Virus record (IMG/VR): IMGVR_UViG_3300025127_007327
Location: 1 to 64,000 of that record
DNA length: 64,000 nt
Source of the DNA: a virus
Strand: one strand, 5' to 3'
The notes under the pieces are model-generated. The model had not been told where the DNA came from, did not search any database, and saw only the letters and a list, made by a program, of their open reading frames with translations. The translations under genes and the position numbers were made by a program. Positions 1 to 64,000 of this stretch are shown here, one piece after another. Within the stretch, counting starts at the first letter, position 1, and the number at the start of each line of letters is the position of its first letter.

Positions 1-560
1 CATTTGAAGCAATATTGATTGAATACTTTAGAAGAGAAGGTCAGATGGAAGGTGGTGCCTATGTTAATTTAGCAATGCAAATTGAAGACAGAGATTTGAC
101 ATCATATGAGTGGGATCTAGAAACTGACGGAGAGTACAGTGACTCTTATGAATCCACTGCTAGCAATACTTTCTACTATGATCCTGAAGAATTCGGTGTT
201 AGTCTCGATGTATTAAAGCAAATCACAGACTCTCGCGACTTTAGAATTGAGTTGAGAAGACAATTATTGGAAGAACCAAGAAAAGCCGAAAATACCCAAT
301 ATTATCTGCAAATGAATGCAACAACTGTGGAACAGGGTGGGGAGATTAAATTTACCACTGTATTCTCGATAAATGTTGACGAGCCTGATATTATGGCTGG
401 ACTTTTTAGAGAGCTTGTAGAGGGCGATATGGACGATGAAGATAACCTTAATGTGGTATACAGGAGAGTAATGGCTCAAGCAGTCAAAGCACGACAGCCT
501 GCATCGATGCAAACAAATGAATCGTTAGTTAGTAATTGGAAGGACTATTTAAGATTATGA
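1..560 (+). CDS. Hypothetical phage protein, 5' end cut off by the window
   Basis: The open frame is already running at the first complete codon (base 3) and continues to the TGA at 558-560, so the true start lies upstream; a TTG at 15 is an unlikely start. The visible 186 residues are acidic and end in a short amphipathic helix, SNWKDYLRL, which resembles the NWR(E/K)YL peptide at the N-termini of the proteins at 2835-4582. The family is not recognised. The downstream gene overlaps its stop by ATGA, so the two are translationally coupled. A head or internal-protein role is only suggested by the neighbours. Confidence 0.7.
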   Translation, partial: FEAILIEYFRREGQMEGGAYVNLAMQIEDRDLTSYEWDLETDGEYSDSYESTASNTFYYDPEEFGVSLDVLKQITDSRDFRIELRRQLLEEPRKAENTQYYLQMNATTVEQGGEIKFTTVFSINVDEPDIMAGLFRELVEGDMDDEDNLNVVYRRVMAQAVKARQPASMQTNESLVSNWKDYLRL

Positions 561-1081
561 GTGTTACTGAAGAAAACTTAAAACAAATTGTCATGGAAGA
601 ATTAGAACAAGTTCTTCTTGAAAAATGTTGGCCGGGCTATGAAAAGAAAGGCATGAAAAAGATGTTTGGTAAAATGTATCCAAACTGTGTCAAAAAGAAG
701 AAAGGAAAGAAACGTAAAAAAAAGCGTAAGAATGAGAATGCTGAGCTTTATGAAGCAGATCCTAAGAAGGGTACTGGAAAGAAACCAAAAGGCTCTGGAA
801 GGCGCTTATACACGGATGAAAACCCAAGTGATACAGTCTCTGTTAAGTTTTCAACCGTTCAAGACATCAAAGACACACTTTCAAAAGACTCTTTCAAGTC
901 TAAATCCCATAAACGTCAATCACAAATTATTAATTTGATACACCAACGAGCAAGGGCAGCGTATAATAATGCTAAAGACCCAAAAGTAAAAGCACGTTTA
1001 AAAAAATCATATGATTACGCTAAAAAGCGTAAAGAAGCATCAAAGAAAAAGACTCAAAGAATGAATAAGGCGAAAAAATGA
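557..1081 (+). CDS. Lys-rich DUF5872-like phage protein
   Basis: A 174-residue, extremely basic protein in three parts. An N-terminal amphipathic helix ends in QVLLE. A CWPGY...KKMFGKMYPNCV segment follows, a pattern I know from marine phage proteins. A Lys-rich linker then leads to a conserved-looking block beginning KKGTGKKPKGSGRRLYTDEN, which I recognise from memory as DUF5872, found in phages and large DNA viruses. The ATG at 557 overlaps the upstream stop (ATGA) and is preferred to the upstream TTG at 536. The basic charge suggests DNA or prohead-core contact. LLE at the end of the first helix fits a prohead-protease-type (L/I)-x-E site, but this is inference. Confidence 0.75.
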   Translation: MSVTEENLKQIVMEELEQVLLEKCWPGYEKKGMKKMFGKMYPNCVKKKKGKKRKKKRKNENAELYEADPKKGTGKKPKGSGRRLYTDENPSDTVSVKFSTVQDIKDTLSKDSFKSKSHKRQSQIINLIHQRARAAYNNAKDPKVKARLKKSYDYAKKRKEASKKKTQRMNKAKK

Positions 1082-1320
1082 GCAAATATATGAAAGATCC
1101 AGAGTATCTTTTCACTATTTTAGCTGCTTTAGTCAAAAAAAATGATGGTATTATTAGGCTTACTGAAGACGAAATAGAAGCAGTTACTAAGAAAGATTTA
1201 ATCGGTATGTATTATGAACCTGAAAATAAAGCTGTTGTTTTCAAAGAAGTTGATCAGAAAGATATTTTAAGGGCAAAAACAATTGTCAATGAAAACCCTA
1301 ACGAACAATACGACAACTAA
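1078..1320 (+). CDS. Hypothetical 80-residue protein
   Basis: Starts with an ATGA overlap on the preceding stop. A short acidic protein of 80 residues with no motif I recognise; it opens MSKYMKDPEYLF and is predicted to be mostly helical. Its 3' end overlaps the start of the ureohydrolase-like gene by about 30 bases, which supports one co-translated transcript. Confidence 0.65.
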   Translation: MSKYMKDPEYLFTILAALVKKNDGIIRLTEDEIEAVTKKDLIGMYYEPENKAVVFKEVDQKDILRAKTIVNENPNEQYDN

Positions 1321-1885
1321 TATTCTATCAATTGACATAGATTATGCTTATAGTCCAACAATTTCAGTGTATGACGACTATATTGAAGGTGTTAGAATAT
1401 CTGAAGAAGAGCAGGAGTTGATTTTACAGGAACATAATGTGCCTAAACCAACTTGTAATCCTGAAAAGATAAAAGTTCTCGAATCTGTAATTAAAAACAA
1501 AATTAATTTAAACGCACCAATTATATTGATTGAGAATCATGATCAAATATTAGATTTTTTACCAAACAATAAACAATTAGCAATATATAATTTTGACCAT
1601 CATCATGATGTATATTATCCCGGCTGGCATTCTCTCGATACTTTAGACGAGGGAAATTGGGTTTATTTTTTGAAAGATAAAAACGTTTCAGAATATATAT
1701 GGATTAGAAACGAAGACTCTGAGAATATGGACTTTGATTTGCCAGAGCTTGACTTTTTAATAGAAGAACGATATAATATAGAAAATATGCCTATGTTTGA
1801 TTTAGTCTTCTTTTGTATTTCATCAAGATGGACAGGCTCCACAGGCAAACAAAATATTATGAGGTTGATTGATTTAATATCATGA
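1289..1885 (+). CDS. UPF0489 / arginase-fold ureohydrolase-like protein
   Basis: A 198-residue protein with SIDIDYAY near residues 14-21 and FDHHHDV near 101-107. The Asp/His clusters match the metal-binding signature of the UPF0489 family, related to the arginase/agmatinase fold and to peptide arginases that turn Arg into Orn. The family therefore suggests a two-metal guanidino hydrolase, but the substrate is unknown. The ATG at 1289 is chosen; a TTG two codons earlier is the alternative. It overlaps the previous gene by about 30 bases, and the next gene, a deoxyhypusine-synthase-like enzyme, starts inside its stop codon. That pairing hints at polyamine or ornithine chemistry. The protein is shorter than arginases (about 300 residues). 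Confidence 0.7.
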   Translation: MKTLTNNTTTNILSIDIDYAYSPTISVYDDYIEGVRISEEEQELILQEHNVPKPTCNPEKIKVLESVIKNKINLNAPIILIENHDQILDFLPNNKQLAIYNFDHHHDVYYPGWHSLDTLDEGNWVYFLKDKNVSEYIWIRNEDSENMDFDLPELDFLIEERYNIENMPMFDLVFFCISSRWTGSTGKQNIMRLIDLIS

Positions 1886-2838
1886 ATGTTAGAAATTTAA
1901 TCGAAGAAAACTATTTGCACTTTAATGCTGGTGAATTGAGAGATGCCTTACGTGCTTTGGAAATCCATATCGAAAAAGGTAACAAGATATTTATCACGTT
2001 GTCGGGAGCTATGAGCACAGCCAGAATCGGCCGTTTATTGGCACCAGCCATTCAAAAAGGCTTGATTGGCGGAATCTGCTGCACCGGAGCAAACCTTGAA
2101 GAAGATGTTTTTAATGCTATTGAGGGTCATCGATATAAACAAGTTGATTGGCGTAGTTTGTCTCCGAGCGATGAAGAAAAATTAGTTAAAGATGGCTGGA
2201 ACCGCGTAACTGACACTTGTATACCTGAAAATGTTATGCAACATGTGTGGGGATTATTACTAGAATCTTGGAATGAACAAAGTGGTAAAACTCCTTATTT
2301 TCATTTGTGTTGTGTTTTAGATAAACTGATTGAAGATGGCGTTATAGTCCCACGATTAAATGAGTCTTGGGTTTGGGCAGCGCATAACGCTGGTATACCC
2401 GTATTTGTTCCCGGCTGGAGTGACAGCACAACAGGTAACATGTTTACTGCCAGTGTAAAGAAGGGTGAGATCAAAACAGGTTATAACGCTGTTGTAAGTG
2501 ATACTGAACAATTTGCGATATTAGCAAACTGGTACGAATCACAAATTACTGAATCCGGTGAAAGCCCAGCATTTCTTCAAATTGGTGGGGGTATTGCTGG
2601 AGATTGGCCGATATGTGTTGTTCCATCTTTAAGGCAAGATGAAAACAAAGATGTTCCGCATTGGGGCTACTTTTGTCAGGTTTGTGATGCACCAGCGTCG
2701 TATGGTGGGTATTCAGGGGCGCCCCCAAATGAAAAGATTACATGGGATAAAGTTTCAAGTCAAACACCTAGATTTGCTATACAATCTGATGCAAGTATTG
2801 TATTACCTTTGATATTGGACTATTTATTAACGAAATGA
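1882..2838 (+). CDS. Deoxyhypusine-synthase-like enzyme
   Basis: A 318-residue protein of full family length. Recognisable blocks are ITLSGAMSTARIG (38-50), ICCTGANLEEDVFN (65-78) and the C-terminal PPNEKITWDK (281-290) followed by SDASIVLPL (302-310). These match the deoxyhypusine synthase family, including the active-site lysine, here Lys290 at bases 2749-2751. Family enzymes use NAD to transfer the aminobutyl group of spermidine to a lysine (archaea and eukaryotes). Bacterial relatives make homospermidine or related polyamines. Bacteria lack eIF5A, so a polyamine product is the more likely role here. It is coupled to the ureohydrolase-like gene upstream (ATGA) and to the first tagged gene downstream. 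The identity is firm; the substrate is not. Confidence 0.85.
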   Translation: MNVRNLIEENYLHFNAGELRDALRALEIHIEKGNKIFITLSGAMSTARIGRLLAPAIQKGLIGGICCTGANLEEDVFNAIEGHRYKQVDWRSLSPSDEEKLVKDGWNRVTDTCIPENVMQHVWGLLLESWNEQSGKTPYFHLCCVLDKLIEDGVIVPRLNESWVWAAHNAGIPVFVPGWSDSTTGNMFTASVKKGEIKTGYNAVVSDTEQFAILANWYESQITESGESPAFLQIGGGIAGDWPICVVPSLRQDENKDVPHWGYFCQVCDAPASYGGYSGAPPNEKITWDKVSSQTPRFAIQSDASIVLPLILDYLLTK

Positions 2839-2860
2839 AACTCCTACTTGAAAATTGGCG
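2835..2860 (+). repeat. Tag repeat copy 1 (26 bases, start of coding region)
   Basis: The first 26 bases of this gene are identical to those of the genes at 3259, 3630 and 3977, including the synonymous Leu codons CTC-CTA-CTT. Identity with copy 2 extends to 33 bases. Confidence 0.95.
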
Positions 2861-3275
2861 AGAGTATGTGAACGAAGTGGTGGATGATGTATTCACGGGA
2901 AACTGTGGTATGTTTGGTATTGCCTTGGCTGAAGAAGCCCAAAGAAGGGGTATTGACGCAGCATTAGTATTTGCACATAACGCTGATACAGATGAAGAAA
3001 TGATCTATGGAGACTATAAAATTTACCATGTAGCCTTAAAGATCGGAGACAAGTATTATGATGGCAGAGGGGAAATCCGATTAAATGAATTAGTATCATT
3101 TATGTTCGAGGTGCCGGAAGATATGAATGTTGATGCTTTTAATCTTGCAAACCTAGACCAGATGAAAAGTGCTATTCGTCGCAACACGGCTTGGAGTGCG
3201 ACCTGCAAGGATTTCAAAGAAAAGGCAAAACAATTTTTAGATGAAATGGGGTATACAAATGAAACTCCTACTTGA
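2835..3275 (+). CDS. Tagged protein 1: papain-like Cys-protease-type fold
   Basis: A 146-residue protein beginning with the shared peptide MKLLLENWREYVNE. After the tag, GNCGMFGIALAEEA (about residues 22-35) supplies a candidate catalytic Cys followed by a helix. YHVALKIGDKYYDGRGEI (about 64-81) supplies a His and an Asp in the order seen in NlpC/P60- and papain-like hydrolases. The function is therefore guessed from the Cys-His-Asp arrangement only. The start overlaps the upstream stop by ATGA. It is the first of four consecutive genes with the same N-terminus. The YVNE end of the tag is a V-x-E variant of a prohead-protease-like site. Confidence 0.65.
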   Translation: MKLLLENWREYVNEVVDDVFTGNCGMFGIALAEEAQRRGIDAALVFAHNADTDEEMIYGDYKIYHVALKIGDKYYDGRGEIRLNELVSFMFEVPEDMNVDAFNLANLDQMKSAIRRNTAWSATCKDFKEKAKQFLDEMGYTNETPT

Positions 3276-3284
3276 AAATTGGCG
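3259..3284 (+). repeat. Tag repeat copy 2 (26 bases)
   Basis: Identical to the other three copies over 26 bases and to copy 1 over 33 bases. It encodes MKLLLENWR plus EYLTE. Confidence 0.95.
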
Positions 3285-3633
3285 AGAGTATTTAACAGAA
3301 AATATGAATATCAAGTCGAGCGATGATATAGAATTCTTAGTTCGTTCTATTCATATGGAAGAGGATGATTTTGTAGAGGGGGATCTGATAGATAGGATAA
3401 GGCAATATCCTTATTATATTCTTAAAGATATTGAACTTGATAAAATAGAGACGGCGTGGACAGATCTAGGCAAAGTTGATGATTATGCCGAAATGTATGA
3501 TCAAAGAGGCACAGAACCGCCTCCTGTCGTTTTAGATCACACACTATATACGATAGACGGTGCACACAGAGTAGAGGCAGCAAGAGAAGCGGGCAAAGAA
3601 AAAATAAAAGCTTATGTGGGGACATTCGGATGA
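3259..3633 (+). CDS. Tagged protein 2: ParB/sulfiredoxin-fold-like
   Basis: A 124-residue protein that starts with MKLLLENWREYLTE, so the ATG at 3259 is preferred to the in-frame ATG at 3241. The C-terminal third, PPPVVLDHTLYTIDGAHRVE followed by AAREAG, has the V-x-D(G)xHR pattern of the ParB/Srx (Spo0J N-terminal) nuclease/CTPase fold. It overlaps the previous gene by 17 bases and ends in GTFG, with its stop overlapping the next tagged start. The neighbouring gene at 3630 is a diverged relative, so a tandem duplication is likely. Its molecular role is unknown. Confidence 0.7.
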   Translation: MKLLLENWREYLTENMNIKSSDDIEFLVRSIHMEEDDFVEGDLIDRIRQYPYYILKDIELDKIETAWTDLGKVDDYAEMYDQRGTEPPPVVLDHTLYTIDGAHRVEAAREAGKEKIKAYVGTFG

Positions 3634-3655
3634 AACTCCTACTTGAAAATTGGCG
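3630..3655 (+). repeat. Tag repeat copy 3 (26 bases)
   Basis: Identical over 26 bases, after which the tag diverges to DTSWE. The five bases before the ATG (TTCGG) are shared with copy 4. Confidence 0.95.
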
Positions 3656-3980
3656 CGATACATCGTGGGAAACTGATAATGATAAGGTTACAATTGGGGA
3701 TGTGGTTGATTATTTGGGAGATGAGACTGTTAATATTAATGTTTTAGAACTCTCGCAACAATTACCGTCTTTGCCAACACAAGGAGCAGAGAGAGTAGCT
3801 GCCGCAAGTTTAGAGTATCCAATTAACGTTGTGAAGAGCGGTGGACAATATCGATATGTTCTGGATGGTAATCATCGTCTTCAAAAAGCAATCGATAAAG
3901 AGGTCGAGAGTATAAAAGCAAAAATCTTGGATCTAGATAATACAGAAACTCCAGAAGTGTTTAAGAGAACGTTCGGATGA
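3630..3980 (+). CDS. Tagged protein 3: ParB-fold-like paralogue
   Basis: A 116-residue protein starting MKLLLENWRDTSWE. YPINVVKSGGQYRYVLDGNH followed by RLQKA (about residues 63-87) is again a ParB/Srx-type DGNHR motif, and the protein ends RTFG like its upstream neighbour ends GTFG. It looks like a duplicate of the gene at 3259 that has diverged. The tag has lost the YL(N/T)E end, so if the tag is normally cleaved, this copy may not be. It is coupled by ATGA to genes on both sides. Confidence 0.7.
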   Translation: MKLLLENWRDTSWETDNDKVTIGDVVDYLGDETVNINVLELSQQLPSLPTQGAERVAAASLEYPINVVKSGGQYRYVLDGNHRLQKAIDKEVESIKAKILDLDNTETPEVFKRTFG

Positions 3981-4002
3981 AACTCCTACTTGAAAATTGG
4001 CG
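3977..4002 (+). repeat. Tag repeat copy 4 (26 bases)
   Basis: Identical over 26 bases. It encodes MKLLLENWR plus KYLNE, and the upstream TTCGG is shared with copy 3. Confidence 0.95.
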
Positions 4003-4582
4003 AAAGTATTTAAATGAAAATATTGAAACAGCAACTCGTTTATCTATTTTTGATTTTGATGAAACAATAGCATTTTCTGAAGGATATATTATTGTTATAG
4101 ATAAACAAACTGGTAAACAATTTAATATTTCATCTCAAGAAGAATATGACAAACTTAAAAATGATGGTGGTTACGAGTTTGATTTCTCTCCACTTGATCA
4201 AGTAAACAATGCAGTTGAGAATCCAAATATTACTTCTATTTTACGAGACAGACTAGCTGACTCAAATACGCAAGTCATGATTTTAACTGCTAGAGCACCG
4301 GTGGCAATCGACGATATTCACAGAGTATTACAAACTTTTGATGATCCAATTAAAACAAATAATATTATTATGATTGGCAACGAAGGTGGAAATAAAGGTG
4401 AATATGTTAGGGATGTCATACTTTCAAAATATGATAATATTAGAGAAATAGAATTTTATGATGATTCTGATAATAATATTGTTGACATGAAAGCAGTAAA
4501 AAACGAAACATCTGAAAATGGTAGAGTGGAAAACTTTGATATTTATAAAGTAGTAGAAGGTATTCCAGAAAAAGTGCCCTGA
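3977..4582 (+). CDS. Tagged protein 4: HAD-superfamily phosphatase-like
   Basis: A 201-residue protein with the shared tag MKLLLENWRKYLNE followed directly by a HAD fold. Motif I is IFDFDET (24-30, Asp26 nucleophile and Asp28), motif II is MILTAR (about residue 100), and the metal-binding motif IV is FYDDSDNN near residue 160. This matches the acid-phosphatase or polynucleotide-kinase 3'-phosphatase type of HAD protein known in phages. The substrate is not visible from sequence. It is the last tagged gene, and the next gene starts 30 bases later with its own strong ribosome site. Confidence 0.8.
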   Translation: MKLLLENWRKYLNENIETATRLSIFDFDETIAFSEGYIIVIDKQTGKQFNISSQEEYDKLKNDGGYEFDFSPLDQVNNAVENPNITSILRDRLADSNTQVMILTARAPVAIDDIHRVLQTFDDPIKTNNIIMIGNEGGNKGEYVRDVILSKYDNIREIEFYDDSDNNIVDMKAVKNETSENGRVENFDIYKVVEGIPEKVP

Positions 4583-4596
4583 GACAACTAGTTATA

Positions 4597-4613
4597 TCGT
4601 GGAGGGTTCACGA
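4597..4613 (+). promoter_or_regulatory. Small hairpin presenting a Shine-Dalgarno site
   Basis: TCGTG (4597-4601) can pair with CACGA (4609-4613). The loop holds most of the GGAGGG ribosome site, and the stem runs into the A of the ATG at 4613. The stem is only five base pairs, so its strength is uncertain. Confidence 0.4.
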
Positions 4614-4930
4614 TGTCCAGTAACGGTTGGGAAAATTATTCTAAACTTGTTTTACAACAACTAGAAACTTTGTCTGGTGGTATTGATGCATTGCGCTTGG
4701 AATTACAAGACGTTAAATATCAACTAACTGAACTTAAAGCAAGAGAAGACAAAGTTCAAGAATTAAAAGCTTGGAAGGATAAGATGGACGATATAGCATC
4801 ACCTCCACAGCTAAAAGTCGCATTACAAGAAATAGAAGAACTTAAATTATATAAGACAAAAGCAATGACTGCTTTCATGGTTGTTCAATTCGTTATGGCG
4901 ACTGCAATCGCTTTGAGTAGTTACTTCTAA
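4613..4930 (+). CDS. Coiled-coil protein with C-terminal membrane helix
   Basis: A 105-residue protein. Residues about 10-80 form a heptad-rich coiled coil (LETLSGGIDALRLELQDV and following), and residues about 85-104 form one hydrophobic helix, AFMVVQFVMATAIALSS. This layout resembles XhlA-type or small phage lysis/inner-membrane accessory proteins, but no catalytic motif supports that. It has its own strong GGAGGG site and follows the tagged-gene group without overlap. Confidence 0.65.
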   Translation: MSSNGWENYSKLVLQQLETLSGGIDALRLELQDVKYQLTELKAREDKVQELKAWKDKMDDIASPPQLKVALQEIEELKLYKTKAMTAFMVVQFVMATAIALSSYF

Positions 4931-4931
4931 G

Positions 4932-5243
4932 ATGGCAAAGGCTAAAAAAATAACTAAAGAAGCCTTACAAATTTTAAAATTAGCTGCGAAACAATTTAAT
5001 GGTTCAATACCGTATGAAGATGATTTAGAAGATATAGAACTCATACCAGAGGTCGGAATAAGCGGAACAGGTAATTTATTTTGTTATAGCCCTGATTCTA
5101 AATCATTTATAAGTCTTAAAAGAGGACAAAAAGCGGTTATATTAGATGATTATGACGGAGACGATGAAGTTTTAATTTATACTTATGATGGCTTTGTTGT
5201 TATAATACACGTAGATAATCTGATTTTTACTGGCTTTGATTGA
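4932..5243 (+). CDS. Hypothetical 103-residue protein
   Basis: Starts one base after the previous stop. Residues 1-20 are Lys/Ala-rich, and the rest is an acidic beta-rich domain ending in HVDNLIFTGFD. I do not recognise a family. The stop overlaps the start of a small membrane ORF (TGATG). Confidence 0.6.
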   Translation: MAKAKKITKEALQILKLAAKQFNGSIPYEDDLEDIELIPEVGISGTGNLFCYSPDSKSFISLKRGQKAVILDDYDGDDEVLIYTYDGFVVIIHVDNLIFTGFD

Positions 5244-5374
5244 TGTTATTTGAAATTAATAAATTCTGGAAAACAGCATTTTCAATTTTATTCTTTTTCA
5301 CACTCTATCATGTTATTGGATTTCAGCCAACAGTTATTTTATTATTGATTCTTTTGTTAAATTTTACTAATTAA
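5243..5374 (+). CDS. Small membrane protein, 43 residues
   Basis: The ATG at 5243 overlaps the preceding TGA, and the frame runs to TAA at 5372-5374. Two hydrophobic stretches (TAFSILFFFTLYHVIG and TVILLLILLL) predict two membrane helices with a short loop. Support is the overlap coupling, the near-complete hydrophobic composition and the lack of any other gene in the interval. The function is unknown; holin-like size alone is not evidence of lysis. Confidence 0.5.
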   Translation: MLFEINKFWKTAFSILFFFTLYHVIGFQPTVILLLILLLNFTN

Positions 5375-5384
5375 ACAACAGGGC

Positions 5385-5591
5385 ATGATAAAAAAAATTA
5401 AAAAATTTTACACCTATGATTATGATGGTGTGTCAAAACCCATAAGTGCAAATTATTTAGTTAATTGTATAATTGAAGGCGAAGTTAAATCAGTTGGTAT
5501 TTTTGAGCACTCTGAAGAGGCGGAAGAGCATTTAGCTAAATATTTAGGTAAAGGCTTGTGTGCTTGGATTGTCAACAATAATGAACGTTAA
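5385..5591 (+). CDS. Hypothetical 68-residue protein
   Basis: A short acidic/aromatic ORF, MIKKIKKFYTYDYDG to IVNNNER, in the same direction as all its neighbours. It is overlapped by the next start at 5581. No family is recognised. Confidence 0.5.
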   Translation: MIKKIKKFYTYDYDGVSKPISANYLVNCIIEGEVKSVGIFEHSEEAEEHLAKYLGKGLCAWIVNNNER

Positions 5592-5838
5592 AAGTGAGTT
5601 TGGTAGTTTAGTTTCAGAAAAATTTAATGTTGGTGATATTGTTCAATGGACCACTTGGGATGAAGAAACTAGCGAATGGAACTTAAATTATGGTATTTTA
5701 CTAAAAGTTGAAAATGTGATAAAATCAAACCGTATGGTTTCTATATCGACTGTTAAGCCTTTAAATGAACAATATGAAGAAAAGGAATTGTTTACTATTA
5801 GTTTAAAACTAGTAAAGAGTAGCAGCTTGAATAGTTAA
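5581..5838 (+). CDS. Hypothetical protein, possible small beta-barrel
   Basis: The ATG at 5581 is chosen over the GTG at 5560 because it overlaps the upstream stop closely. The 85 residues contain KFNVGDIVQWTTWDEE and YGILLKVENV, the usual layout of an SH3-like barrel. It resembles the small protein at 37630 (KFKVGEMVKWYLTY), so the two may be distant relatives. The function is unknown. Confidence 0.55.
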   Translation: MNVKSEFGSLVSEKFNVGDIVQWTTWDEETSEWNLNYGILLKVENVIKSNRMVSISTVKPLNEQYEEKELFTISLKLVKSSSLNS

Positions 5839-5874
5839 TTTGAACGTTAATAACTATTTATATTGAGTTTTTCT

Positions 5875-6849
5875 ATGTTTAAAATTATTTCACCAATGGT
5901 AAAACAATTTTTACCTTTCGCGCAAAAAAGAATGGGTTTCAAAAATCCACCGAAACTTTTTTTGCGAAGTGATGATAACAACGCAGAAAAACCACTGGGC
6001 AAAACAGCGTATTATGACCCAGATAATAGAAGTATTACAGTGTATGTCACCGGTCGTCATCCTAAAGATGTCATGCGTTCAATATCTCATGAGTTAGTAC
6101 ATCACTCTCAAAATTGTAGAGGCGAATTTGATAAAGTTGGTCCTATGGGTGATGGGTATGCTCAAAATGATGAGCACTTAAGAGAAATGGAACGTGAAGC
6201 ATATGAAGTTGGAAATATGTGCTTCAGAGATTGGGAAGACAGTGTAAAAAATACTACTTATTTTGAACATCTACAAAAAGGAGAAAAAAAGATGTCTACT
6301 AAAGATTGGAAAAACAAAGAAGTAACTCAGCTTCTCGCAGAAGCTTGGGGTTTTAAATTTAACTCACTTGATGAGTTTAATGAATTCAGTGGTGAGGGTG
6401 AACTTCAAGCTGAAGGTGAAGAAGAAGCAGTTGAAGAATTAGCAATGGCTAGTCGTTCTGAAAGACCTCGCAAACCAAAACTGCAAAGAGATAGGCGCCC
6501 AGATTCTGATAGAGAAGAGGAAGATAAGGTTGATGAAAGTGAAGAACTTGATGAAGGCACCGAAGAGGAGCTTGACGAGCAGTCAAAGAGTGACTTGCCC
6601 GATCGTGGCGCTGGACGTGCTGCTGGCGGCCGTCGGTTAGACGAAGAAGAGGAAGATCTTGATGAAGCTGCAAAACCTGATTATATTGATTTAGATAAAG
6701 ATGGCGACAAAGAAGAATCTATGAAGAAAGCTGCTGCTGATGCTAAGAAGAAAAAGCATGGTAAAGATGACGATGATAAGAAAAATGAGTCCGTTGATCC
6801 TTTACAAGAAGCAATTGCTAACTTACTTCGTAAGCATCTTAGAGGTTAA
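5875..6849 (+). CDS. Zinc metallopeptidase fused to an acidic phage tail region
   Basis: A 324-residue protein. Residues 1-140 hold HELVHH (His72, Glu73, His76), a zinc-peptidase HExxH motif, with a possible third ligand in the following EMEREAYE helix. Residues about 140-165 carry WKNKEVTQLLAEAWGF, a peptide I know from marine phage proteins. The rest is low-complexity acidic and basic sequence, including a DLDKDGDKEE calcium-loop-like segment. A second ATG at 6292, in frame, has its own GGAG site seven bases upstream. The acidic half may therefore also be made alone, as with scaffold and protease genes in other phages. The start is ATG 5875 rather than TTG 5863. Confidence 0.75.
   Translation: MFKIISPMVKQFLPFAQKRMGFKNPPKLFLRSDDNNAEKPLGKTAYYDPDNRSITVYVTGRHPKDVMRSISHELVHHSQNCRGEFDKVGPMGDGYAQNDEHLREMEREAYEVGNMCFRDWEDSVKNTTYFEHLQKGEKKMSTKDWKNKEVTQLLAEAWGFKFNSLDEFNEFSGEGELQAEGEEEAVEELAMASRSERPRKPKLQRDRRPDSDREEEDKVDESEELDEGTEEELDEQSKSDLPDRGAGRAAGGRRLDEEEEDLDEAAKPDYIDLDKDGDKEESMKKAAADAKKKKHGKDDDDKKNESVDPLQEAIANLLRKHLRG
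6292..6849 (+). CDS. Possible internal in-frame product of the metallopeptidase gene
   Basis: The ATG at 6292 lies in the same frame as the larger gene and follows AAAAAGGAGAAAAAAAG, a good ribosome site inside coding sequence. It would yield 185 residues starting MSTKDWKNKEV, the point where the peptidase domain ends. This is an inference from the ribosome site and the domain border only. Confidence 0.4.
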   Translation: MSTKDWKNKEVTQLLAEAWGFKFNSLDEFNEFSGEGELQAEGEEEAVEELAMASRSERPRKPKLQRDRRPDSDREEEDKVDESEELDEGTEEELDEQSKSDLPDRGAGRAAGGRRLDEEEEDLDEAAKPDYIDLDKDGDKEESMKKAAADAKKKKHGKDDDDKKNESVDPLQEAIANLLRKHLRG

Positions 6850-6864
6850 GAACATGTCCGGTAA

Positions 6865-6906
6865 GTATAAAAGTTGCTCTTAAATTGAGCAGGAATAAGT
6901 TTATAC
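6865..6906 (+). other. Imperfect hairpin between genes
   Basis: GTATAAA (6865-6871) pairs with TTTATAC (6900-6906), enclosing TGCTC (6875-6879) paired with GAGCA (6887-6891). It sits in the 95-base gap before the gene at 6945. There is no T-run, so it is not a convincing terminator. A processing or stability element is possible. Confidence 0.35.
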
Positions 6907-6944
6907 AAAAACTATTATTATTACATTCAAAAGAGGAACAAACA

Positions 6945-7196
6945 ATGTCATTAGACAAAGCGTGGAAAGATTTTTTAAATGAGAGTGTTGATGAAAAGAC
7001 TATCTTTACCTATATTCAAGGTCTCCAAGAAATTATTTCCAATCTTAAACCAAGAACACTAACTGAAAAACGAAGGTTACAGTTAGCGAGACAGCACTTA
7101 CGTGAAGTTAAAAGATTTGCACGTAAATTGAATAATGACATTGGTGTTCTTCAAGAAAAACTTAATATACTGGAAGAGTCAAAAGGAGATGAATAA
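6945..7196 (+). CDS. Small helical protein with tag-like N-terminus
   Basis: The ATG at 6945 follows an AGAGGA ribosome site and is preferred to the TTG at 6885. The 83-residue product opens MSLDKAWKDFLNES, resembling the tag of the genes at 2835-4582 (a W, then a basic residue, then FLNE). It continues as a charged helical protein (LQLARQHLREVKRFARKLNN). If the tag is a prohead-targeting peptide, cleavage would fall after FLNE. Its stop overlaps the start of the next gene. Confidence 0.65.
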   Translation: MSLDKAWKDFLNESVDEKTIFTYIQGLQEIISNLKPRTLTEKRRLQLARQHLREVKRFARKLNNDIGVLQEKLNILEESKGDE

Positions 7197-9139
7197 TGGC
7201 GAAAGCTAATACTCATCTCACACACTTAGAAGAATTGGTGCTTACCCAAGGCTCAGATGGTTATAACATGGCTAGAGCCTTCCTTCTAGAGCTTTTAAAG
7301 GTTCTTAAGGGTAACACCAAGTCTAAGATTCAAACGTCCGTCAAATGGGACGGAGCGCCTGCTATTTTCGCTGGCACAAATCCTGAAAATGGTAGGTTCT
7401 TTGTTGGTACTAAATCTATTTTTAATAAAGTACCAAAGATTAATTATACCGAAGAAGATATTGTTAAGAATCATGGGCACGCGCCCGGACTAGTTGATAA
7501 ATTAACCAAAGCTTTACGGTATTTGCCGGCACTCAAGATCCAAAACATTCTGCAAGGTGATTTTATGTTTGACGATGGAATGGTGTCGACTATTGAAGTT
7601 GATGGTGAGCCTCATTATCGTTTTAAACCAAACACCATTACATATACAGTCCCTGTAAACTCTGATCTTGGAAGAGAAATTGGTGAGTCTAAGTTTGGAA
7701 TTATTTTTCACACAACTTATAATGATTTAGATGGCAATGCTAGTTTTGGCGCTGACATATCTGGACTTAGAAAAACACCCGGAGTGTGGTTTGATGATGC
7801 ATACTTCGATGATAATACCGGCGTTGTGACGTTAACGGAGGATGAAGAGGCAGAAATTGTTAGATTAGTAACAGAGGCTGACGAAGTTAATGAACGCATT
7901 AATTATGAAGACCTACCCGCGGCACTTTTAAACATTTATATTAATAGTGAAATTAAAGCTGGTAACTTTTTAGAAGATCCAGAAAGCTCGTATGAGGGAT
8001 TCTTAAACTGGTATTCACAACGTTCTCAAAAGAAGATAAACAATCTTAAAAGTGTGAAAGGTAAACAAAAAGCAACACAAAACACTAGACAGACTTTACA
8101 ATCTTTTAAAGAAAGAAGAGAAGACATAGAGAATATTTTTAGGATTAGTCGATTATTATTTGAAGCTAAAAACATTTTTATTCAAAAATATAACAACGCT
8201 GTTTACAGAACAAGACATTTTATTGAAAATGAATCTGGAGATTTAGTTGCTAGTAATCCAGAAGGATATGTCGCTGTGGATCATCGAGGCAATGGAATAA
8301 AATTTGTTGATAGATTAGAATTTAGTAAAGCTAATTTTGCCATTGATAAAAGTGATAAGTTCTCGTCTGAACTAAATGAAGATGAGGATGAAGACGATGA
8401 TCCGGTTGTTGATGACGAATATCCAAAAACAATTGCCATTGTTCCCGGTGCATTTAAGCCACCACATAGAGGACATTTAGACATGGTGCGAAAATATGCT
8501 AACATGGCTGATGAAGTTATTGTTTTAATTTCTCGCCCTACTAAAAGCGGTAGAAGACTACCAAACGGTAGAGAGATAACTGCTGAAGATTCGTTGAAAA
8601 TATGGAAAACTCTAGCGGCCGGTATGGGCAATGTTGATATTAGAATTTCGCCCCATGCATCACCATTAACTGCTGCATATGAATACATTGGCGATGAAGG
8701 ACCAATTAATGTTGGTGATAGAGTTATGTTGGGTTGTAGCAATAAAGGTGGCGATTGTAAAAGATGGACTGGAGCAGTAAAGTACATTAAGCAAGGAGTT
8801 GAATTGGTACCGGTGACCGGTGTGGAGCCAACACAAAGAGATAGTGGGCAGCCATATAGTGCAACAGATTTTCGTAATGCGCTCGGTGATCCTAATAACA
8901 ACCGCGAGGAAATCGCTGATTTTGTTGGTGCAGAGAACGTTAATACAGTGTTAGATATACTTGGGCTCGATACCATCGATGAAATGTCAGGAGCGGGTGC
9001 TGTTGGGGGATATGCAGCCCCTTTGGGATATGGGTCGGTTAGACTCAAAAACAAAAAGAAAAAGAAAAACGAATATATCGATTTAAGTTTGATTGACGAG
9101 GTTATGAAACTAATTAAGGAAAGAGGCATTGTAAAATGA
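7196..9139 (+). CDS. KxDG ligase-like domain fused to HxGH nucleotidylyltransferase
   Basis: A 647-residue two-part protein. The N-terminal half contains SVKWDGAPAIFAG, with Lys50-Trp-Asp-Gly53 matching the KxDG nucleotide-attachment motif of ATP-dependent DNA/RNA ligases. GRFFVGTKS about 20 residues later is a plausible second strand of that fold. An acidic linker (NEDEDEDDDP, about 395-404) leads to VPGAFKPPHRGH (about 415-426), the GxFxPxHxGH motif of cytidylyl/adenylyltransferases, followed by YSATDFR, an ISxTxxR-like motif. I know related proteins from marine T4-like phages, with no established role that I recall. It may charge itself or a substrate with a nucleotide. The C-terminus is Lys-rich (KNKKKKKNE). 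Confidence 0.75.
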   Translation: MAKANTHLTHLEELVLTQGSDGYNMARAFLLELLKVLKGNTKSKIQTSVKWDGAPAIFAGTNPENGRFFVGTKSIFNKVPKINYTEEDIVKNHGHAPGLVDKLTKALRYLPALKIQNILQGDFMFDDGMVSTIEVDGEPHYRFKPNTITYTVPVNSDLGREIGESKFGIIFHTTYNDLDGNASFGADISGLRKTPGVWFDDAYFDDNTGVVTLTEDEEAEIVRLVTEADEVNERINYEDLPAALLNIYINSEIKAGNFLEDPESSYEGFLNWYSQRSQKKINNLKSVKGKQKATQNTRQTLQSFKERREDIENIFRISRLLFEAKNIFIQKYNNAVYRTRHFIENESGDLVASNPEGYVAVDHRGNGIKFVDRLEFSKANFAIDKSDKFSSELNEDEDEDDDPVVDDEYPKTIAIVPGAFKPPHRGHLDMVRKYANMADEVIVLISRPTKSGRRLPNGREITAEDSLKIWKTLAAGMGNVDIRISPHASPLTAAYEYIGDEGPINVGDRVMLGCSNKGGDCKRWTGAVKYIKQGVELVPVTGVEPTQRDSGQPYSATDFRNALGDPNNNREEIADFVGAENVNTVLDILGLDTIDEMSGAGAVGGYAAPLGYGSVRLKNKKKKKNEYIDLSLIDEVMKLIKERGIVK

Positions 9140-9918
9140 ACCAACAAGAAGAACAAATCTTAAGACAGAGTATAAGAGAAATTATTCGCTCTGTCAAGAG
9201 TAAAAAACTAAATGAAGAAACTCAACTTCGTAAGTTAATCCAAGGTTTTTTGGATATTGAACTTAAAAACTTGAGTGAAAATGTTAGTGACACGGACCCA
9301 ACTCCAAATAAGTCTACTGGAATTAATGTTTTGGAACAGTTATTGAAAAAAATAGTTCCGATTATTGAAGAGGACTACAAGTCTCTAACAACAGATAAAA
9401 ACCAAAGAGATTCTTACAGATCACACATTGTTAACGCTGTGGTTAATACTTTAACTCCTGTTGAAATCAACAATGATGCACATAAAGGTGAGTCTGAAGG
9501 CATAAAAGATATGGAAGAGGAGGTATCAATAAATGTTGGCGGTTCTGATGATGATAAGTTTATCGATATTCGCACTGATGCCGAGAAATCTGCAGATGAT
9601 GAAGAAAAGGAAGCGGATCCGAGAGATTCGTTCGGAGCGGGCGTCGAAGGTGACGAAACTGGGCGTAATGTGGCGTACCAATCGTTCAAAAAAATAGAAA
9701 CAAATATTATTGATGCTTATGAATTACTTTCAAATCCTGAAGACCAAGAATTGTTTTATGATTATTTAATCGCGAATCTTAAACTTTACTTTAAAAAGTT
9801 CGAGCAAGAATTAGAACCATCAGTCGATGAACCTACAAACAAAGCTTATGATATGGCGGCCGCTGATCAACCAGCAACTGAGCCGGCGGATGATGACGCA
9901 ACTGAATTGGAATTATAA
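9136..9918 (+). CDS. Conserved acidic phage protein, probable head/structural
   Basis: A 260-residue acidic protein. The N-terminal 50 residues are an amphipathic helix region with KKLNE and KNLSE, both (L)-x-E. The middle is disordered and acidic. DKFIDIRTDAEKSADDEEKE and YELLSNPEDQELFYDYLIAN (about residues 189-208) are blocks I recognise as conserved in marine myovirus genomes. No enzymatic motif is present. It overlaps the previous stop by ATGA and is abutted by the next gene. A prohead-core or scaffold-like role fits the composition but is inference. Confidence 0.65.
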   Translation: MNQQEEQILRQSIREIIRSVKSKKLNEETQLRKLIQGFLDIELKNLSENVSDTDPTPNKSTGINVLEQLLKKIVPIIEEDYKSLTTDKNQRDSYRSHIVNAVVNTLTPVEINNDAHKGESEGIKDMEEEVSINVGGSDDDKFIDIRTDAEKSADDEEKEADPRDSFGAGVEGDETGRNVAYQSFKKIETNIIDAYELLSNPEDQELFYDYLIANLKLYFKKFEQELEPSVDEPTNKAYDMAAADQPATEPADDDATELEL

Positions 9919-10238
9919 TGGCTGATGAAGATAAAACTGTCACAGAATTATTAGAAGATGAATTTGGATCCACTTTAGCTGGAGTTACCGATATCGATAC
10001 TTTAAAAGAGGCTTTGTATATTGCAAATAGAGTTACTGAGGAGCAAATTAAAAAAAATTTACCGGGTGATGTTGATCCCAATAATTTAGATTCTGTCATT
10101 AGACCAGCAAAATATCGAAATGGTATAAAAATCAAAGATAAGTTTACTTTAAGAGATCTTATTTTACAAAATCAAGAACCTCAGACACTAATGGCAGAAA
10201 TAATTGATGCTTACATTAATTCTAAATTAGGTGGATGA
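9918..10238 (+). CDS. Hypothetical protein, 106 residues
   Basis: An acidic helical protein beginning MADEDKTVTELLEDEFG. It is coupled to the previous gene (TAATG) and ends the left block of co-directional overlapping genes; a promoter follows. The family is unknown, though its position suggests it belongs with the structural-type genes before it. Confidence 0.6.
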   Translation: MADEDKTVTELLEDEFGSTLAGVTDIDTLKEALYIANRVTEEQIKKNLPGDVDPNNLDSVIRPAKYRNGIKIKDKFTLRDLILQNQEPQTLMAEIIDAYINSKLGG

Positions 10239-10268
10239 GAATAAAATCAAAAAATATTCGTTTTTTAC

Positions 10269-10297
10269 TTGACAAGATAAAAAATCAGTATTATAGT
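10269..10297 (+). promoter_or_regulatory. Sigma-70-type promoter
   Basis: TTGACA (10269-10274), a 17-base spacer, then TATAGT (10292-10297). The -35 is a perfect match and the -10 matches five of six. It sits in the 82-base gap between genes and would start transcription near 10304, upstream of the gene at 10321, opening the small-gene/tmRNA block. Confidence 0.8.
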
Positions 10298-10320
10298 TAA
10301 ACTGTCAGTTGTGAAAGTCT

Positions 10321-10638
10321 ATGAAAGATTATAGTACTATCAATAAATTAAAAGATCATAATATTATTAATGATCAGTTATTAGTTTGTATTAATAAACT
10401 ATCACTTGAAGATTTAATTGCAATCAAATTAGAATTATCTACCAATTTACTAAACAATAGATTATATGGCTTAGATCTTTGGAATAAAATGGACTCTATA
10501 ACTAAAGAAGCTTTATTAAAATTTTCTTTATCAGTTACGAAAACAAAAGCTGATGCCAGTAGATTTTTAGGTATCACACAACAGAATTTTAATAGAATTT
10601 GTAAAACATATAAGGTATTTGAAAATGAAATTAATTAG
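10321..10638 (+). CDS. Small protein with C-terminal helix-turn-helix
   Basis: A 105-residue protein. Residues about 78-100 (DASRFLGITQQNFNRICKTY) look like a Fis/NtrC-type helix-turn-helix, with a regularly spaced ASRFLGIT turn. The N-terminal part is Leu/Asn-rich and helical. It is the first gene after a strong host-type promoter, a position typical of early regulators. The role is inferred from the motif and position only. Confidence 0.55.
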   Translation: MKDYSTINKLKDHNIINDQLLVCINKLSLEDLIAIKLELSTNLLNNRLYGLDLWNKMDSITKEALLKFSLSVTKTKADASRFLGITQQNFNRICKTYKVFENEIN

Positions 10639-11215
10639 TATACTCAGCTTGTTGACATGCGGACCTGCTGAACTTGAAACACAAAAGACAGACACACAAT
10701 CAAAAGTTGCTGAAGAAATTCCAACTGAGTTTGGTGTTATTGCTGCTGAAGGTTGTTCTCAAGCTTCTGTTGGCTCAACAGCGTGTAATATTGTTCTCTA
10801 TGACCAAAATAAAGAGGTCTGGCAATTAAAAAATCAAAAAGATAAGATTGTTGTGTTAGATTTCTCAGCTATGTGGTGTGGTCCATGCCAGCATGCTGGT
10901 AGTTTTACACAAACTATTCAAGATAGTTATTCCAATGTTATCATGGCTACTATTCTAATTGATGGTTATTACTCAGGTATTGAACCCACTGAGGAAGAAG
11001 TTAATGGTTGGGTAAGTAATCATGGTATTACTACAGCCCCAGTTTTATATGCCAGTAGAGAAAAGATATTTGATTCTACAGGAACTGGATTAGATGGTTA
11101 TATTATTACAGGATTTCCCACTTATGCATACATTGACACAGACGGCAAAATTCAATATATGCACACTGGTTTTAATGAACTGTATGTAAGAAATATTATT
11201 GAAGGTTTACAATAA
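10625..11215 (+). CDS. Exported thioredoxin-like protein, possible lipoprotein
   Basis: A 196-residue protein. A very short hydrophobic N-terminus, MKLISILSLLTC, could be a signal peptide with a weak lipobox (LLT-Cys12). A thioredoxin fold follows with DFSAMWCGPCQ (Cys85-Gly-Pro-Cys88) and a cis-Pro candidate in TGFPTYAYI. The linker at 13-45 is polar, as in TlpA-type membrane-anchored thioredoxins. The ATG at 10625 is preferred to the TTG at 10619, and both overlap the previous gene. An envelope-located disulfide enzyme encoded by a phage is unusual; the target is unknown. Confidence 0.75.
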   Translation: MKLISILSLLTCGPAELETQKTDTQSKVAEEIPTEFGVIAAEGCSQASVGSTACNIVLYDQNKEVWQLKNQKDKIVVLDFSAMWCGPCQHAGSFTQTIQDSYSNVIMATILIDGYYSGIEPTEEEVNGWVSNHGITTAPVLYASREKIFDSTGTGLDGYIITGFPTYAYIDTDGKIQYMHTGFNELYVRNIIEGLQ

Positions 11216-11430
11216 TGTGGAAAGTTTATAAATACAATGGAAATTATATTCAGGGTGATTTACTTAGCAAACATTCATCTGAAAATGCAGCTTTAAAAGC
11301 AGCTAAAAAAAGTATTGGTCACACGCATACTGAAAAGAAAAAAGTCAACAATGAAATTAGAATTTGGCTTGATAGCGTCAATCATACACCTATGGGTGTC
11401 ATAATAAAAAACACTAGAGGATCTAGTTAA
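11215..11430 (+). CDS. Hypothetical 71-residue protein
   Basis: A basic small protein (MWKVYKYNGNYIQGDLL to NTRGSS), coupled to the thioredoxin-like gene by a TAATG overlap. It ends 10 bases before the tmRNA. No family is recognised. Confidence 0.5.
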   Translation: MWKVYKYNGNYIQGDLLSKHSSENAALKAAKKSIGHTHTEKKKVNNEIRIWLDSVNHTPMGVIIKNTRGSS

Positions 11431-11440
11431 TATAGATAAC

Positions 11441-11776
<336 letters not shown>

Positions 11777-11789
11777 CTAAAGGAATACT

Positions 11790-12014
11790 ATGAATATGAT
11801 TAGCTGGTTGCAAAATTTTTATAGCAACGAAAAAAAAGAAAAAACAATTAATAGAATTGTAAAACCAATTGATTCAATTGAAGATGCACTTTGGGACATT
11901 AAAGAAGATTATGATCTTGAAACCGAAGAAATTGAAAAAACAGTTCTTGACAAAAGAAAAAATATAGAGTATATGTATAAATCTATAAAACAAAAAACTA
12001 ATGGTGATTTATGA
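11790..12014 (+). CDS. Hypothetical helical protein, 74 residues
   Basis: A charged, mostly helical small protein (IDSIEDALWDIKEDYDLETE). It starts 14 bases after the tmRNA behind an AAAGGA site, and its stop overlaps the next start. The function is unknown. Confidence 0.55.
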   Translation: MNMISWLQNFYSNEKKEKTINRIVKPIDSIEDALWDIKEDYDLETEEIEKTVLDKRKNIEYMYKSIKQKTNGDL

Positions 12015-12478
12015 GTGAAGAAAAAAAAGCAACCGTGATGGTTTCTGGTGGTTTTGATCCGGTTCACGCCGGTCATATTAGAATGATTAGACATGCAGCA
12101 CAATATGGTGATGTAATTGTTATCGCTAATTCCGATAATTGGTTATACAGAAAGAAAGGCTTTGTTTTTATGGAATGGGAACGTCGTGTTGAAATTTTAA
12201 ATGCAATTAAAGGTGTAATTTTAGTTGACTCTGTTGATGATACCGATGGTACTGTTTGTGAAGCCATCGCCCGCCATAAGCCGACTTTTTTCGCCAATGG
12301 TGGTGATCGCGGAAAATCTAATACACCTGAACAATCCGTTTGTGAAGAACTTGGTGTTCAACTTTTATGGGGTGTTGGGGGCGAAGAAAAAGTAGATAGT
12401 TCTTCTGAACTCGCTAAAAAAGCTAGAGATTTTAAGTCACCTGAAACTCGTGGTAATGTAAAACATTCCGGTCGATGA
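12011..12478 (+). CDS. Cytidylyl/adenylyltransferase-family protein
   Basis: A 155-residue single-domain nucleotidylyltransferase. GGFDPVHAGH (13-22) is the GxFDxxHxGH motif of the TagD/RfaE2/CoaD superfamily, and ANGGDRG (about 96-102) matches the second conserved block of the RfaE2-like subgroup. Members transfer a nucleotide onto a phosphorylated sugar, glycerol or cofactor. The usual ISSTxIR is replaced by SSSELAKK, so substrate and activity are open. A link with the sugar-nucleotide genes downstream is possible but unproven. Confidence 0.8.
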   Translation: MSEEKKATVMVSGGFDPVHAGHIRMIRHAAQYGDVIVIANSDNWLYRKKGFVFMEWERRVEILNAIKGVILVDSVDDTDGTVCEAIARHKPTFFANGGDRGKSNTPEQSVCEELGVQLLWGVGGEEKVDSSSELAKKARDFKSPETRGNVKHSGR

Positions 12479-12499
12479 TTTAATACTGTAATTAAAATA

Positions 12500-13003
12500 A
12501 TGGATAATGAAAAAACATTAAAACTTGATTCTTCTTATCGACCCATAGAAGTAATAGATGCACTAGAAGCACTTGTACTTTGTTTAGTTGGAAAAGCACA
12601 AGCTTTAGAAAATTATAATAGCGTCATAAAATCAGTTAGTGAGAGTTTCAATCTTCCAGCAGTGATTGTTTTAAAACGAATTGTAAAATTTAGATATCAC
12701 ACTATCCCATGCCACAGAAAAAATATTATTTGGCGAGATCAAAATCAATGTCAATATTGTGCCAAACACTTTACGGCCGATAAATTAACAATAGACCATA
12801 TTTTACCTCGTTCACGCGGCGGAAAAAACAAATGGGACAACTTAGTTGCAGCTTGTAAAAAGTGTAACCAAAGAAAAGGTAGTAAAACACCTGAAGAAGC
12901 GAATATGCCACTTTTAAGAGAACCGAAAGCTCCTAAGTCTGACATATTTAAAAATATTAGCAATTGTCAAATATCTTCAAAATGGGATTATTATCTTTGG
13001 TAA
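12500..13003 (+). CDS. HNH endonuclease, free-standing
   Basis: A 167-residue protein. CQYC (about 91-94), TIDHILPRSRGGKNKWDNLV (about 103-122) and CKKCNQRKG (about 126-134) form a complete HNH nuclease domain with two zinc-binding CxxC pairs. The N-terminal half (SYRPIEVIDALEAL) is the helper region common in phage HNH proteins. It lies alone between the tmRNA and tRNA genes, a usual place for homing-type endonucleases, but no intron or split gene is visible beside it. Confidence 0.85.
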   Translation: MDNEKTLKLDSSYRPIEVIDALEALVLCLVGKAQALENYNSVIKSVSESFNLPAVIVLKRIVKFRYHTIPCHRKNIIWRDQNQCQYCAKHFTADKLTIDHILPRSRGGKNKWDNLVAACKKCNQRKGSKTPEEANMPLLREPKAPKSDIFKNISNCQISSKWDYYLW

Positions 13004-13018
13004 GATTAATATAATCAA

Positions 13019-13047
13019 TTGACAGTAACAATTAGATAGGTTATGAT
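13019..13047 (+). promoter_or_regulatory. Sigma-70-type promoter for tRNA-Asn
   Basis: TTGACA (13019-13024), a 17-base spacer and TATGAT (13042-13047). The expected start near 13054 is two bases before the mature tRNA 5' end. Confidence 0.8.
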
Positions 13048-13055
13048 TACTATAT

Positions 13056-13132
13056 TGCCCCTTAGCTCAGTTGGTTAGAGCAGCGGACTGTTAATCCGCT
13101 TGTCCTCGGTTCGAGTCCGAGAGGGGCAGCCA
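13056..13132 (+). tRNA. tRNA-Asn (anticodon GUU)
   Basis: The acceptor TGCCCCT (13056-13062) pairs with AGGGGCA (13122-13128). The discriminator is G and CCA is encoded (13130-13132). Anticodon stem GCGGA/TCCGC encloses the loop CTGTTAA with GTT at 13090-13092, and the T-arm is CTCGGTTCGAGTCCGAG. All arms are complete, and a consensus promoter ends nine bases upstream. Confidence 0.95.
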
Positions 13133-13150
13133 CTTACCAAAGGAGAAAAC

Positions 13151-13627
13151 ATGTCTGTTGTAAAAAGACTACAATCACTAAACTTGCCTGAAGACGCAAT
13201 GATTACGCTCACTCGTGAAGAGGGAACGGATGTCTTCGTTCATAATGAAACAGAAGTAGAGGACGCAATGAATGAAACAAGCGTAATCTATGATTTTGCT
13301 TCACTTATTTCTAACACAAAACTTGATGCTCGTAATCGTTGGAATGGCAATATCATTCAACATCTTCGCGATAATGATTTTCTTGAAGAATATGAGCGAG
13401 GTAGTTTTGCTTTTGAAGATTTCTTAGCTGAGACACTAACTGAAAATTTTTATGATACTGAGTTAATTGAATATTCAACTGAGAAGTACGATCATAAACG
13501 AGGCTTTACAACTCTAACTGCACAGGTTGAAGTTCCATTCGCAAATTTCGTTGAAATTAATCCATTTGTAACTGGTTGGACAGTATCTGTTGAAACTGAA
13601 AATGGTACACTAACGTTTGATGCTTGA
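13151..13627 (+). CDS. Hypothetical protein, 158 residues
   Basis: The ATG at 13151 follows an AAAGGAGAA ribosome site and avoids the tRNA, unlike the TTG at 13100. The protein is acidic, with a helical middle and a beta-rich C-terminus (TAQVEVPFANFVEINPFVTG). Arginine codons are mainly CGT/CGC, unlike the AGA-rich neighbours. No family is recognised. Confidence 0.65.
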   Translation: MSVVKRLQSLNLPEDAMITLTREEGTDVFVHNETEVEDAMNETSVIYDFASLISNTKLDARNRWNGNIIQHLRDNDFLEEYERGSFAFEDFLAETLTENFYDTELIEYSTEKYDHKRGFTTLTAQVEVPFANFVEINPFVTGWTVSVETENGTLTFDA

Positions 13628-13657
13628 TGTTTCTATTTATATTTGGAGGATTTGATT

Positions 13658-13720
13658 ATGGAAAAATGTGAATGCTGCGGCTGCACCGCACCATGTGGTT
13701 GTGATTGCTGCTGCAAATAA
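13658..13720 (+). CDS. Cys-rich 20-residue peptide
   Basis: ATG at 13658 after TTTGGAGGATTTGATT (GGAGG, seven-base spacing) and TAA at 13718-13720. Nine of 20 residues are Cys, arranged as CECCGC, then CGC, then CCC. That density resembles metallothionein-like metal-binding peptides. Support is the strong ribosome site and composition; the extreme shortness keeps confidence moderate. Confidence 0.6.
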   Translation: MEKCECCGCTAPCGCDCCCK

Positions 13721-13823
13721 ACCCCGCGCTGTTCTGCTCGCTTTATAAGCAGAAGGGGGCTGCCGACCCAAACGTAGGCAGAGGTTTCCGGTTATCCTAG
13801 TTCTAGACAAAAAACCGGTTTTT
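13719..13823 (+). ncRNA. Candidate structured RNA ending in a palindromic terminator-like element
   Basis: AAACC (13719-13723) can pair with GGTTT (13783-13787), enclosing hairpins TCTGCT/AGCAGA (13733-13738 with 13748-13753) and CTGCC/GGCAG (13760-13764 with 13777-13781). CCCC (13722-13725) can instead pair with GGGG (13755-13758). The 3' end has CCGGTT (13788-13793) able to pair with AACCGG (13813-13818) before a T-run, within a perfect 14-base palindrome (13810-13823). It is more GC-rich than its surroundings and not coding. The RNA family is unknown. Confidence 0.5.
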
Positions 13824-13844
13824 AAATAATAGCATATTTATTAT

Positions 13845-13991
13845 GTGGAAGAAGTAGTAGAGTTGATGATATTAGCAATGGTAATGTTCCTTGCTGCTTT
13901 TTTCTGTTTCAAAGTTTTGTTGTTGCCTGAAGCTACAATATCAACAATTGAAAGAATACATGACATCGAAAACAAAATATACGATAAATGA
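13845..13991 (+). CDS. Small single-pass membrane protein (GTG start)
   Basis: GTG at 13845 to TGA at 13989-13991, 48 residues. MILAMVMFLAAFFCFKVLLL is a clear membrane helix with an acidic N-terminus and a polar C-terminal helix. It fills the otherwise empty stretch after the structured RNA and overlaps the next ORF by 32 bases. No strong ribosome site is visible, so confidence is modest. Confidence 0.4.
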   Translation: MEEVVELMILAMVMFLAAFFCFKVLLLPEATISTIERIHDIENKIYDK

Positions 13992-14214
13992 TAAAGTTTT
14001 AATTAAAGGTTTTACTAAACCAGTCGTTAAAGTTATATTAAAAAAAAGATATGAGCCAACCAAAAATATGCTTGGTGTTGCTGGTTGGCATGCAAAAATA
14101 ATTTATAAAAAAGATGTTTATAAGTTAATAAAATCTGGTGTACCATATAAGAAAGATGAAAAACCCATGGTTTGGGTTTTTGATTGGCAAATAATTAAAA
14201 AATTGCCCGCATAG
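13960..14214 (+). CDS. Hypothetical basic protein, 84 residues
   Basis: The ATG at 13960 gives MTSKTKYTINDKVLIKGFTK, a KOW/SH3-like beta opening. The longer frame from 13891 reads through the membrane-protein gene and is less likely. The stop lies 10 bases inside the following tRNA-Thr gene, so coding and tRNA sequence overlap. The function is unknown. Confidence 0.55.
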   Translation: MTSKTKYTINDKVLIKGFTKPVVKVILKKRYEPTKNMLGVAGWHAKIIYKKDVYKLIKSGVPYKKDEKPMVWVFDWQIIKKLPA

Positions 14215-14280
14215 CTCAACTGGTAGAGCAACGGTTTTGTAAACCGTAGGTTGGGGGTTCAAGTCCCTCTGCGGGCACCA
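14205..14280 (+). tRNA. tRNA-Thr (anticodon UGU)
   Basis: The acceptor GCCCGCA (14205-14211) pairs with TGCGGGC (14270-14276), followed by A and an encoded CCA (14278-14280). Anticodon stem ACGGT/ACCGT surrounds TTTGTAA, with TGT at 14238-14240. T-arm GGGGGTTCAAGTCCCTC is intact. The first bases overlap the end of the upstream ORF. Confidence 0.95.
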
Positions 14281-14286
14281 TTTATT

Positions 14287-14592
14287 ATGACAACTAAAAT
14301 TGATCACATAGGTCTTATTGTTGATGAGCCCCGACTTGCAGCTAAATGGTATCAGCTTAAGTTTAATGCAGAAATACTGTATTTAGATGATACTTGGGCA
14401 TTTGTACAGCTAGAAAATGTAAAGATAGCTTTTGTTATTAAGGGTCAGCATCCTCAACACTTTGCAATCGAAGTAGATGAATTTGATGAAGATGATGTTT
14501 TAAAAGAACATAGAGATGGTTCAATATCAACTTATAAGAAAGATCCTTGGGGTAATATTTACGAATTAATAAAATACCCAGAAACTTCTTGA
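14287..14592 (+). CDS. Glyoxalase/VOC-superfamily protein
   Basis: A 101-residue protein beginning MTTKIDHIGLIVDEPRLAAK, the classic first strand and helix of a VOC metal-binding module. KDPWGNIYELI near the C-terminus is the matching last strand. A single 100-residue module would need to dimerise. Candidate metal ligands are His7 and the Glu of YELI. The start at 14287 follows the tRNA; the frame from 14251 would run through it. The substrate is unknown. Confidence 0.75.
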   Translation: MTTKIDHIGLIVDEPRLAAKWYQLKFNAEILYLDDTWAFVQLENVKIAFVIKGQHPQHFAIEVDEFDEDDVLKEHRDGSISTYKKDPWGNIYELIKYPETS

Positions 14593-14617
14593 CATCGATA
14601 CAAGTTAATGTTAAGTT
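14589..14617 (+). promoter_or_regulatory. Possible promoter before the UV endonuclease gene
   Basis: A perfect TTGACA (14589-14594) with a 17-base spacer to TAAGTT (14612-14617), a weak -10 (three of six). Confidence 0.35.
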
Positions 14618-14639
14618 ATTAGTATTACTGGAGGGTAAT

Positions 14640-15569
14640 ATGAATCATTTGGGCTATGCCTGTATCAATATGGGCTTTTCTTCGTTGCCTAAAAAACAAC
14701 GCATCACAACTAACCGAAGTATGATTCGTCGCACTTTTGATGAGCGCGGTATTGAGTATGCATCAGAATTGGCTTTGCAAAATCTCAGAGATTTGCGAAC
14801 TATCCTTGAATGGAATTTGAAGAACGAAATTTACTTTTATCGACTTTCTTCAGATATTATTCCTTGGGCTTCTGAATATAGTCTCTCAGATATGCCTAAT
14901 TTCGGCGCTATTCACGCCGCAGCACTTAGGGCGGGTAACTATGCCCGTGAGCATGGAATGCGCCTCACAGCGCATCCGGGTCCGTTTAATAAACTGGCAT
15001 CTCCAAAAGAACGTGTGTTTCAACTTACTAAAACAGATTTATCAGTTCATGCTGAGTTGTTTGATCTTATGGGCTTACCTCGTACTCCATATGCCAAGCT
15101 TAATATTCATGTCGGTGCTGCTTATGGTGACAAGCCGTTTGCCCTTGATAATTTTTGTCGTAACTTTGAGCGTCTACCAGAAAATGTACGCTCACGGTTG
15201 ACTGTTGAGAATGACGACAAAGAATCATTGTATTCCACACTGGAACTGTATGAAGGCGTTTACAAGCGCATTGGCATTCCAATTGTGTTTGACTATCATC
15301 ATCACATGCTGCACACCGGTGGACAAACTGAACAAGAAGCACTAGAGCTTGCACTTTCCACATGGGGAGATATTAAGCCTGTGGTTCACTATGCAGAGTC
15401 TCGTTCGGCCGAGCATAATAATCCTAAAATTAAACCACAAGCACACTCGGATCTAGTGTATAATACACTTAATGATTATGGTCATGAATTTGATATCATG
15501 ATTGAAGCTAAGCACAAAGAATTAGCACTAATGAAATACCGTATTCTGTTAGAACAAAAAGGGGGGTGA
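14640..15569 (+). CDS. uvsE: UV damage endonuclease (UVDE family)
   Basis: A 309-residue TIM-barrel enzyme of the UvdE/UvsE family, which nicks DNA 5' of UV photoproducts and other lesions. Visible blocks are LGYACINMGF (4-13), RLTAHPGP (about 107-114), LNIHVGAAYGDK (about 154-165), LTVENDD (about 184-190), FDYHHH (about 212-217) and VVHYAESR (about 245-252). The His/Glu/Asp residues in these blocks are the family's metal ligands. The ATG at 14640 follows CTGGAGGGT. Base composition is clearly richer in G+C, and Arg codons are CGN rather than AGA, so it is probably a recent acquisition from a host. Confidence 0.9.
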   Translation: MNHLGYACINMGFSSLPKKQRITTNRSMIRRTFDERGIEYASELALQNLRDLRTILEWNLKNEIYFYRLSSDIIPWASEYSLSDMPNFGAIHAAALRAGNYAREHGMRLTAHPGPFNKLASPKERVFQLTKTDLSVHAELFDLMGLPRTPYAKLNIHVGAAYGDKPFALDNFCRNFERLPENVRSRLTVENDDKESLYSTLELYEGVYKRIGIPIVFDYHHHMLHTGGQTEQEALELALSTWGDIKPVVHYAESRSAEHNNPKIKPQAHSDLVYNTLNDYGHEFDIMIEAKHKELALMKYRILLEQKGG

Positions 15570-15571
15570 TA

Positions 15572-15667
15572 ATGGAAATGTATCAAGTTTTTATAAATTG
15601 CGTGGTGGCGTTTATCGTTTTGGGATTTACGTTCTCACTTTATATATTGGATAATATGGATAATTAA
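15572..15667 (+). CDS. Small membrane peptide, 31 residues
   Basis: ATG at 15572, directly after the preceding stop and behind GGGGGGTGAT, to TAA at 15665-15667. VFINCVVAFIVLGFTFSLYIL is a single membrane helix. The stop overlaps the next start (TAATG). Coupling on both sides supports expression. Confidence 0.5.
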   Translation: MEMYQVFINCVVAFIVLGFTFSLYILDNMDN

Positions 15668-16002
15668 TGTCTGATAAAGTTTACTATGATGAAAGTTGTT
15701 ATGTTTGTTCATTAGAGATCAACACCATCCGTGATAGGGCTGAAGCGTGCGGTATCGAATTTATTGATATTAGTGCTGAAGATTTCGACGGCAACGTTGC
15801 AGACTTTGAAAAAGAAATGATTGGCTGGTTCGACCAAAAAGCCACAAAAGGACCAGAAACATTCAGGTTAATGTATGAGAAGATGGGATTTCATAAAGCA
15901 GTTTGCGTCTCTCGTCTCCCTATCGTGAAAAACTTATTTGATGCCGGTTATTACATTTTTGCATATGGAATTAGACCACATTTACCAAGGAGGAAAAAAT
16001 GA
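15667..16002 (+). CDS. DCC-family thiol-disulfide oxidoreductase-like protein (DUF393)
   Basis: A 111-residue protein beginning with YYDESCYVCSLEI (Cys11-x-x-Cys14), the D(G)xCxxC signature at the N-terminus of DUF393/DCC proteins, a thioredoxin-like family. IEFIDISAEDF follows as the next strand. The C-terminal part (YYIFAYGIRPHLPRR) matches the family's usual ending. Its reaction is not established for the family. It is the second redox-type protein in this region, after the exported thioredoxin-like one. Confidence 0.8.
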   Translation: MSDKVYYDESCYVCSLEINTIRDRAEACGIEFIDISAEDFDGNVADFEKEMIGWFDQKATKGPETFRLMYEKMGFHKAVCVSRLPIVKNLFDAGYYIFAYGIRPHLPRRKK

Positions 16003-16268
16003 AATTTATTAAAGATTTTTTATTCAATAGAGAAATTAAAAGTATTAATAAAAAAATTGCAAGGTTACAATCTCAAGCATTGGAATTACAACGCAATGGA
16101 AAGCTTAGGTTGTACGCGGAAGTCATGAGAGAAATTGATATAGCGTCAACTTTATTAGTTGAAAAACTTGATAGCCGCAAAGAACAGAAATATGTTGAAC
16201 CAGATAGTGATTTCGTTGATTACGATGGTATGGGAAATCAAGGTCGGTTTCCAGCAGGTAAAAAATAA
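15999..16268 (+). CDS. Conserved phage coiled-coil protein
   Basis: An 89-residue protein with a long charged helix (KSINKKIARLQSQALELQRN) and a polar C-terminus. I recall similar short proteins beside DUF4385 genes in marine phages. It has an AAGGAGG site and overlaps the previous stop (ATGA). The function is unknown. Confidence 0.6.
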   Translation: MKFIKDFLFNREIKSINKKIARLQSQALELQRNGKLRLYAEVMREIDIASTLLVEKLDSRKEQKYVEPDSDFVDYDGMGNQGRFPAGKK

Positions 16269-16744
16269 TGGCAAGACAACAAGTTGATAGCACATATTTT
16301 GAGAAGTGGAACCCAAACGTAGATTATAGCAAGCACCCTGAGCTTTATAGAATTGGACGAGGACAACAGGGTGTTCTTATCTGTGAACCTTATAAGTCAA
16401 AGATTTGTGCTTACTGGCGATTTAAAACCGTCAGGGAAGCACAAGTATCAAGTCAAAATATCTTAGAAATGTTTTACACATACATTAACGAGGGAGATTT
16501 TGTTGGTGCCGATATGGCTAAAAAGTTTTTACACATGGGTTTTACTCGTGCCCGTCGTTATGCAAACCATCGCGATGGTAGAAAATATAATGATGACGGT
16601 ACGATTATTCCACAGGAGCCTGACGCCTTGACATGTGAAAAAGCACAATCAGCAAGAATCTTTTACTCTGCATGGAAAGAGGCTCGCGAAAACAAAAAAT
16701 ATCTTCAAATGAAATTAGAACATAAAAGTTTATATGGTTATTAA
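16268..16744 (+). CDS. DUF4385 family protein
   Basis: A 158-residue protein. YRIGRGQQGVLICEPYKSKI (about 27-46) and GADMAKKFLHMGFTRARRYA (about 79-98) are the signature blocks of DUF4385, common in T4-like marine phages and in bacteria. The length matches the family. The family's biochemical role is unknown to me. It is coupled to the preceding gene by TAATG. Confidence 0.85.
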   Translation: MARQQVDSTYFEKWNPNVDYSKHPELYRIGRGQQGVLICEPYKSKICAYWRFKTVREAQVSSQNILEMFYTYINEGDFVGADMAKKFLHMGFTRARRYANHRDGRKYNDDGTIIPQEPDALTCEKAQSARIFYSAWKEARENKKYLQMKLEHKSLYGY

Positions 16745-16781
16745 AAGGTATTAAATACTATTTAATTTTAGCGAGTCTAGT

Positions 16782-18122
16782 ATGGCTAAAAAAAATTATG
16801 TGTTAGATACAAGCGTCTGCTTAACCGACGCTGACGTACTTTTTAAATTTGATAATCACGATATATTCTTACCATTAAAAGTTTTAGAAGAAATTGATGG
16901 ACATAAAAAGCGCCAAGATTCTGTGGGCGCTAATGCAAGAAAAATCATACGAATTTTAGATGATTATCGTTCAAAAGGCAGTTTAGAGAAAGGTATTCGT
17001 ATTGATAAAGGTAAAGGTATTTTAAAAGTAGTATCGTTTACTGATTTAAAACAAGTCATCTTTCCACCTGATTTAGACTTACGACACCCTGATCATGTAA
17101 TTATTGCAACTGCTAAAACCATTCAAGCAAATAAAGATAATCGTAAAACTATTGTGGTTTCTCGCGATATTAACATGCGAGTTATTTGTGATTCAGTTGG
17201 AATTACAGCCGAAGATTACGTTTCAGAAAAAGCTGTAACATCATCCGACGATCTTTATAATGGATTTGTTGTGGCTAATTTTGATGATGAAGTAATCGAT
17301 AGATTTTATTCTGGAGAAGACATATATCCACAAAGTCTTAGCGAGGAGATGTCTGGAATTATTTATCCAAATCAATATGTCATGATGGTTAGTAATGCTA
17401 ATGAAAAAAAATCTGCGTTAGCTAGGTTTAAATCAGAGCATGAGCCACTGTCTAAAATAGTTCATAAAACATTACCTGATTGGAAAATTGAATCTAGAAA
17501 TAAAGAACAAGCATTCGCAATTGATATGCTTATGGATCCAAAAATTAAAATCATTTCTCTCGTCGGTCGTGCTGGATCTGGTAAGACACTTTTAGCTATT
17601 GCGGCCGGTCTGCAGCAAACAATTGGCTTAAGACAAGATGAGAATAATTATTCAAGACTTATTGTATCACGACCAGTTCAACCACTTGGTAAAGATATAG
17701 GTTACTTACCCGGAACTATGGAAGAGAAAATGTTACCGTGGTTAATGCCCATTCAGGATAATTTAAAGTTTCTAATGGGAGATCGTACATCACTTGAAAT
17801 GTATATGGAAAAAGGTAAAATTGAGATAGAGGCACTTACATATATCCGCGGTCGCTCGATCTCAAATGCTTTTATCGTAATTGATGAAGCTCAAAATTTA
17901 ACAAAACATGAAATTAAGACTATTATTACTCGTATTGGTGAAGGTACAAAAATAGTTTTGACTGGAGATGTTGAACAGATTGATAATGTGTATGTTAATG
18001 AAACATCTAACGGATTAGCACATGCTGTTGAAAGTTTCAAAAGTTATCATATTTCAGGACACATGACATTCCGAAAGGGTGAACGATCTGAACTTGCCAC
18101 TCTAGCATCAAAAGTTTTGTAA
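16782..18122 (+). CDS. phoH: PhoH-like protein with N-terminal PIN domain
   Basis: A 446-residue protein. Residues 1-150 are a PIN nuclease-type domain (LDTSV at 7-11, ILDDYR, then HPDHVIIATA and VVSRDINMR, giving the acidic cluster). Residues about 235-446 are a PhoH ATPase, with Walker A GRAGSGKT (about 264-271), FIVIDEAQN (about 364-372) and TGDVEQID. The PIN-PhoH (PhoH2) architecture is known from bacteria as an RNA helicase/RNase, and phoH genes are common in marine phages, where the role is uncertain. It is preceded by a 37-base gap without overlap. Confidence 0.95.
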   Translation: MAKKNYVLDTSVCLTDADVLFKFDNHDIFLPLKVLEEIDGHKKRQDSVGANARKIIRILDDYRSKGSLEKGIRIDKGKGILKVVSFTDLKQVIFPPDLDLRHPDHVIIATAKTIQANKDNRKTIVVSRDINMRVICDSVGITAEDYVSEKAVTSSDDLYNGFVVANFDDEVIDRFYSGEDIYPQSLSEEMSGIIYPNQYVMMVSNANEKKSALARFKSEHEPLSKIVHKTLPDWKIESRNKEQAFAIDMLMDPKIKIISLVGRAGSGKTLLAIAAGLQQTIGLRQDENNYSRLIVSRPVQPLGKDIGYLPGTMEEKMLPWLMPIQDNLKFLMGDRTSLEMYMEKGKIEIEALTYIRGRSISNAFIVIDEAQNLTKHEIKTIITRIGEGTKIVLTGDVEQIDNVYVNETSNGLAHAVESFKSYHISGHMTFRKGERSELATLASKVL

Positions 18123-18148
18123 ACAAAAAATCAATAATTTATTATAAT
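18120..18148 (+). promoter_or_regulatory. Possible promoter
   Basis: TAAACA (18120-18125, four of six to TTGACA), 17 bases, then a perfect TATAAT (18143-18148), in the gap after phoH. The gap is AT-rich, so this may be chance. Confidence 0.35.
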
Positions 18149-18165
18149 ATTATAGGAAGGTTATT

Positions 18166-18456
18166 ATGAATGAAGAAAAAGTTATTACTGAAAAAGAATA
18201 CAATCGCGAAGACTTGTTGAGTGTAGTTGTGCAACAAGACTCAGAGCTTAAAGAACACCTTGTAAAATACGTTGGTGAAAAGTTTGATCGTGAGGAAGTA
18301 ACTGTACATATGATTGCAGAAATTATGGCGCATGAATTCCCCGAGTTTATGGTTTCAGTAGCAGAGGAAAACTTTTTACGTGGATATAAATTAGGACTAG
18401 ACGATGGAACAGAACTCCTTAATAAGCAGAATGAAGGAAGCCACTCAGAAGAGTAA
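18166..18456 (+). CDS. Hypothetical acidic protein, 96 residues
   Basis: A helical, acidic protein behind an AGGAAGG ribosome site. MIAEIMAHEFPEFMVSVAEE and LRGYKLGLDDG are its most regular stretches. No enzyme motif and no family recognised. Its 3' end overlaps the metallopeptidase gene by 53 bases. Confidence 0.6.
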   Translation: MNEEKVITEKEYNREDLLSVVVQQDSELKEHLVKYVGEKFDREEVTVHMIAEIMAHEFPEFMVSVAEENFLRGYKLGLDDGTELLNKQNEGSHSEE

Positions 18457-19108
18457 CGTAGATTTTTATACTCCAAATGGCTTACATGTTTATTTTAAAG
18501 ATGAATTATTAAATGATGATTTAAATGTTGAGAAAGTAATTTCTAAATTTGAATCTCTCTTACCAAAAGACTTTTCTTCTCTTATAGAGATGATTATAGT
18601 TGGTCAATTTGAAGAATTTGAGGAACGTTCAATTAATGCTTTCTATGATTCTGGAACAATTTACGTATCAAATATACAAGACGATTTTAATGACTTATTA
18701 GATGACATTATCCATGAAACCGCTCATGCTGTTGAGGAACAGTATGGATTTGAAATTTACGGTGATAGAAAAATACATGATGAGTTCTTACAAAAAAGAA
18801 TGTTCTTACACGATTTACTTTGGAATATGGACTATCGAGCGCCTCGTTCGTTTTTTAAAGATGTAGAATTTAATCAAGAATTTGATGATTTTCTTTTTAA
18901 AAAAGTTGGATATGATAATTTTAGAAAAGCATCATCTGGAGTATTTTTAACTCCATATGCAGCTACATCACTACGTGAATATTTTGCTACTGCATTTACA
19001 GAGTATTACATGGACTCAAATCACAAGTTTTTATCAAAGGTAGCAAAAGCCCCATTTGAAAAAATAATTTCAATTAGCGAACAAAATGAAGTTGACAATT
19101 ATTACTAG
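18404..19108 (+). CDS. Zinc metallopeptidase-like protein (HETAH)
   Basis: A 234-residue protein with DIIHETAHAVEE, an HExxH zinc motif at about residues 104-108, and a later EYFATAFTEYY segment that could supply a Glu third ligand, the layout of gluzincin-like or lethal-factor-like peptidases. No signal peptide. The ATG at 18404 has AGGA seven bases upstream and overlaps the previous gene; ATG 18431 is an alternative. This is the second putative peptidase in the window after the one at 5875. The target is unknown. Confidence 0.7.
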   Translation: MEQNSLISRMKEATQKSNVDFYTPNGLHVYFKDELLNDDLNVEKVISKFESLLPKDFSSLIEMIIVGQFEEFEERSINAFYDSGTIYVSNIQDDFNDLLDDIIHETAHAVEEQYGFEIYGDRKIHDEFLQKRMFLHDLLWNMDYRAPRSFFKDVEFNQEFDDFLFKKVGYDNFRKASSGVFLTPYAATSLREYFATAFTEYYMDSNHKFLSKVAKAPFEKIISISEQNEVDNYY

Positions 19109-19120
19109 ACCTGTTACATT
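19092..19120 (+). promoter_or_regulatory. Sigma-70-type promoter
   Basis: Perfect TTGACA (19092-19097), a 17-base spacer and TACATT (19115-19120, four of six). It overlaps the end of the metallopeptidase gene and lies 20 bases before the nuclease gene at 19140, so it could drive the nuclease and glycan genes. Confidence 0.6.
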
Positions 19121-19139
19121 AAATTAAAAAGGTATTATT

Positions 19140-19901
19140 ATGTCTCATATTTCTTACTCCGAACTTAAAGATTGGAGTTTTTGTGCTTTTTACCACAAGC
19201 TCACTCGTATTGATGGCATTGATGGCTTCACTGGTAATGAATATACAGCATTCGGTTCTGCTATTCATTCTGTGTGTGAGAAAAAATTACTCAATGAAGA
19301 AATTGAAGAAGATTTTTTTGTAAAAGAACTTAAAAAGAACATTGCAGAACTTGAAGATGATGTAGATAACAAGCTTGTTCATCAAATGATGAAGCAAGGT
19401 GGCAATATTATTCCAGAAATTGATGATGCACTTTCTGAATACTTTGAAGAGTTTGAGGTCTTAGCTGTTGAAATGCCACTGTATGAGCCAATTGAAGGTG
19501 AAGACAAACTGTTTAAAGGATACATCGATGCAGTGGTAGCTACCCCTGATGGAAAAGTTCACATTTTTGATTGGAAGACCTGCTCTTGGGGTTGGGATTC
19601 ACGTAAAAAAAGTGACAAAATGGTGACATATCAATTAACTTTGTATAAACACTTCTTTTGTCAAAAAATGGACATCGATCCAAAAGACGTAGAAACTCAC
19701 TTTGCACTACTTAAACGTACAGCTAAGAAAAACAATGTAGAATTTTTTAGAGTTACAAGCGGACCTAAAAAAACAGAGAATGCTCTTAAACTTTTAAACA
19801 CCGCACTGTACAATATTAAAAATCAACGATACATCAAAAACAGGCTATCCTGTACTGGTGGATATGGTTGTAAGTTTTATAAGACAGAACACTGTCCTTG
19901 A
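19140..19901 (+). CDS. RecB/Cas4-type PD-(D/E)XK nuclease
   Basis: A 253-residue nuclease. SYSELKDWSFC at the N-terminus, GSAIH (39-43), KGYIDAVV (126-133, Asp130) and FDWKT (143-147) form the PD-(D/E)XK core. Cys15 together with Cys238, Cys244 and Cys252 gives one N-terminal and three C-terminal cysteines, the arrangement that holds an iron-sulfur cluster in Cas4, AddB and related enzymes. The C-terminal spacing (x5, x7) is not the textbook one. It is probably a phage DNA exonuclease for recombination or host DNA breakdown. There is no CRISPR array or cas neighbour. Confidence 0.85.
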   Translation: MSHISYSELKDWSFCAFYHKLTRIDGIDGFTGNEYTAFGSAIHSVCEKKLLNEEIEEDFFVKELKKNIAELEDDVDNKLVHQMMKQGGNIIPEIDDALSEYFEEFEVLAVEMPLYEPIEGEDKLFKGYIDAVVATPDGKVHIFDWKTCSWGWDSRKKSDKMVTYQLTLYKHFFCQKMDIDPKDVETHFALLKRTAKKNNVEFFRVTSGPKKTENALKLLNTALYNIKNQRYIKNRLSCTGGYGCKFYKTEHCP

Positions 19902-19908
19902 GGAATAA

Positions 19909-21192
19909 ATGAAAAAACATAAAATTTTAGTTTTGTCTGATCATCCTCTCTCACCTTCCGGTGTGGGTACACAGACAAAATATATGATTGAAGCACTTTT
20001 AAAAACCGGAAGATATAAATTTGTTTGTCTAGGTGGAGCAATAAAGCATGCTGACTACACACCACAAAAAGTAGAACCATGGGGTGATGATTTTGTCGTT
20101 ATACCAGTTGACAATTACGGAAATGATGAAACTATTAGATCAGTTCTGAGAAAAGAGAAGCCAGATGTGCTTTGGTTTATGACAGACCCAAGATTTTATG
20201 AATGGCTTTGGCAAATGGAAGACGAAGTTAGAGCTTTGGTTCCTATGGTTTACTATCATGTTTGGGACAATTTCCCAGTGCCAATGTATAATAAACAATT
20301 TTACGATTCAACTGACTATGTTGTGTCGATATCAAAGGTTACAGAAAAAATTGTTAGCACTGCATCGCCAGATTCGTTTGCTGCACATATACCACATGCT
20401 GTTAATCCAACATTTTTTAAGAGATATACAGACGCAGAAAACTTAGAAAAAGTAAGAAATATTAGAACTAATCTAATAAATTCTAGCAATGTTTATAACA
20501 ATCCAAGAAAAAAGGTATTCTTTTGGAACAATAGAAACGCTAGACGCAAGCAGTCTGGAACTCTTATATGGTGGTTCAAAGAATGGCTCGATAAGGTTGG
20601 TCATGATAAAGCGATGCTATTAATGCACACTGACGCTCAAGATCCACATGGGCAAGACTTGCCCCATATTTTACAACATCTCGGTCTTAATCAAGGTCAA
20701 ATATTGCTTTCGACTACAAAAGTTGGTGCTCAAGAACTTTCAGTGATGTATAATGCTGCTGATTATACAATTAATATCTCTGATGCTGAAGGTTTTGGCT
20801 TATCCACACTTGAATCAATGTCGTGTGGAACTCCAATTATTGTAAACATGACAGGTGGTCTACAAGATCAGGTTACTGATGGTTCAAATTGGTTTGGCTG
20901 GGGAATTAAGCCCACTTCAAAGACTATTATTGGTTCACTACAGGTGCCCTACATCTACGAAGATAGAATTTCTCAAAAAGATTTTGAAGCAACACTAAAC
21001 AAAGCATTAAAATTAAGCAAGAAAAAGTATTCAGAATTATCTGATAAATGTGTCCAGCATGTAAAAGATAACTTTAATTTTGAAACTTTTGAAAAATCTT
21101 GGATTGAATTTTTCGACAGGGTTATTGAAGAATCTGGTTCTTGGGAAACAAGAAAAAATTATGACAGATGGCACTTGATGGAGGTAGCATGA
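19909..21192 (+). CDS. Glycosyltransferase, GT4-like
   Basis: A 427-residue GT-B-fold enzyme. The N-terminus, ILVLSDHPLSPSGVGTQTKY, has the glycine-rich first loop, and the C-terminal domain has DAEGFGLSTLESMSCGTPII (about 288-307), the E-x7-E nucleotide-sugar motif of family GT4. The sugar donor is not predictable. It is the first gene of the long glycan run, starting six bases after the nuclease stop, and overlaps the next glycosyltransferase gene. Confidence 0.85.
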   Translation: MKKHKILVLSDHPLSPSGVGTQTKYMIEALLKTGRYKFVCLGGAIKHADYTPQKVEPWGDDFVVIPVDNYGNDETIRSVLRKEKPDVLWFMTDPRFYEWLWQMEDEVRALVPMVYYHVWDNFPVPMYNKQFYDSTDYVVSISKVTEKIVSTASPDSFAAHIPHAVNPTFFKRYTDAENLEKVRNIRTNLINSSNVYNNPRKKVFFWNNRNARRKQSGTLIWWFKEWLDKVGHDKAMLLMHTDAQDPHGQDLPHILQHLGLNQGQILLSTTKVGAQELSVMYNAADYTINISDAEGFGLSTLESMSCGTPIIVNMTGGLQDQVTDGSNWFGWGIKPTSKTIIGSLQVPYIYEDRISQKDFEATLNKALKLSKKKYSELSDKCVQHVKDNFNFETFEKSWIEFFDRVIEESGSWETRKNYDRWHLMEVA

Positions 21193-22454
21193 AAAAAAGC
21201 GTATTATTAGTTGGACCACTTCTTACGAGAAGCGGCTATGGAGAACAAGCACGTTTTGCTCTTAGATCTTTGAGAAGTAGAGAGGATTTATTCGATATTT
21301 ATATTCGGCCGATAACTTGGGGTCATACATCATGGATGACTGAGGATAACGAAGAGCGCCGATGGATTGATGAAACAATTGAAAAAACAATTGCTTACAT
21401 GCAACAAGGTGGTCAATTCGATATGTCTTTACAGGTTACTATACCAAATGAATTTCAAGTGATTGCTAGAGAAAATGTTGGCTATACAGCAGGTATTGAA
21501 ACTACTCACTGTGCTGCACTGTGGATTGAAAAGTGTAATGGAATGAATCGTAATATCGTAGTTTCTAACCATTCAAAAGAGATTATGGATTCCACCGCCT
21601 TTGAAGTTCAAAATAATCAAACAGGAGAAGTTACAGGCACTTTAAGAAATCAAAGAGATTTATTTACTGTGAATTACCCAGTTAAGACTTTTGAAGAATT
21701 ACCAGAGTTAGAATTAAATTTGAAACATGATTTTAACTTTCTTGTAGTTGCACAATTTGGACCTCGTAAAAATTTGGAAAATACAATCAACTGGTTTTTA
21801 AATGAATTTAAAGATGAAGAGGTTGGTATGATTGTTAAAACAAATGTTGCAAAAAATTGTCTAATTGATAGAGAAACATGCATGAATAATATTAGACAAA
21901 TTATTAATTCTGCAAATGTTCCAGAACGCAAGTGCTCTGTTCACTTACTGCATGGTCACATGACTGAGGAAGAAATGCACAGTTTATACTTACATGATAA
22001 AGTTAGTGCATTCGTAGCCTTACCTCACGGTGAAGGCTTTGGATTGCCCATTTTTGAGGCGTCTTATAGTGGTTTGCCAGTTGTATCAGTTGGTTGGTCT
22101 GGACAAAAAGACTTTCTTTATGATGATGATGGTAAAGCCCACTTCTATGAAGTCTCATATGATATGGTTCAAGTCCCCCCAGAAGCTGTCTGGAAGGATG
22201 TTATTGAACAAACAGCAGGATGGTGTGCTGCAAGAGAACAATCGGCTAGAGAACAAATGAGAGCGTGTTACGAAGATATTGTAAACAAGAACGAAGATAG
22301 TATTGCACATGGTGCTTGTGATAGATCAGCACAATTGAGAGAACAATTTTCTGAAGAAAAAATGCATGAAATGTTTGTGAAGTCTTTTACTGGTGAGATC
22401 AAAACAGAAGCCATCAAAGAAGAGGTCGATGAGCTTTTGGCGGACTTAATATAA
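21189..22454 (+). CDS. Glycosyltransferase, GT4-like
   Basis: A 421-residue GT-B-type protein. LLVGPLLTRSGYGEQAR at the N-terminus and PHGEGFGLPIFEASYSGLPV (about 280-299) match GT4 enzymes with E-x7-E. FLVVAQFGPRKNL marks the start of the C-terminal domain. ATG 21189 is chosen over 21168 because GGAGG lies five bases upstream. It follows a similar glycosyltransferase, so the pair may add successive sugars. Confidence 0.85.
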   Translation: MKKSVLLVGPLLTRSGYGEQARFALRSLRSREDLFDIYIRPITWGHTSWMTEDNEERRWIDETIEKTIAYMQQGGQFDMSLQVTIPNEFQVIARENVGYTAGIETTHCAALWIEKCNGMNRNIVVSNHSKEIMDSTAFEVQNNQTGEVTGTLRNQRDLFTVNYPVKTFEELPELELNLKHDFNFLVVAQFGPRKNLENTINWFLNEFKDEEVGMIVKTNVAKNCLIDRETCMNNIRQIINSANVPERKCSVHLLHGHMTEEEMHSLYLHDKVSAFVALPHGEGFGLPIFEASYSGLPVVSVGWSGQKDFLYDDDGKAHFYEVSYDMVQVPPEAVWKDVIEQTAGWCAAREQSAREQMRACYEDIVNKNEDSIAHGACDRSAQLREQFSEEKMHEMFVKSFTGEIKTEAIKEEVDELLADLI

Positions 22455-22456
22455 CC

Positions 22457-23344
22457 GTGGAAAAAGAAATAAAATACATATTTCTTGCAGATGCTTTCTC
22501 AGAACACTTTCAAGGTGGAGCAGAGTTTACTACATCAGCACTATTTGATGGCGGTATTGAACACATTATCGAAAAAACTGGTGGTAAAGATTTTGTTCTG
22601 GGTAAACTAATTTCTGAAGAATTAAGCCTTAACGTATTAGAAAAATATAAAAATGTGCATTTCGTAATTGGTAATTTTCATTATCTTAAAGACGAGCATA
22701 AAATATTTTTCTGCAAGAATATATCTTATTCAATATTAGAATATGATTATAAACTATGTGATTATCGGTCACCACAAATACACAAGCTTGCAGAAGGCAA
22801 ACACTGTGATTGTGCTGAAAGAGTTAGTGGAAAATTAAATGCCGCTTTTTATAGCTATGCTAAAAATGTCTGGTTTATGAGTGATGCACAGCGACAGTAC
22901 TTTTTAGAAAACATTAAAACACTTAAAGAAGAAAATTGTAGAGTGCTAAGTTCAGTATTTGATAGGCGCGACTTAGACTTTATTGAATCTATAAAAGATA
23001 ATAAAAAAGACGAAAAATATTTAATTTTAGGTTCTGATTTTCCAATTAAAAACACACAAGGTTGTGTAAAATACGCTAAAGAAAATAATTTAGAGTATGA
23101 AATAATTAAAGGCTTGCCTTATCATGAATTATTAATTAAACTTTCAACATCTAAAGGTTTGATTTTTCAACCACTTGGATTTGATACATGCCCTAGACTT
23201 GTCATTGAAGCAAAAATTTTAGGTTGCGATCTTATTTTAAGTGATTATGTTCAACACCAGAATGAAGAATGGTTTGCTACTAAAGAGTCAACAGTTGAAC
23301 ACATGCGCTCAAGAGTAGAAGCATTTTGGAGTCACTATGAGTAA
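22457..23344 (+). CDS. Putative glycosyltransferase (GTG start)
   Basis: A 295-residue protein starting with GTG. FLADAFSEHFQGGAEFTTSA at the N-terminus resembles GT-B loop 1, and FQPLGFDTCPRLVIEAKILG (about 237-256) resembles the C-terminal donor-binding motif, with E in place. Shorter than typical GT4 proteins and more divergent. Two Cys-rich spots (GKHCDCAERVSG) are unusual. It overlaps the next gene by eight bases. Confidence 0.65.
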   Translation: MEKEIKYIFLADAFSEHFQGGAEFTTSALFDGGIEHIIEKTGGKDFVLGKLISEELSLNVLEKYKNVHFVIGNFHYLKDEHKIFFCKNISYSILEYDYKLCDYRSPQIHKLAEGKHCDCAERVSGKLNAAFYSYAKNVWFMSDAQRQYFLENIKTLKEENCRVLSSVFDRRDLDFIESIKDNKKDEKYLILGSDFPIKNTQGCVKYAKENNLEYEIIKGLPYHELLIKLSTSKGLIFQPLGFDTCPRLVIEAKILGCDLILSDYVQHQNEEWFATKESTVEHMRSRVEAFWSHYE

Positions 23345-24029
23345 AAAAACTATTGTTGTTATGGGAAATGGTCCCTCGCTTAAGGAAGTTGATTTTGAAA
23401 TGCTCAGGGGTTTTGATACCTTTGGGCTTAACTCAGCTTATAGAGCTTACGAAAGAATGGATTGGTGGCCGAAATACCACGGTTGCTATGATTTTAGAGT
23501 AACTCTTAATCACAGGGAAAGTTTTGAAAATTTAATTGATAATACACCAATTGAAAAATGTTTTTATGTAAAAGATATTAGTGATTCAGAAGGGTTTCAG
23601 TATGTGAACCTACAGCCATTTGGTAGTATGAATAAGTGGAACAATAACACTGATGATTTTGTTGAGTTCAATGATAATGGAAACTCTGGAGCTAACGCTT
23701 GCTCTACCGCTGTTTGTTTAGGATATGAAAGAATTATCCTTTTAGGCGTTGATTGTAATTATGTTGAATTTGTAGATGGTTGTGTTCGTGATGGACCCGG
23801 CTTAAAAATGGAAAAAACACCCGATGAAAATCCAAATTACTGGTTTGCTGATTACCAGCAAGAAGGTGACGAATATAATGTGCCTAGAGGTTTAGATTTG
23901 CACCTGCCCACTTGGAACTATTTTGCTTATCGTGCAATTTGGAATAATATTGAGGTCGTTAATTGTAGTCCTGTATCAAATTTGAACTGCTTCAAAAAAA
24001 TGAGTTTGGAAGAGGCACTAGCTTTATAA
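23337..24029 (+). CDS. GT42/DUF115-like glycosyltransferase
   Basis: A 230-residue protein opening VVMGNGPSLKEVDFEMLRGF (7-26). GNGPSLKE is the hallmark of Campylobacter CstII-type (GT42) sialyltransferases and of the related DUF115 fold. SGANACSTAVCLGYERIILL (about 118-137) followed by GVDCNY matches the second conserved block. GT42 enzymes transfer sialic acid from CMP. Assignment to GT42 rather than DUF115 is not decided by sequence reading alone. It sits in the same operon as a CMP-sugar synthetase and a GT29-like domain. Confidence 0.7.
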   Translation: MSKKTIVVMGNGPSLKEVDFEMLRGFDTFGLNSAYRAYERMDWWPKYHGCYDFRVTLNHRESFENLIDNTPIEKCFYVKDISDSEGFQYVNLQPFGSMNKWNNNTDDFVEFNDNGNSGANACSTAVCLGYERIILLGVDCNYVEFVDGCVRDGPGLKMEKTPDENPNYWFADYQQEGDEYNVPRGLDLHLPTWNYFAYRAIWNNIEVVNCSPVSNLNCFKKMSLEEALAL

Positions 24030-24448
24030 TGTTTGATAAGATTTATTCTAATGTCGAAAAGAATAAGCTTTTGCATATTGTGTGTAGACCTGCAGAACTT
24101 AAAGATGTGAGAAATGATATCGTAGAAGAAGAAGAATATCTGCAACTTGCTATATTAAACTTTAATAAAGGTAAGACTTTTAAGCCTCATAAACATATTT
24201 ATAAGCCAGTTCCTAGTCAAGCAATAGCTCAAGAATCGTGGGTTGTGATGACTGGAAGAGTTGAAGCTATATTCTACGATTTAGATGATACTATTGTTGA
24301 AACAAGGATTTTAGAGGCTGGTGATCTATCAATTACTTTATTTGGTGGACACAATTATAGAATTTTAGAAGATAACACTCTGGTTCTTGAGTACAAAACT
24401 GGACCTTATTACGGACAATCAGCGGATAAAGATTTTATAGGAGAGTAA
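24029..24448 (+). CDS. Cupin-fold protein, WbuC-like
   Basis: A 139-residue cupin. Motif 1 is reduced to FKPHKHIYKP, giving His ligands near residues 52-54, and RVEAIFYDLDD followed by LEAGDLSITL makes the second half of the barrel. The arrangement resembles WbuC-type cupins in O-antigen clusters, of unknown reaction. It is coupled to the preceding gene (TAATG) and lies two bases before a methyltransferase gene. Confidence 0.7.
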   Translation: MFDKIYSNVEKNKLLHIVCRPAELKDVRNDIVEEEEYLQLAILNFNKGKTFKPHKHIYKPVPSQAIAQESWVVMTGRVEAIFYDLDDTIVETRILEAGDLSITLFGGHNYRILEDNTLVLEYKTGPYYGQSADKDFIGE

Positions 24449-24449
24449 A

Positions 24450-25079
24450 GTGGCTTGGGATAACTGGCTTAACGAAAAAAGGTTTACGTTATTTCGTAGT
24501 GCTATTATACAAGAGCAGTTTATACAATGTATTATAGACCACACAAAAAAAGGTGGCAGTATACTGGAAGCTGGTTTTGGATTTGGCACAACAACAGAAC
24601 TGTTAAGAGATTTAGACTTTGACATAACCGGGTTTGATCTTGAAGAAATAGCAGTCAAACAAACTGGTGACAGGTATCCGCACTTAAAAGACAGTCTCTA
24701 TGTTGGAAATATACTTGAACGTCAAACATACACTAAATTTTACGATACAATTATACACCAAGGAGTTCTAGAACATTTTTGTGATTCTGAAATTCTTGAT
24801 ATTTTATTGATACAAGCTGAGAAGTGTAAAAAAATAATATTTGATGTTCCAAATTGCTTAAGAGAATGCACTGATGACGAGGGTGACGGCACCAGATTTG
24901 AAACACCAGAATTTTGGGAGTCCATGATATCTAAAGCTGGTCTTGAATTTAAAAGATATGGCAGAACTTATGATTATGGAAATGATTTACTGCCGAAAGA
25001 ACTTTTAAAATATGATTCTGATTTAATGAAAAGAGTTGGTAGATCAAGTATGTTTGTAGTTGAGGGATTGATTAAATGA
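24450..25079 (+). CDS. SAM-dependent methyltransferase (GTG start)
   Basis: A 209-residue class I methyltransferase. ILEAGFGFGTTTELL (about 38-52) is motif I (ExGxGxG), FDLEE (about 60-64) is motif II, and IIHQGVLEHF marks motif IV/V. GTG at 24450 is used because it follows GGAGAG and sits two bases after the previous stop. It probably methylates a sugar, given its neighbours, but the target is inferred. Confidence 0.8.
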   Translation: MAWDNWLNEKRFTLFRSAIIQEQFIQCIIDHTKKGGSILEAGFGFGTTTELLRDLDFDITGFDLEEIAVKQTGDRYPHLKDSLYVGNILERQTYTKFYDTIIHQGVLEHFCDSEILDILLIQAEKCKKIIFDVPNCLRECTDDEGDGTRFETPEFWESMISKAGLEFKRYGRTYDYGNDLLPKELLKYDSDLMKRVGRSSMFVVEGLIK

Positions 25080-25630
25080 AACTTAATCTAGGTTGCGGCC
25101 GCACCAATATATCCGGCTTCATTAATGTAGATATTAATAAAGATCCACATGTTCATATATCTACAGATGTTACAAACTTAAATATGTTTACTGATGAATG
25201 TGTCGATTTAATTTATGCTAGTGCTTTATTTCAATATTTTGATTTTCAGCAAGGCGTTCAGGCATTAACTGAATGGTATCGTATTTTAAAAACTGGAGGA
25301 GTTCTTAGAATTTCTACTGTTGACTTTGATAAGCTTTTAGAAGTGTATAATAAGTATGATAAAAATATTGACAAAATCATTGGACCAATGTATGGTAGAA
25401 TTTATATAAATAATGATGATCTTGGTACTGATAAAGTTTACCATACTTCTGTTTACACACAAACAAAACTCTTAGGTGTTTTAAAAGAGGTAGGTTTTCA
25501 AACAATTAAACCATACGATTGGAAAAATTCAATACATGCAGAATATGATGATCAAAGTCAATCATACTATCCTCACATGGATAAAGAAAACGGAATACAT
25601 ATTATGCAAAATTGGGAGGCAACCAAGTGA
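25076..25630 (+). CDS. SAM-dependent methyltransferase
   Basis: A 184-residue protein starting directly with MKLNLGCGRTNISGFINVDI, motif I at the extreme N-terminus, as in the short PF08241-like methyltransferases of polysaccharide clusters. DLIYASALFQYFDF and RILKTGGVLRI are the later core blocks. It overlaps both neighbours (ATGA and GTGA), making it a tandem partner of the methyltransferase at 24450. Confidence 0.8.
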   Translation: MKLNLGCGRTNISGFINVDINKDPHVHISTDVTNLNMFTDECVDLIYASALFQYFDFQQGVQALTEWYRILKTGGVLRISTVDFDKLLEVYNKYDKNIDKIIGPMYGRIYINNDDLGTDKVYHTSVYTQTKLLGVLKEVGFQTIKPYDWKNSIHAEYDDQSQSYYPHMDKENGIHIMQNWEATK

Positions 25631-26217
25631 GTTTTGACGACATAAAAACATTTGAACAGCAAATTGCAGACTTTTTTGGTTCCCCATATGCTGTAGCTGT
25701 GGATTGCTGCACACACGGAATAGAATTGTGCCTGAGAGAACAAAATATTTCAATGTTTACAGTGCCGAAAAGAACGTATATCTCAGTTCCATTTTTAGCA
25801 CATAAGCTTAATATTGCTTTTAATTGGCGTAATGAGGACTGGAAAGATTATTACTATCTGGGCGGTACAAATATCATTGATGCTGCTGTATTATGGAAAG
25901 AGAACTCTTACATATCAGGAACGTTCATGTGCCTGAGCTTTCAATATAGAAAGCATTTAAGTCTTGGTCGTGGTGGCATGATATTGACTGACAATAAATC
26001 TGCAGCAGATAGACTTAAAAAGATGAGCTACGATGGAAGAAGCCCTGATATACCGTGGAGAGAACAAAATATAAAAACATTTGGCTATCATTATTACATG
26101 ACCCCCGAAACTGCGGCACTTGGCATTAAAAAGCTTCCTGAAGCTATTAGTACACCACCTAAGCAGTGGACAGTTGAAGACTGGCCAGATTTATCAAAAA
26201 TGGAGATTTTTAAATGA
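25627..26217 (+). CDS. Short DegT/DnrJ/EryC1-type aminotransferase
   Basis: A 196-residue PLP-fold protein. IIDAAVLW (Asp85) and LSFQYRKHLSLGRGGMI (Lys109) match the cofactor-binding Asp and Schiff-base Lys of the DegT sugar aminotransferases. The family is normally about 370 residues. Here the whole C-terminal small domain is absent, yet the gene runs cleanly into the next by ATGA, so it is not an obvious frameshift. It may be a reduced enzyme or a non-catalytic partner. GTG 25627 is chosen because GGAGG lies eight bases upstream. Confidence 0.75.
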   Translation: MSFDDIKTFEQQIADFFGSPYAVAVDCCTHGIELCLREQNISMFTVPKRTYISVPFLAHKLNIAFNWRNEDWKDYYYLGGTNIIDAAVLWKENSYISGTFMCLSFQYRKHLSLGRGGMILTDNKSAADRLKKMSYDGRSPDIPWREQNIKTFGYHYYMTPETAALGIKKLPEAISTPPKQWTVEDWPDLSKMEIFK

Positions 26218-27188
26218 GCAAGAAAACAGCGTTAATCACAGGTATCGGTGGTCAAGACGGTAGCTATTTATCAGAATATTTGCTTTCTTTAGGCTATGAT
26301 GTTTATGGTATGTTCCGCAGACACTCAGTTGCTGAGAATCAAAACTACCGACTGCATGGCTTAAATAAAGAAGTAAAGGGTTTTTACGGAGATATGCTGG
26401 ATTACCCTTCAATTGCTAGAATTGTTAAAGAGGTACAGCCCGATGAGATTTATAATTTAGCTGCTATGAGCCATGTTCGTATTAGCTTTGACATGCCATC
26501 GTTTACAATTAAAACTAATGCACTTGGAGTTTTGCACTTACTTGAAGTTTACAGAACAGAGTGCCCTGAAGCGAAGTTTTACCAAGCATCGTCATCAGAA
26601 ATGTTTGGTAATTCTGTTGATGACGATGGAGTCCAAAGATTAACAACACCAATGAATCCAGTTAGTCCTTACGGCTGTGCTAAAGTCATGGGATATAATT
26701 TAGTCAGACACTATCGCAACGCTTACGGCTTACATGCTTGCAACGGTATTCTTTTTAATCACGAATCACCCCGCCGTGGTTCTAACTTTGTAACCAATAA
26801 AGTTGTAAAAGGCGCTGTATCAATCAAGTATGGTCTGATGGATAAGCTAGAGTTAGGAAACATGGACTCATATCGCGACTGGGGACACTCTAAAGACTAT
26901 GTTAGAGCTATGCACTCAATTATCAATCACGACACTCCAGACGAGTTTATAGTGGCTACAGGAGAGACGCACTCAGTTAGAGATCTTTGTAGAGTGGTAT
27001 TTGAAAAACTTGATATGAATTACGAAGATTATATTGTTCAAAATCCAAAATATATGCGACCCGAAGAACTTAAATACTTAAAGGGTGATCCCTCTAAAGC
27101 AAGAGAATTACTTGGATGGGAACCTGAATATACTTTTGAAAGTATGCTTGAAGAAATGATTGACCGGTGGTCAAGAGAATTAAAATGA
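26214..27188 (+). CDS. gmd: GDP-mannose 4,6-dehydratase
   Basis: A 324-residue extended SDR. GIGGQDGSYL (10-19) is the NADP loop typical of Gmd, SSSEMFG (about 126-132) carries the catalytic Ser/Glu, and SPYGCAK holds the Tyr-x3-Lys pair (about 153-157; SPYAVAK is more usual). NHESPRRG and RDWGHSKDYV are strongly Gmd-specific. It converts GDP-mannose to GDP-4-keto-6-deoxymannose, the precursor of fucose, rhamnose or perosamine. No GDP-fucose synthase is adjacent; the epimerase at 36783 or the aminotransferase at 25627 could act next. Confidence 0.95.
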   Translation: MSKKTALITGIGGQDGSYLSEYLLSLGYDVYGMFRRHSVAENQNYRLHGLNKEVKGFYGDMLDYPSIARIVKEVQPDEIYNLAAMSHVRISFDMPSFTIKTNALGVLHLLEVYRTECPEAKFYQASSSEMFGNSVDDDGVQRLTTPMNPVSPYGCAKVMGYNLVRHYRNAYGLHACNGILFNHESPRRGSNFVTNKVVKGAVSIKYGLMDKLELGNMDSYRDWGHSKDYVRAMHSIINHDTPDEFIVATGETHSVRDLCRVVFEKLDMNYEDYIVQNPKYMRPEELKYLKGDPSKARELLGWEPEYTFESMLEEMIDRWSRELK

Positions 27189-29119
27189 ACAAAAGATTCT
27201 GCGTCTTACAAGTAACTCCAAAGGATCCCAATCCAGAGCATGTAAAGCTTTTTCACAATAGAGAACACTCAGATTTTTACTTTGTTACGTTTGATGAAGA
27301 AAACCCTGATGCTATTAAATTTTGTCCTAATACTATTTGGTCACAAACTAGAAATACTTTAGCTGAACTGGTGCCAAAAAAGTACGATTATTATTTTTTT
27401 ATGGATTATGATATGGGTCTCGAACCACAAGGTGAATTAGACGCATATGAACAAACTTTAAAAGATCTTGAATCTAATCCTGCTGTTTTAACTTTTTATC
27501 CCGGCCGCGGCATTGATAATCCAATCGCACAAGATTTAAATTTTTTGAGAAGCAGAGATTATTCTTGCATACCGTTTACTCACAATGGTATCAAAATTGT
27601 ACACAAAAGCCTACTACAGTGGTTCTTCCCGATGTTTATTAAGCATCGAACTGATACCGATGCTTGTCATATGTTTAACATTCAAGAAATACCATTTTTA
27701 AGAAATGTTGTTTGCAGTCATAAAATTGTTCATCATAATAATCCAACTGATAGTAAAGACACTCAAACATATAATAGTGAAGGTGGATATACAAAATATC
27801 AAATGGATGAAATGTGGAAATCAATTTTACCAGCATTCAAAAAGAAAAAATTATTAAACATTGATGAAAATATTAGTGTTGATGTAAACTACGATTCATT
27901 AAAAATCAAGAATTTTTTTGTTAGTTTGTTTGAAAAAAATAGTTTCGATATCATAAAAAATCCAGATGATGTTGACTACTTTGACTTAGATAAGATTTCT
28001 AAATTTTTTGATTTGAATGATGAGAGGTTTGTAAATGTACATTTATCACTTGAAGAAAAGCAAAAAAACTTTTCAGATGAGTCAAATAAAATAATTGATG
28101 AAGAACTTAGAGGTTTACAATTTGAAGATTTTGTAACTCCTTTAGATCCTTGGCCAGAGATTGCCAATAAAATTAACAGCAGAATTGAAGGAAGAAAGAT
28201 TACATACAATGAGTGTCTTGAATATTATCAAAAATTAAGTGATAATAAATCTTTATTTCACACTAATTCTATATTAGATCCTTCGCTTGAGGAATATCTG
28301 AAAGATAAAACTGTTGCTCTAGTTGGTCCTGCACCTTATTTAGCAAAACACACACACGGTGCTGAGATTGATTCATGTGATGTTGTTGTTAGAATTCAAC
28401 ACAACATTTACAATACTGAATCATATGGCTCGCGCTCAGATATAATACAAAGTTGTTTGAATCCAAATTATGGCATGCCGTTAGTTGAGCATATTAAGGC
28501 AAGTGATTTATCAGACAGACCAAAGTTTATTATATGTAATGACACAGCCGCTGCACAAAAAAGACATGAGCAACCAATAGGCGGTCTAGAATGGCAAGCT
28601 GGTTGGTATTTTAATGATGATATATTTGAGCCAATTTTCAAAGAATTACAAATTCCATTTGTTAATTTAAAAAGAAATGATGGCAAATGGGAGCGCTGGG
28701 CACTTTATTGGCAAGTTTATGCTAAATCTCATGTTGAAAGATTTGGAAAAGGGAGTTATACTACATTTACTGCTAATTTTAATTCAGGGTACGGCGCGAT
28801 TAATATGCTTTTATCTTATCCGGTCAAACAATTAAAAGTCTTTGGTCTTGATTTTTACAACATTGGAAAGCCGCAGCAAAACAAAGAAAAATATAATCAA
28901 TCTTATATTAACACTTATGGCGAAGAAGGTCGTAATTATGGTCCAGACAAACTGCTTCATGATCAATTATCACAGCTTATGCATTTAAAAAACGTTTTGT
29001 TAAAAGATGATAGGCTTATTTTTGATGAGCATGTAAATAATTTACTGAACGATGAAAATTTAGACAGTAGAATTGAAAGATTTAAAACTCTTCCAAAACT
29101 TAAAAGAGATACAAGATAA
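27185..29119 (+). CDS. Two-domain glycosyltransferase with GT29 sialyltransferase-like C-terminus
   Basis: A 644-residue fusion. The N-terminal about 230 residues look like a GT-A enzyme with FFMDYDMG (Asp74-x-Asp76) as the metal/nucleotide motif. After a charged linker, VALVGPAPYL and IDSCDVVVRIQ (about 373-405) match the L sialylmotif. FNSGYGAINMLLSYPVKQLK followed by VFGLDF (about 530-555) matches the S sialylmotif of family GT29. Known GT29 enzymes transfer sialic acid from CMP donors. ATG 27185 (ATGA) is used instead of 27167. The CMP-sugar synthetase is encoded three genes downstream. Confidence 0.75.
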   Translation: MNKRFCVLQVTPKDPNPEHVKLFHNREHSDFYFVTFDEENPDAIKFCPNTIWSQTRNTLAELVPKKYDYYFFMDYDMGLEPQGELDAYEQTLKDLESNPAVLTFYPGRGIDNPIAQDLNFLRSRDYSCIPFTHNGIKIVHKSLLQWFFPMFIKHRTDTDACHMFNIQEIPFLRNVVCSHKIVHHNNPTDSKDTQTYNSEGGYTKYQMDEMWKSILPAFKKKKLLNIDENISVDVNYDSLKIKNFFVSLFEKNSFDIIKNPDDVDYFDLDKISKFFDLNDERFVNVHLSLEEKQKNFSDESNKIIDEELRGLQFEDFVTPLDPWPEIANKINSRIEGRKITYNECLEYYQKLSDNKSLFHTNSILDPSLEEYLKDKTVALVGPAPYLAKHTHGAEIDSCDVVVRIQHNIYNTESYGSRSDIIQSCLNPNYGMPLVEHIKASDLSDRPKFIICNDTAAAQKRHEQPIGGLEWQAGWYFNDDIFEPIFKELQIPFVNLKRNDGKWERWALYWQVYAKSHVERFGKGSYTTFTANFNSGYGAINMLLSYPVKQLKVFGLDFYNIGKPQQNKEKYNQSYINTYGEEGRNYGPDKLLHDQLSQLMHLKNVLLKDDRLIFDEHVNNLLNDENLDSRIERFKTLPKLKRDTR

Positions 29120-29550
29120 TGGGAATAAAAACAAATTCAGACAGCGACTTAGTTAGCGTGTTAAAAAATGATGGTGTTCCAAAATCGGAACTGGTTAAGT
29201 ATGAGAACTGCTCAACTGTGAACTTACAAGAATTACGTGATGATTTAGGAATGGGTTCTTGGGCTGTAAGAATTGCCTATAACGAACTTTTTGGTGGTGT
29301 TGTAATTCAACAACAACCGGGCGAGGGTAATCGGAAACACTTCCACCCAGATGCAGATGAGAACTGGGTAATCCTTGACGGCGAATGGGAGTGGTGGATT
29401 GAAGGTATCGGAACACAACGTGTAAGACAACATGATATTATTGTAGTTCCAAAAAATACATGGCATCACATTAAATGCGTTGGTGATGGTCCCGGTGTTA
29501 GATATGCAATTACAAGACCAGATGTGAATCATGTATACGAAGACGAATGA
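29119..29550 (+). CDS. Cupin-fold protein
   Basis: A 143-residue small-barrel cupin. PGEGNRKHFHPDADENWVIL (about 68-87) is a clear cupin motif 1 with two His and a Glu. RQHDIIVVPKNTWHHIKCVG carries the motif 2 His. It may be a sugar-pathway epimerase/isomerase-like or sensor cupin. It overlaps the following SDR gene by 20 bases. The function is uncertain. Confidence 0.75.
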   Translation: MGIKTNSDSDLVSVLKNDGVPKSELVKYENCSTVNLQELRDDLGMGSWAVRIAYNELFGGVVIQQQPGEGNRKHFHPDADENWVILDGEWEWWIEGIGTQRVRQHDIIVVPKNTWHHIKCVGDGPGVRYAITRPDVNHVYEDE

Positions 29551-30256
29551 TATAGCGTTCAATTTTGATAACAAAGTAGTTTTAGTATTTGGTGGCAGCA
29601 AAGGTATTGGAAAAGAAGTATGCCGACAATTTGCTGAAGCTGGTGCTGTTGTGTATAATGCTTCTCGTACTCCATCAAATTTAGATTCAGTCACAGATCT
29701 TAAGTGCGATTTACTTAAAATAGAAGACATAGAAAACATTTTTTCTAATTTTGACAGTGTAGACTTTGTTATCAATGTTGCTGGAACAAATCTTTGCGAA
29801 CCGATAGAATATATTAATGTTGCAGAGTGGGATCGAGTAATGAATATTAATCTTAGATCATTTTTTGCAATTTGTCGCCAAGCGGTTATGTTAATGAAAA
29901 AACAAAACTATGGTAGAATAGTAAATGTATCTTCCATTGCTGGAAGAAACAAGAGTATTGTTAGTGGTGTGCACTATACTTCTAGTAAATATGGAATTAT
30001 CGGATTGACTAAACAACTTGCAAACGAAGTATCAATGAACAACATACTGGTTAACTGTGTGTGCCCAAGTCAAACTATGACTGAAATGCTAGAAGAGTCA
30101 ATGTCAAAACAGGCAATTGCCCAATTGGAACAAAAAATACCAATCAAAAGAATTGCAACTCCTGCAGAACAAGCGGCTCCTATTTTATTTTTGTGTTCAA
30201 GTGCTGCTTCATATATTACTGGTACAGCGATTGATGTGAACGGGGGACAACTGTAG
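29531..30256 (+). CDS. Short-chain dehydrogenase/reductase
   Basis: A 241-residue classical SDR. FGGSKGIGKEV (20-30) is the cofactor loop, VINVAGTN the NAG-type motif, NVSSIAG holds the catalytic Ser, and HYTSSKYG has Tyr148 and Lys152. DVNGGQL is the typical C-terminus of FabG-like enzymes. Within this cluster it most likely reduces or oxidises a sugar intermediate rather than a fatty acyl group; this is inference from context. Confidence 0.85.
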   Translation: MYTKTNDIAFNFDNKVVLVFGGSKGIGKEVCRQFAEAGAVVYNASRTPSNLDSVTDLKCDLLKIEDIENIFSNFDSVDFVINVAGTNLCEPIEYINVAEWDRVMNINLRSFFAICRQAVMLMKKQNYGRIVNVSSIAGRNKSIVSGVHYTSSKYGIIGLTKQLANEVSMNNILVNCVCPSQTMTEMLEESMSKQAIAQLEQKIPIKRIATPAEQAAPILFLCSSAASYITGTAIDVNGGQL

Positions 30257-30924
30257 TGAGCAGAGATATTGATATTAATGTTTTAATTGCTGTTAGAGGC
30301 GGTTCTAAGCGCGTTCCACGTAAGAATATTAGACCTTTTGGGGGTACTAATATGTTGACGTTAAAAATACAACAGGCGCTAAAATTACGCGATGTTAACA
30401 AAGTAGTGGTTACATCCGACGATGATCATATGCTGGAGATTGCTAATGATCTTGGTGCTTGTCCGATGCGTAGAGATCCTTTTTATGCTAGTGATACAGT
30501 GCCCATGGGTGATGTGTATGTTCATCTTGCTTCTAGCTTGGATTGTAAAGATATTTTATGGACTCCCGTAACAAGCCCGTTGGTTACTGATGAGACTTTA
30601 CAAGAATGCATAGACATTTATAAACGTGAAACAGACTACGATTGTGTGGTTACTACAAACGTAATCAAAGAGTATATGTGGCTGGATGGCAAAGCAATTA
30701 ACTACGATCCTAAGAATCACCCAAGGTCACAGGACTTACCAGATATTTACGCTCTTAATTTTGCTGCTAACATACTTCCTAGAGAAGTTATGATTAAAAA
30801 CAAGAACATCTTAGGTGATAAGTTTTACCCATATATGTTAGACGAAATAGAAGCTGTAGACGTTGATACAGAATACGAGTTTATGTTAGCAGAAATTTTA
30901 TACGAAAAAATGAGAAAAAAATGA
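30256..30924 (+). CDS. CMP-sugar synthetase (NeuA/acylneuraminate cytidylyltransferase family)
   Basis: A 222-residue cytidylyltransferase of normal family length. AVRGGSKRVPRKNIRPFGG (13-31) is the signature nucleotide-binding loop of CMP-N-acetylneuraminate and related synthetases. ILWTPVTSPLVT and DVDTEYEFMLAE are later conserved blocks. The enzyme activates a 2-keto-3-deoxy sugar acid with CTP. No NeuB or NeuC homologue is present in the window. GTG start overlapping the previous stop. Confidence 0.85.
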   Translation: MSRDIDINVLIAVRGGSKRVPRKNIRPFGGTNMLTLKIQQALKLRDVNKVVVTSDDDHMLEIANDLGACPMRRDPFYASDTVPMGDVYVHLASSLDCKDILWTPVTSPLVTDETLQECIDIYKRETDYDCVVTTNVIKEYMWLDGKAINYDPKNHPRSQDLPDIYALNFAANILPREVMIKNKNILGDKFYPYMLDEIEAVDVDTEYEFMLAEILYEKMRKK

Positions 30925-31850
30925 AAAATTTAAAAATTTTTATAGCCACATACAAAAGAAGCGGTGTGTTAAATGAGACATTAGATAGGCTTTTTAATAA
31001 AACTGATTTTACTTCTATTCCGAATACTGAAGTTAATATAATAAATAATCATTCCGAGTTTGAATTAAGCTCTGAGTTTGTTGATAAGGTAAATGTGATA
31101 CATAATAACACTAGACCTGATTGGGACACTGGTAATCTCGCGCGAAACTGGAATGAAGCACTACTGCACGGTTTTAAAGATTTAAAAAATCCAGATGCTA
31201 AGATTGTGGTTACAATGCAAAATGACATTGTTCTTAGTCCTAACTGGGCTACTAACTTGCTTAAGATGCACCAAAAATATACATTTGTCACCGGTCAACT
31301 TGGTGATAACATCGTTAGCTACACGGCCGAAGCAGTTAGAAAAATTGGTATGTGGGATGAAAGATTTCTGACACCCGCAAATAAAGAAGCTGATTATTAT
31401 ATTCGTGCGTTGATTTATAACAAAGAGCACTCGTTAATTAACGACAGAGTTCATGGACGCTTGCTTAATGCACACGATGCTCTTGAGCTTGATACTAGTG
31501 AGTACCGCGGCGGTGAAGAAGATTGGAAGCAGGAGAAAACAAACGATATTAGCCATGAGGGGTGGTATCATACGTCACAAATATTTTATTGGAAGTGGAA
31601 AGATACTTGGAAACAACAACCAAGCTATTACGGATGGCTTACAAGATGGTCTAAAGACTTTGTAGAAAACCCTCCTAGCCCTCCAAAAGTGCCAAGCTTT
31701 GTTCAATATTACTATTTTGAAAAAGATATAGAGTTAGCAGATAAGAATTATGTTGGTTGGCGCAAGGGTGATTTGTGGATAGGCACCGATACAGCACACG
31801 ATATCGATAAGCATCCTTTTAAACAAGGAGAGAAGTTTAGAGATGGTTAA
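30921..31850 (+). CDS. Glycosyltransferase, GT2/GT-A-like
   Basis: A 309-residue GT-A protein. IFIATYKRSGVLNETLDRLF (5-24) is the usual GT2 opening strand-helix, and VVTMQNDIVLSPNW (about 94-107) occupies the DxD region with NDIV. GMWDERFLTPANKEADYYIR (about 144-163) is the acceptor-site ED-like block. It is coupled by ATGA upstream and overlaps the next gene by eight bases. Confidence 0.8.
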   Translation: MKNLKIFIATYKRSGVLNETLDRLFNKTDFTSIPNTEVNIINNHSEFELSSEFVDKVNVIHNNTRPDWDTGNLARNWNEALLHGFKDLKNPDAKIVVTMQNDIVLSPNWATNLLKMHQKYTFVTGQLGDNIVSYTAEAVRKIGMWDERFLTPANKEADYYIRALIYNKEHSLINDRVHGRLLNAHDALELDTSEYRGGEEDWKQEKTNDISHEGWYHTSQIFYWKWKDTWKQQPSYYGWLTRWSKDFVENPPSPPKVPSFVQYYYFEKDIELADKNYVGWRKGDLWIGTDTAHDIDKHPFKQGEKFRDG

Positions 31851-33213
31851 ATTAATTGTATTTGATTTAGATGGCGTTCTCGTAGACGCTAGAGAACTTC
31901 ATTATCAAGCTTTAAACATGGCTCTTGGTGATATTGATAGGTGTTATATTATTGATAGAGCAGAGCATCTTTCAACGTATGATGGTTTATCGACCACAAA
32001 AAAATTACAAATACTTACTGAAAGAAAAGGGTTACCGGAAGAATTTCATACTCCTATCTGGAAAGCTAAACAACAAAAAACAATTGAGATCATTAATAAC
32101 TTTGATCATGATCATAGAATCATCAAGATTTTGAGGAAACTTAAACTTGAGGGATATACGGTTGCATGTGCAACAAACTCCATTAGAGACACTGCCAAGT
32201 TACAGTTAATAAGAAGAGGCTTTTTTGAGCATATAGATTTTCTTTATTCTAATCAAGATGTTACAAAGCCAAAGCCAAGTGCTGAAATTTATATGAGATG
32301 CATGCTGAGAGCAAATGTTGACCCTCATGAGACTGTGGTTGTGGAAGACTCTCATCACGGACGTAAGGCTGCAATCAACAGTGGCGCTCACCTTTGTGCT
32401 GTTAAAAATAGCAGTGATGTTACGTATGAAAAAATTAAAGAAACAATTGATAAAGTGGATAAAAAAGAAAACGTAAGACCTAAATGGCAAGGAGGCAAAA
32501 TGAACGTTCTTATACCCATGGCTGGAGCAGGCTCTCGCTTTCAACAGGCGGGATATACCTTTCCTAAGCCACTAATTGAGGTTAACGGCAAGCCTATGAT
32601 TCAACTTGTCGTAGAAAATTTGAATATTGATGCCCGTCACATTTTTGTGGTACAGAAAGAACATTACGAAAAATATAATTTAAAACATCTTCTCAGTTTA
32701 ATTTCACCCGGTTGTGAGATCGTGCAGGTCGATGGAATGACAGAAGGTGCTGCATGCACTACACTGTTGGCTAAAGAGTTTATTAATAATGATGAACCGC
32801 TTATCTTCGCAAACTCAGACCAGTTTTTAGATTGGGATAGTAATGAGTTTATGTATTCTATGGAGGCGGACGAAGTTGATGGCGGGATGCTTACCTTTAC
32901 AGCTACACACCCTAAATGGAGTTTCGCCAAGCTTGATGAACAAGGATTTGTATCAGAGGTTGCCGAGAAAAAACCAATTAGTGATATCGCCACCGCTGGC
33001 ATTTACTATTGGAAGCACGGTTCTGACTATGTTAAGTACGCTGAACAAATGATTGAAAATAATGTAAGATTTAACAATGAGTTTTATGTTTGTCCAGTGT
33101 TCAATGAAGCATTAAGAGACAACAAAAAAATTAAAACATTCCACTTTGATGGGATGTGGGGTATTGGAACTCCCGAAGATTTAGATTATTTCAACAAGTT
33201 TCATGGAGCATAA
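31843..33213 (+). CDS. HAD phosphatase fused to sugar nucleotidyltransferase
   Basis: A 456-residue bifunctional protein. Residues 1-210 are a HAD hydrolase (VFDLDGVLVD at 6-15, ACATNS, KPKPSAEIY, VVEDSHHGRKAA). Residues 220-456 are an NTP-sugar transferase (IPMAGAGSRF, FPKPLIEVNGKPMIQ, ANSDQFLDWD). At the junction an internal GGAGG (32491-32495) precedes an in-frame ATG at 32500, so the second enzyme can probably also be made alone. A phosphatase joined to a pyrophosphorylase suggests consecutive steps in making one activated sugar. The sugar is unknown. Confidence 0.85.
   Translation: MVKLIVFDLDGVLVDARELHYQALNMALGDIDRCYIIDRAEHLSTYDGLSTTKKLQILTERKGLPEEFHTPIWKAKQQKTIEIINNFDHDHRIIKILRKLKLEGYTVACATNSIRDTAKLQLIRRGFFEHIDFLYSNQDVTKPKPSAEIYMRCMLRANVDPHETVVVEDSHHGRKAAINSGAHLCAVKNSSDVTYEKIKETIDKVDKKENVRPKWQGGKMNVLIPMAGAGSRFQQAGYTFPKPLIEVNGKPMIQLVVENLNIDARHIFVVQKEHYEKYNLKHLLSLISPGCEIVQVDGMTEGAACTTLLAKEFINNDEPLIFANSDQFLDWDSNEFMYSMEADEVDGGMLTFTATHPKWSFAKLDEQGFVSEVAEKKPISDIATAGIYYWKHGSDYVKYAEQMIENNVRFNNEFYVCPVFNEALRDNKKIKTFHFDGMWGIGTPEDLDYFNKFHGA
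32500..33213 (+). CDS. Possible separate product: nucleotidyltransferase domain alone
   Basis: In-frame ATG at 32500 with GGAGG five bases upstream inside the fusion gene. The 237-residue product starts MNVLIPMAGAGSRF, exactly the canonical N-terminus of a stand-alone sugar nucleotidyltransferase. Inferred from the ribosome site and domain border. Confidence 0.5.
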   Translation: MNVLIPMAGAGSRFQQAGYTFPKPLIEVNGKPMIQLVVENLNIDARHIFVVQKEHYEKYNLKHLLSLISPGCEIVQVDGMTEGAACTTLLAKEFINNDEPLIFANSDQFLDWDSNEFMYSMEADEVDGGMLTFTATHPKWSFAKLDEQGFVSEVAEKKPISDIATAGIYYWKHGSDYVKYAEQMIENNVRFNNEFYVCPVFNEALRDNKKIKTFHFDGMWGIGTPEDLDYFNKFHGA

Positions 33214-33909
33214 ATGGATTTAAAAGAATTAGAAATTATTGATACCAGTCAGGGCTTATACGATTCTTTCAACGGCTTCATTCTCAGTTCTGATACTAAA
33301 GTGTTCGGCAAACTATTAGCTAGAACTCTACTGGTAGACCAAGTAAAACATTTACCGGGTGATATTGTTGAATGTGGAGTGTTTAAGGGTACCGGAATGC
33401 TTACTTTCTTGAAAATAAAGCGTTTCTTGTGCCCTAATAGTGGCAAAAAGGTTGTCGGGTTTGACTTTTTTAACTCTGAAGAACTTGTTGGTAGTCTTAC
33501 TGGTATTGATAAAGAAGCCATGGGCACTTTGTTTGATAAAAGAAATTACAAGCACGAAAGCAATCAAGTACAGATATTTGGCGATTTTGTGAAAAGCTGT
33601 GGCTTTAAAGAACATGAGTTTGAGTTAGTTGCTGGTGATATTACTAAAACAGCGTATCAATATGCAAAAGAACGCCCCGGCTTCAGAATATCATTGTTAT
33701 ATATCGATCTAGACCTCGATGAGCCTACTTACGAAACTCTCAACGCTCTTTGGGATAGAGTAGTAAAGGGAGGTATAGTAGTGTTTGATGAGTATGCTTT
33801 TCATAAGTGGTCTGAATCCGCAGGTGTGGATAGATTTTTTGCAGACAAAGATATTCAGCTTAAAACTTTAAATTATATTTGCCCAACAGCATACGTGGTG
33901 AAAAAATGA
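33214..33909 (+). CDS. TylF/MycF-type methyltransferase
   Basis: A 231-residue protein. LPGDIVECGVFKGTGMLTFL (about 48-67) is the TylF motif I, LLYIDLDLDEPTYETLNALW (about 167-186) the metal- and substrate-binding block, and GGIVVFDEYAF the following strand. TylF-family enzymes O-methylate sugars with SAM and Mg. It abuts the HAD-nucleotidyltransferase gene and is coupled by ATGA to the sulfotransferase gene. Confidence 0.85.
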   Translation: MDLKELEIIDTSQGLYDSFNGFILSSDTKVFGKLLARTLLVDQVKHLPGDIVECGVFKGTGMLTFLKIKRFLCPNSGKKVVGFDFFNSEELVGSLTGIDKEAMGTLFDKRNYKHESNQVQIFGDFVKSCGFKEHEFELVAGDITKTAYQYAKERPGFRISLLYIDLDLDEPTYETLNALWDRVVKGGIVVFDEYAFHKWSESAGVDRFFADKDIQLKTLNYICPTAYVVKK

Positions 33910-34688
33910 TAATTGATAGAAATAAAAAATTTATATTTATACACAACCCAAGAACTGGAGGAACGGCAATATCTAAATCATTATTAAATACTGATAATGT
34001 AAAAGAACTTATTGATCATGATACTTATATACGTTTATTTAATATTAATGTCAGACCACGTAAACAATGCTATCAAGCGGACGGAGAACCTTCACTTGAG
34101 AGATTAGTTTCAGGCTTGTCAACAAGCACTAAATTTGATGCTCTTGAAACTGTGTATTCGGATGTTCCAAATTTGTTTTTTAGCCATCACGATCATTTAT
34201 CTTTATATTCGTGTACATCACAACGCTTATTAAAAGAATTCAAATATAAATTTGTATGTGTAAGAGATCCTTGGAGTAGGATGCTGTCCTACTATAGCAA
34301 AATAAAAACGTATCATGAGCTTGATGGTAGCACCCACCCCAGCGCACTCGGCCGACCGTTTACTTTTGATTTTTTTATAGATGAGATAACAAGGAATAGA
34401 TTTGATAATAACTTAAATTATCTATACGAAGTACCACAAACATATTGGACTTATGGTGTAGATGAAGTTATACGTTATGATGAGCTTAATAAAAAATGGG
34501 AATATATATTGCAATCTTGCGGGCTGAGTTATCAACCACTTCTTGAAGCTAGTAAAGAAACAAACACAAGTCAAAGAAAAAAATGCTCTGATTATTATGA
34601 GAACGGTAATCATCTAATTGAAAAAGTAGCACATTGTTTTGCTGAAGAAATAGCTTTATTTAATTTTGATTACAATGGTGACCTATGA
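33906..34688 (+). CDS. Sulfotransferase
   Basis: A 260-residue protein. KFIFIHNPRTGGTAISKSLL (8-27) is the 5'-phosphosulfate loop and VCVRDPWSRMLSYY (about 118-131) the 3'-phosphate motif of PAPS-dependent sulfotransferases (Sulfotransfer_2-like). It would add sulfate to a carbohydrate. ATG 33906 overlaps the previous stop (ATGA); the frame from 33879 lies within the methyltransferase gene. PAPS must come from the host. Confidence 0.85.
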   Translation: MIIDRNKKFIFIHNPRTGGTAISKSLLNTDNVKELIDHDTYIRLFNINVRPRKQCYQADGEPSLERLVSGLSTSTKFDALETVYSDVPNLFFSHHDHLSLYSCTSQRLLKEFKYKFVCVRDPWSRMLSYYSKIKTYHELDGSTHPSALGRPFTFDFFIDEITRNRFDNNLNYLYEVPQTYWTYGVDEVIRYDELNKKWEYILQSCGLSYQPLLEASKETNTSQRKKCSDYYENGNHLIEKVAHCFAEEIALFNFDYNGDL

Positions 34689-35143
34689 ATTTTTTAATAT
34701 CACATCGAGGTAACATGCTGGGCCCGAATCCAGAAATGGAGAATAACCCAACTTATATTGACAAAGCTCTTGAAAAAGGTTATGATGTTGAAGTAGACAT
34801 CAGAGGTTCATTCTATACTAAATTTTACCTTGGTCATGACGAGCAACAGTATATGGTATCACCGGAGTGGCTTTTTGCTAGAGCGCGAAAGCTTTGGTTA
34901 CATGCTAAAGATATACAATCATTACATTCATTAATACATCAAGCGTCTGGATTTAATGTTTTTTGGCATCAAGATGATTTCTATACACTAACATCACAAG
35001 GTTTCATTTGGACATATCCGGGTCATACATTAACACCCGATTCTATATGCGTTATGCCAGAGAGTTTTAGTGGTTTTTATTCAGAGAATGAAATAAGAAA
35101 CTCAGCCGGCGTCTGCTCTGATTTTATAGAAAAATATAAATGA
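34685..35143 (+). CDS. GDPD-like phosphodiesterase fragment or mini-domain
   Basis: A 152-residue protein. FLISHRGNMLGPNPEMENNP (3-22) followed by YDVEVDIRGS (about 33-42) matches the HRG...E-x-D catalytic start of glycerophosphodiester phosphodiesterases, and LGHDEQQY matches the later DxH-like site. Full enzymes are about 240 residues; the second half of the barrel is missing or much shortened. Such short forms occur in polysaccharide clusters. It is coupled on both sides by ATGA. Confidence 0.7.
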   Translation: MNFLISHRGNMLGPNPEMENNPTYIDKALEKGYDVEVDIRGSFYTKFYLGHDEQQYMVSPEWLFARARKLWLHAKDIQSLHSLIHQASGFNVFWHQDDFYTLTSQGFIWTYPGHTLTPDSICVMPESFSGFYSENEIRNSAGVCSDFIEKYK

Positions 35144-35823
35144 TTTTATCTTGGCAACAAATACCGTCAACAATTATTTCCGAAATGCTGTGCGAAGGTT
35201 TTGACGGAGTAGTACTAGATACAGAGCATGGGTGCTATAACAATGAAACCCTGTACAACTGTATTCAAGTAATCACATCTCACAACAAAAAAGCATTTGT
35301 AAGATTAACTGAAATTAATAAGACACTCATTAGAATGAGTTTAGACGCTGGAGCTTCTGGATTAATATTTTCCACGGTTGAGAGCGCCGCACAAGCTCAA
35401 GAGATTAAAGATTTGTGTCTGTACCCCAAACAAGGTGGAAAGCGCGGTCTGGGGCTTGTGAGGCAGAATAAATGGGGTCTTAAACATTTAATACAAGAAC
35501 CACCAATTATGATCGCTCAAATTGAAACAAAAGAGGCGGTGCAAAATATGGCTGAAATATATGCATGTGGTTTAGATTTTTACATGATTGGACCCTATGA
35601 TTTGTCAGCAAGTTTAGGAGATCCAGCTAATTTTGAAAATAGTGAATTTATCGAGGCTGTTGAGTCTATTAAGAGAGTAGTTACTAACCCAAATCAAATG
35701 GCTGTGCACATTCCAACAGACGTTAACAAATATATTGACAAATACCGTGACTATGCTATAATAGCTGTGGGTATGGATACTACCATTTTATTAGAGGGTT
35801 ATAGGGAGTTAAATAATGCTTAA
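35140..35823 (+). CDS. HpcH/HpaI-family aldolase
   Basis: A 227-residue TIM-barrel aldolase. FDGVVLDTEHGCYN (21-34), AFVRLTEINK (Arg as substrate-binding residue), MIAQIETKEAVQNM (about 123-136, metal-binding Glu) and FYMIGPYDLSASLG (about 147-160, Asp) are the standard blocks. These enzymes join pyruvate to an aldehyde, or cleave the product, to make 2-keto-3-deoxy acids. Next to an SIS-HAD gene and in one operon with a CMP-sugar synthetase, it could make a ulosonic acid; this is inference. Confidence 0.85.
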   Translation: MILSWQQIPSTIISEMLCEGFDGVVLDTEHGCYNNETLYNCIQVITSHNKKAFVRLTEINKTLIRMSLDAGASGLIFSTVESAAQAQEIKDLCLYPKQGGKRGLGLVRQNKWGLKHLIQEPPIMIAQIETKEAVQNMAEIYACGLDFYMIGPYDLSASLGDPANFENSEFIEAVESIKRVVTNPNQMAVHIPTDVNKYIDKYRDYAIIAVGMDTTILLEGYRELNNA

Positions 35824-36790
35824 TTTTGAAAATTTAGGTGACCTGTTTGTAAAAGTGGTTCAAACCCCTGAGTGGGATGAATTACAAGAAAAATTCAACA
35901 ACTGCAATGATATCTACGTTTTAGGTCACGGCGGCAACCTTGCGGTTGCAGATCATGCTGCAGTTGATATGACAAGACTGTCAAATGGTACAAAGAATGC
36001 TATTTGTCCGGGCTCTGGAGTCGTAGCCACATCATACATTAATGATAGTAGTTTTGAACAGTGGATGGTCAATTGGTTATCCGCAAGAACTTGCACTAGA
36101 ACCGCAGAACAAATGAAAAACTCTTTGGTTCTTGGAATTTCATCGTCTGGTAATTCAATGGATATTCTCAAGGCTTTGCAGTGGGCTACTGATAATGGTA
36201 TGCAGATTGCAATGATGACATCGAAAGATATCAGTATGGAAATTAAAAATCTTACAAAAGTTGTTGTGGGTGCTCATTATTATCATACTGCTGAAGTTCT
36301 CACACTTTTGTTAACTTATCAGCTTACACATGGTTCAGGTAACGTATGTCCACCAATCGGTAAGAACGATCCTGATGCGCTTAAAACCCTTAATTGGAAG
36401 GGTGGCAAAATTCGTGAACACAGTTACCCCGATGAAGAAATCAATATCGGTATTGATTTTGATAAAGTTATTCACAAGTGTTCTAAAGGATATTATGATG
36501 GAACCATCTATGACGAGCCCGTTGAGGGTGCCTACGATGCTCTTGAAAGACTTTCAAAAGATTATACCGTCATTGTGTACACATGTAAGGCTAAGCCTGA
36601 CCGGGGGTTAGTCAATGGCAAAACTGGAACTGAACTTGTTTGGGAATGGCTGAAAGAACATAACATGTCTCAATTTGTCAGTAAGGTTACTGCCGAGAAA
36701 CCAAGAGCAAGATTCTATATTGATGATAAGGCAATTAGATTTACTGATTGGGAATCTGCTTTTGAAATGATTGAGGAAATAGATGGCTAG
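35816..36790 (+). CDS. SIS-domain isomerase fused to HAD phosphatase
   Basis: A 324-residue fusion. Residues about 20-190 form a GmhA/KdsD-like SIS domain (IYVLGHGGNLAVADHAAVDM at 33-52, LVLGISSSGNSMDILKAL at about 103-120). Residues about 205-324 form a HAD-type domain (NIGIDFDKVIHK, VIVYTCKAKPDRG, ARFYIDDKAI). SIS sugar-phosphate isomerases and HAD phosphatases act before and after aldol condensation in the Kdo and heptose pathways, so the fusion supports a sugar-acid or heptose route with the aldolase encoded just upstream. It overlaps both neighbours by eight bases. Confidence 0.8.
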   Translation: MLNFENLGDLFVKVVQTPEWDELQEKFNNCNDIYVLGHGGNLAVADHAAVDMTRLSNGTKNAICPGSGVVATSYINDSSFEQWMVNWLSARTCTRTAEQMKNSLVLGISSSGNSMDILKALQWATDNGMQIAMMTSKDISMEIKNLTKVVVGAHYYHTAEVLTLLLTYQLTHGSGNVCPPIGKNDPDALKTLNWKGGKIREHSYPDEEINIGIDFDKVIHKCSKGYYDGTIYDEPVEGAYDALERLSKDYTVIVYTCKAKPDRGLVNGKTGTELVWEWLKEHNMSQFVSKVTAEKPRARFYIDDKAIRFTDWESAFEMIEEIDG

Positions 36791-37637
36791 ATGCTTGGTC
36801 ACCGGGCATCTTGGTTATATCGGCTCTAAGGTTTATAAAGAGTTAATTGACCAAGGACATGAAGTATATGGTGTTGATTTAAAACACAATACTGATATTA
36901 GGTACGACCTGTTCGATTTTGATAAATTGTGTAGGAACGTTCCCTTTGTGCCTGAGTACATTTTTCACTTAGCAGCAATGCCAAGTGTTCAGTGGTGTGT
37001 TGAAAATCCCTCTGAGGCTATGTCACATAACGTTCTTGGTTCATCTAGAGTATTAGAATATGCAAAGATTAACAATGTTAAAAGAGTGATCTTTGCTAGT
37101 TCTGCTGCAGCATCAAATCCTGTTAGTCCTTATGGACTGCACAAACTTTATACTGAAGGAGAATGCAAACTTTACGCTAGATTGTATGGCGTAGATACTG
37201 TTTGTTTACGATTCTTTAATGTTTATTCAGAGGATCAAGAAGCTAACGGACCATACTCAACAGTAATCTCTGCTTGGCTAAACGGAATAAAAAATGATTC
37301 TAATTTGTTTATTGATGGCGACGGTAAACAAACTAGAGACTTTATTCATGTTGATGATATTGTAAGTGCTAATATATTTTGTATGAATTATAAAAAACAA
37401 TTTGGTGGTAATAATTTTGACGTTGCCACAGGTTTCTCGCATCCTTTAAATTATATAAAAGATTTATTTAGCAAAAGATTTGATATTGATTGGATTCATA
37501 GAGTAGCAAGAGTCGGCGATATTAAGTTTTCATCATCTGATTCGGCCGCATTGCGTCGGCTTGGATGGTCTGCATCTATTAAAATCGAAGAAGGTCTTGA
37601 AAGATGCTTTAATAATTTGGAGAATCTTGATGAATAA
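36783..37637 (+). CDS. NAD-dependent sugar epimerase/dehydratase
   Basis: A 284-residue extended SDR. VTGHLGYIGSKVY (6-18) is the NAD loop, FHLAAMPSVQW the following strand, SSAAASNPVSPYGLHK holds the Ser and Tyr-x3-Lys, and GDGKQTRDFIHVDDIV (about 180-195) is the UDP-glucose-4-epimerase-type block. Somewhat shorter than GalE (about 330). It is the last gene of the glycan run, and its stop overlaps the next small gene. Confidence 0.9.
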   Translation: MARCLVTGHLGYIGSKVYKELIDQGHEVYGVDLKHNTDIRYDLFDFDKLCRNVPFVPEYIFHLAAMPSVQWCVENPSEAMSHNVLGSSRVLEYAKINNVKRVIFASSAAASNPVSPYGLHKLYTEGECKLYARLYGVDTVCLRFFNVYSEDQEANGPYSTVISAWLNGIKNDSNLFIDGDGKQTRDFIHVDDIVSANIFCMNYKKQFGGNNFDVATGFSHPLNYIKDLFSKRFDIDWIHRVARVGDIKFSSSDSAALRRLGWSASIKIEEGLERCFNNLENLDE

Positions 37638-37854
37638 GTTTAAAGTTGGAGAAATGGTTAAGTGGTATCTAACATACGCTGATGTAAATATTGTTAAAGA
37701 TTCTGGAATAGGTGTTATAATAAAAAAAGAAATAATACAAAATCCGTACACTCATGTTGATAATCAACTTAAATACGAGATATTTTGTAATAAACTTAAT
37801 CAAAAAGAATGGTTCGTAGAACCATACATAGAAAAATTTAATATGGAGAAATAA
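37630..37854 (+). CDS. Hypothetical small beta-barrel-like protein
   Basis: The ATG at 37630 overlaps the epimerase stop. The 74 residues, opening MNKFKVGEMVKWYLTY, look like a small SH3-like barrel and resemble the protein at 5581. The function is unknown. Confidence 0.55.
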   Translation: MNKFKVGEMVKWYLTYADVNIVKDSGIGVIIKKEIIQNPYTHVDNQLKYEIFCNKLNQKEWFVEPYIEKFNMEK

Positions 37855-37855
37855 A

Positions 37856-38098
37856 ATGGATTTTAATATTGATGAAGGACAGAATGTAAAAACATTCAAG
37901 CTTTCTAATCAGGCACTTGGGTCTGTTATGATGGCACTACAAGAGTCGCTACTTAACGAGTTGGATATTGTACCAATTTTGAAAAGTTTCGATTTGATTG
38001 AATCTGAAGATGGTTTGATTGTTGCAAACCCACCAACAATCAGAGTATCTAACGAAGCTCCAATTAGTGAAGAAGATATTCTTAATATGGTCAAGTAA
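37856..38098 (+). CDS. Conserved phage protein, 80 residues
   Basis: An acidic small protein with FKLSNQALGSVMMALQESLL (about 14-33), a block I recall from marine myovirus genomes. It has a GGAG site and an overlap (TAATG) with the zinc-ribbon gene. Its position next to the late sigma factor is consistent with other T4-like genomes. The function is unknown. Confidence 0.65.
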   Translation: MDFNIDEGQNVKTFKLSNQALGSVMMALQESLLNELDIVPILKSFDLIESEDGLIVANPPTIRVSNEAPISEEDILNMVK

Positions 38099-38343
38099 TG
38101 CCCCGCTATCGATACTTTTGTAATGCTTGCAAAGAAGAATTTATATCCTTCCATGCTATCAGTTATGAAAAAGATGACTGTGACTTATGTGGAGCATTGG
38201 ATATCGAGAAAAGACTTACTAAACCAATTAAAAAAATTAAGAAACAACAAAATGTAAAAGTTGGTTCCTTGACTAACAAGTACATTGAAGAAAACAGAGA
38301 AATTTTAAAAACTTTAAAAGACAATAGAGAAGAATATGAGTGA
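38098..38343 (+). CDS. FmdB-like zinc-ribbon protein
   Basis: An 81-residue protein with YFCNACKEEF (Cys8, Cys11) and CDLCG (Cys28, Cys31), a four-Cys zinc ribbon of the FmdB/CxxC type, followed by a Lys-rich helical tail. Possibly a transcription or nucleic-acid-binding accessory. It lies two genes upstream of the gp55-like sigma factor. Confidence 0.7.
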   Translation: MPRYRYFCNACKEEFISFHAISYEKDDCDLCGALDIEKRLTKPIKKIKKQQNVKVGSLTNKYIEENREILKTLKDNREEYE

Positions 38344-38668
38344 ACTTGAAATAACATTAATTGCTGTTTTAACAGTAGTAATGATTTTATCATTGTTTGT
38401 TTTTATGTATGCAAGAAGTGCTGTTTCTCGGTTGCTAACCGCTGCTGAAGAAATGGGAGATCTTAAAATAATGATTGACAATTTTGATGAACATTTAAGA
38501 GAAGTATATTCTTTAGAAACTTTCTATGGCGACCAGACCTTACAGGGCTTAATGGATCATAGTAGATCTCTTAGTGAACAATTGGAAAATTTTGAATTTT
38601 TATATTCTCTTGTTGAATTTGAAGAAGAGGATAACGAAGAAATTGACAATCAAGAAGAAGAGAACTAG
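38336..38668 (+). CDS. Membrane-anchored coiled-coil phage protein
   Basis: A 110-residue protein with one N-terminal membrane helix (ITLIAVLTVVMILSLFVFMY, 6-25), a coiled-coil middle and an extremely acidic C-terminus. I recall similar proteins just before the late sigma gene in marine T4-like phages. The function is unknown. Its 3' end overlaps the sigma gene's proposed start. Confidence 0.65.
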   Translation: MSELEITLIAVLTVVMILSLFVFMYARSAVSRLLTAAEEMGDLKIMIDNFDEHLREVYSLETFYGDQTLQGLMDHSRSLSEQLENFEFLYSLVEFEEEDNEEIDNQEEEN

Positions 38669-39353
38669 AGCGAAAAAAGGCAGAAAAAAGAATCATTACT
38701 TTACACAAGTACATGAAGATGCAATAGTTCGCTACACTAAAACAGAATCATATCGAGAAAGAACTGATCTATATGTTCAACTTATTCAGCCAGCACTTAG
38801 TGAGATGGTTGATAAAATTGTATTTACATACAAATTTACAAACTTGCCAAACATAGACTACCTAAGAGATGAATGTAAGATTTGGCTTGTTACGATATTA
38901 GATAAATATAATCCAGATAAAGGCTCAAAAGCCTTTTCATATTTTAGTGTTATTACTAAAAACTGGTTTATTAACAAAGTCAAAAAGCAACAAAAGAAAC
39001 GCGAGCGTGAAGTTGATTATGATAATATAGCTAAGCACTACGAAGAAGAGTTTTTGTCAACTGATGACTCATATCTTAAGGAACGTGAGGAACAAGAATT
39101 TTGGACTTTGTTTTATAAAGAAATAAGTTCATGGGACGAATCAACGATGAAAGATAATGATTTGAAGGTCTATCGTGCGATTAAGGTTTTATTTGAATCA
39201 AAAGACGACATTGAAATTTTTAACAAGAAAGCTATTTATTTATACTTGCGTGAGATAACTGGCTTGAACACTAAGCAAATAGTTAACTCACTTAAGAAAT
39301 TCAAAAAAAGATATTACTCTTTTAAAACTGATTGGGAAAACGGTAACATATGA
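38643..39353 (+). CDS. gp55: T4 gp55-like late sigma factor
   Basis: A 236-residue protein from a TTG at 38643; the start is uncertain because the frame stays open upstream to 38574, inside the previous gene. The core, from FTQVHEDAIVRYTKTESYRE to AFSYFSVITKNWFINKVKKQ, with YNPDKGSKAFSYF in between, matches sigma region 2-like sequence of phage late sigma factors. In T4, gp55 directs host RNA polymerase to late promoters with the gp45 clamp and gp33. It is slightly longer than T4 gp55 (185 residues). It would drive the structural genes that follow. Confidence 0.8.
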   Translation: MTIKKKRTRAKKGRKKNHYFTQVHEDAIVRYTKTESYRERTDLYVQLIQPALSEMVDKIVFTYKFTNLPNIDYLRDECKIWLVTILDKYNPDKGSKAFSYFSVITKNWFINKVKKQQKKREREVDYDNIAKHYEEEFLSTDDSYLKEREEQEFWTLFYKEISSWDESTMKDNDLKVYRAIKVLFESKDDIEIFNKKAIYLYLREITGLNTKQIVNSLKKFKKRYYSFKTDWENGNI

Positions 39354-39646
39354 GTTCAAAAAATGATTTAGATTTATTAATAGGCGAAGCGTTAGAAAAT
39401 ATTAGAAATGATCGAAAGATAGCCAATGAATTTCTTAATGAGATCGCAAATCAAATCGCGGCAGACGCTGAGAATAATAGAAGCCTAAGTCCCGTTGCCG
39501 CCAAACATATTGAAACTATGCAGCGTTCAAACGAGCAGCTTGTAAAAATTATAGGTCTGAAACATAAAAATAAAAATGAGAGCTTTGAACTAACAGAATT
39601 AGATAAATCTAATATTTATGATATGATTCAAAATAAGGAATCTTAG
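39350..39646 (+). CDS. Conserved hypothetical phage protein
   Basis: A 98-residue helical protein (LGEALENI-type opening, then VAAKHIETMQRSNEQLVKII at about 51-70). It is coupled to the sigma gene by ATGA and precedes the baseplate peptidase gene by five bases. I recall it as a frequent neighbour of gp55 in marine phages, without a known role. Confidence 0.6.
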   Translation: MSSKNDLDLLIGEALENIRNDRKIANEFLNEIANQIAADAENNRSLSPVAAKHIETMQRSNEQLVKIIGLKHKNKNESFELTELDKSNIYDMIQNKES

Positions 39647-39651
39647 TTCAT

Positions 39652-41112
39652 ATGAGTTTAGAAGAGTTATTCAATTTTGACACAGATAATATAGGTGATT
39701 TCTTATCAGACCCTCTTGGCTCATTTAAAAAAATCATAAATTCTTTTTATGATGGCACTGGAATTTTTAGTTCAGATCAGTTTTTAGCAGTTGCTCTTAC
39801 TAATGGTGTTGAGATCGATGCAGAAGAAGCTACACTTCTTGGCTACCCCGCCGGCGGCGATGAAATGAGACAACAAACATTTTACAAGTTTAAGGCAAGA
39901 ACCATTGCCAAAGACAGCCCGCATATAGTTTTAACTGATCCTTGCACATTAACTGATAAAGTAACTCCTGATGTGAAGTGCCTTAGAAATGCACTAATTG
40001 CTGCTCACTCCACTGTAGTTTATAGCACTAATAGCGGGCAAGTAAATATAGGAAATATTGTTACTGTTAAGTTTTCTAGAAATTCTGACGATACTTTAAA
40101 TTTAAGGCAAGGTAACTTAGTTAATTTTATAGATCCAAACAGAGATTTTGAATCACTAACTCCTGAAGCGTGTGAATTTATTGAATCTGTTTTTGAACTT
40201 GGTGATTCTTATGCCCCGCCACCACCAATTGTTATAAACAGTGAAATATTTCAATTGGCTGAGGAATATGACAGGTCAAGCAATATCCGCTTTAAACGTA
40301 AAAACAACACATTTATTAAAGACTTATTAAAGCCATTTGATTCGTATGTAAAAGCATTTATAATGGAATCTAAAAATTTATACGATATTGATATTAATAT
40401 TTATAGTGGTGTTAGAACTAAATCACACCAACAACAATTATACAACGATTACGTAAAAAATGGCAGAAAAGGACCAGCACCTGCTGAACCTAGTGGAAAT
40501 ACATTTACATCTCTTCATCAAGTGGGATTAGCCATAGATTTCAATTTTTTTAAGGATGGTAAATTGTATATGTCTCAATTAAGGGATTCACCAATTACAG
40601 GCAGACCATATCCAACAGATGATAAGGGAAAAATAACTACTGCTGGCATTCAACAACATAAAAGAGAATGGATGAATACTGGAATTTTCAATGTTATTGA
40701 CCGTCTTGGTCTTCGTTGGGGCGGTAATTTTAAAAATAATTATGATCCAATACACGTTGATTTACCATACGGAAAACTTGGTTTAACAAAAAATGGAGTT
40801 TTTACATCGTTTAAAACTAATCGAGGGCTTGATACATATACTACTGGCGCTGGAGATGTGAAAGAAATAGGCTATAATCAAGCGTCAAGTGAAACTCTCG
40901 AAGAGAATGTTCTAAATTCAGTTAAAGATAAGATCGATAGAGGTAAAGCTGTTGACTCCACTGATGCCCGACTCGCTGCAATCAGCGACGATCCCGTCGC
41001 TCCGTTCGATTCCGGGGATCCATTGGCAGAGGTCATCGCTCTCTCCGACGCTGATCTTCCAATTGATCCATTTACAGGTGTGGTTGATGATGGAACTGAA
41101 GCAGTAGAATAA
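39652..41112 (+). CDS. Baseplate/tail protein with M15-type peptidase domain
   Basis: A 486-residue protein. The N-terminal 160 residues include GQVNIGNIVTVKF, an OB-like segment as in baseplate hub or spike proteins. Residues about 245-375 are a VanY/L-alanyl-D-glutamate peptidase: SGVRTKSHQQQLYNDY, SLHQVGLAIDF (His289, Asp296), LGLRWGGNF and DPIHVDL (His368), all three zinc-ligand positions plus Trp. It probably digests peptidoglycan during DNA injection, in the place of the T4 gp5 lysozyme. The last 70 residues are acidic and Asp-rich. The 60-base gap afterwards may hold a promoter. Confidence 0.85.
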   Translation: MSLEELFNFDTDNIGDFLSDPLGSFKKIINSFYDGTGIFSSDQFLAVALTNGVEIDAEEATLLGYPAGGDEMRQQTFYKFKARTIAKDSPHIVLTDPCTLTDKVTPDVKCLRNALIAAHSTVVYSTNSGQVNIGNIVTVKFSRNSDDTLNLRQGNLVNFIDPNRDFESLTPEACEFIESVFELGDSYAPPPPIVINSEIFQLAEEYDRSSNIRFKRKNNTFIKDLLKPFDSYVKAFIMESKNLYDIDINIYSGVRTKSHQQQLYNDYVKNGRKGPAPAEPSGNTFTSLHQVGLAIDFNFFKDGKLYMSQLRDSPITGRPYPTDDKGKITTAGIQQHKREWMNTGIFNVIDRLGLRWGGNFKNNYDPIHVDLPYGKLGLTKNGVFTSFKTNRGLDTYTTGAGDVKEIGYNQASSETLEENVLNSVKDKIDRGKAVDSTDARLAAISDDPVAPFDSGDPLAEVIALSDADLPIDPFTGVVDDGTEAVE

Positions 41113-41115
41113 ATA
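41108..41115 (+). promoter_or_regulatory. Possible late promoter
   Basis: AATAAATA matches the NATAAATA form of T4-like late promoters seven of eight to TATAAATA. It overlaps the end of the peptidase gene, 57 bases before the next start. It is common by chance in AT-rich DNA. Confidence 0.25.
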
Positions 41116-41172
41116 ACAAATCTTAGTTAACAGTTTTAAAAAATAGTGATAATTATTATATAAGGTCAAAAA

Positions 41173-42183
41173 ATGAGCAAAAAACAACCAGCCGGCGCAC
41201 CATTGCCCGATGGAACTTTTCCAGCCGATCAATTTAAAAATCAAAAATATGACCGCATCCCAGATAATTCTGGTGTCGGTCAAACTCCTTTAAAGAGAAA
41301 ACGTCCTAAATTAATAGAAGCTGCTAATAATCATATTCTTTCACACAATGGTGGTCAAATTGTTTTTGGTGGAGATAGACCATCTAATTTAACATCTGGT
41401 GGAGGTGGTGCAGGTTTTTATAAAAACTCAACAATTGATATTGTTGTTGGCCGCGCATCTAAAAATATAGATGTTAACAAAGTTCGCAAAAACGATGATC
41501 CCATTGATGGTTTTGAGTATGTTGGTAACTTATTTACGCGCGATGCTGCAAGAGTTTACATTTCTGAAAGCACAGAATTAGATAAAAACTTTGGCTTAGC
41601 TTTTGGTCCGCGTAAACCCTCCGGTGGTAAAAATACACACCCCGTTTCAGGAGTTGCGGTTAAAGCAGATATTGTTAGAGTTATTGGTACCGAAGGTGTT
41701 AATATAGTTACAGGTCCAGCAAATAATTTTTCCGGCAAGAAAGAAACAAATGTTCATGGAGGTAAAGTTTCTAGTGCCGGCGCCATCAATTTAATAGCCG
41801 GAAACTATACTGATGAAAAAATATATCTCGGCTCGCCAAGGACACCGGGCACTTCACTCATAAAAATGATTCCATATTTACAACCAGCAATTAAAGGAGA
41901 CTTTTTAGTTGAGTGTTTGCACGAAGTCATTAATTACGTTGATACTATTGAGGCGGCAGTTTTTAACATGTGTTTAATTTTGTGTCAAAAAGATGCAACG
42001 TTGGCAGGGGCTCTGTTGAATCCACCAGCCGGCGCAGCGCTGCTAGGCTCAGCCGCACAGACTTCTATATGGGGAACTTCACACGCATATACAGGACGCA
42101 TTGTTGGAAACTCACTCAGAAATAAATTTTTAACCTACGGTAAAGCGAAACACATTAGAAGTCCTAATGTTTACTTAACATAA
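41173..42183 (+). CDS. Virion protein, probable baseplate spike/beta-helix
   Basis: A 336-residue Gly/Asn-rich protein with strongly alternating beta sequence (ADIVRVIGTEGVNIVTGPAN and SSAGAINLIAGNYTDEKIYL), typical of beta-helical spike or hub parts. The C-terminal third is helical and Ala-rich (AGALLNPPAGAALLGSAAQT). It sits between the peptidase and the giant virion gene, so it is probably part of the same hub/spike assembly. I recall homologues annotated as structural in marine phages. There is no catalytic motif. Confidence 0.7.
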   Translation: MSKKQPAGAPLPDGTFPADQFKNQKYDRIPDNSGVGQTPLKRKRPKLIEAANNHILSHNGGQIVFGGDRPSNLTSGGGGAGFYKNSTIDIVVGRASKNIDVNKVRKNDDPIDGFEYVGNLFTRDAARVYISESTELDKNFGLAFGPRKPSGGKNTHPVSGVAVKADIVRVIGTEGVNIVTGPANNFSGKKETNVHGGKVSSAGAINLIAGNYTDEKIYLGSPRTPGTSLIKMIPYLQPAIKGDFLVECLHEVINYVDTIEAAVFNMCLILCQKDATLAGALLNPPAGAALLGSAAQTSIWGTSHAYTGRIVGNSLRNKFLTYGKAKHIRSPNVYLT

Positions 42184-42186
42184 ATT

Positions 42187-45100
42187 ATGTCAGAATCAAA
42201 ATATTTAAAATTTCAAGATATCGACAACGACGGACTTATTGACGTTTGTGACGATGATTTAACAACACCAGAACTCCCTTGTAAGGGACCATGTGTACCT
42301 GATCCAAATTCATTTATTCCTGATTGGAAAAGTCAGAATATTAATAAACCTTTTTTAAACACAAAAATATGTCATTATCAAGTTACAAAAGTTACATCAT
42401 ATAACGAAACTGCTCCCCGAAGCATTATTAATAGCGGAGATGAGGCGGCTGTTGAGCAATCATTAGAAGAAAAATTTGAAGAGTTTGTAGATGAAGCAAT
42501 TAGCAGTTTATTAGATTTTAATGGTAAGGTAAACAACAGAAAATCTAGAGAACATGTACGCTCTGGTATAGAATTTAAAAAATTCGACTTAGCAGCAAGA
42601 CCCGGTTCATTTTTAAAACTTCTGTATTCAGTGCCGTTTGATTTTATTTATTATCTTGCTGATGCTGAGTTAGAAGCCACCGAAGAAGAAGGTGAGGACG
42701 AAAACGGACCCGGCTGGGAAAATATAATGTTTAACGCTGAACATTTATCATCAAACATGATTCGTGTTAGAAAAGCATTACGCTTATATTCTGACATGCT
42801 TAAAGTATCTGCTCAAATTGGTGAAGGCAATGCCTATGTATTTGATTCTAATAACAATCCATTAAGAATTTTCAGTCTTGAGGGTTACGGAGACAGGGCT
42901 TTTGTTGACTTTGGATCTTCTGGTATTCTACTAGAGATGATCAATGATCTAAAAACTTTTCTTATTTCAAAGGGTAAATCATTACCAGATGTTGGAGTTG
43001 GAGGAAATCCATTCGCGGGTGCTTTCAGAGAGCGAATTACTAAAATAAAGTTTGGTTTCAAAAATAAAGAACTCAGAGTAATCCGAGTTTGGACAGTTGA
43101 GTGTGGCAACAAACCTTCGTTATATAATAAAAAGAGTGGGTCTATAAAACTTTTACTTCTTTCAAGTGCATGGAATGATAAAACAGCAATTAATTACTTT
43201 TTAAATCTTAAAAAAATGTCTGATGCGCTTGAAGCTAGAGTGCAGATTCCTATTAAAGATTTTGTTGAAACTTTTACATATGTGCCTGATGGTGTTGTAA
43301 AAATTAAATTTGTTCCAAATTATGAATTAACAAATAGTGCATGTCTCTTAAAAACTTTATCTGACGGAGCATCAGAATTTGGTCAAGATTTGCTAGACGA
43401 TGTGTTTGGCTTAGGTGAGCTAATACAATATATTTATCATGAAAGCTTATGTAGAAATACGAACGAGGAAGTTTTAAAAGATAAAGAAAAACTTGGTGTT
43501 GGAACCGCAACCGCACCTCCTGATCCTAAAGGTAAAGGTATTAAACCTGACATGGGTGCGCTTAGTAAAGAAACTCAAATGATTATCGCTAGTAAGCTTG
43601 CCGCTTTACAAAAACAAAAGCAATTTGATGCAGATGATGATGCAATTGTTAGAGGATGTTTGGCAATTACAAACTCAGCAAGAAAATCATTCACATCGGC
43701 AGCAGGTGGGCTTTTAGGTGCCGATCTTCCTTTTACAGACATAACCTCAGCAGCCGGCGGCGCAGCAACATTGCCCGGAACAGAAGGATTATGGAAAGAA
43801 TTTCTTCAAAGTTTAAAAATATGCGGACTTTTAGATTTAATTGTCGATTCTGTTGGCTGTTTATTTCAGGGATTATCATTAGATGATGCTCTGCCCGTTA
43901 TAGTCAGAAATGCACTTAACGCATTAGGAATTGAAAGAATGGGTGACTTATTTGTTGGTTTGCCACCAGATAAGCAAGTACAGCTAGAGGCGTTAGTTAA
44001 GAAAAAGTTAGAGGATAGAGGAGAAATATATCCCGGTAAACCTTGGGAAAATAAAGCGTATTTAGATGCAGCAGCTAGCATTCAAGATACTTCATCTTCA
44101 AAACCATATGATGCCAATAAACCACCAACACCAAAGGAAGTTGATGAAGAAATTAACAAAGCACAAGGTGGCACAATATTACCTGAATTAGCTTCGACAT
44201 CATCTAATAAGGCAAATTCAGATAGCGTAATGTCAGTTTATATTGAAGCTTTAATTGAAGTTTATAGTGACAATTTAATTGAGATAGTTAATGAACTTAA
44301 TAAATTTCCCGGTGCTCAGCTTATAAAACATGTACTAGCCTCAGTTACATGCCCAAGACCTCCTTTATTTAATCCGGGTTTTGGTGATTTTATAAAAAGT
44401 TTAGATTTAGATTTTTGTAGAAAAGTTGATGAAATCGTATTACCAGATGGTCCTAGTGGTGTTATAAGTGAGTTAAAACTTATGTGGGGTGATTTAAAAT
44501 TTGCTTTGGTTAACACAGCATCAATAATTCTTGGATTATTAATTGTTATACTTGTAGAAAGAATTTTCAGCAAGCTTTGCTCTTTAGCTTCAAGTGCAGT
44601 GTGTGCGGCTTTAGAAACAACAGGTGAGTTATTGGCTGCATTACCGGGAGCAATCGCTGGTAAAACTTCTCTAAGCGATGTTTTTAGAGAGGCAATCTGT
44701 GGACCTGATGCAAGTGACGAACAAGTTGATGCAGCAATTATAGATTTAATGGCGATTGTTGGATTAGGACCAACTGCTTTTGCAAATCCTGATAGAACAA
44801 AGGCTTTCGCCAATGATTTATCAATTTCACTAAGCAGAAAAGAATTTGGTGATTTACTTTTGGGAGAAGCTTCAGAAGAAGCATTAGAAATTGCAGAACA
44901 ATTAATTGAGTTTGTTTATCCTGAATTTGGAGATGCTCTTACAAATAAAAATGCAATTGGTAGATTTTTCAAAGCTATCGGAAACTTTCTACCATTAGAT
45001 TACCGAGAAATTTTAAATGAAGCTTCTAACAATTCTGCTGGAGAATTTGGAACCGCGAACATTCCAGCAAATCCGTCAATTTGTGCATCGCCACAGCAGA

Positions 45101-48100
45101 TAATAGATTTTAAAAATTTAAGAGCAGAAATTCTCAGTGGTAGAGTTTCTGAAGCACAAGCAGAAAAATTATATTGTGATTTAAGGGATGACACTTTGCA
45201 AGATTTAGAAGATCTCGCAGAACTTGGCGAAGACCCAGAGGAATATTTCAGAAAAAATCTTCCACCACTTACGGGTGAGCCGGGTTGTAGTGATGGCTTA
45301 TTCCCATTTGAAACACCTGAGATGGCTCTTGTTAATAAAGGTTTAGTGGTTTCAAGCCTAAGAGCTTTAGAAAAAGAATATATTCAAGATATGTTTGGCA
45401 CCGGTTTTACTTTTATGGGCTCTGGGGACAAAAACTTTGGATTTTTGAATATGATTTTGTGCGATACACAGGGTAATCCTTTATCAAATCATCATCGAAA
45501 AGCATATAATCGAGCACGATATGTTAATTTTGCAACTAATCTTCCTAATGGCGGTGAGGCAAAAACTGGTATTTTAGCAATATTTCAAAGAGATAAAGAC
45601 TTCGGCCGCCAAAGAGGTCAATATCCATACTACGTTGGAGAATGGTTAAGAAGACAATATCTAAACGCCGCTGAAGTTGATGGAATATTGACACCCGGTT
45701 TCGCTGAAATTAGTGACGGAGGTAAGGATCTTCAAAAGCATCTTGTATTTTCCTCAACCAATATGGCAATCGGTTCAAAAAAATATAAAGTAGACGCTGA
45801 AGAAATGGGATACGACAATCTTTTCGGCAAGCAAGGTAGAAGCACTTTTACATTACCTAGTTTTGGCTACAACACTGAAATTGGTGATTTTAGTAGAGAA
45901 CTTAATGCACTGGGCTCCGTTGTTGCTGCGCCTGTGTCGGTCGTTACTTCTGCTGTTACATTCGGACTTGCTGATTCTCCAGTAGAAAGAACTATAGAAA
46001 TTATAAGATTGCCAAGAAAAGGTGACCCAGATAATAAAAGAGCAGTGGGACCAAATGTAGCTCGAAATACCAACGGTGCAGATATCGTACTAAGTTTTAA
46101 AGATAATGCCATGGGAACTAGAAGAAGAATTGTAGGCATACCTATACAAAATTACGATGCTTTTGGTAGACTGGTTGAATACGAGGGCAACGAATGGGCT
46201 TACGGTTTTGAAGTTCAATGTTATTATTCTGACATTGAAACAGTTCCCAATACTCCACCAGACGAAGAAAGATTTAGAAATAGACCTGATGACAATATGC
46301 GCGTGCAAATTGTAGAAAAGTTAAATTTAGGATCTGATAGAAAATATGCTAGCCCAATTGCAAAAGATTTTTTTAGTGATGAAGTAGTACCAACCCCTGC
46401 TTTTGATTTACCTAATTGGATTGAAGATATTCCAATTGTTGGGTGGGTAACAGAAAAAACTATTCAATTGATAATGTATCCTTTTACATGGATTACTAAA
46501 CAAGCCATTTCGGCTATAAAGTGGGCAACATCAGAAAAAATATATCGCTCTAGAGGTATGGAGTTTTTATCAATAGATGACACTTTAGACGTTTTTGCAC
46601 CAGATCCCAGAGAATCTAATACAGATTCTAATAAAGTTAAATCACTTGACATTAATGATTATTCACAATATCTAACAACAACGCAATATCATAGACCATT
46701 ACCCCCACAAGTATACTTATTAGCTGATATGTTGGGAGAAACAGCTAGTGCTGAAATTAAAGTTCGATACGACAGTATAATGACGCAAGCGTACAAAGAT
46801 TTTTGTAAAATTATTGGAGAAAATCAAAATGGATGGTTGTATGGTGCAAATTATGATTTCCTTACCCAAGACGATTTAGACTATGGATTTGATGATGATG
46901 GAACATTCGTGTCATATGATGATTTTCTTATTCCAGATGGTGACGGCGGAATGCGCGAACTTGAAGATGAAGATATGCGTTTAGGTATTAGTTTTAATGA
47001 GTTCAGATTAGGAAAAGAAAACGCTAGAGTTTTATATTTAGATCCTACAGTTTTTGGAGGTTCTTACAGTAGTCCGGCTCTTTATATAAAACCTAAAAGG
47101 TTTGATGGTTGGTGGGGATTTGTTCAAGCATTCTTTCCAGACGAAACAGGCTGTAAGCCATCTAACAAAAACATGATTGACTTTGATGAGCTTGAAAAAT
47201 TTGTTAGTGATAACTACGCTAATTTTCCAGATGATGAAAGACTATACGATGATTTTGAGTGTGTAAGGCAAGTACCATTTGATAGAATATTGCCACGAAC
47301 TGCTAAAATGTCCGTATTTGTTTTAATTCTAGCTGCTGTCAGAATTTATGTTAGCACTCATGTCATGAAGACTATTGGCACATTTTCAGCAATCAAGCCA
47401 GATTTTACTAAAAACTTTAGTTCTGCTTACTCTGGTTACATAGTGGAAACTATGGAACAAGACTTTAAAGATGCACAAGGACCATTTTGGGAAGCTTTTA
47501 ATACTTTTAAAGACGAGGAATTTTGGTATGGCTTTTTAGAACAGTCAGTTGAGGCTTATAACTTCTTAGTTGAATCTGGGGCATTACCTATGCCTAAGCC
47601 GGGTGGTTATATTCAAGATGCCATTGACGAAATTAACACTTTACAAAAACGTTTTGCATTTGCTTATCGTCCAGATACAACTCATACATATATAAATGAC
47701 GTTGGTAATGAAACAGAACAAAGGGTACCCGGACTCTGGAGATCAAAATTGACAGGAGATGCCGGCTTTTTTGAAACTCTTAAAGGTTATAGAGAGCGTA
47801 AAAATTTCGAGGGTGTCAAAGAAGTGGAAAGTTCTGCAAAAATTATTTTACAACAAATTGTTAATTTTGAATTAGCCAAAATGAGCGAGAAACTTGTTAA
47901 TAACATGTATAATGTCGGATTTAATCCGCAAATTCATAATATGGATTATTGGATATTAAAAAATAAATGTGCCGGCTCTAGTTTAGACTATGCTAGTTCT
48001 AAAGTTGTTGAAACATCTGTTCAGGTGCCTACTAGATTAAATCCTGATCCGCTGGGAATTGGTGCTACTTTCCCCGGACCTTATTTTACTAATGGCGGGC

Positions 48101-49470
48101 AGTTTAGGGTAGCAATTAACAATGATGATGATGAATTTAAATATGCTGATGAATATATTGGATATTATCACATTCATATCGATGACGATGGCGACGAAAT
48201 TTATATGGCAGGCTCTGTACACAAGGAGGGCGAACCTCATGATGTAATTGTTCCAGTTGCTGATGTTGTCAAGCTTCAAACTGAAAGAATTAATGTAACA
48301 AAAGGTAGTACTGGTGATGATTACGAATCAATTAATGTTGATAGAGAGATGGTTGATATAGGAGATGTTGCAGATTATGGGACCGCTGAATCTACCACTA
48401 TTAATCAACCGTTCAAAATCGAAAAATATACATCTATCAACGGTACAAAATATAGTAATTCAAATGCTGAAAGTCTTATGCGCTCTCAACCAAATCAAAA
48501 TCTTAGAATTTCAGATGTTTTTCCGGGTACACTTAAGTTAATTGAAACTCCCGAAAGTTTAGGTTCTCCATCGCGAGTTGTTGGAATTGAAGGTAACATT
48601 GGTGTTCGACACGGCTTGATTTTTTATTATGATAATAAAGTTATTACCACTGTAGAAGTTGATGCATTAGATTTTAAAATAAGTCAATTTCAAACTGTGC
48701 AAGCGAACAGTAAGTTATTACATTGCTTAGTACAAAATTTGTTAAATGATCCAAAATATAAATTATTGACAAGTTATATTTTCTCATTCAAGAAAGTAAC
48801 ATCTACATTAGCGATTTATAACGATTTAGCGTTTTTAGCATCTGTCGGAGAAGTTACAACTGGGAAGGGAGATTATAATAGAAGAGTAAATGCTAACAAA
48901 AGTGGTAACTCATTTATCCCATGGAATAATCCTTTAAGTATTAATGATCCCGATGATTGGGGAGATAACGCAAAACATGTAAATGTTAAAGCCAAACCGG
49001 GCTCTCGCGCTTATATTTCAACAGAAACCACAACAGAATCTTTTCCAATTACTGACTCCCAAAAAGAGGCTTTAGGTCTTCCTGACTTTTTTGATGATGA
49101 TATAGAACTTGAAAGAGAAGTTTTTATTCCACAAGAATCATTTGTAACTGGAAACGAAGGTTGGACACACGCTAAAGATAGACCTAATTTTACACCATTT
49201 ACACTGCACTGGGACGAGTGGGATAGAGTTTTACTTAGAAACTCTAAGGGAATGATTAAAAGAATGTTTAAAAAGCTATACTACTCCTCTACCTCAAAAC
49301 CGGGTGAGGGCGATGATTTTAACTCAGCTAAAATGACATTAAAAAACCTTAAAACAAGGCTTTTCCCAACTCCCGGTGCTGGTCTCCTACCATGGTATAA
49401 GAGAAGAAAATTACGAGATAACCCTATGGATGCTAACGGAAATATGTGTGATGGACCAGATCTTGGTTAA
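42187..49470 (+). CDS. Giant virion protein, 2,427 residues
   Basis: Starts three bases after the previous stop. The N-terminus has DIDNDGLIDVCDDD (about 11-24), a calcium-binding DxDxDG loop like a thrombospondin type 3 repeat. Hydrophobic helices occur near residues 771-795 (LVNTASIILGLLIVILV), about 1410-1440 (VTEKTIQLIMYPFTWITK) and about 1705-1722 (SVFVLILAAVRIYV). Very acidic loops and clustered Cys are spread along it. There are no enzyme motifs. It lies between the spike genes and the gp25-like gene, so it is a tail/baseplate component. Membrane-like helices in such a protein suggest insertion into the host envelope or a tape-measure role, neither proven. Confidence 0.75.
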   Translation: MSESKYLKFQDIDNDGLIDVCDDDLTTPELPCKGPCVPDPNSFIPDWKSQNINKPFLNTKICHYQVTKVTSYNETAPRSIINSGDEAAVEQSLEEKFEEFVDEAISSLLDFNGKVNNRKSREHVRSGIEFKKFDLAARPGSFLKLLYSVPFDFIYYLADAELEATEEEGEDENGPGWENIMFNAEHLSSNMIRVRKALRLYSDMLKVSAQIGEGNAYVFDSNNNPLRIFSLEGYGDRAFVDFGSSGILLEMINDLKTFLISKGKSLPDVGVGGNPFAGAFRERITKIKFGFKNKELRVIRVWTVECGNKPSLYNKKSGSIKLLLLSSAWNDKTAINYFLNLKKMSDALEARVQIPIKDFVETFTYVPDGVVKIKFVPNYELTNSACLLKTLSDGASEFGQDLLDDVFGLGELIQYIYHESLCRNTNEEVLKDKEKLGVGTATAPPDPKGKGIKPDMGALSKETQMIIASKLAALQKQKQFDADDDAIVRGCLAITNSARKSFTSAAGGLLGADLPFTDITSAAGGAATLPGTEGLWKEFLQSLKICGLLDLIVDSVGCLFQGLSLDDALPVIVRNALNALGIERMGDLFVGLPPDKQVQLEALVKKKLEDRGEIYPGKPWENKAYLDAAASIQDTSSSKPYDANKPPTPKEVDEEINKAQGGTILPELASTSSNKANSDSVMSVYIEALIEVYSDNLIEIVNELNKFPGAQLIKHVLASVTCPRPPLFNPGFGDFIKSLDLDFCRKVDEIVLPDGPSGVISELKLMWGDLKFALVNTASIILGLLIVILVERIFSKLCSLASSAVCAALETTGELLAALPGAIAGKTSLSDVFREAICGPDASDEQVDAAIIDLMAIVGLGPTAFANPDRTKAFANDLSISLSRKEFGDLLLGEASEEALEIAEQLIEFVYPEFGDALTNKNAIGRFFKAIGNFLPLDYREILNEASNNSAGEFGTANIPANPSICASPQQIIDFKNLRAEILSGRVSEAQAEKLYCDLRDDTLQDLEDLAELGEDPEEYFRKNLPPLTGEPGCSDGLFPFETPEMALVNKGLVVSSLRALEKEYIQDMFGTGFTFMGSGDKNFGFLNMILCDTQGNPLSNHHRKAYNRARYVNFATNLPNGGEAKTGILAIFQRDKDFGRQRGQYPYYVGEWLRRQYLNAAEVDGILTPGFAEISDGGKDLQKHLVFSSTNMAIGSKKYKVDAEEMGYDNLFGKQGRSTFTLPSFGYNTEIGDFSRELNALGSVVAAPVSVVTSAVTFGLADSPVERTIEIIRLPRKGDPDNKRAVGPNVARNTNGADIVLSFKDNAMGTRRRIVGIPIQNYDAFGRLVEYEGNEWAYGFEVQCYYSDIETVPNTPPDEERFRNRPDDNMRVQIVEKLNLGSDRKYASPIAKDFFSDEVVPTPAFDLPNWIEDIPIVGWVTEKTIQLIMYPFTWITKQAISAIKWATSEKIYRSRGMEFLSIDDTLDVFAPDPRESNTDSNKVKSLDINDYSQYLTTTQYHRPLPPQVYLLADMLGETASAEIKVRYDSIMTQAYKDFCKIIGENQNGWLYGANYDFLTQDDLDYGFDDDGTFVSYDDFLIPDGDGGMRELEDEDMRLGISFNEFRLGKENARVLYLDPTVFGGSYSSPALYIKPKRFDGWWGFVQAFFPDETGCKPSNKNMIDFDELEKFVSDNYANFPDDERLYDDFECVRQVPFDRILPRTAKMSVFVLILAAVRIYVSTHVMKTIGTFSAIKPDFTKNFSSAYSGYIVETMEQDFKDAQGPFWEAFNTFKDEEFWYGFLEQSVEAYNFLVESGALPMPKPGGYIQDAIDEINTLQKRFAFAYRPDTTHTYINDVGNETEQRVPGLWRSKLTGDAGFFETLKGYRERKNFEGVKEVESSAKIILQQIVNFELAKMSEKLVNNMYNVGFNPQIHNMDYWILKNKCAGSSLDYASSKVVETSVQVPTRLNPDPLGIGATFPGPYFTNGGQFRVAINNDDDEFKYADEYIGYYHIHIDDDGDEIYMAGSVHKEGEPHDVIVPVADVVKLQTERINVTKGSTGDDYESINVDREMVDIGDVADYGTAESTTINQPFKIEKYTSINGTKYSNSNAESLMRSQPNQNLRISDVFPGTLKLIETPESLGSPSRVVGIEGNIGVRHGLIFYYDNKVITTVEVDALDFKISQFQTVQANSKLLHCLVQNLLNDPKYKLLTSYIFSFKKVTSTLAIYNDLAFLASVGEVTTGKGDYNRRVNANKSGNSFIPWNNPLSINDPDDWGDNAKHVNVKAKPGSRAYISTETTTESFPITDSQKEALGLPDFFDDDIELEREVFIPQESFVTGNEGWTHAKDRPNFTPFTLHWDEWDRVLLRNSKGMIKRMFKKLYYSSTSKPGEGDDFNSAKMTLKNLKTRLFPTPGAGLLPWYKRRKLRDNPMDANGNMCDGPDLG

Positions 49471-49506
49471 TAATAAAATTATTACGTACATATTTACTAA
49501 AAGATT

Positions 49507-49875
49507 ATGTCTAGTTTAAACGTTAAATTGCCAATTACCAGAAACGATGTTGATGGTTTCACAATGATCAAAGATTTAAAATCACTCTTAAATCAAAATT
49601 TAAAAATGATTATTTTAACCAATCCCGGTGAAAGAGTTATGGATCCAAACTTTGGAGTTGGAATTAATGCATATTTATTTGAAAATTTTAATAACTCGAT
49701 TTACACCGATATCCGAAATAGAATTTTAGAACAAGTATCAGTATATTTACCTGTTATCACAATTGATTCAATTACTTTTGATGGAAGCAACGAAGAACAA
49801 AATCTTTTAGGTATTTCAATTTCATATTCAATACCTAGCATTGGTGTAAAAGATTTATTAGAATTCACTATTTAA
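49507..49875 (+). CDS. gp25: Baseplate wedge protein, gp25/gpW family
   Basis: A 122-residue protein of normal family length. ILTNPGERVMDPNFGVGINA (about 36-55) followed by YLFE is the diagnostic gp25 block (NPGER...P.FG), and RILEQVSVYLP and LGISISY are the later strands. In T4, gp25 joins the wedge to the sheath initiator ring. It is followed by the gp6-like gene, the standard order. Confidence 0.95.
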   Translation: MSSLNVKLPITRNDVDGFTMIKDLKSLLNQNLKMIILTNPGERVMDPNFGVGINAYLFENFNNSIYTDIRNRILEQVSVYLPVITIDSITFDGSNEEQNLLGISISYSIPSIGVKDLLEFTI

Positions 49876-49890
49876 TGAAGAGGGATATAA

Positions 49891-51684
49891 ATGAGCGATA
49901 ATCAAAAGAAAATAATTCCAATTAATTATACAAATCGAGACTTTACATCAATAAAGAAAGATTTATTAGATATCGCTGAAAGACTTTACCCGGATTCATT
50001 TCAAGATTTTAGTGATGCAGCTTTTTCATCACTCATGTTAGATGCAGTAGCGTATGTTGGTGATCAACTTTCATTTTACTTAGACTACAATGTTAATGAA
50101 TCATTTTTAGATACATCATATCAATATAACAATATTCTTAGACATGGTAAAAGTTTAGGATTCAAATTTACCGGCCGACCTTCAACCTATGGAAAAGCAG
50201 CCATTTACATTAGATTACCCGCAACAGGAGTTGGACTTGGAATTAATAGAAATTACGCGCCGATTCTTAAAGCTGGGACACAATTTAAAAGTTCCACGGG
50301 CTTAAATTTTACATTGGTAGATAATATAGACTTTTCAGACAACAGATTACCCGTTGTGCCCGTTGCAACTAATGCTAATGGGTCACCTACCTTCTACGGT
50401 GTTAAAGCTTACGGAACCGTTGTTTCTGGTCTTTTATTAACTGAAACAGTAAATGTTGGAAATTTTCAAAAATTCGCTAGAATTTCACTAAGTTCACAAA
50501 ATGTGTCTGAAATTATTTCGGTTTTTGATAGTGACGGTAACGAATATTTTGAAGTGGATTATTTAGCACAAGATATTGTTTATCGAGAAATTTCTAACAC
50601 TAATTTTAAAAATGATAATGTGCCTTCAATTATAAAGCCGCACTTAGTTACTAGAAAGTTTACAGTAGAAACAAACAACAATAATACTATTTTACAATTT
50701 GGTAGTGGTAAAGCATCGGACACCAACATTGTAGCGGACCCTCAATCAGTTGCCATAAATGTTCACGGAAAAACATATACTACCAGTAGGTCATTTGACC
50801 CAACGAGGCTTAGTCAAAATGAGTCACTTGGTATTGTACCAGAAAATACTACGTTAACAGTCACATTAAGAGCAACTAATCCCGGTAGTTCTAACCTTTC
50901 TGTAGGTCAATTAAATCAAGCAACGAACGTATTGTTAGATTTTACTGATAGAACTGTTTTGTCTGATTCAGTTATAGACGGTATTAGAACATCAGTTGAA
51001 GTTAATAATGAGCAACCAATTACCGGTGATGTTTCAAATGCTACATCAGACGAAATTAAACAAAGAATATTTGATACTTTTCCAACTCAGAATAGAGCAG
51101 TTACACAGGCTGATTATGAAAATTTAGCATATCGCATGCATTCTAAGTTTGGCTCTGTTAAAAGAGTATCAGTGCAAAGAGATCCCGATTCTCAAAAAAG
51201 AAATTTGAACATGTACGTCATTTCTGAGGATAGTTTTGGAAAATTACAAAAAACAAACTCAACAATTAAAAGAAATTTAAAAATTTGGTTAAATGAGTAT
51301 AGAATGATTAATGATACTATTGATATTCTTGACCCTTATATTTTGAATTTTGGTATTGAATTTAGTATTAAAACAACTCCGGGTGCAGATAAAAGAACAA
51401 CTATTTCTAGATGTGTTGCAGCACTTGCTCAAAAATTTAACAACAATTACTATATTGGTGAATCAATTGTGATATCTGATATTTATTCTACACTTAATGC
51501 TACAACAGGCGTCCAAGATGTGATCAAAGCTAGAGTTGTCAATAAAACAGGAACAAGTTATTCCAGTTCAACAATTGATATTAACAGTAATTTATCTCCT
51601 GATGGAAACCAACTTATGATTCCTAAAAACGCAATCGTAGAATTTAAGTTTCCAGAGACAGACTTTGTGGGAAAGGCTAAATAA
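49891..51684 (+). CDS. gp6: Baseplate wedge protein, gp6-like
   Basis: A 597-residue protein. IPINYTNRDFTSIKKDLLDI (9-28) and LDAVAYVGDQLSFYLDYNVN (about 50-69) followed by ESFLDT are typical gp6/J-like baseplate wedge sequence. QNRAVTQADYENLAYRMHSK (about 401-420) matches the conserved AVT..DYE motif. It is slightly shorter than T4 gp6 (660 residues). It forms the wedge core that changes shape on contraction. It has an AGAGGGAT ribosome site, and its stop overlaps the next start (TAATG). Confidence 0.9.
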   Translation: MSDNQKKIIPINYTNRDFTSIKKDLLDIAERLYPDSFQDFSDAAFSSLMLDAVAYVGDQLSFYLDYNVNESFLDTSYQYNNILRHGKSLGFKFTGRPSTYGKAAIYIRLPATGVGLGINRNYAPILKAGTQFKSSTGLNFTLVDNIDFSDNRLPVVPVATNANGSPTFYGVKAYGTVVSGLLLTETVNVGNFQKFARISLSSQNVSEIISVFDSDGNEYFEVDYLAQDIVYREISNTNFKNDNVPSIIKPHLVTRKFTVETNNNNTILQFGSGKASDTNIVADPQSVAINVHGKTYTTSRSFDPTRLSQNESLGIVPENTTLTVTLRATNPGSSNLSVGQLNQATNVLLDFTDRTVLSDSVIDGIRTSVEVNNEQPITGDVSNATSDEIKQRIFDTFPTQNRAVTQADYENLAYRMHSKFGSVKRVSVQRDPDSQKRNLNMYVISEDSFGKLQKTNSTIKRNLKIWLNEYRMINDTIDILDPYILNFGIEFSIKTTPGADKRTTISRCVAALAQKFNNNYYIGESIVISDIYSTLNATTGVQDVIKARVVNKTGTSYSSSTIDINSNLSPDGNQLMIPKNAIVEFKFPETDFVGKAK

Positions 51685-53633
51685 TGATTAAAAATTATAC
51701 CGCATCTGCAGATAATACAATTGTAAGTGCGTTTAAAGTAAATTTACAAACTCGTGGTACTGGCTCTAATACTGGTCAAGCTGACGTTTTAGAGGTTTTT
51801 TCGATTTACGGTCGCCAAACCACTTCGTCACAAGAGCTTGCAAGAACACTGATACAATTTCCAATTGATCAAATTTCTAATGATCGAACCGCTGGTAGAA
51901 TCCCTGCAAGTGGTAGCGTTAATTTTGTTTTAAATCTTTATAATGCAGAAACATCGAAAACTGTTCCAAGAAATATGATCTTAGTTGTTAATCCTCTTTA
52001 CAATAGTTGGCAGGAAGGAACTGGTCTTGATCTCGAAGGGTATAGAGACGAAACCAAGGGCGCTGAAGGCAGTAACTGGATGGTTAGAGCCAATACTCCC
52101 GGTGTTGCTGAAAAAACAAAATTCACTTTTACATCAGATACAAAAACAGAATACGGTGCTGGCTCTGGAGCTAACTATATAAAGCTCTATAACGGCACCA
52201 CAAGATATAATATTTGGTTTAACGATGGCTCTGGCGACACCGCACCGGTTGCAGATGGGACAGAAGTTCAAGTAAGTCTTGCTGCTGGTTCTGATGATAC
52301 TGCTGCTGAGTTTGCAGAAAAATTTAAGGTTGCTGTAGATGGTCTCTCTGATTTCAGTGCGACTCGCGACGGTGCTGCTGTTACGGTGACAGCTACTGCT
52401 CTTGGTCCAACGTTAAATGCTGAAAAAGTGGGCACTATAAGCCCTATAACAATTGAGGTTACTCAAAATGGCACAAAAGAAACTCCATGGCACTCAGTCT
52501 CTGGCGGTGGCGATTTCTTATCTAGTTCCACCACGCCGGCAATATATGCAGACTATCATTACACACAGCTTTTTGAGTCTGGTTTGGAAGATTTGGAAAT
52601 TGATATTACCGCTTTGGTAGAAAGATGGATTGAAGGCGCCGGTGGTGGTGGTGATGCAGGTGGCATTGCCAACTATGGAATGGGAATTAAGTTAACTTCT
52701 AGTCAAGAAGCTTTCGGGGTTGCCCAATTGGTTCATGCTTCATCAGATAAACCAACACAAAACATACGTGATGGCGCCACAACATCTTTTTATACGAAAA
52801 GATTTTTCTCTCGCGGGACGCAATATTTCTTTAAGAGACCTTTAATTCAAGCAAAATGGGACTCAAGGCGTTTTGATCATAGGGGTCAATTCTTTATTAG
52901 TAGCTCACTGGCTAAATCTGAAAACATTAATGATTTATATTTTTACAACTATGTTAGAGGAAGATTAAGAAGTATTAATTCCAGTGATTCAGTAACAGTT
53001 TCTATTTACTCTAGCTCGGCTGGAGAGCCAGCCGGTGCAACTTTAAAAATTAAAAACATTAATAATAATCTACAGTATGCAGTCTCTGCTAATGAAGTTT
53101 CCACTGGTGTCTATAAAGCTAGATTACAAGTTACTAGCTCGCTCACAAACTTACATGATGTTTGGAGTTTAGGTAGCCAGCAAATATTTACCGGCTCAAT
53201 TACATCGGTTCCTATGGGAAGCACAACACATCCAAGAGAGCCTGTTTACTTTACTAATATTACTAATTTACAAAATTCTTATGCGCCTACACAAACAGCA
53301 AGATTTAATTTATATGTTAGAGAAAAAAACTGGAACCCAACAATTTTTACAAAAGCAAGAGCAAGTGCCCCTACTTTATCAATTGCAACAGCATCTTATC
53401 GTGTTATTAGAACGTTTGATGATTTAGAAGTAGTGGGACACGACACAGGCTCTGGCTTGCTTTCCACAGGTCTTTCTTTCGATGTATCAGGCAACTATTT
53501 TGACTTTGATATGAGATTATTGCAGCCCGGTTATGAATATGCGTTTAAGTTAGCTTTTTATGATGATGAATTAAATTCATGGCAAGAACAAAAAAGAGAA
53601 TTTAAATTCAGAGTAAGTGATTATGAGTATTAA
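51684..53633 (+). CDS. Virion protein, DNRLRE-like, with an inserted domain
   Basis: A 649-residue protein. Residues 1-138 contain ELARTLIQFPID and LVVNPLYNSWQEGTG followed by EGSNWM, typical of DNRLRE-type structural domains. That domain resumes at TPWHSVSGGGDF (about 267-278) and IDITALVERWIEG. Between them, residues about 139-265 are a separate domain (NYIKLYNGTTRYNIWFNDGS, then DDTAAEFAEKFKVAVDGLSD, then VTVTATALGPT). I know this domain as a recurrent insert in marine phage structural proteins. The insert is visibly richer in G+C. The C-terminal half is beta-rich. Probably a baseplate or tail-fibre attachment part. Confidence 0.75.
   Translation: MIKNYTASADNTIVSAFKVNLQTRGTGSNTGQADVLEVFSIYGRQTTSSQELARTLIQFPIDQISNDRTAGRIPASGSVNFVLNLYNAETSKTVPRNMILVVNPLYNSWQEGTGLDLEGYRDETKGAEGSNWMVRANTPGVAEKTKFTFTSDTKTEYGAGSGANYIKLYNGTTRYNIWFNDGSGDTAPVADGTEVQVSLAAGSDDTAAEFAEKFKVAVDGLSDFSATRDGAAVTVTATALGPTLNAEKVGTISPITIEVTQNGTKETPWHSVSGGGDFLSSSTTPAIYADYHYTQLFESGLEDLEIDITALVERWIEGAGGGGDAGGIANYGMGIKLTSSQEAFGVAQLVHASSDKPTQNIRDGATTSFYTKRFFSRGTQYFFKRPLIQAKWDSRRFDHRGQFFISSSLAKSENINDLYFYNYVRGRLRSINSSDSVTVSIYSSSAGEPAGATLKIKNINNNLQYAVSANEVSTGVYKARLQVTSSLTNLHDVWSLGSQQIFTGSITSVPMGSTTHPREPVYFTNITNLQNSYAPTQTARFNLYVREKNWNPTIFTKARASAPTLSIATASYRVIRTFDDLEVVGHDTGSGLLSTGLSFDVSGNYFDFDMRLLQPGYEYAFKLAFYDDELNSWQEQKREFKFRVSDYEY
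52098..52480 (+). other. Inserted domain within virion protein
   Basis: Coding for about residues 139-265 of the protein at 51684. It interrupts a DNRLRE-like domain cleanly between NWMVRANTP and TPWHSVSGGGDF. Its pattern (short strands, a TAAEFAEKFKVAVD helix, VTVTATA strand) is related to the insert at 54553-54916. Confidence 0.65.
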
Positions 53634-56600
53634 GAAACTTTTTGAATCTACCAATAAAGTAGATAAATTTATTTCAGACACAAATAGTAAAGATGCTTTC
53701 AATTCAGAAGCTGAATCTCAATTTAATATTGAGCAAAAGACAATTGATCAAGAGCGTTATGTACCACAAGTAGACTATTCACAGCCTGAAAATTTTGCTA
53801 AATATGGCTCTGCTCGATTGTATTATAAATCGGCGCTTACAAGAATATCTGAATTTTATCCTTATGATGGCTCAGAGGGCGAGACTAACGAGTTTTTAAA
53901 CGGATGTTTAGACATTGAAAGATATATCTTAGATAATCTTTACCCAAGAACAAACGGGTATATTATCTTAAACAATGCAGGTCACACAACTAAAGTTATG
54001 CAAAATGGCTTTGGTTTCCCTAATAGCAATGAACATATTGATTTAAAAGGTGGACCCGGAGTTGGAAGGGTAACATCTGGTAAGCTTAGAGATTTATTAC
54101 CAAATCCTAAAAATAGTAGTTATGATTACTCAAACATCTATGATGAAAATATTTATCAAACTGCAGGTTTGCCTTCTGATTATGGACAAGGCACAAGAAC
54201 GTCAAATTTAAGAAGTGATTTTAGTGATGGTGTTACGTTAGAGTTTTGGCTTAAAACAGGTTCAATTGACCCACTTATAACACAAAGACAAGTAGTATTT
54301 GATTTATGGAACAACGAGCATTCTTCAAGTGATAATTACGGCCGATTAACTTTAGAAGTTACTGGTGCTAACCACGCCCAGCCTTCAACATTCCGCCTTA
54401 GTATTGCTTCTGGTTCAACAGTTATAAATTCTTTGCCTCTTGGTGATTTTGCTGTCAGCCAGCTTGGTGATTGGGCACATTATGCAGTCGTTTTATCTGC
54501 ACAGAGCGCGTCTTTATATATTAATGGTCAAAGAAATAGTATCGCAACTTATGGTACCGCGACAGCCACAATTACCACTACTGGCGGTCCTCTTAATAAT
54601 GAAACCTTTACTCTTACAGATGCTGCAGGACTTTCAGTAGGTTTTATATTTAAGCACAGTGTCGCAACTGTGGATGGCTCCAAAGATGGAGATAATGTGA
54701 TTATTGGTGTTGATGGTGCTTTAGGTAGCGCTGCAGCAGTAGGAGAGAGAATTAGAGACGCTATCAACGCGTCCAGTCTTGCAATGGTTGCAGTTGAAAA
54801 AACTGGTCCTCTACGAATAGAACTTACACAAAATGGTATTGGAGCTTCTGGTAATACAACTGTTGACATGTCTGGTGTTACTACTGTTACCGCAACTGAT
54901 TTTACCGGTGGAAAAACACTTGGCGCTCTGTACGAGCCCAACACGATCGGTCGAATTGGGGCGCTTGTAACAAACTCAATTCCAGCATCTTCTGGCGCAG
55001 AAAGAACTGGCTCAGCCGGCAGCGGTAGATTATCAGGCTCACTGGATGAGTTTAGATTCTGGAAAACTGCGCGAGATGGAAAACAAATTGGTGAAAACTG
55101 GTTTACTCAAGTTCGTGGTGGCTCTAATAGTGATATATCAAACACCACTTTGGGTGTTTACTATAAGTTCAACGAAGGTATTACAGGTGTTAATACCACT
55201 GATAATGTGGTGCTTGACTACGCCGGCCGTGTTACAAATGGCACATGGACTGGCTATAATGCAGGAGCAAGAAATACTGGCTCTGCAATTGTCTCTGCCT
55301 CAGCAGCAACAGCAGAATTTTTAGATCCAATTATTAGAACTAACCATCCAAGTTATGTAAGTCTAAATACTGAACTTCTTTCTACCGGTTCTTATCACGA
55401 TGGTAAAAACACAAATAAATTATTAAATCTTCTGCCATCTTGGATACTTCAAGAAAATGATGAAGATGAAAATTTTGATTTAAATTATATTACTCATATT
55501 ATGGGTACGTATTTTGATAAGTTATATTTACAAATTTCTGATTTACCAAACTTAAGGCACCAAACACACACTAGCGGGACATTTAAGCCGATATCTTTTG
55601 CAGAGCACCTTCCACAATCTCTTGGATTATACAGTCCCGAAATTTTTATTGATTCCACTGTGTTAGAAAGATTTATGAATCGTAGTGCAGATGGTGTATT
55701 TGAAAATGAATTAGAAGAAGCTAAGAATTTAATTTATCAAAATCTTTATAACAACTTAGCAGAAATTTATAAAGCAAAAGGCACCGAACAGTCTATAAGA
55801 AATGTTCTTAAGTGCTTTAACATAAACGAAAATATTCTATCATTAAAAGTTAACTCAAATAATTCAGAATTTATTTTAAGAAATAATCTGGAACAAAAAC
55901 TGTTGAGAAAAAATTGCGCTAATTTTAACACAACAGATAACTCTACTGCCGTAATTTATTCAAGAAAGCAAGACTCGGCTATTTTTAAAGGCGCTTCTTC
56001 GGAAATTTTGGGTTCTATAACGGGTAGTACAAGACAATATGGCTATGGTTTTACTTATGAAGGTAATGTAATTTTCCCCAATTTTGAACCCAGTGTTTTA
56101 TCAAGTGTAACGCTAAGAGATTCTGGAGAAGTATCTTTATTTGGAACAGTCACGCCGCTTGACACAACTGCTGGGATAAACGGAACGGATACAACAGCCA
56201 TAAACGCTACACTCGATTTTGGAAACTTTAAATTTTTTGCAGTTAGAGACAATCTTAAATCAACCAATGCTTACTTTAAGCTAGTTGTAGCAAATCCTAC
56301 AGGCGCCGATATAGTTTTAACAAGCTCAGTTTATAATGATATTTATAATGATGAGCCTTGGAATTTATCTGTTCGTGTACGACCAAAAAATTATCCATTA
56401 AGTTCTTTTGTTGACTCGACGACACACGAAGGCTACGATGTTATATTTACCGGCTTCAATCCAAAAACAACAGACTTGTTTAATTCGTTTATTTTGTCTG
56501 CTTCAGTAGACGAGACTCTCGGTAAAAAGTATATTGAATCTAGAAAAAGAGCCTATGTTGGCGCTAACAGAGAAAATGTAACAGGTCCAGTTATTAATAA

Positions 56601-59600
56601 AAGTGATGTTTTAGTTTCATCTGTTGCATACTGGCTTAAGTCATTAGATGACACAGACCTTCAGCAGCATTCAGTTGATTTAGAAAATATAGGTCTTTCA
56701 GGTTCTTTTAGAAGCTTATCTGCACTTGACACCACAGATAGTAGTGTTGAAGTTTTAGGTAGAGATACATTAGCATTCAATTGGAATTTTAGAAACGTTG
56801 ATAGCTCTGATAGTTCTGGTAATTTTGTTGTTGAAGATTTTAGCTCTGGTTCTACTGACGTAATAAACAAGTTTGGTTGGGCTGGAGGAATATCTGGTTA
56901 TTACTACACTGGTTATGGATTTGGTTTTGCTAATTCATCAACATCAGTTGTAAATAGGCAATCTGTAAACACTTATAAATTTATTGATCCAGAGAGACCC
57001 ATTTCTTCTGATATGGTTCAGATTTTTAGTGATTCTGATGATTTAACTCCGAATTTAAGAAAAGAAGAAATAATTCCCAACTATGTTTATGCTTTAGAAA
57101 AAAGTGTATATGGTGCTATTTCTGAAGAAATGCTGGATTTCTTTGCGGGTGTGGTTGATTTTAGATCAGTAATTGGTGCACCAGTTAACTACTATAGACA
57201 CAGATATAAAGAAATGGAAAAACTTAGACAAACGTTCTTCCAAAGAGTATCTGAAGTTTCAACGGTTGAAAAGTATACAGAATATTATAAATGGTTTGAT
57301 GATGCACTAACAACAATTATATCACAATTGATACCTGCTTCCGGTGAATATATTAATGATGTTCAGAATGTTATTGAAAGTCACGTACTTGAAAGAAATA
57401 AATATCAAAATCGTTTGAATATAATCGATTCTAATACATTACCAGAATTTGAATCTGCCACTGATTCTGGTGATCCGGGCGGCGATCTTTACGTAGAAGC
57501 ATCATCGCCGCTTGAATCCTCTCCAAGACCAACAAATAGGCATCCAGTGTTTTGGCAAAAAAGAGCCGACAGGAGATCTTTAGAAATAAGAACTGGCACC
57601 TCATCTGCACAAGTTGCTATTGATACACAGAGAAATAAATTTAGAGACGTTATCTATTCTAACCCAGTACCATCATCGTCATTTAAAAAGCCGTTACTTG
57701 TTACATCAGGTGGCACAAAGTATAGATTAAATAATTTTAATAAAAGAACTCGATTACAAAAATTTAAATTTGATATTAATGTTGACGATGGTTTTTCTGG
57801 TAGACAAAGAGACAAAGGTGTTTCTCCTAGAGTAGTCAAAGCAGGTACTAATTTTGAAGAGATTAAGAGCTTTGATTACTTTAGATCGGCAGTTACTCCC
57901 GGCGGACCAATTAATTCCGAGGGTGGCAAGCTTGTTCCTGTAAACGTTTTATTGGGACTTGTTCAAGATTCAGTTGATTTACCTTATGTGATTGATCCAC
58001 ACAGACCGGCCGATGCAATTGTAAAAAGAAAGAAAGTTTTTAAAGTACAGCATGGTCGTGATTACGAGGATGGAATTGGATTTAAGAACGTAAAATCTTC
58101 ATTAGGTTTCCCATTTAATGTTATTAGTTCCAGCGTTGAGGTTAACTCTGGTTACAATTCAGAAGTTGTGTCTAGGGTAGGTAACTACTTGATGATCACA
58201 AACGTCCACAACGACGTTTATGGAGATAATTTTGAAGTACCCATGCAAGGTGCTTTTACTCGCGACGTTGTTGGTGGATTGCAGTATAGACATATTAGAG
58301 TAAATACAGGTAGCGATCAGCAAGATACAAGACCAGAGGGCTTTAGAATTCACCTTGGTACATGTCCTCCTTCAACTGAAGGAGCGATTGGTATTGTTGG
58401 TCCTGATTATCCGCCGCCAAATTACAATCTTCCTGCGGGCTCAAGCACGAGACCTTATCCGTATCCACATACACCAAAAGCACATCTTTATCGTGATTTA
58501 ACAGCCAAGAGGCCAGTTAACATTAAAAATATTGTAAATAATGATGGCAATGTAACTGTGCCCGGTAACTTTAAAGAAAATTATCAGGTTATTCATTCTG
58601 TTGGCTCATTTAATAATCCTAGAGCTTTTATTGACAGCCAACCAACACTGCCATCACAATTATCAGATGTGAAATTTACAACAAATGTTAGAACACTTTT
58701 AGGAATTAAAAGAACAAACGATGCTCATACTGCTTTAGTTGATGAATATAGCACTTCATATCTTACTGGAACAACAAATAAATCAATTATTGTTTCTAGA
58801 TTTAGCGCTCCCGGTGGTATTGAGGTAATGTCAAAAGGATATTTAGATTTTAAATCATCTGAATTAAGTCCATATAATTCCATACCATATCGCAATTTAA
58901 CTGTTGTTAGACCATCACAGGGACCGAGTGGTACAATTTCTACCGCAGCTACCAATGGTGATACAACTGATATTCAAGTTTTCGACATACATGGTAGAGA
59001 TTATGGTTTAAGATCTCATCTTTCTAGACATGCGAATAGATTTGGTAGAGATTCGTTATTTGTAACGAATCCCGGTGATACGTATACTGAGCTTCCTAAC
59101 TTTCACAAGATCAATAGAAATAATTTACAAAGAATTCAAATAGCTGGTTATAACAACCAATTTGTAGATTTCTATGGTACAAGCTCTGTTAAAAACAATT
59201 ACTTTGTACAACATCAGATTCCAAGATCTGACAGACAATATATGTGGCTTTCTAATTCTGTTCAAGATGTATCAGATATTAAATATTCAGGTTTCCAAAA
59301 AATCTTTAATGAACAATTAATGCCCTATAGAACATCTTCAAGTGGTCTTGAGTTTTATTGGACATTTGTGCAAATTGCAGACTCTAGAATTAATGGACTT
59401 TCACAGTCTACAAATGGCTTAAATATTCTGATCAACGATCCGATTACAGAGTCAGAGAATACACTTGGTTATACATCTGATACAGATGTTAGCAACTATA
59501 TGAACGCAGGTTTCTTTGCTAATCCCGCCGCGAGGAAAGCTGCTAGCACAAATTACTTAAATCAGCTTTTAACAAGCCGAGGAGCCACTTATGGCTGGGG

Positions 59601-62600
59601 CTGGAATAAACTTAGATTTAATAATAATAAAATTTTACGCAATGAAAGAACAAAGAATGAACTTACAATTGCAACAGGTAGTGACCAACATTTAAAAACA
59701 TTTAGACTTGCGCCAGTATCGTTAAAAGGCAGAGAATCATTTATTAATTTTGATGCTACAATTGCTTCTAATGGTACCGCTACAACTGAAAACATAACTC
59801 TCAAGTTCAGTAACACAAATGAAAGAATATTTTTCAATGAATTACCACTTAACAATCAAGCAGAAATTAATTATTCAGAAATTTCGACTCCATACAAAGA
59901 TGCCATTGCTGCAGCTAACTCTAATTTAGCCACATTAAATTGGTTCCTATACAAACAAAATATTTTCCCATCAAATCGTAATGAATTTAATACTTTTGTT
60001 ACAAAACGTGTTGGGTATGACAACAAATATTGGAGAGATTCAAGAGCAGCAAGAGCAGTGCTTGGAAATACACTTAGTAGTTCTTTATTGGGCGCACCAG
60101 TAAATAAGAGTTCTTGGGTGCTTGACGCCCCTCAAAACTTCTTGAATCGAACATCAATTGTTGGTCTTAGCGGTGGAGTACAAGTGTCTGGATTTCCCAG
60201 TAATTTCTTAGTTGTTCAGCCATTTCAACCACTGCCATCCGGCACCGCCGGTTATAACATATTCGTACCGTCTGCTGGAGAATTGCAAAACACATATTAC
60301 TCATACTTTACATTAAACTCAACTAATGGTAAATTGGGAACAGTAGCATTAGCGCCACTTTATAATAGAAAACATGTTTTAGCTGGTCCAAGAACAGTTG
60401 TTTCCCCAGTCGGTATAACAATTCCTGAAACTGGTTCTGTAATGGGCTTGTTCCCGCTAGTATCTGGTTCAGGTAATCATGCTGTTGAGCCTTTCGCCGG
60501 CGAAGCACTTTGGGAAGCTGCCGATCAAGCAGGCATAGTTGTAACTACTACCTCATCCTCAACAGAAAAAATACTGAAGAGAGGCACTACTTCACAGTTT
60601 ATTGCTTCTGCTTCTAACCCATGGTATAACGATTACGATGATTTTAAATCAGATTTAAAATTAATGGCTAAAGGTTATTCAATCATTCCAGAATATAGAA
60701 TGAGTGAGCACGTAAAGGATTATTTTAATTTTGGAATTAACAATAAATCTAAAACAAACTTTTTTGAAATAGTAGGAACTAATTCATCAAGTGCAAATAG
60801 TAATTTTTATAAAGATTATTCTAATTCAGATTTCTTAGAAAACTTTATGGGTATTAAAAAAGAAAGCTTGCTTAACGCAAAAGAAATTAAACTTACATGT
60901 AAAGCAGCAATTAAATATAACGCTTATGACGGATTTTATCCTGCACAAAGGACAGTGAATTTAGCGGAACAATTTGTAGATTCTTTTAAAGACTCTATCC
61001 AAGGCGCTACCTTTGATGAGACAAGGGGATCTACAACATTTAACAATAAAGGATTTCAACAAGAGAATGCCGTCGGCGGTCAATCATTTTATAATGTCCC
61101 AAATCTTTTATATGAACGCATGCCGGCTGCAGCAAAACAAGCCTTTGATCCAATTTTCTCACCGGGTATTTTATATAACTCTATTAAAGCAGGTTTAGCT
61201 GTAGACTATCCAGTTGTATCAAACCATAGAAAACGACTTAGAAAGCCTTTTGGTACGATTCATACTGCATCTACTGATAACTTTGCAATGACAATTACCG
61301 GCTCATCAACATTAGAAAACTTTATCTCTGGTTCTGGACAATATATTGGTGGTCAATTTTGGGATAAAAGAATTCCATTTGAAGCTATTATTGAGCCAAC
61401 AAAATATATTTTAAATACAAACTTTACTGATTTAGAATCACATCCATCAATGAGTGTAGATTGTTTTATCAGTGAGGTGGTAAAAGGTAAATCATACAAT
61501 GAATGTTATGAAAAAAATGCGGTAACCGCTTCATATAATGACAATGCTGATGGAATTTATACTTTAATGGCTCGTAATTTCTTTGGTGCATGCGGAGAAT
61601 TTTTCTTAGATGGTGGTGAAATTTCAAAACTTGAATCAAAAACCGTTTTAAATGATTTACAGTTTACTATTGATGAATCATTTTCTGATTTACGTCCAAT
61701 ATATATGGCAAGAGTCAAATTAAGAAGATCACACAACGGAGTCAGATCCTATCAATATGAAGTGGATTCTTTTGGAAATTCAGGAAGTGGTAGCTACTAC
61801 GGAACTGTTGGAGCCCAAAGGACAATTAACGGTACCGCATCTTCTGGACAATACGCACTACCACAAGACCCCATGCACAACCCTGCTTTCCAAGAAACAT
61901 TTACCATGTATAGTAGACCGTCTGCGTTTGGTCCACCTATGGCTGGTCGCCCAACTGGCTCAAACGCCGCCTTAATGCCGTTTGTTAGTGCCTCAAAGGA
62001 TAGTTTCAGTGGTTATAATCCAGCATTCACTCCACCTTACTATGACGGAGAAGCATGGGCGGACTTAATTTTCAGACCTCATGTTATGAACAGAGAAACC
62101 AGTAAGGGTGGTAATTTAACATCAACCCCAGAAGTTTACGATCTTAACAGAATCCTAAACGAAACTCAGGTTGTTTGTTGGCGTTTTGATCCGGGCGAAG
62201 CCAGTACTTCGGGGTCAAATGCCGCCACACACGCACCAATGCCTGTGTTGATTCCAATTGAGCAAACTCAATTTGCAATGTTTACTGGAAGCACTCCCAA
62301 TAACGATAAAACTGTACCGTCAATTTATGATGGAAAAAGAATTAATGTCAATTCAATGCAACTAACATCAAGTGTGCAAATATTTGGTACAGAAAGAGTA
62401 TTAGAACAAGAAACAGACAAATTTGGAAATGTTGTCTCTAATAAAAATAAACCTGTTGGCACTAAATGGATTATTCAGCCTAAATGGGAAACACCTATGC
62501 TTAACTTTAATGATGCCGGTGTACACCCAATTGCTGCAGTTAGTGGTACGCTTACATTACCAACATATGGGTCAGCCTCTGTTCCTAGAGGAATGTGGCA

Positions 62601-63540
62601 CCAGTTTGGTGTAATTCCTGAAGATCCGAACACGGGTATATTCTTAGAAATTGGAGACATTCCTGAAGACTGGTTAAAAAATCACTATGAGGTGCTTACT
62701 GGTGATAGAGTAACGCCTTATAATGGTGGTGCTATCGCTCGCAATGGCAGTCGAGGTTCAGAAATTGAGAATACAAATAGATATAACTTATATAAAAATG
62801 TTCGTTCTCTCTCGACACTTTGCGGTTTTGATAAGACAAATTCAAGATCAAGACTCGGCGGAATCAAGCAAAGTATGGCTGTACATGAAGCAGTTGTTGC
62901 TATCCCGTATATTATCGAGGAAGTAGATGAATTTGAAAATACCACTTTACCACCCGATTCAAAACTTAGAACTGAAAGAAAGAAATTTATTTCGATACCC
63001 AAAAAACGATTTGCTGCTGCCCGCGATGAAGCTGCTGGTTCGGCCGCAGGTGATAGTTTAACGGTGGCAGGTGAATCCATTAGAAAACTACGCAATGCTT
63101 TAGAAAAATTTGTATTTCCACCAGAGCTTGACTTTCTTAATAATAAAGAGGTTGATCCTTTTGCAATGTATGTGTTTGAGTTTAAATATGAATTTGATAG
63201 AGATGATTTATCGTATATTTGGCAAAACATAGCACCAAGAGATTTTGAAAAAGTAGAATTCCAGAATGTTTCTGTTGCTCATAATCTTGCTAATAATGAA
63301 TTAATTAATGAAGATGTCCTTGCAAACGAGAATTTACGTTGGATGGTTTTCAAAGTTAAACAACGAGCACAAACTGATTACTTTGATTTGATTGCTGATC
63401 AAGCTAATGAGTCTACTACAAAGATTGATGAAAAGACAACCAAGATTAAAGATTACAAGTTTGGATTCAATTGGCCGTATGATTACTTATCTTTCGTTGA
63501 ACTAGTTAAATTAGACACAGAAATACTGTTTAAGAAATAA
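53623..63540 (+). CDS. Giant virion protein with LamG lectin-like domain, about 3,305 residues
   Basis: ATG 53623 overlaps the previous stop; GTG 53617 is an alternative. The N-terminal 180 residues (QSEAES-type helix, then VPQVDYSQPENFAKYGSARL) resemble large structural proteins of marine phages. Residues about 200-560 are a LamG/concanavalin-like carbohydrate-binding domain: VTLEFWLKTGS, LGDWAHYAVVLSAQSASLYI followed by NGQ, and LDEFRFWKTARDGKQIGENW. It is split by an inserted domain at about 311-431. The remainder is Asn/Ser/Thr/Gly-rich beta structure without catalytic motifs. Probably a very long tail/baseplate side component or fibre that contacts host glycans. Confidence 0.75.
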   Translation: MSIKKLFESTNKVDKFISDTNSKDAFNSEAESQFNIEQKTIDQERYVPQVDYSQPENFAKYGSARLYYKSALTRISEFYPYDGSEGETNEFLNGCLDIERYILDNLYPRTNGYIILNNAGHTTKVMQNGFGFPNSNEHIDLKGGPGVGRVTSGKLRDLLPNPKNSSYDYSNIYDENIYQTAGLPSDYGQGTRTSNLRSDFSDGVTLEFWLKTGSIDPLITQRQVVFDLWNNEHSSSDNYGRLTLEVTGANHAQPSTFRLSIASGSTVINSLPLGDFAVSQLGDWAHYAVVLSAQSASLYINGQRNSIATYGTATATITTTGGPLNNETFTLTDAAGLSVGFIFKHSVATVDGSKDGDNVIIGVDGALGSAAAVGERIRDAINASSLAMVAVEKTGPLRIELTQNGIGASGNTTVDMSGVTTVTATDFTGGKTLGALYEPNTIGRIGALVTNSIPASSGAERTGSAGSGRLSGSLDEFRFWKTARDGKQIGENWFTQVRGGSNSDISNTTLGVYYKFNEGITGVNTTDNVVLDYAGRVTNGTWTGYNAGARNTGSAIVSASAATAEFLDPIIRTNHPSYVSLNTELLSTGSYHDGKNTNKLLNLLPSWILQENDEDENFDLNYITHIMGTYFDKLYLQISDLPNLRHQTHTSGTFKPISFAEHLPQSLGLYSPEIFIDSTVLERFMNRSADGVFENELEEAKNLIYQNLYNNLAEIYKAKGTEQSIRNVLKCFNINENILSLKVNSNNSEFILRNNLEQKLLRKNCANFNTTDNSTAVIYSRKQDSAIFKGASSEILGSITGSTRQYGYGFTYEGNVIFPNFEPSVLSSVTLRDSGEVSLFGTVTPLDTTAGINGTDTTAINATLDFGNFKFFAVRDNLKSTNAYFKLVVANPTGADIVLTSSVYNDIYNDEPWNLSVRVRPKNYPLSSFVDSTTHEGYDVIFTGFNPKTTDLFNSFILSASVDETLGKKYIESRKRAYVGANRENVTGPVINKSDVLVSSVAYWLKSLDDTDLQQHSVDLENIGLSGSFRSLSALDTTDSSVEVLGRDTLAFNWNFRNVDSSDSSGNFVVEDFSSGSTDVINKFGWAGGISGYYYTGYGFGFANSSTSVVNRQSVNTYKFIDPERPISSDMVQIFSDSDDLTPNLRKEEIIPNYVYALEKSVYGAISEEMLDFFAGVVDFRSVIGAPVNYYRHRYKEMEKLRQTFFQRVSEVSTVEKYTEYYKWFDDALTTIISQLIPASGEYINDVQNVIESHVLERNKYQNRLNIIDSNTLPEFESATDSGDPGGDLYVEASSPLESSPRPTNRHPVFWQKRADRRSLEIRTGTSSAQVAIDTQRNKFRDVIYSNPVPSSSFKKPLLVTSGGTKYRLNNFNKRTRLQKFKFDINVDDGFSGRQRDKGVSPRVVKAGTNFEEIKSFDYFRSAVTPGGPINSEGGKLVPVNVLLGLVQDSVDLPYVIDPHRPADAIVKRKKVFKVQHGRDYEDGIGFKNVKSSLGFPFNVISSSVEVNSGYNSEVVSRVGNYLMITNVHNDVYGDNFEVPMQGAFTRDVVGGLQYRHIRVNTGSDQQDTRPEGFRIHLGTCPPSTEGAIGIVGPDYPPPNYNLPAGSSTRPYPYPHTPKAHLYRDLTAKRPVNIKNIVNNDGNVTVPGNFKENYQVIHSVGSFNNPRAFIDSQPTLPSQLSDVKFTTNVRTLLGIKRTNDAHTALVDEYSTSYLTGTTNKSIIVSRFSAPGGIEVMSKGYLDFKSSELSPYNSIPYRNLTVVRPSQGPSGTISTAATNGDTTDIQVFDIHGRDYGLRSHLSRHANRFGRDSLFVTNPGDTYTELPNFHKINRNNLQRIQIAGYNNQFVDFYGTSSVKNNYFVQHQIPRSDRQYMWLSNSVQDVSDIKYSGFQKIFNEQLMPYRTSSSGLEFYWTFVQIADSRINGLSQSTNGLNILINDPITESENTLGYTSDTDVSNYMNAGFFANPAARKAASTNYLNQLLTSRGATYGWGWNKLRFNNNKILRNERTKNELTIATGSDQHLKTFRLAPVSLKGRESFINFDATIASNGTATTENITLKFSNTNERIFFNELPLNNQAEINYSEISTPYKDAIAAANSNLATLNWFLYKQNIFPSNRNEFNTFVTKRVGYDNKYWRDSRAARAVLGNTLSSSLLGAPVNKSSWVLDAPQNFLNRTSIVGLSGGVQVSGFPSNFLVVQPFQPLPSGTAGYNIFVPSAGELQNTYYSYFTLNSTNGKLGTVALAPLYNRKHVLAGPRTVVSPVGITIPETGSVMGLFPLVSGSGNHAVEPFAGEALWEAADQAGIVVTTTSSSTEKILKRGTTSQFIASASNPWYNDYDDFKSDLKLMAKGYSIIPEYRMSEHVKDYFNFGINNKSKTNFFEIVGTNSSSANSNFYKDYSNSDFLENFMGIKKESLLNAKEIKLTCKAAIKYNAYDGFYPAQRTVNLAEQFVDSFKDSIQGATFDETRGSTTFNNKGFQQENAVGGQSFYNVPNLLYERMPAAAKQAFDPIFSPGILYNSIKAGLAVDYPVVSNHRKRLRKPFGTIHTASTDNFAMTITGSSTLENFISGSGQYIGGQFWDKRIPFEAIIEPTKYILNTNFTDLESHPSMSVDCFISEVVKGKSYNECYEKNAVTASYNDNADGIYTLMARNFFGACGEFFLDGGEISKLESKTVLNDLQFTIDESFSDLRPIYMARVKLRRSHNGVRSYQYEVDSFGNSGSGSYYGTVGAQRTINGTASSGQYALPQDPMHNPAFQETFTMYSRPSAFGPPMAGRPTGSNAALMPFVSASKDSFSGYNPAFTPPYYDGEAWADLIFRPHVMNRETSKGGNLTSTPEVYDLNRILNETQVVCWRFDPGEASTSGSNAATHAPMPVLIPIEQTQFAMFTGSTPNNDKTVPSIYDGKRINVNSMQLTSSVQIFGTERVLEQETDKFGNVVSNKNKPVGTKWIIQPKWETPMLNFNDAGVHPIAAVSGTLTLPTYGSASVPRGMWHQFGVIPEDPNTGIFLEIGDIPEDWLKNHYEVLTGDRVTPYNGGAIARNGSRGSEIENTNRYNLYKNVRSLSTLCGFDKTNSRSRLGGIKQSMAVHEAVVAIPYIIEEVDEFENTTLPPDSKLRTERKKFISIPKKRFAAARDEAAGSAAGDSLTVAGESIRKLRNALEKFVFPPELDFLNNKEVDPFAMYVFEFKYEFDRDDLSYIWQNIAPRDFEKVEFQNVSVAHNLANNELINEDVLANENLRWMVFKVKQRAQTDYFDLIADQANESTTKIDEKTTKIKDYKFGFNWPYDYLSFVELVKLDTEILFKK
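54553..54916 (+). other. Inserted domain within the LamG region
   Basis: Separates YINGQRNSIATYG from GGKTLGALYEPNTIGRIGAL, which would be adjacent strands of one LamG fold. The insert reads ETFTLTDAAGLSVGFIFKHS then VGERIRDAINASSLAMVAVE then IELTQNGIGASGNTTVDMSG. It belongs to the same general type as the insert at 52098-52480, with a stronger LTQ...G.AGNTT ending. Confidence 0.65.
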
Positions 63541-63543
63541 AAA

Positions 63544-64000
63544 ATGGCTAAATTTTTAGATAAAAAAGAAAGAGTAATTGATTTTCAGTTAACACCTTAT
63601 GGTAAACATAGGTTGGCTGTTGGCAAACTTAAGCCAGCTTTCTATGCATTTTTTGATCAAGGTGTTTTATATGATAGTGAGTACGCCGGATTTAGTGAAG
63701 TACAAAACAATATCCACGAGAGAATCAAAAATAAAACTCAATTCATTGAAGGTATACTGTCATTTGAAGAACTAGAAAACTCAGTTCCACCAAGTACTTT
63801 TTTAGGAGGGCTCGAAACGTATAAATATGCAGTGTCCACCGGTGGACCTACAGCATTTTTAACGCTTGAGGAAATACGTGAGCTTGATGCTAGTTCTTCT
63901 GAATCCGAATTTGGTGGCATGACTGACGAAGAGCTTATAGCAGCTATAGAAGATACACCTGTAGTTGGTTTATATTCAGGTGTTTCATTATTTGATCTTG
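63544..64000 (+). CDS. Virion protein, 3' end cut off by the window
   Basis: ATG at 63544, three bases after the previous stop, open for 152 codons to the end of the window. MAKFLDKKERVIDFQLTPYG followed by KHRLAVGKLKPAFYAFFDQG and EYAGFSEVQNNIHERIKNKT is a pattern I recall from conserved structural proteins that follow the giant virion gene in marine myoviruses. The visible part is acidic at its end. No enzymatic motif. Confidence 0.7.
   Translation, partial: MAKFLDKKERVIDFQLTPYGKHRLAVGKLKPAFYAFFDQGVLYDSEYAGFSEVQNNIHERIKNKTQFIEGILSFEELENSVPPSTFLGGLETYKYAVSTGGPTAFLTLEEIRELDASSSESEFGGMTDEELIAAIEDTPVVGLYSGVSLFDL

Follow-up and report, generated by a model that had tools for sequence, protein, structure and literature searches.

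A tagged gene array

The window analysed here is a 64,000-nucleotide stretch (positions 1 to 64,000) of IMG/VR virus record IMGVR_UViG_3300025127_007327, and near its start four genes begin with the same peptide, MKLLLENWR (Table 1). The first-pass annotation noted that these genes share their first 26 bases, and this was confirmed: the 26-bp sequence ATGAAACTCCTACTTGAAAATTGGCG has exactly four copies in the window, on the + strand at 2835, 3259, 3630 and 3977, and none in dinucleotide shuffles of the window. All four copies are starts of consecutive ORFs and are followed by unrelated domains; gene 2 starts at 3259, not at the ATG upstream at 3241. ATGA at nucleotides 1-4 of tags 1, 3, and 4 terminates each preceding gene. 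The promoter-like motif ACTATTTAT has a strand bias of 11 vs 0 in the record and of 80 vs 9 over 14 sequences, where it is the most enriched upstream 8-mer besides two that are RBS-like; the upstream motif ACTATTTA, a putative promoter, is common to the tagged operon and structural genes.

Table 1. Tagged genes, tags, and associated elements in the window.
Feature	Position	Strand	Basis
Promoter-like motif ACTATTTAT, common to structural genes, preceding tagged operon	2819..2827	+	Strand bias, 8-mer enrichment
Tagged gene 1, 146 aa, cargo with weak YunG-like match	2835..3275	+	ORF; Pfam; tagged homologs 92-98% identical
Tag 1, MKLLLENWREYVNE, predicted prohead-targeting propeptide, predicted cut after VNE	2835..2876	+	Exact repeat; register W-6, Y-3, V-2, E0
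Tagged gene 2, 124 aa, weakly ParB-like cargo	3259..3633	+	PHROG 1033; tagged homologs 97-99% identical in other arrays
Tag 2, MKLLLENWREYLTE	3259..3300	+	Exact repeat, ORF start
Out-of-frame TGA within tag 2 (tag nt 15-17), terminates gene 1	3273..3275	+	ORF coordinates
Tagged gene 3, 116 aa, cargo with predicted ParB/sulfiredoxin fold	3630..3980	+	AF2; Foldseek PDB
Tag 3, MKLLLENWR alone; QYITEDWR segment with predicted cleavage site lost	3630..3656	+	Alignment with 7 close relatives, DNA comparison
Tagged gene 4, 201 aa, weakly HAD-like cargo	3977..4582	+	HAD_SAK_1; clustering
Tag 4, MKLLLENWRKYLNE	3977..4018	+	Exact repeat, ORF start
Conserved gene with minimal motif form, MSLDKAWKDFLNES	6945..7196	+	W..FL.E kept, with shifts, in relatives

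The continuation (E/K)Y(L/V)(N/T)E, which had been read in three tags, holds for tag 1 (EYVNE), tag 2 (EYLTE), and tag 4 (KYLNE), while tag 3 (MKLLLENWRDTSWE) has lost the segment. In an alignment with seven relatives, all close relatives of gene 3 read MKLLLENWR(Q/K)(Y/F)(I/V)TEDWRDTSW, and DNA comparison with them places a deletion of eight codons (24 bp) between two TGGCG repeats. Because every close relative keeps the (Q/K)(Y/F)(I/V)TEDWR segment, it is the window gene that has lost these codons, and its predicted cleavage site disappeared through the same 24-bp deletion; trimming would therefore not be universal.

The domain assignments of the first-pass annotation fared unevenly. Gene 3 gave an AF2 model with a mean pLDDT of 87, whose top Foldseek matches were Noc, ParB, and sulfiredoxin (best E 1.8e-3), and its predicted fold is of the ParB/sulfiredoxin type; the ParB-like call thus stands for gene 3 on its model, and weakly for gene 2 (PHROG 1033, E=4e-4). 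Gene 4, annotated as a HAD phosphatase, is weakly HAD-like (HAD_SAK_1, E=2.6e-4, below the Pfam cut-off) and falls in a cargo cluster of 36 members; a search against cultured phages gave two weak matches only, both in uncultured records. The Cys-protease-like call for gene 1 is unsupported, as the YunG-like Pfam match is sub-threshold (E=0.0033) and the AF2 model (pLDDT 57) is too poor for a structure search. A PDB sequence search with genes 1 and 2 returned nothing significant.

Distribution of the tag

Tags of the same type recur on other domains in related genomes, as had been anticipated: a search of IMG/VR yielded 324 distinct tagged ORFs in 144 unrelated cargo clusters, with up to eight copies per record. 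Cargo domains include P-loop kinase, protein kinase, GNAT, NUDIX, poly(A)-polymerase-like, SAM lyase, HD, and exonuclease. The largest cluster representatives reach 900 aa, and such cargoes would need to traverse the tail tube, which counts against head packing. PADLOC matches that would class cargoes as defence proteins were rejected, because they reflect generic enzyme domains. Conservation across the 324 tagged ORFs ends at residue 14, with entropy at background after residue 14-15, and an AG-rich RBS is the only conserved DNA upstream; the 14-residue peptide falls within the 10-19 aa typical of T4-type targeting peptides, which likewise sit on unrelated proteins. Bacterial genomes gave one match, in a contig assigned to an Opitutia MAG. 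A tblastn search of cultured phages with the bare 20-residue tag gave no match, a result that does not imply absence given so short and X-containing a query. No published paper printing the tag sequence was found, nor was virion proteomics in the text of the Baltic Flavobacterium phage paper.

Residue register and predicted cleavage site

T4 internal proteins carry N-terminal capsid-targeting peptides (CTS) that are removed by the prohead protease gp21 after (I/L)-x-E, and a site of this type had been proposed to follow the tag. A conserved [LIV]-x-E is indeed present just past the tag. The consensus, MKLL(L/F/M)ENWR(K/E/Q)(Y/F)LxE, has W(-6), Y/F(-3), L/I/V(-2), and E(0) as fixed residues, which coincide in register with Y4, F7, I8, and E10 of the T4 CTS MKTYQEFIAE, where T4 genetics assigns Y4 and F7 to targeting and I8 and E10 to gp21 cleavage (PMC9026906). 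Hydrophobic-x-E occurs at residues 10-18 in 64 of 73 tags that form an unbiased sample (16 and 7 in control windows), conservation of positions 9-14 elsewhere stemming partly from the first search pattern. Many tags whose Glu lies off residue 14 have the site displaced yet intact (YVLLE, YLLTE, NTLKE), so that the putative gp21-type consensus at the peptide end is kept through indels. As in T4, aromatic residues precede the terminal Glu by six and three positions: Y/F occupies residue 11 in 65 of the 73, and the W at -6 was imposed by the search pattern.

W..[FYW][LIVMA].E is also retained in the first 25 residues of a further 138 ORFs that start differently; shuffles give 1.6, and windows further into the proteins give 10, 3, and 2. 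As judged from these patterns, constraint on the tag acts at the peptide level. Applied to a 50-kb stretch of T4, the register expression matches ipII and ipIII alone; in cyanophage S-RSM4, used as a specificity control, it finds one antisense ORF only, and the register is therefore not used by all T4-like phages. There is no recognisable homology between MKLLxENWRKYLxE and MKTYQEFIAE, the agreement being one of residue register only, and the tag was therefore filed as an analogue rather than as a member of the same CTS family.

Prohead protease and head operon

The earlier proposal depends on a gp21-like protease, and all 15 tag records that reach 130 kb, among them the 130.8-kb sister record G049, encode a T4-type S77 prohead protease. 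In G049 the protease gene spans 88588-89193, and a candidate scaffold gene lies at 97331-98569. The window's own 97-kb record gave no match, which does not refute the proposal because the contig is truncated downstream of the portal gene, before the protease/MCP region, and the sister has the enzyme; the protease is thus documented in relatives of the window phage only, a point against the proposal. An HK97-type S78 protease was ruled out as the cleaving enzyme (0/27 tag records). The register motif also occurs in the head operon, in 5 of 219 ORFs against 0.11 expected, all between the portal and MCP genes, and four of these five are the gene directly after the protease, including MKYENYALIQENWNKFAVE in the sister record. 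An MKLL-dominated PSSM missed most of these forms, which were found with the register W..[FY]L.E.

Every part of the proposed capsid-targeting cargo system that can be tested in sequence came out in its favour, including the motif on genes beside the protease. The tag is very likely a capsid-targeting propeptide of marine T4-like phages, functionally analogous to the T4 CTS, whose cargo would be packed, cut, and injected. It is improbable that the tag instead docks cargo onto a different phage structure, be it the tail or neck, the replication complex, or a compartment built by the phage, with x-E as part of a docking helix. Docking would suit tag operons, which often lie outside the head operon, and sister G049, in which the contig opens with the tag array while the protease lies at 88.7 kb, and head localisation of tagged proteins is itself a prediction; however, a plain helix does not explain why hydrophobic-x-E shifts with insertions to stay intact, and docking leaves unexplained the register match to T4 targeting and processing residues, the motif on genes flanking the prohead protease, and the protease in every large tag record.

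Cassette turnover and constraint on the tag DNA

The suggestion that the tag moves between genes as a cassette is borne out by loss, gain, and reordering of tagged genes at the tag among near-identical relatives, which differ by entire tagged ORFs, the breakpoints falling at the tag. The window carries tagged genes 1-2-3-4, whereas L155 and L162 carry 4 only, L059 carries 3-4, and L176 carries 1-4, with flanking genes in these four mostly 83-100% identical to those of the window; G049 carries 2-1 plus others.

The tag is also constrained as DNA. Upstream ORFs end at its out-of-frame TGAs in 189/319 cases, CTCCTACTT encodes LLL in 117/162 tags against 0.5 expected, and codon 5 is CTT in 158/168 Leu tags and, among Phe tags, TTT in 81/84, both well beyond normal codon usage. 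These observations would favour a reading in which the shared 26 bp act chiefly as nucleic acid, whether as a recombination hot spot, a translation initiator, or a coupling signal in DNA or RNA, and encode a functionless peptide, but that reading is very unlikely: it predicts neither the conservation of residues 11, 12, and 14, whose third codon positions vary almost freely, nor the 138 ORFs with very different first residues that retain just W..[FY]L.E. A DNA-level role of the tag is probably real but additional to that of the peptide. Descent of the four genes from diverged tandem paralogs with only an ancestral N-terminus in common is scarcely credible. In its favour, the genes are tandem, short, and similar in size, and a ParB-type fold may be common to genes 2 and 3; against it, unrelated folds in 144 cargo clusters stand behind one tag, identity stops at one point in all clusters, and the same genes occur in other orders in other arrays.

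Proposed mechanism

As capsid-targeting propeptides, the tags would bind the prohead core late in infection through the N-terminal peptide (W8, Y/F11), and the prohead shell would close around the tagged proteins. The phage S77 prohead protease would then cut after [L/I/V]-x-E (residue 14), leaving mature cargo in the head to be ejected along with the DNA when the next cell is infected, like T4 IPI-III and Alt, and presumably to act as early effectors. Because all tagged genes start with the same 24-26 bp, in which stops close the two remaining frames, cargo genes can be swapped by recombination at the tag; dropping, adding, or reordering entire genes in this way would rapidly change the injected repertoire. 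In a stronger form, to which we give about an even chance, a single short DNA cassette serves as start codon, as signal for both prohead targeting and protease release, as terminator of the upstream gene in two frames, and as recombination site; its acquisition would turn any ORF into an early effector delivered by the virion, and well over 100 families of such plug-in effectors are exchanged by marine T4-like phages.

If this is true, one readable signal identifies head-carried, injected marine phage proteins from sequence alone, and, with one tag on 144 cargo clusters that include kinases, acetyltransferases, NUDIX, and a SAM lyase, much hypothetical phage sequence becomes testable as first-minute counter-defence or take-over proteins. 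The tag could also serve as a second, unrelated address label for loading foreign enzymes into phage heads, and clean cassette turnover between near-identical phages would allow direct observation of how an injected repertoire evolves.

Comparison with known systems

The system is best read as T4's internal-protein system on a larger scale and subject to recombination. Like the CTS of T4 IPI-III, the tag is a short N-terminal peptide on otherwise unrelated proteins, ending in hydrophobic-x-E with aromatics at -6 and -3, in genomes (tag records of at least 130 kb) with an S77 protease. Neighbouring genes share identical tag DNA, as do T4 ipII and ipIII (32 identical bp), and cargo turns over among close relatives, as in the T-evens, whose IP diversity has been described (PMC12373910, PMC3012670). 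About 10 IPs are reported from the T-evens, T4's three blocking restriction enzymes (PMC12373910), whereas the tag, from uncultured marine T4-like phages, heads 144 cargo clusters, many of them enzymatic, at up to eight copies per record. Out-of-frame stops within the tag and the same motif on extra head-operon genes also set it apart from T4, and T4 IPs are packaged, whereas the tag system is so far one of predicted packaging.

T4 Alt, an ADP-ribosyltransferase that is packaged and injected, gp21-processed at its ends, and early-acting (PMC9026906), offers a working parallel for an enzyme that may be carried in the head to act early, although Alt has its own N-terminus. Pfam identified no ADP-ribosyltransferase among tagged cargoes, and a few appear ART-like by eye. 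Cargo types such as SAM lyase, kinases, GNAT, and NUDIX would fit, without proving, injection and early action on the host.

Ejection proteins of phiKZ and SPN3US also reside in the head and lose N-terminal propeptides to a gp21-related protease (PMC5694885), and the diverged gp53 and gp54 have identical first 15 residues; these propeptides differ in being mostly longer than 100 residues, in their A/S/G-x-E cleavage motif, and in being shared by two paralogs rather than widely. Flavobacterium phage immuto carries an N-terminal repeat, MENFDLKKFLVENKLT, containing LVE or LTE, for which no description was found in the literature searched. It differs from the tag in being another peptide, without W, and stands on four otherwise different proteins of a phage that is, by protease and portal, among the closest cultured relatives.

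Distribution and Turnover of the Tag

Four consecutive genes of the window open with exact copies of one 26-bp sequence, ATGAAACTCCTACTTGAAAATTGGCG, as the first-pass annotation had reported, and each copy coincides with an ORF start. No further copy occurs within the window, and the first eight codons are absent from the remainder of the 97,459-bp record. The peptide behind this DNA, here called the tag, has the full form MKLL(L/F/M)ENWR(K/E/Q)(Y/F)LxE (14 residues) and precedes a cargo protein. The four ORFs form one operon, with a promoter-like motif, ACTATTTAT, immediately upstream and overlapping junctions throughout: the tag ATGA ends the gene preceding tags 1, 3, and 4, and gene 1 stops at an out-of-frame TGA at tag positions 15-17.

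A scan of IMG/VR with a degenerate tag pattern gave at least 173 matches, every listed one starting an ORF, with extremely diverse sequences behind the listed matches. Pooled with a second scan restricted to residues 1-8 and de-replicated, these comprise at least 324 tagged ORFs in at least 144 cargo clusters (BLASTP), the kind of MKLLLENWR-type N-termini on other domains that the first-pass annotation suggested looking for in related genomes. Recognizable cargo domains include P-loop kinase/zeta-type, protein kinase, GNAT, NUDIX, poly(A)-polymerase-like, S-adenosylmethionine lyase, HD, RNase-T exonuclease, NT5C, and HAD, and single records carry up to 8 tag copies. A long form of the pattern was found once in 84,980 genomes of bacteria and archaea, the match lying on a contig assigned to an Opitutia MAG; the tag is thus an element of the phage world.

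The tag was also proposed to move between genes as a cassette, and comparison with relatives bears this out, as near-identical flanks enclose different sets of whole tagged genes: 1-2-3-4 in the window, 4 only in L155 and L162, 3-4 in L059, 1-4 in L176 and four others, and 2-1 plus two different cargoes in G049, a 130.8-kb sister record. Junctions fall at the tag, and gene 4 of L162 has upstream context belonging to window gene 1. An upstream frame of at least 60 codons is closed by the tag ATGA in 157 of 319 tag genes and by the TGA of nucleotides 15-17 in 32 more; codon 5 is CTT or TTT well above codon-usage prediction, so that this second stop is maintained. Tag DNA may therefore be held alike by both recombination and its closing of upstream frames. 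An orphan MKLLLENWRGL followed by a stop in L093 resembles a dead cassette remnant.

Conservation and the Predicted Cleavage Site

When each cargo cluster contributes a single sequence, entropy rises to background beyond residue 14-15 for both amino acids and DNA, and the only conserved signal upstream is an AG-rich ribosome-binding region. Codons 1-8 are kept at the DNA level (CTC-CTA-CTT for LLL in 117 of 162 tags vs 0.5 expected); residues 11 (Y/F), 12 (L/I/V), and 14 (E) are conserved at the protein level, with third codon positions almost free to vary. In another 138 ORFs the first residues differ (MKTKW.., MDFIKSW.., MIHIQENW..) and only W..[FYW][LIVMA].(1,2)E is retained in residues 1-25, compared with 1.6 in shuffles and 10, 3, and 2 at residues 31-55, 61-85, and 91-115. 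Homologous cargo may have clearly different leaders with the motif retained, and in one case a homolog from a tagged family has no such leader.

Among 73 tags retrieved without any requirement past residue 8, 64 have hydrophobic-x-E in residues 10-18; control windows farther along the proteins give 16 and 7. This site is missing at 12-14 from 25 tags, many of which retain it in shifted form (NYVLLE, KYLLTE, NTLKE, FILTE, KLLTE). The first-pass annotation gave the (E/K)Y(L/V)(N/T)E end for three of the four window tags; the remaining one, tag 3, lacks the site because of a 24-bp deletion between TGGCG repeats, and seven close relatives read MKLLLENWR(Q/K)(Y/F)(I/V)TEDWRDTSW.

Head Machinery and Upstream Motif

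The T4-type (gp21) S77 prohead protease sought in relatives is encoded by every tag record of 130 kb or more (15 of 15), G049 among them, and by 0 of 14 unrelated control genomes; shorter tag records mostly lack it, as expected of fragments. The HK97-type S78 protease was found in 0 of 27 tag records. The window's own record stops just past terminase and portal, a region with 77% DNA identity to that of G049, which also encodes tag genes 2 and 1.

In 11 head regions, W..[FYW][LIVMA].E occurs in residues 1-45 of 5 of 219 ORFs (0.11 expected), all between the portal and MCP genes and four immediately after the protease, including MKYENYALIQENWNKFAVE in G049. The T4 scaffold gene lies directly after the protease. 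The gp23-like proteins retain LL(R/K)E near residue 60, which is compatible with cleavage by the same S77 protease. A second recurrent N-terminal helix, MKKSxLKxxIKExLxEVLxE, occurs on several genes, one conserved in the head operon.

In the regions examined, ACTATTTA is the most enriched upstream 8-mer apart from two RBS-like words. Its core, CTATTTA, has a strand bias of 80:9 and lies within 60 nt upstream of 35 of 347 tag genes (reverse complement, 0), and ACTATTTA is likely a shared late promoter.

Likeness to T4 Internal Proteins

T-even internal proteins and their capsid-targeting sequence (CTS) are well known. In mutants of T4 IPIII (MKTYQEFIAE), targeting depends mainly on residues 4 and 7 and processing on 8 and 10 (PMC9026906, review). 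These are positions -6, -3, -2, and 0 from the terminal Glu, exactly the positions that W, Y/F, L/I/V, and E occupy in the marine tag. A regular expression for this register matches ipII and ipIII alone in 50 kb of T4, and one antisense ORF in cyanophage S-RSM4. The first 32 bp of ipII and ipIII are identical, giving known precedent for identical tag DNA in neighboring internal-protein genes. Because the peptide itself has no recognizable homology to the T4 CTS, the tag is placed outside that family, as a leader that appears to work like one.

On the most probable reading, the leader would recruit tagged proteins to the prohead core, and S77 would cut after residue 14 and release the cargo, which would remain with the DNA in the head and be ejected at infection. 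The sequences themselves show the conserved peptide with its site and T4 register, the protease, and the turnover of tagged genes, whereas binding, cutting, packaging, and injection are inferred. About ten cargoes are reported for T-even internal proteins, and T4 IP1-3 each block a type IV restriction enzyme (PMC12373910, PMC3012670). In the literature examined, neither the tag sequence nor a comparable system in marine phages was found, and the system is rated unusual in scale and cassette logic.

In the cultured Flavobacterium phage immuto (NC_055915.1), four proteins that otherwise differ all begin with MENFDLKKFLVENKLT, a candidate for an independent tag that targets the capsid.

Features of the window and of compared sequences (L-numbers)
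Feature	Sequence	Position
ATGAAACTCCTACTTGAAAATTGGCG copies, genes 1-4	Window	2835, 3259, 3630, 3977
ORF with C-terminus ...SLVSNWKDYLRL, echoing the tag motif; kept beside tag arrays in relatives	Window	15-560
Deoxyhypusine-synthase homolog (Pfam E=2e-37), an unusual phage enzyme, directly upstream of operon	Window	1882-2838
DUF6267 + cytidylyltransferase-like fusion, right after minimal-tag gene at 6945; conserved in most relatives	Window	7196-9139
Sugar/surface-glycan island, ~18 genes assigned by eye from translations (glycosyltransferases, nucleotide-sugar epimerases or dehydratases, cytidylyltransferase, isomerase, SDR)	Window	19909-37637
MKKSxLKxxIKExLxEVLxE helix	Window	560-1081, 9136-9918
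Same helix, several ORFs	L006	
Same helix, gene after protease	L136-L145	
S77 protease	G049	88657-89106
Scaffold-like gene	G049	97331
gp23-like gene	G049	98603
Orphan tag	L093, reverse strand	3233 of reversed sequence
MENFDLKKFLVENKLT proteins (immuto)	L218	3807-4355, 17632-18633, 18633-18932
MENFDLKKFLVENKLT protein (immuto)	L219	1803-2318
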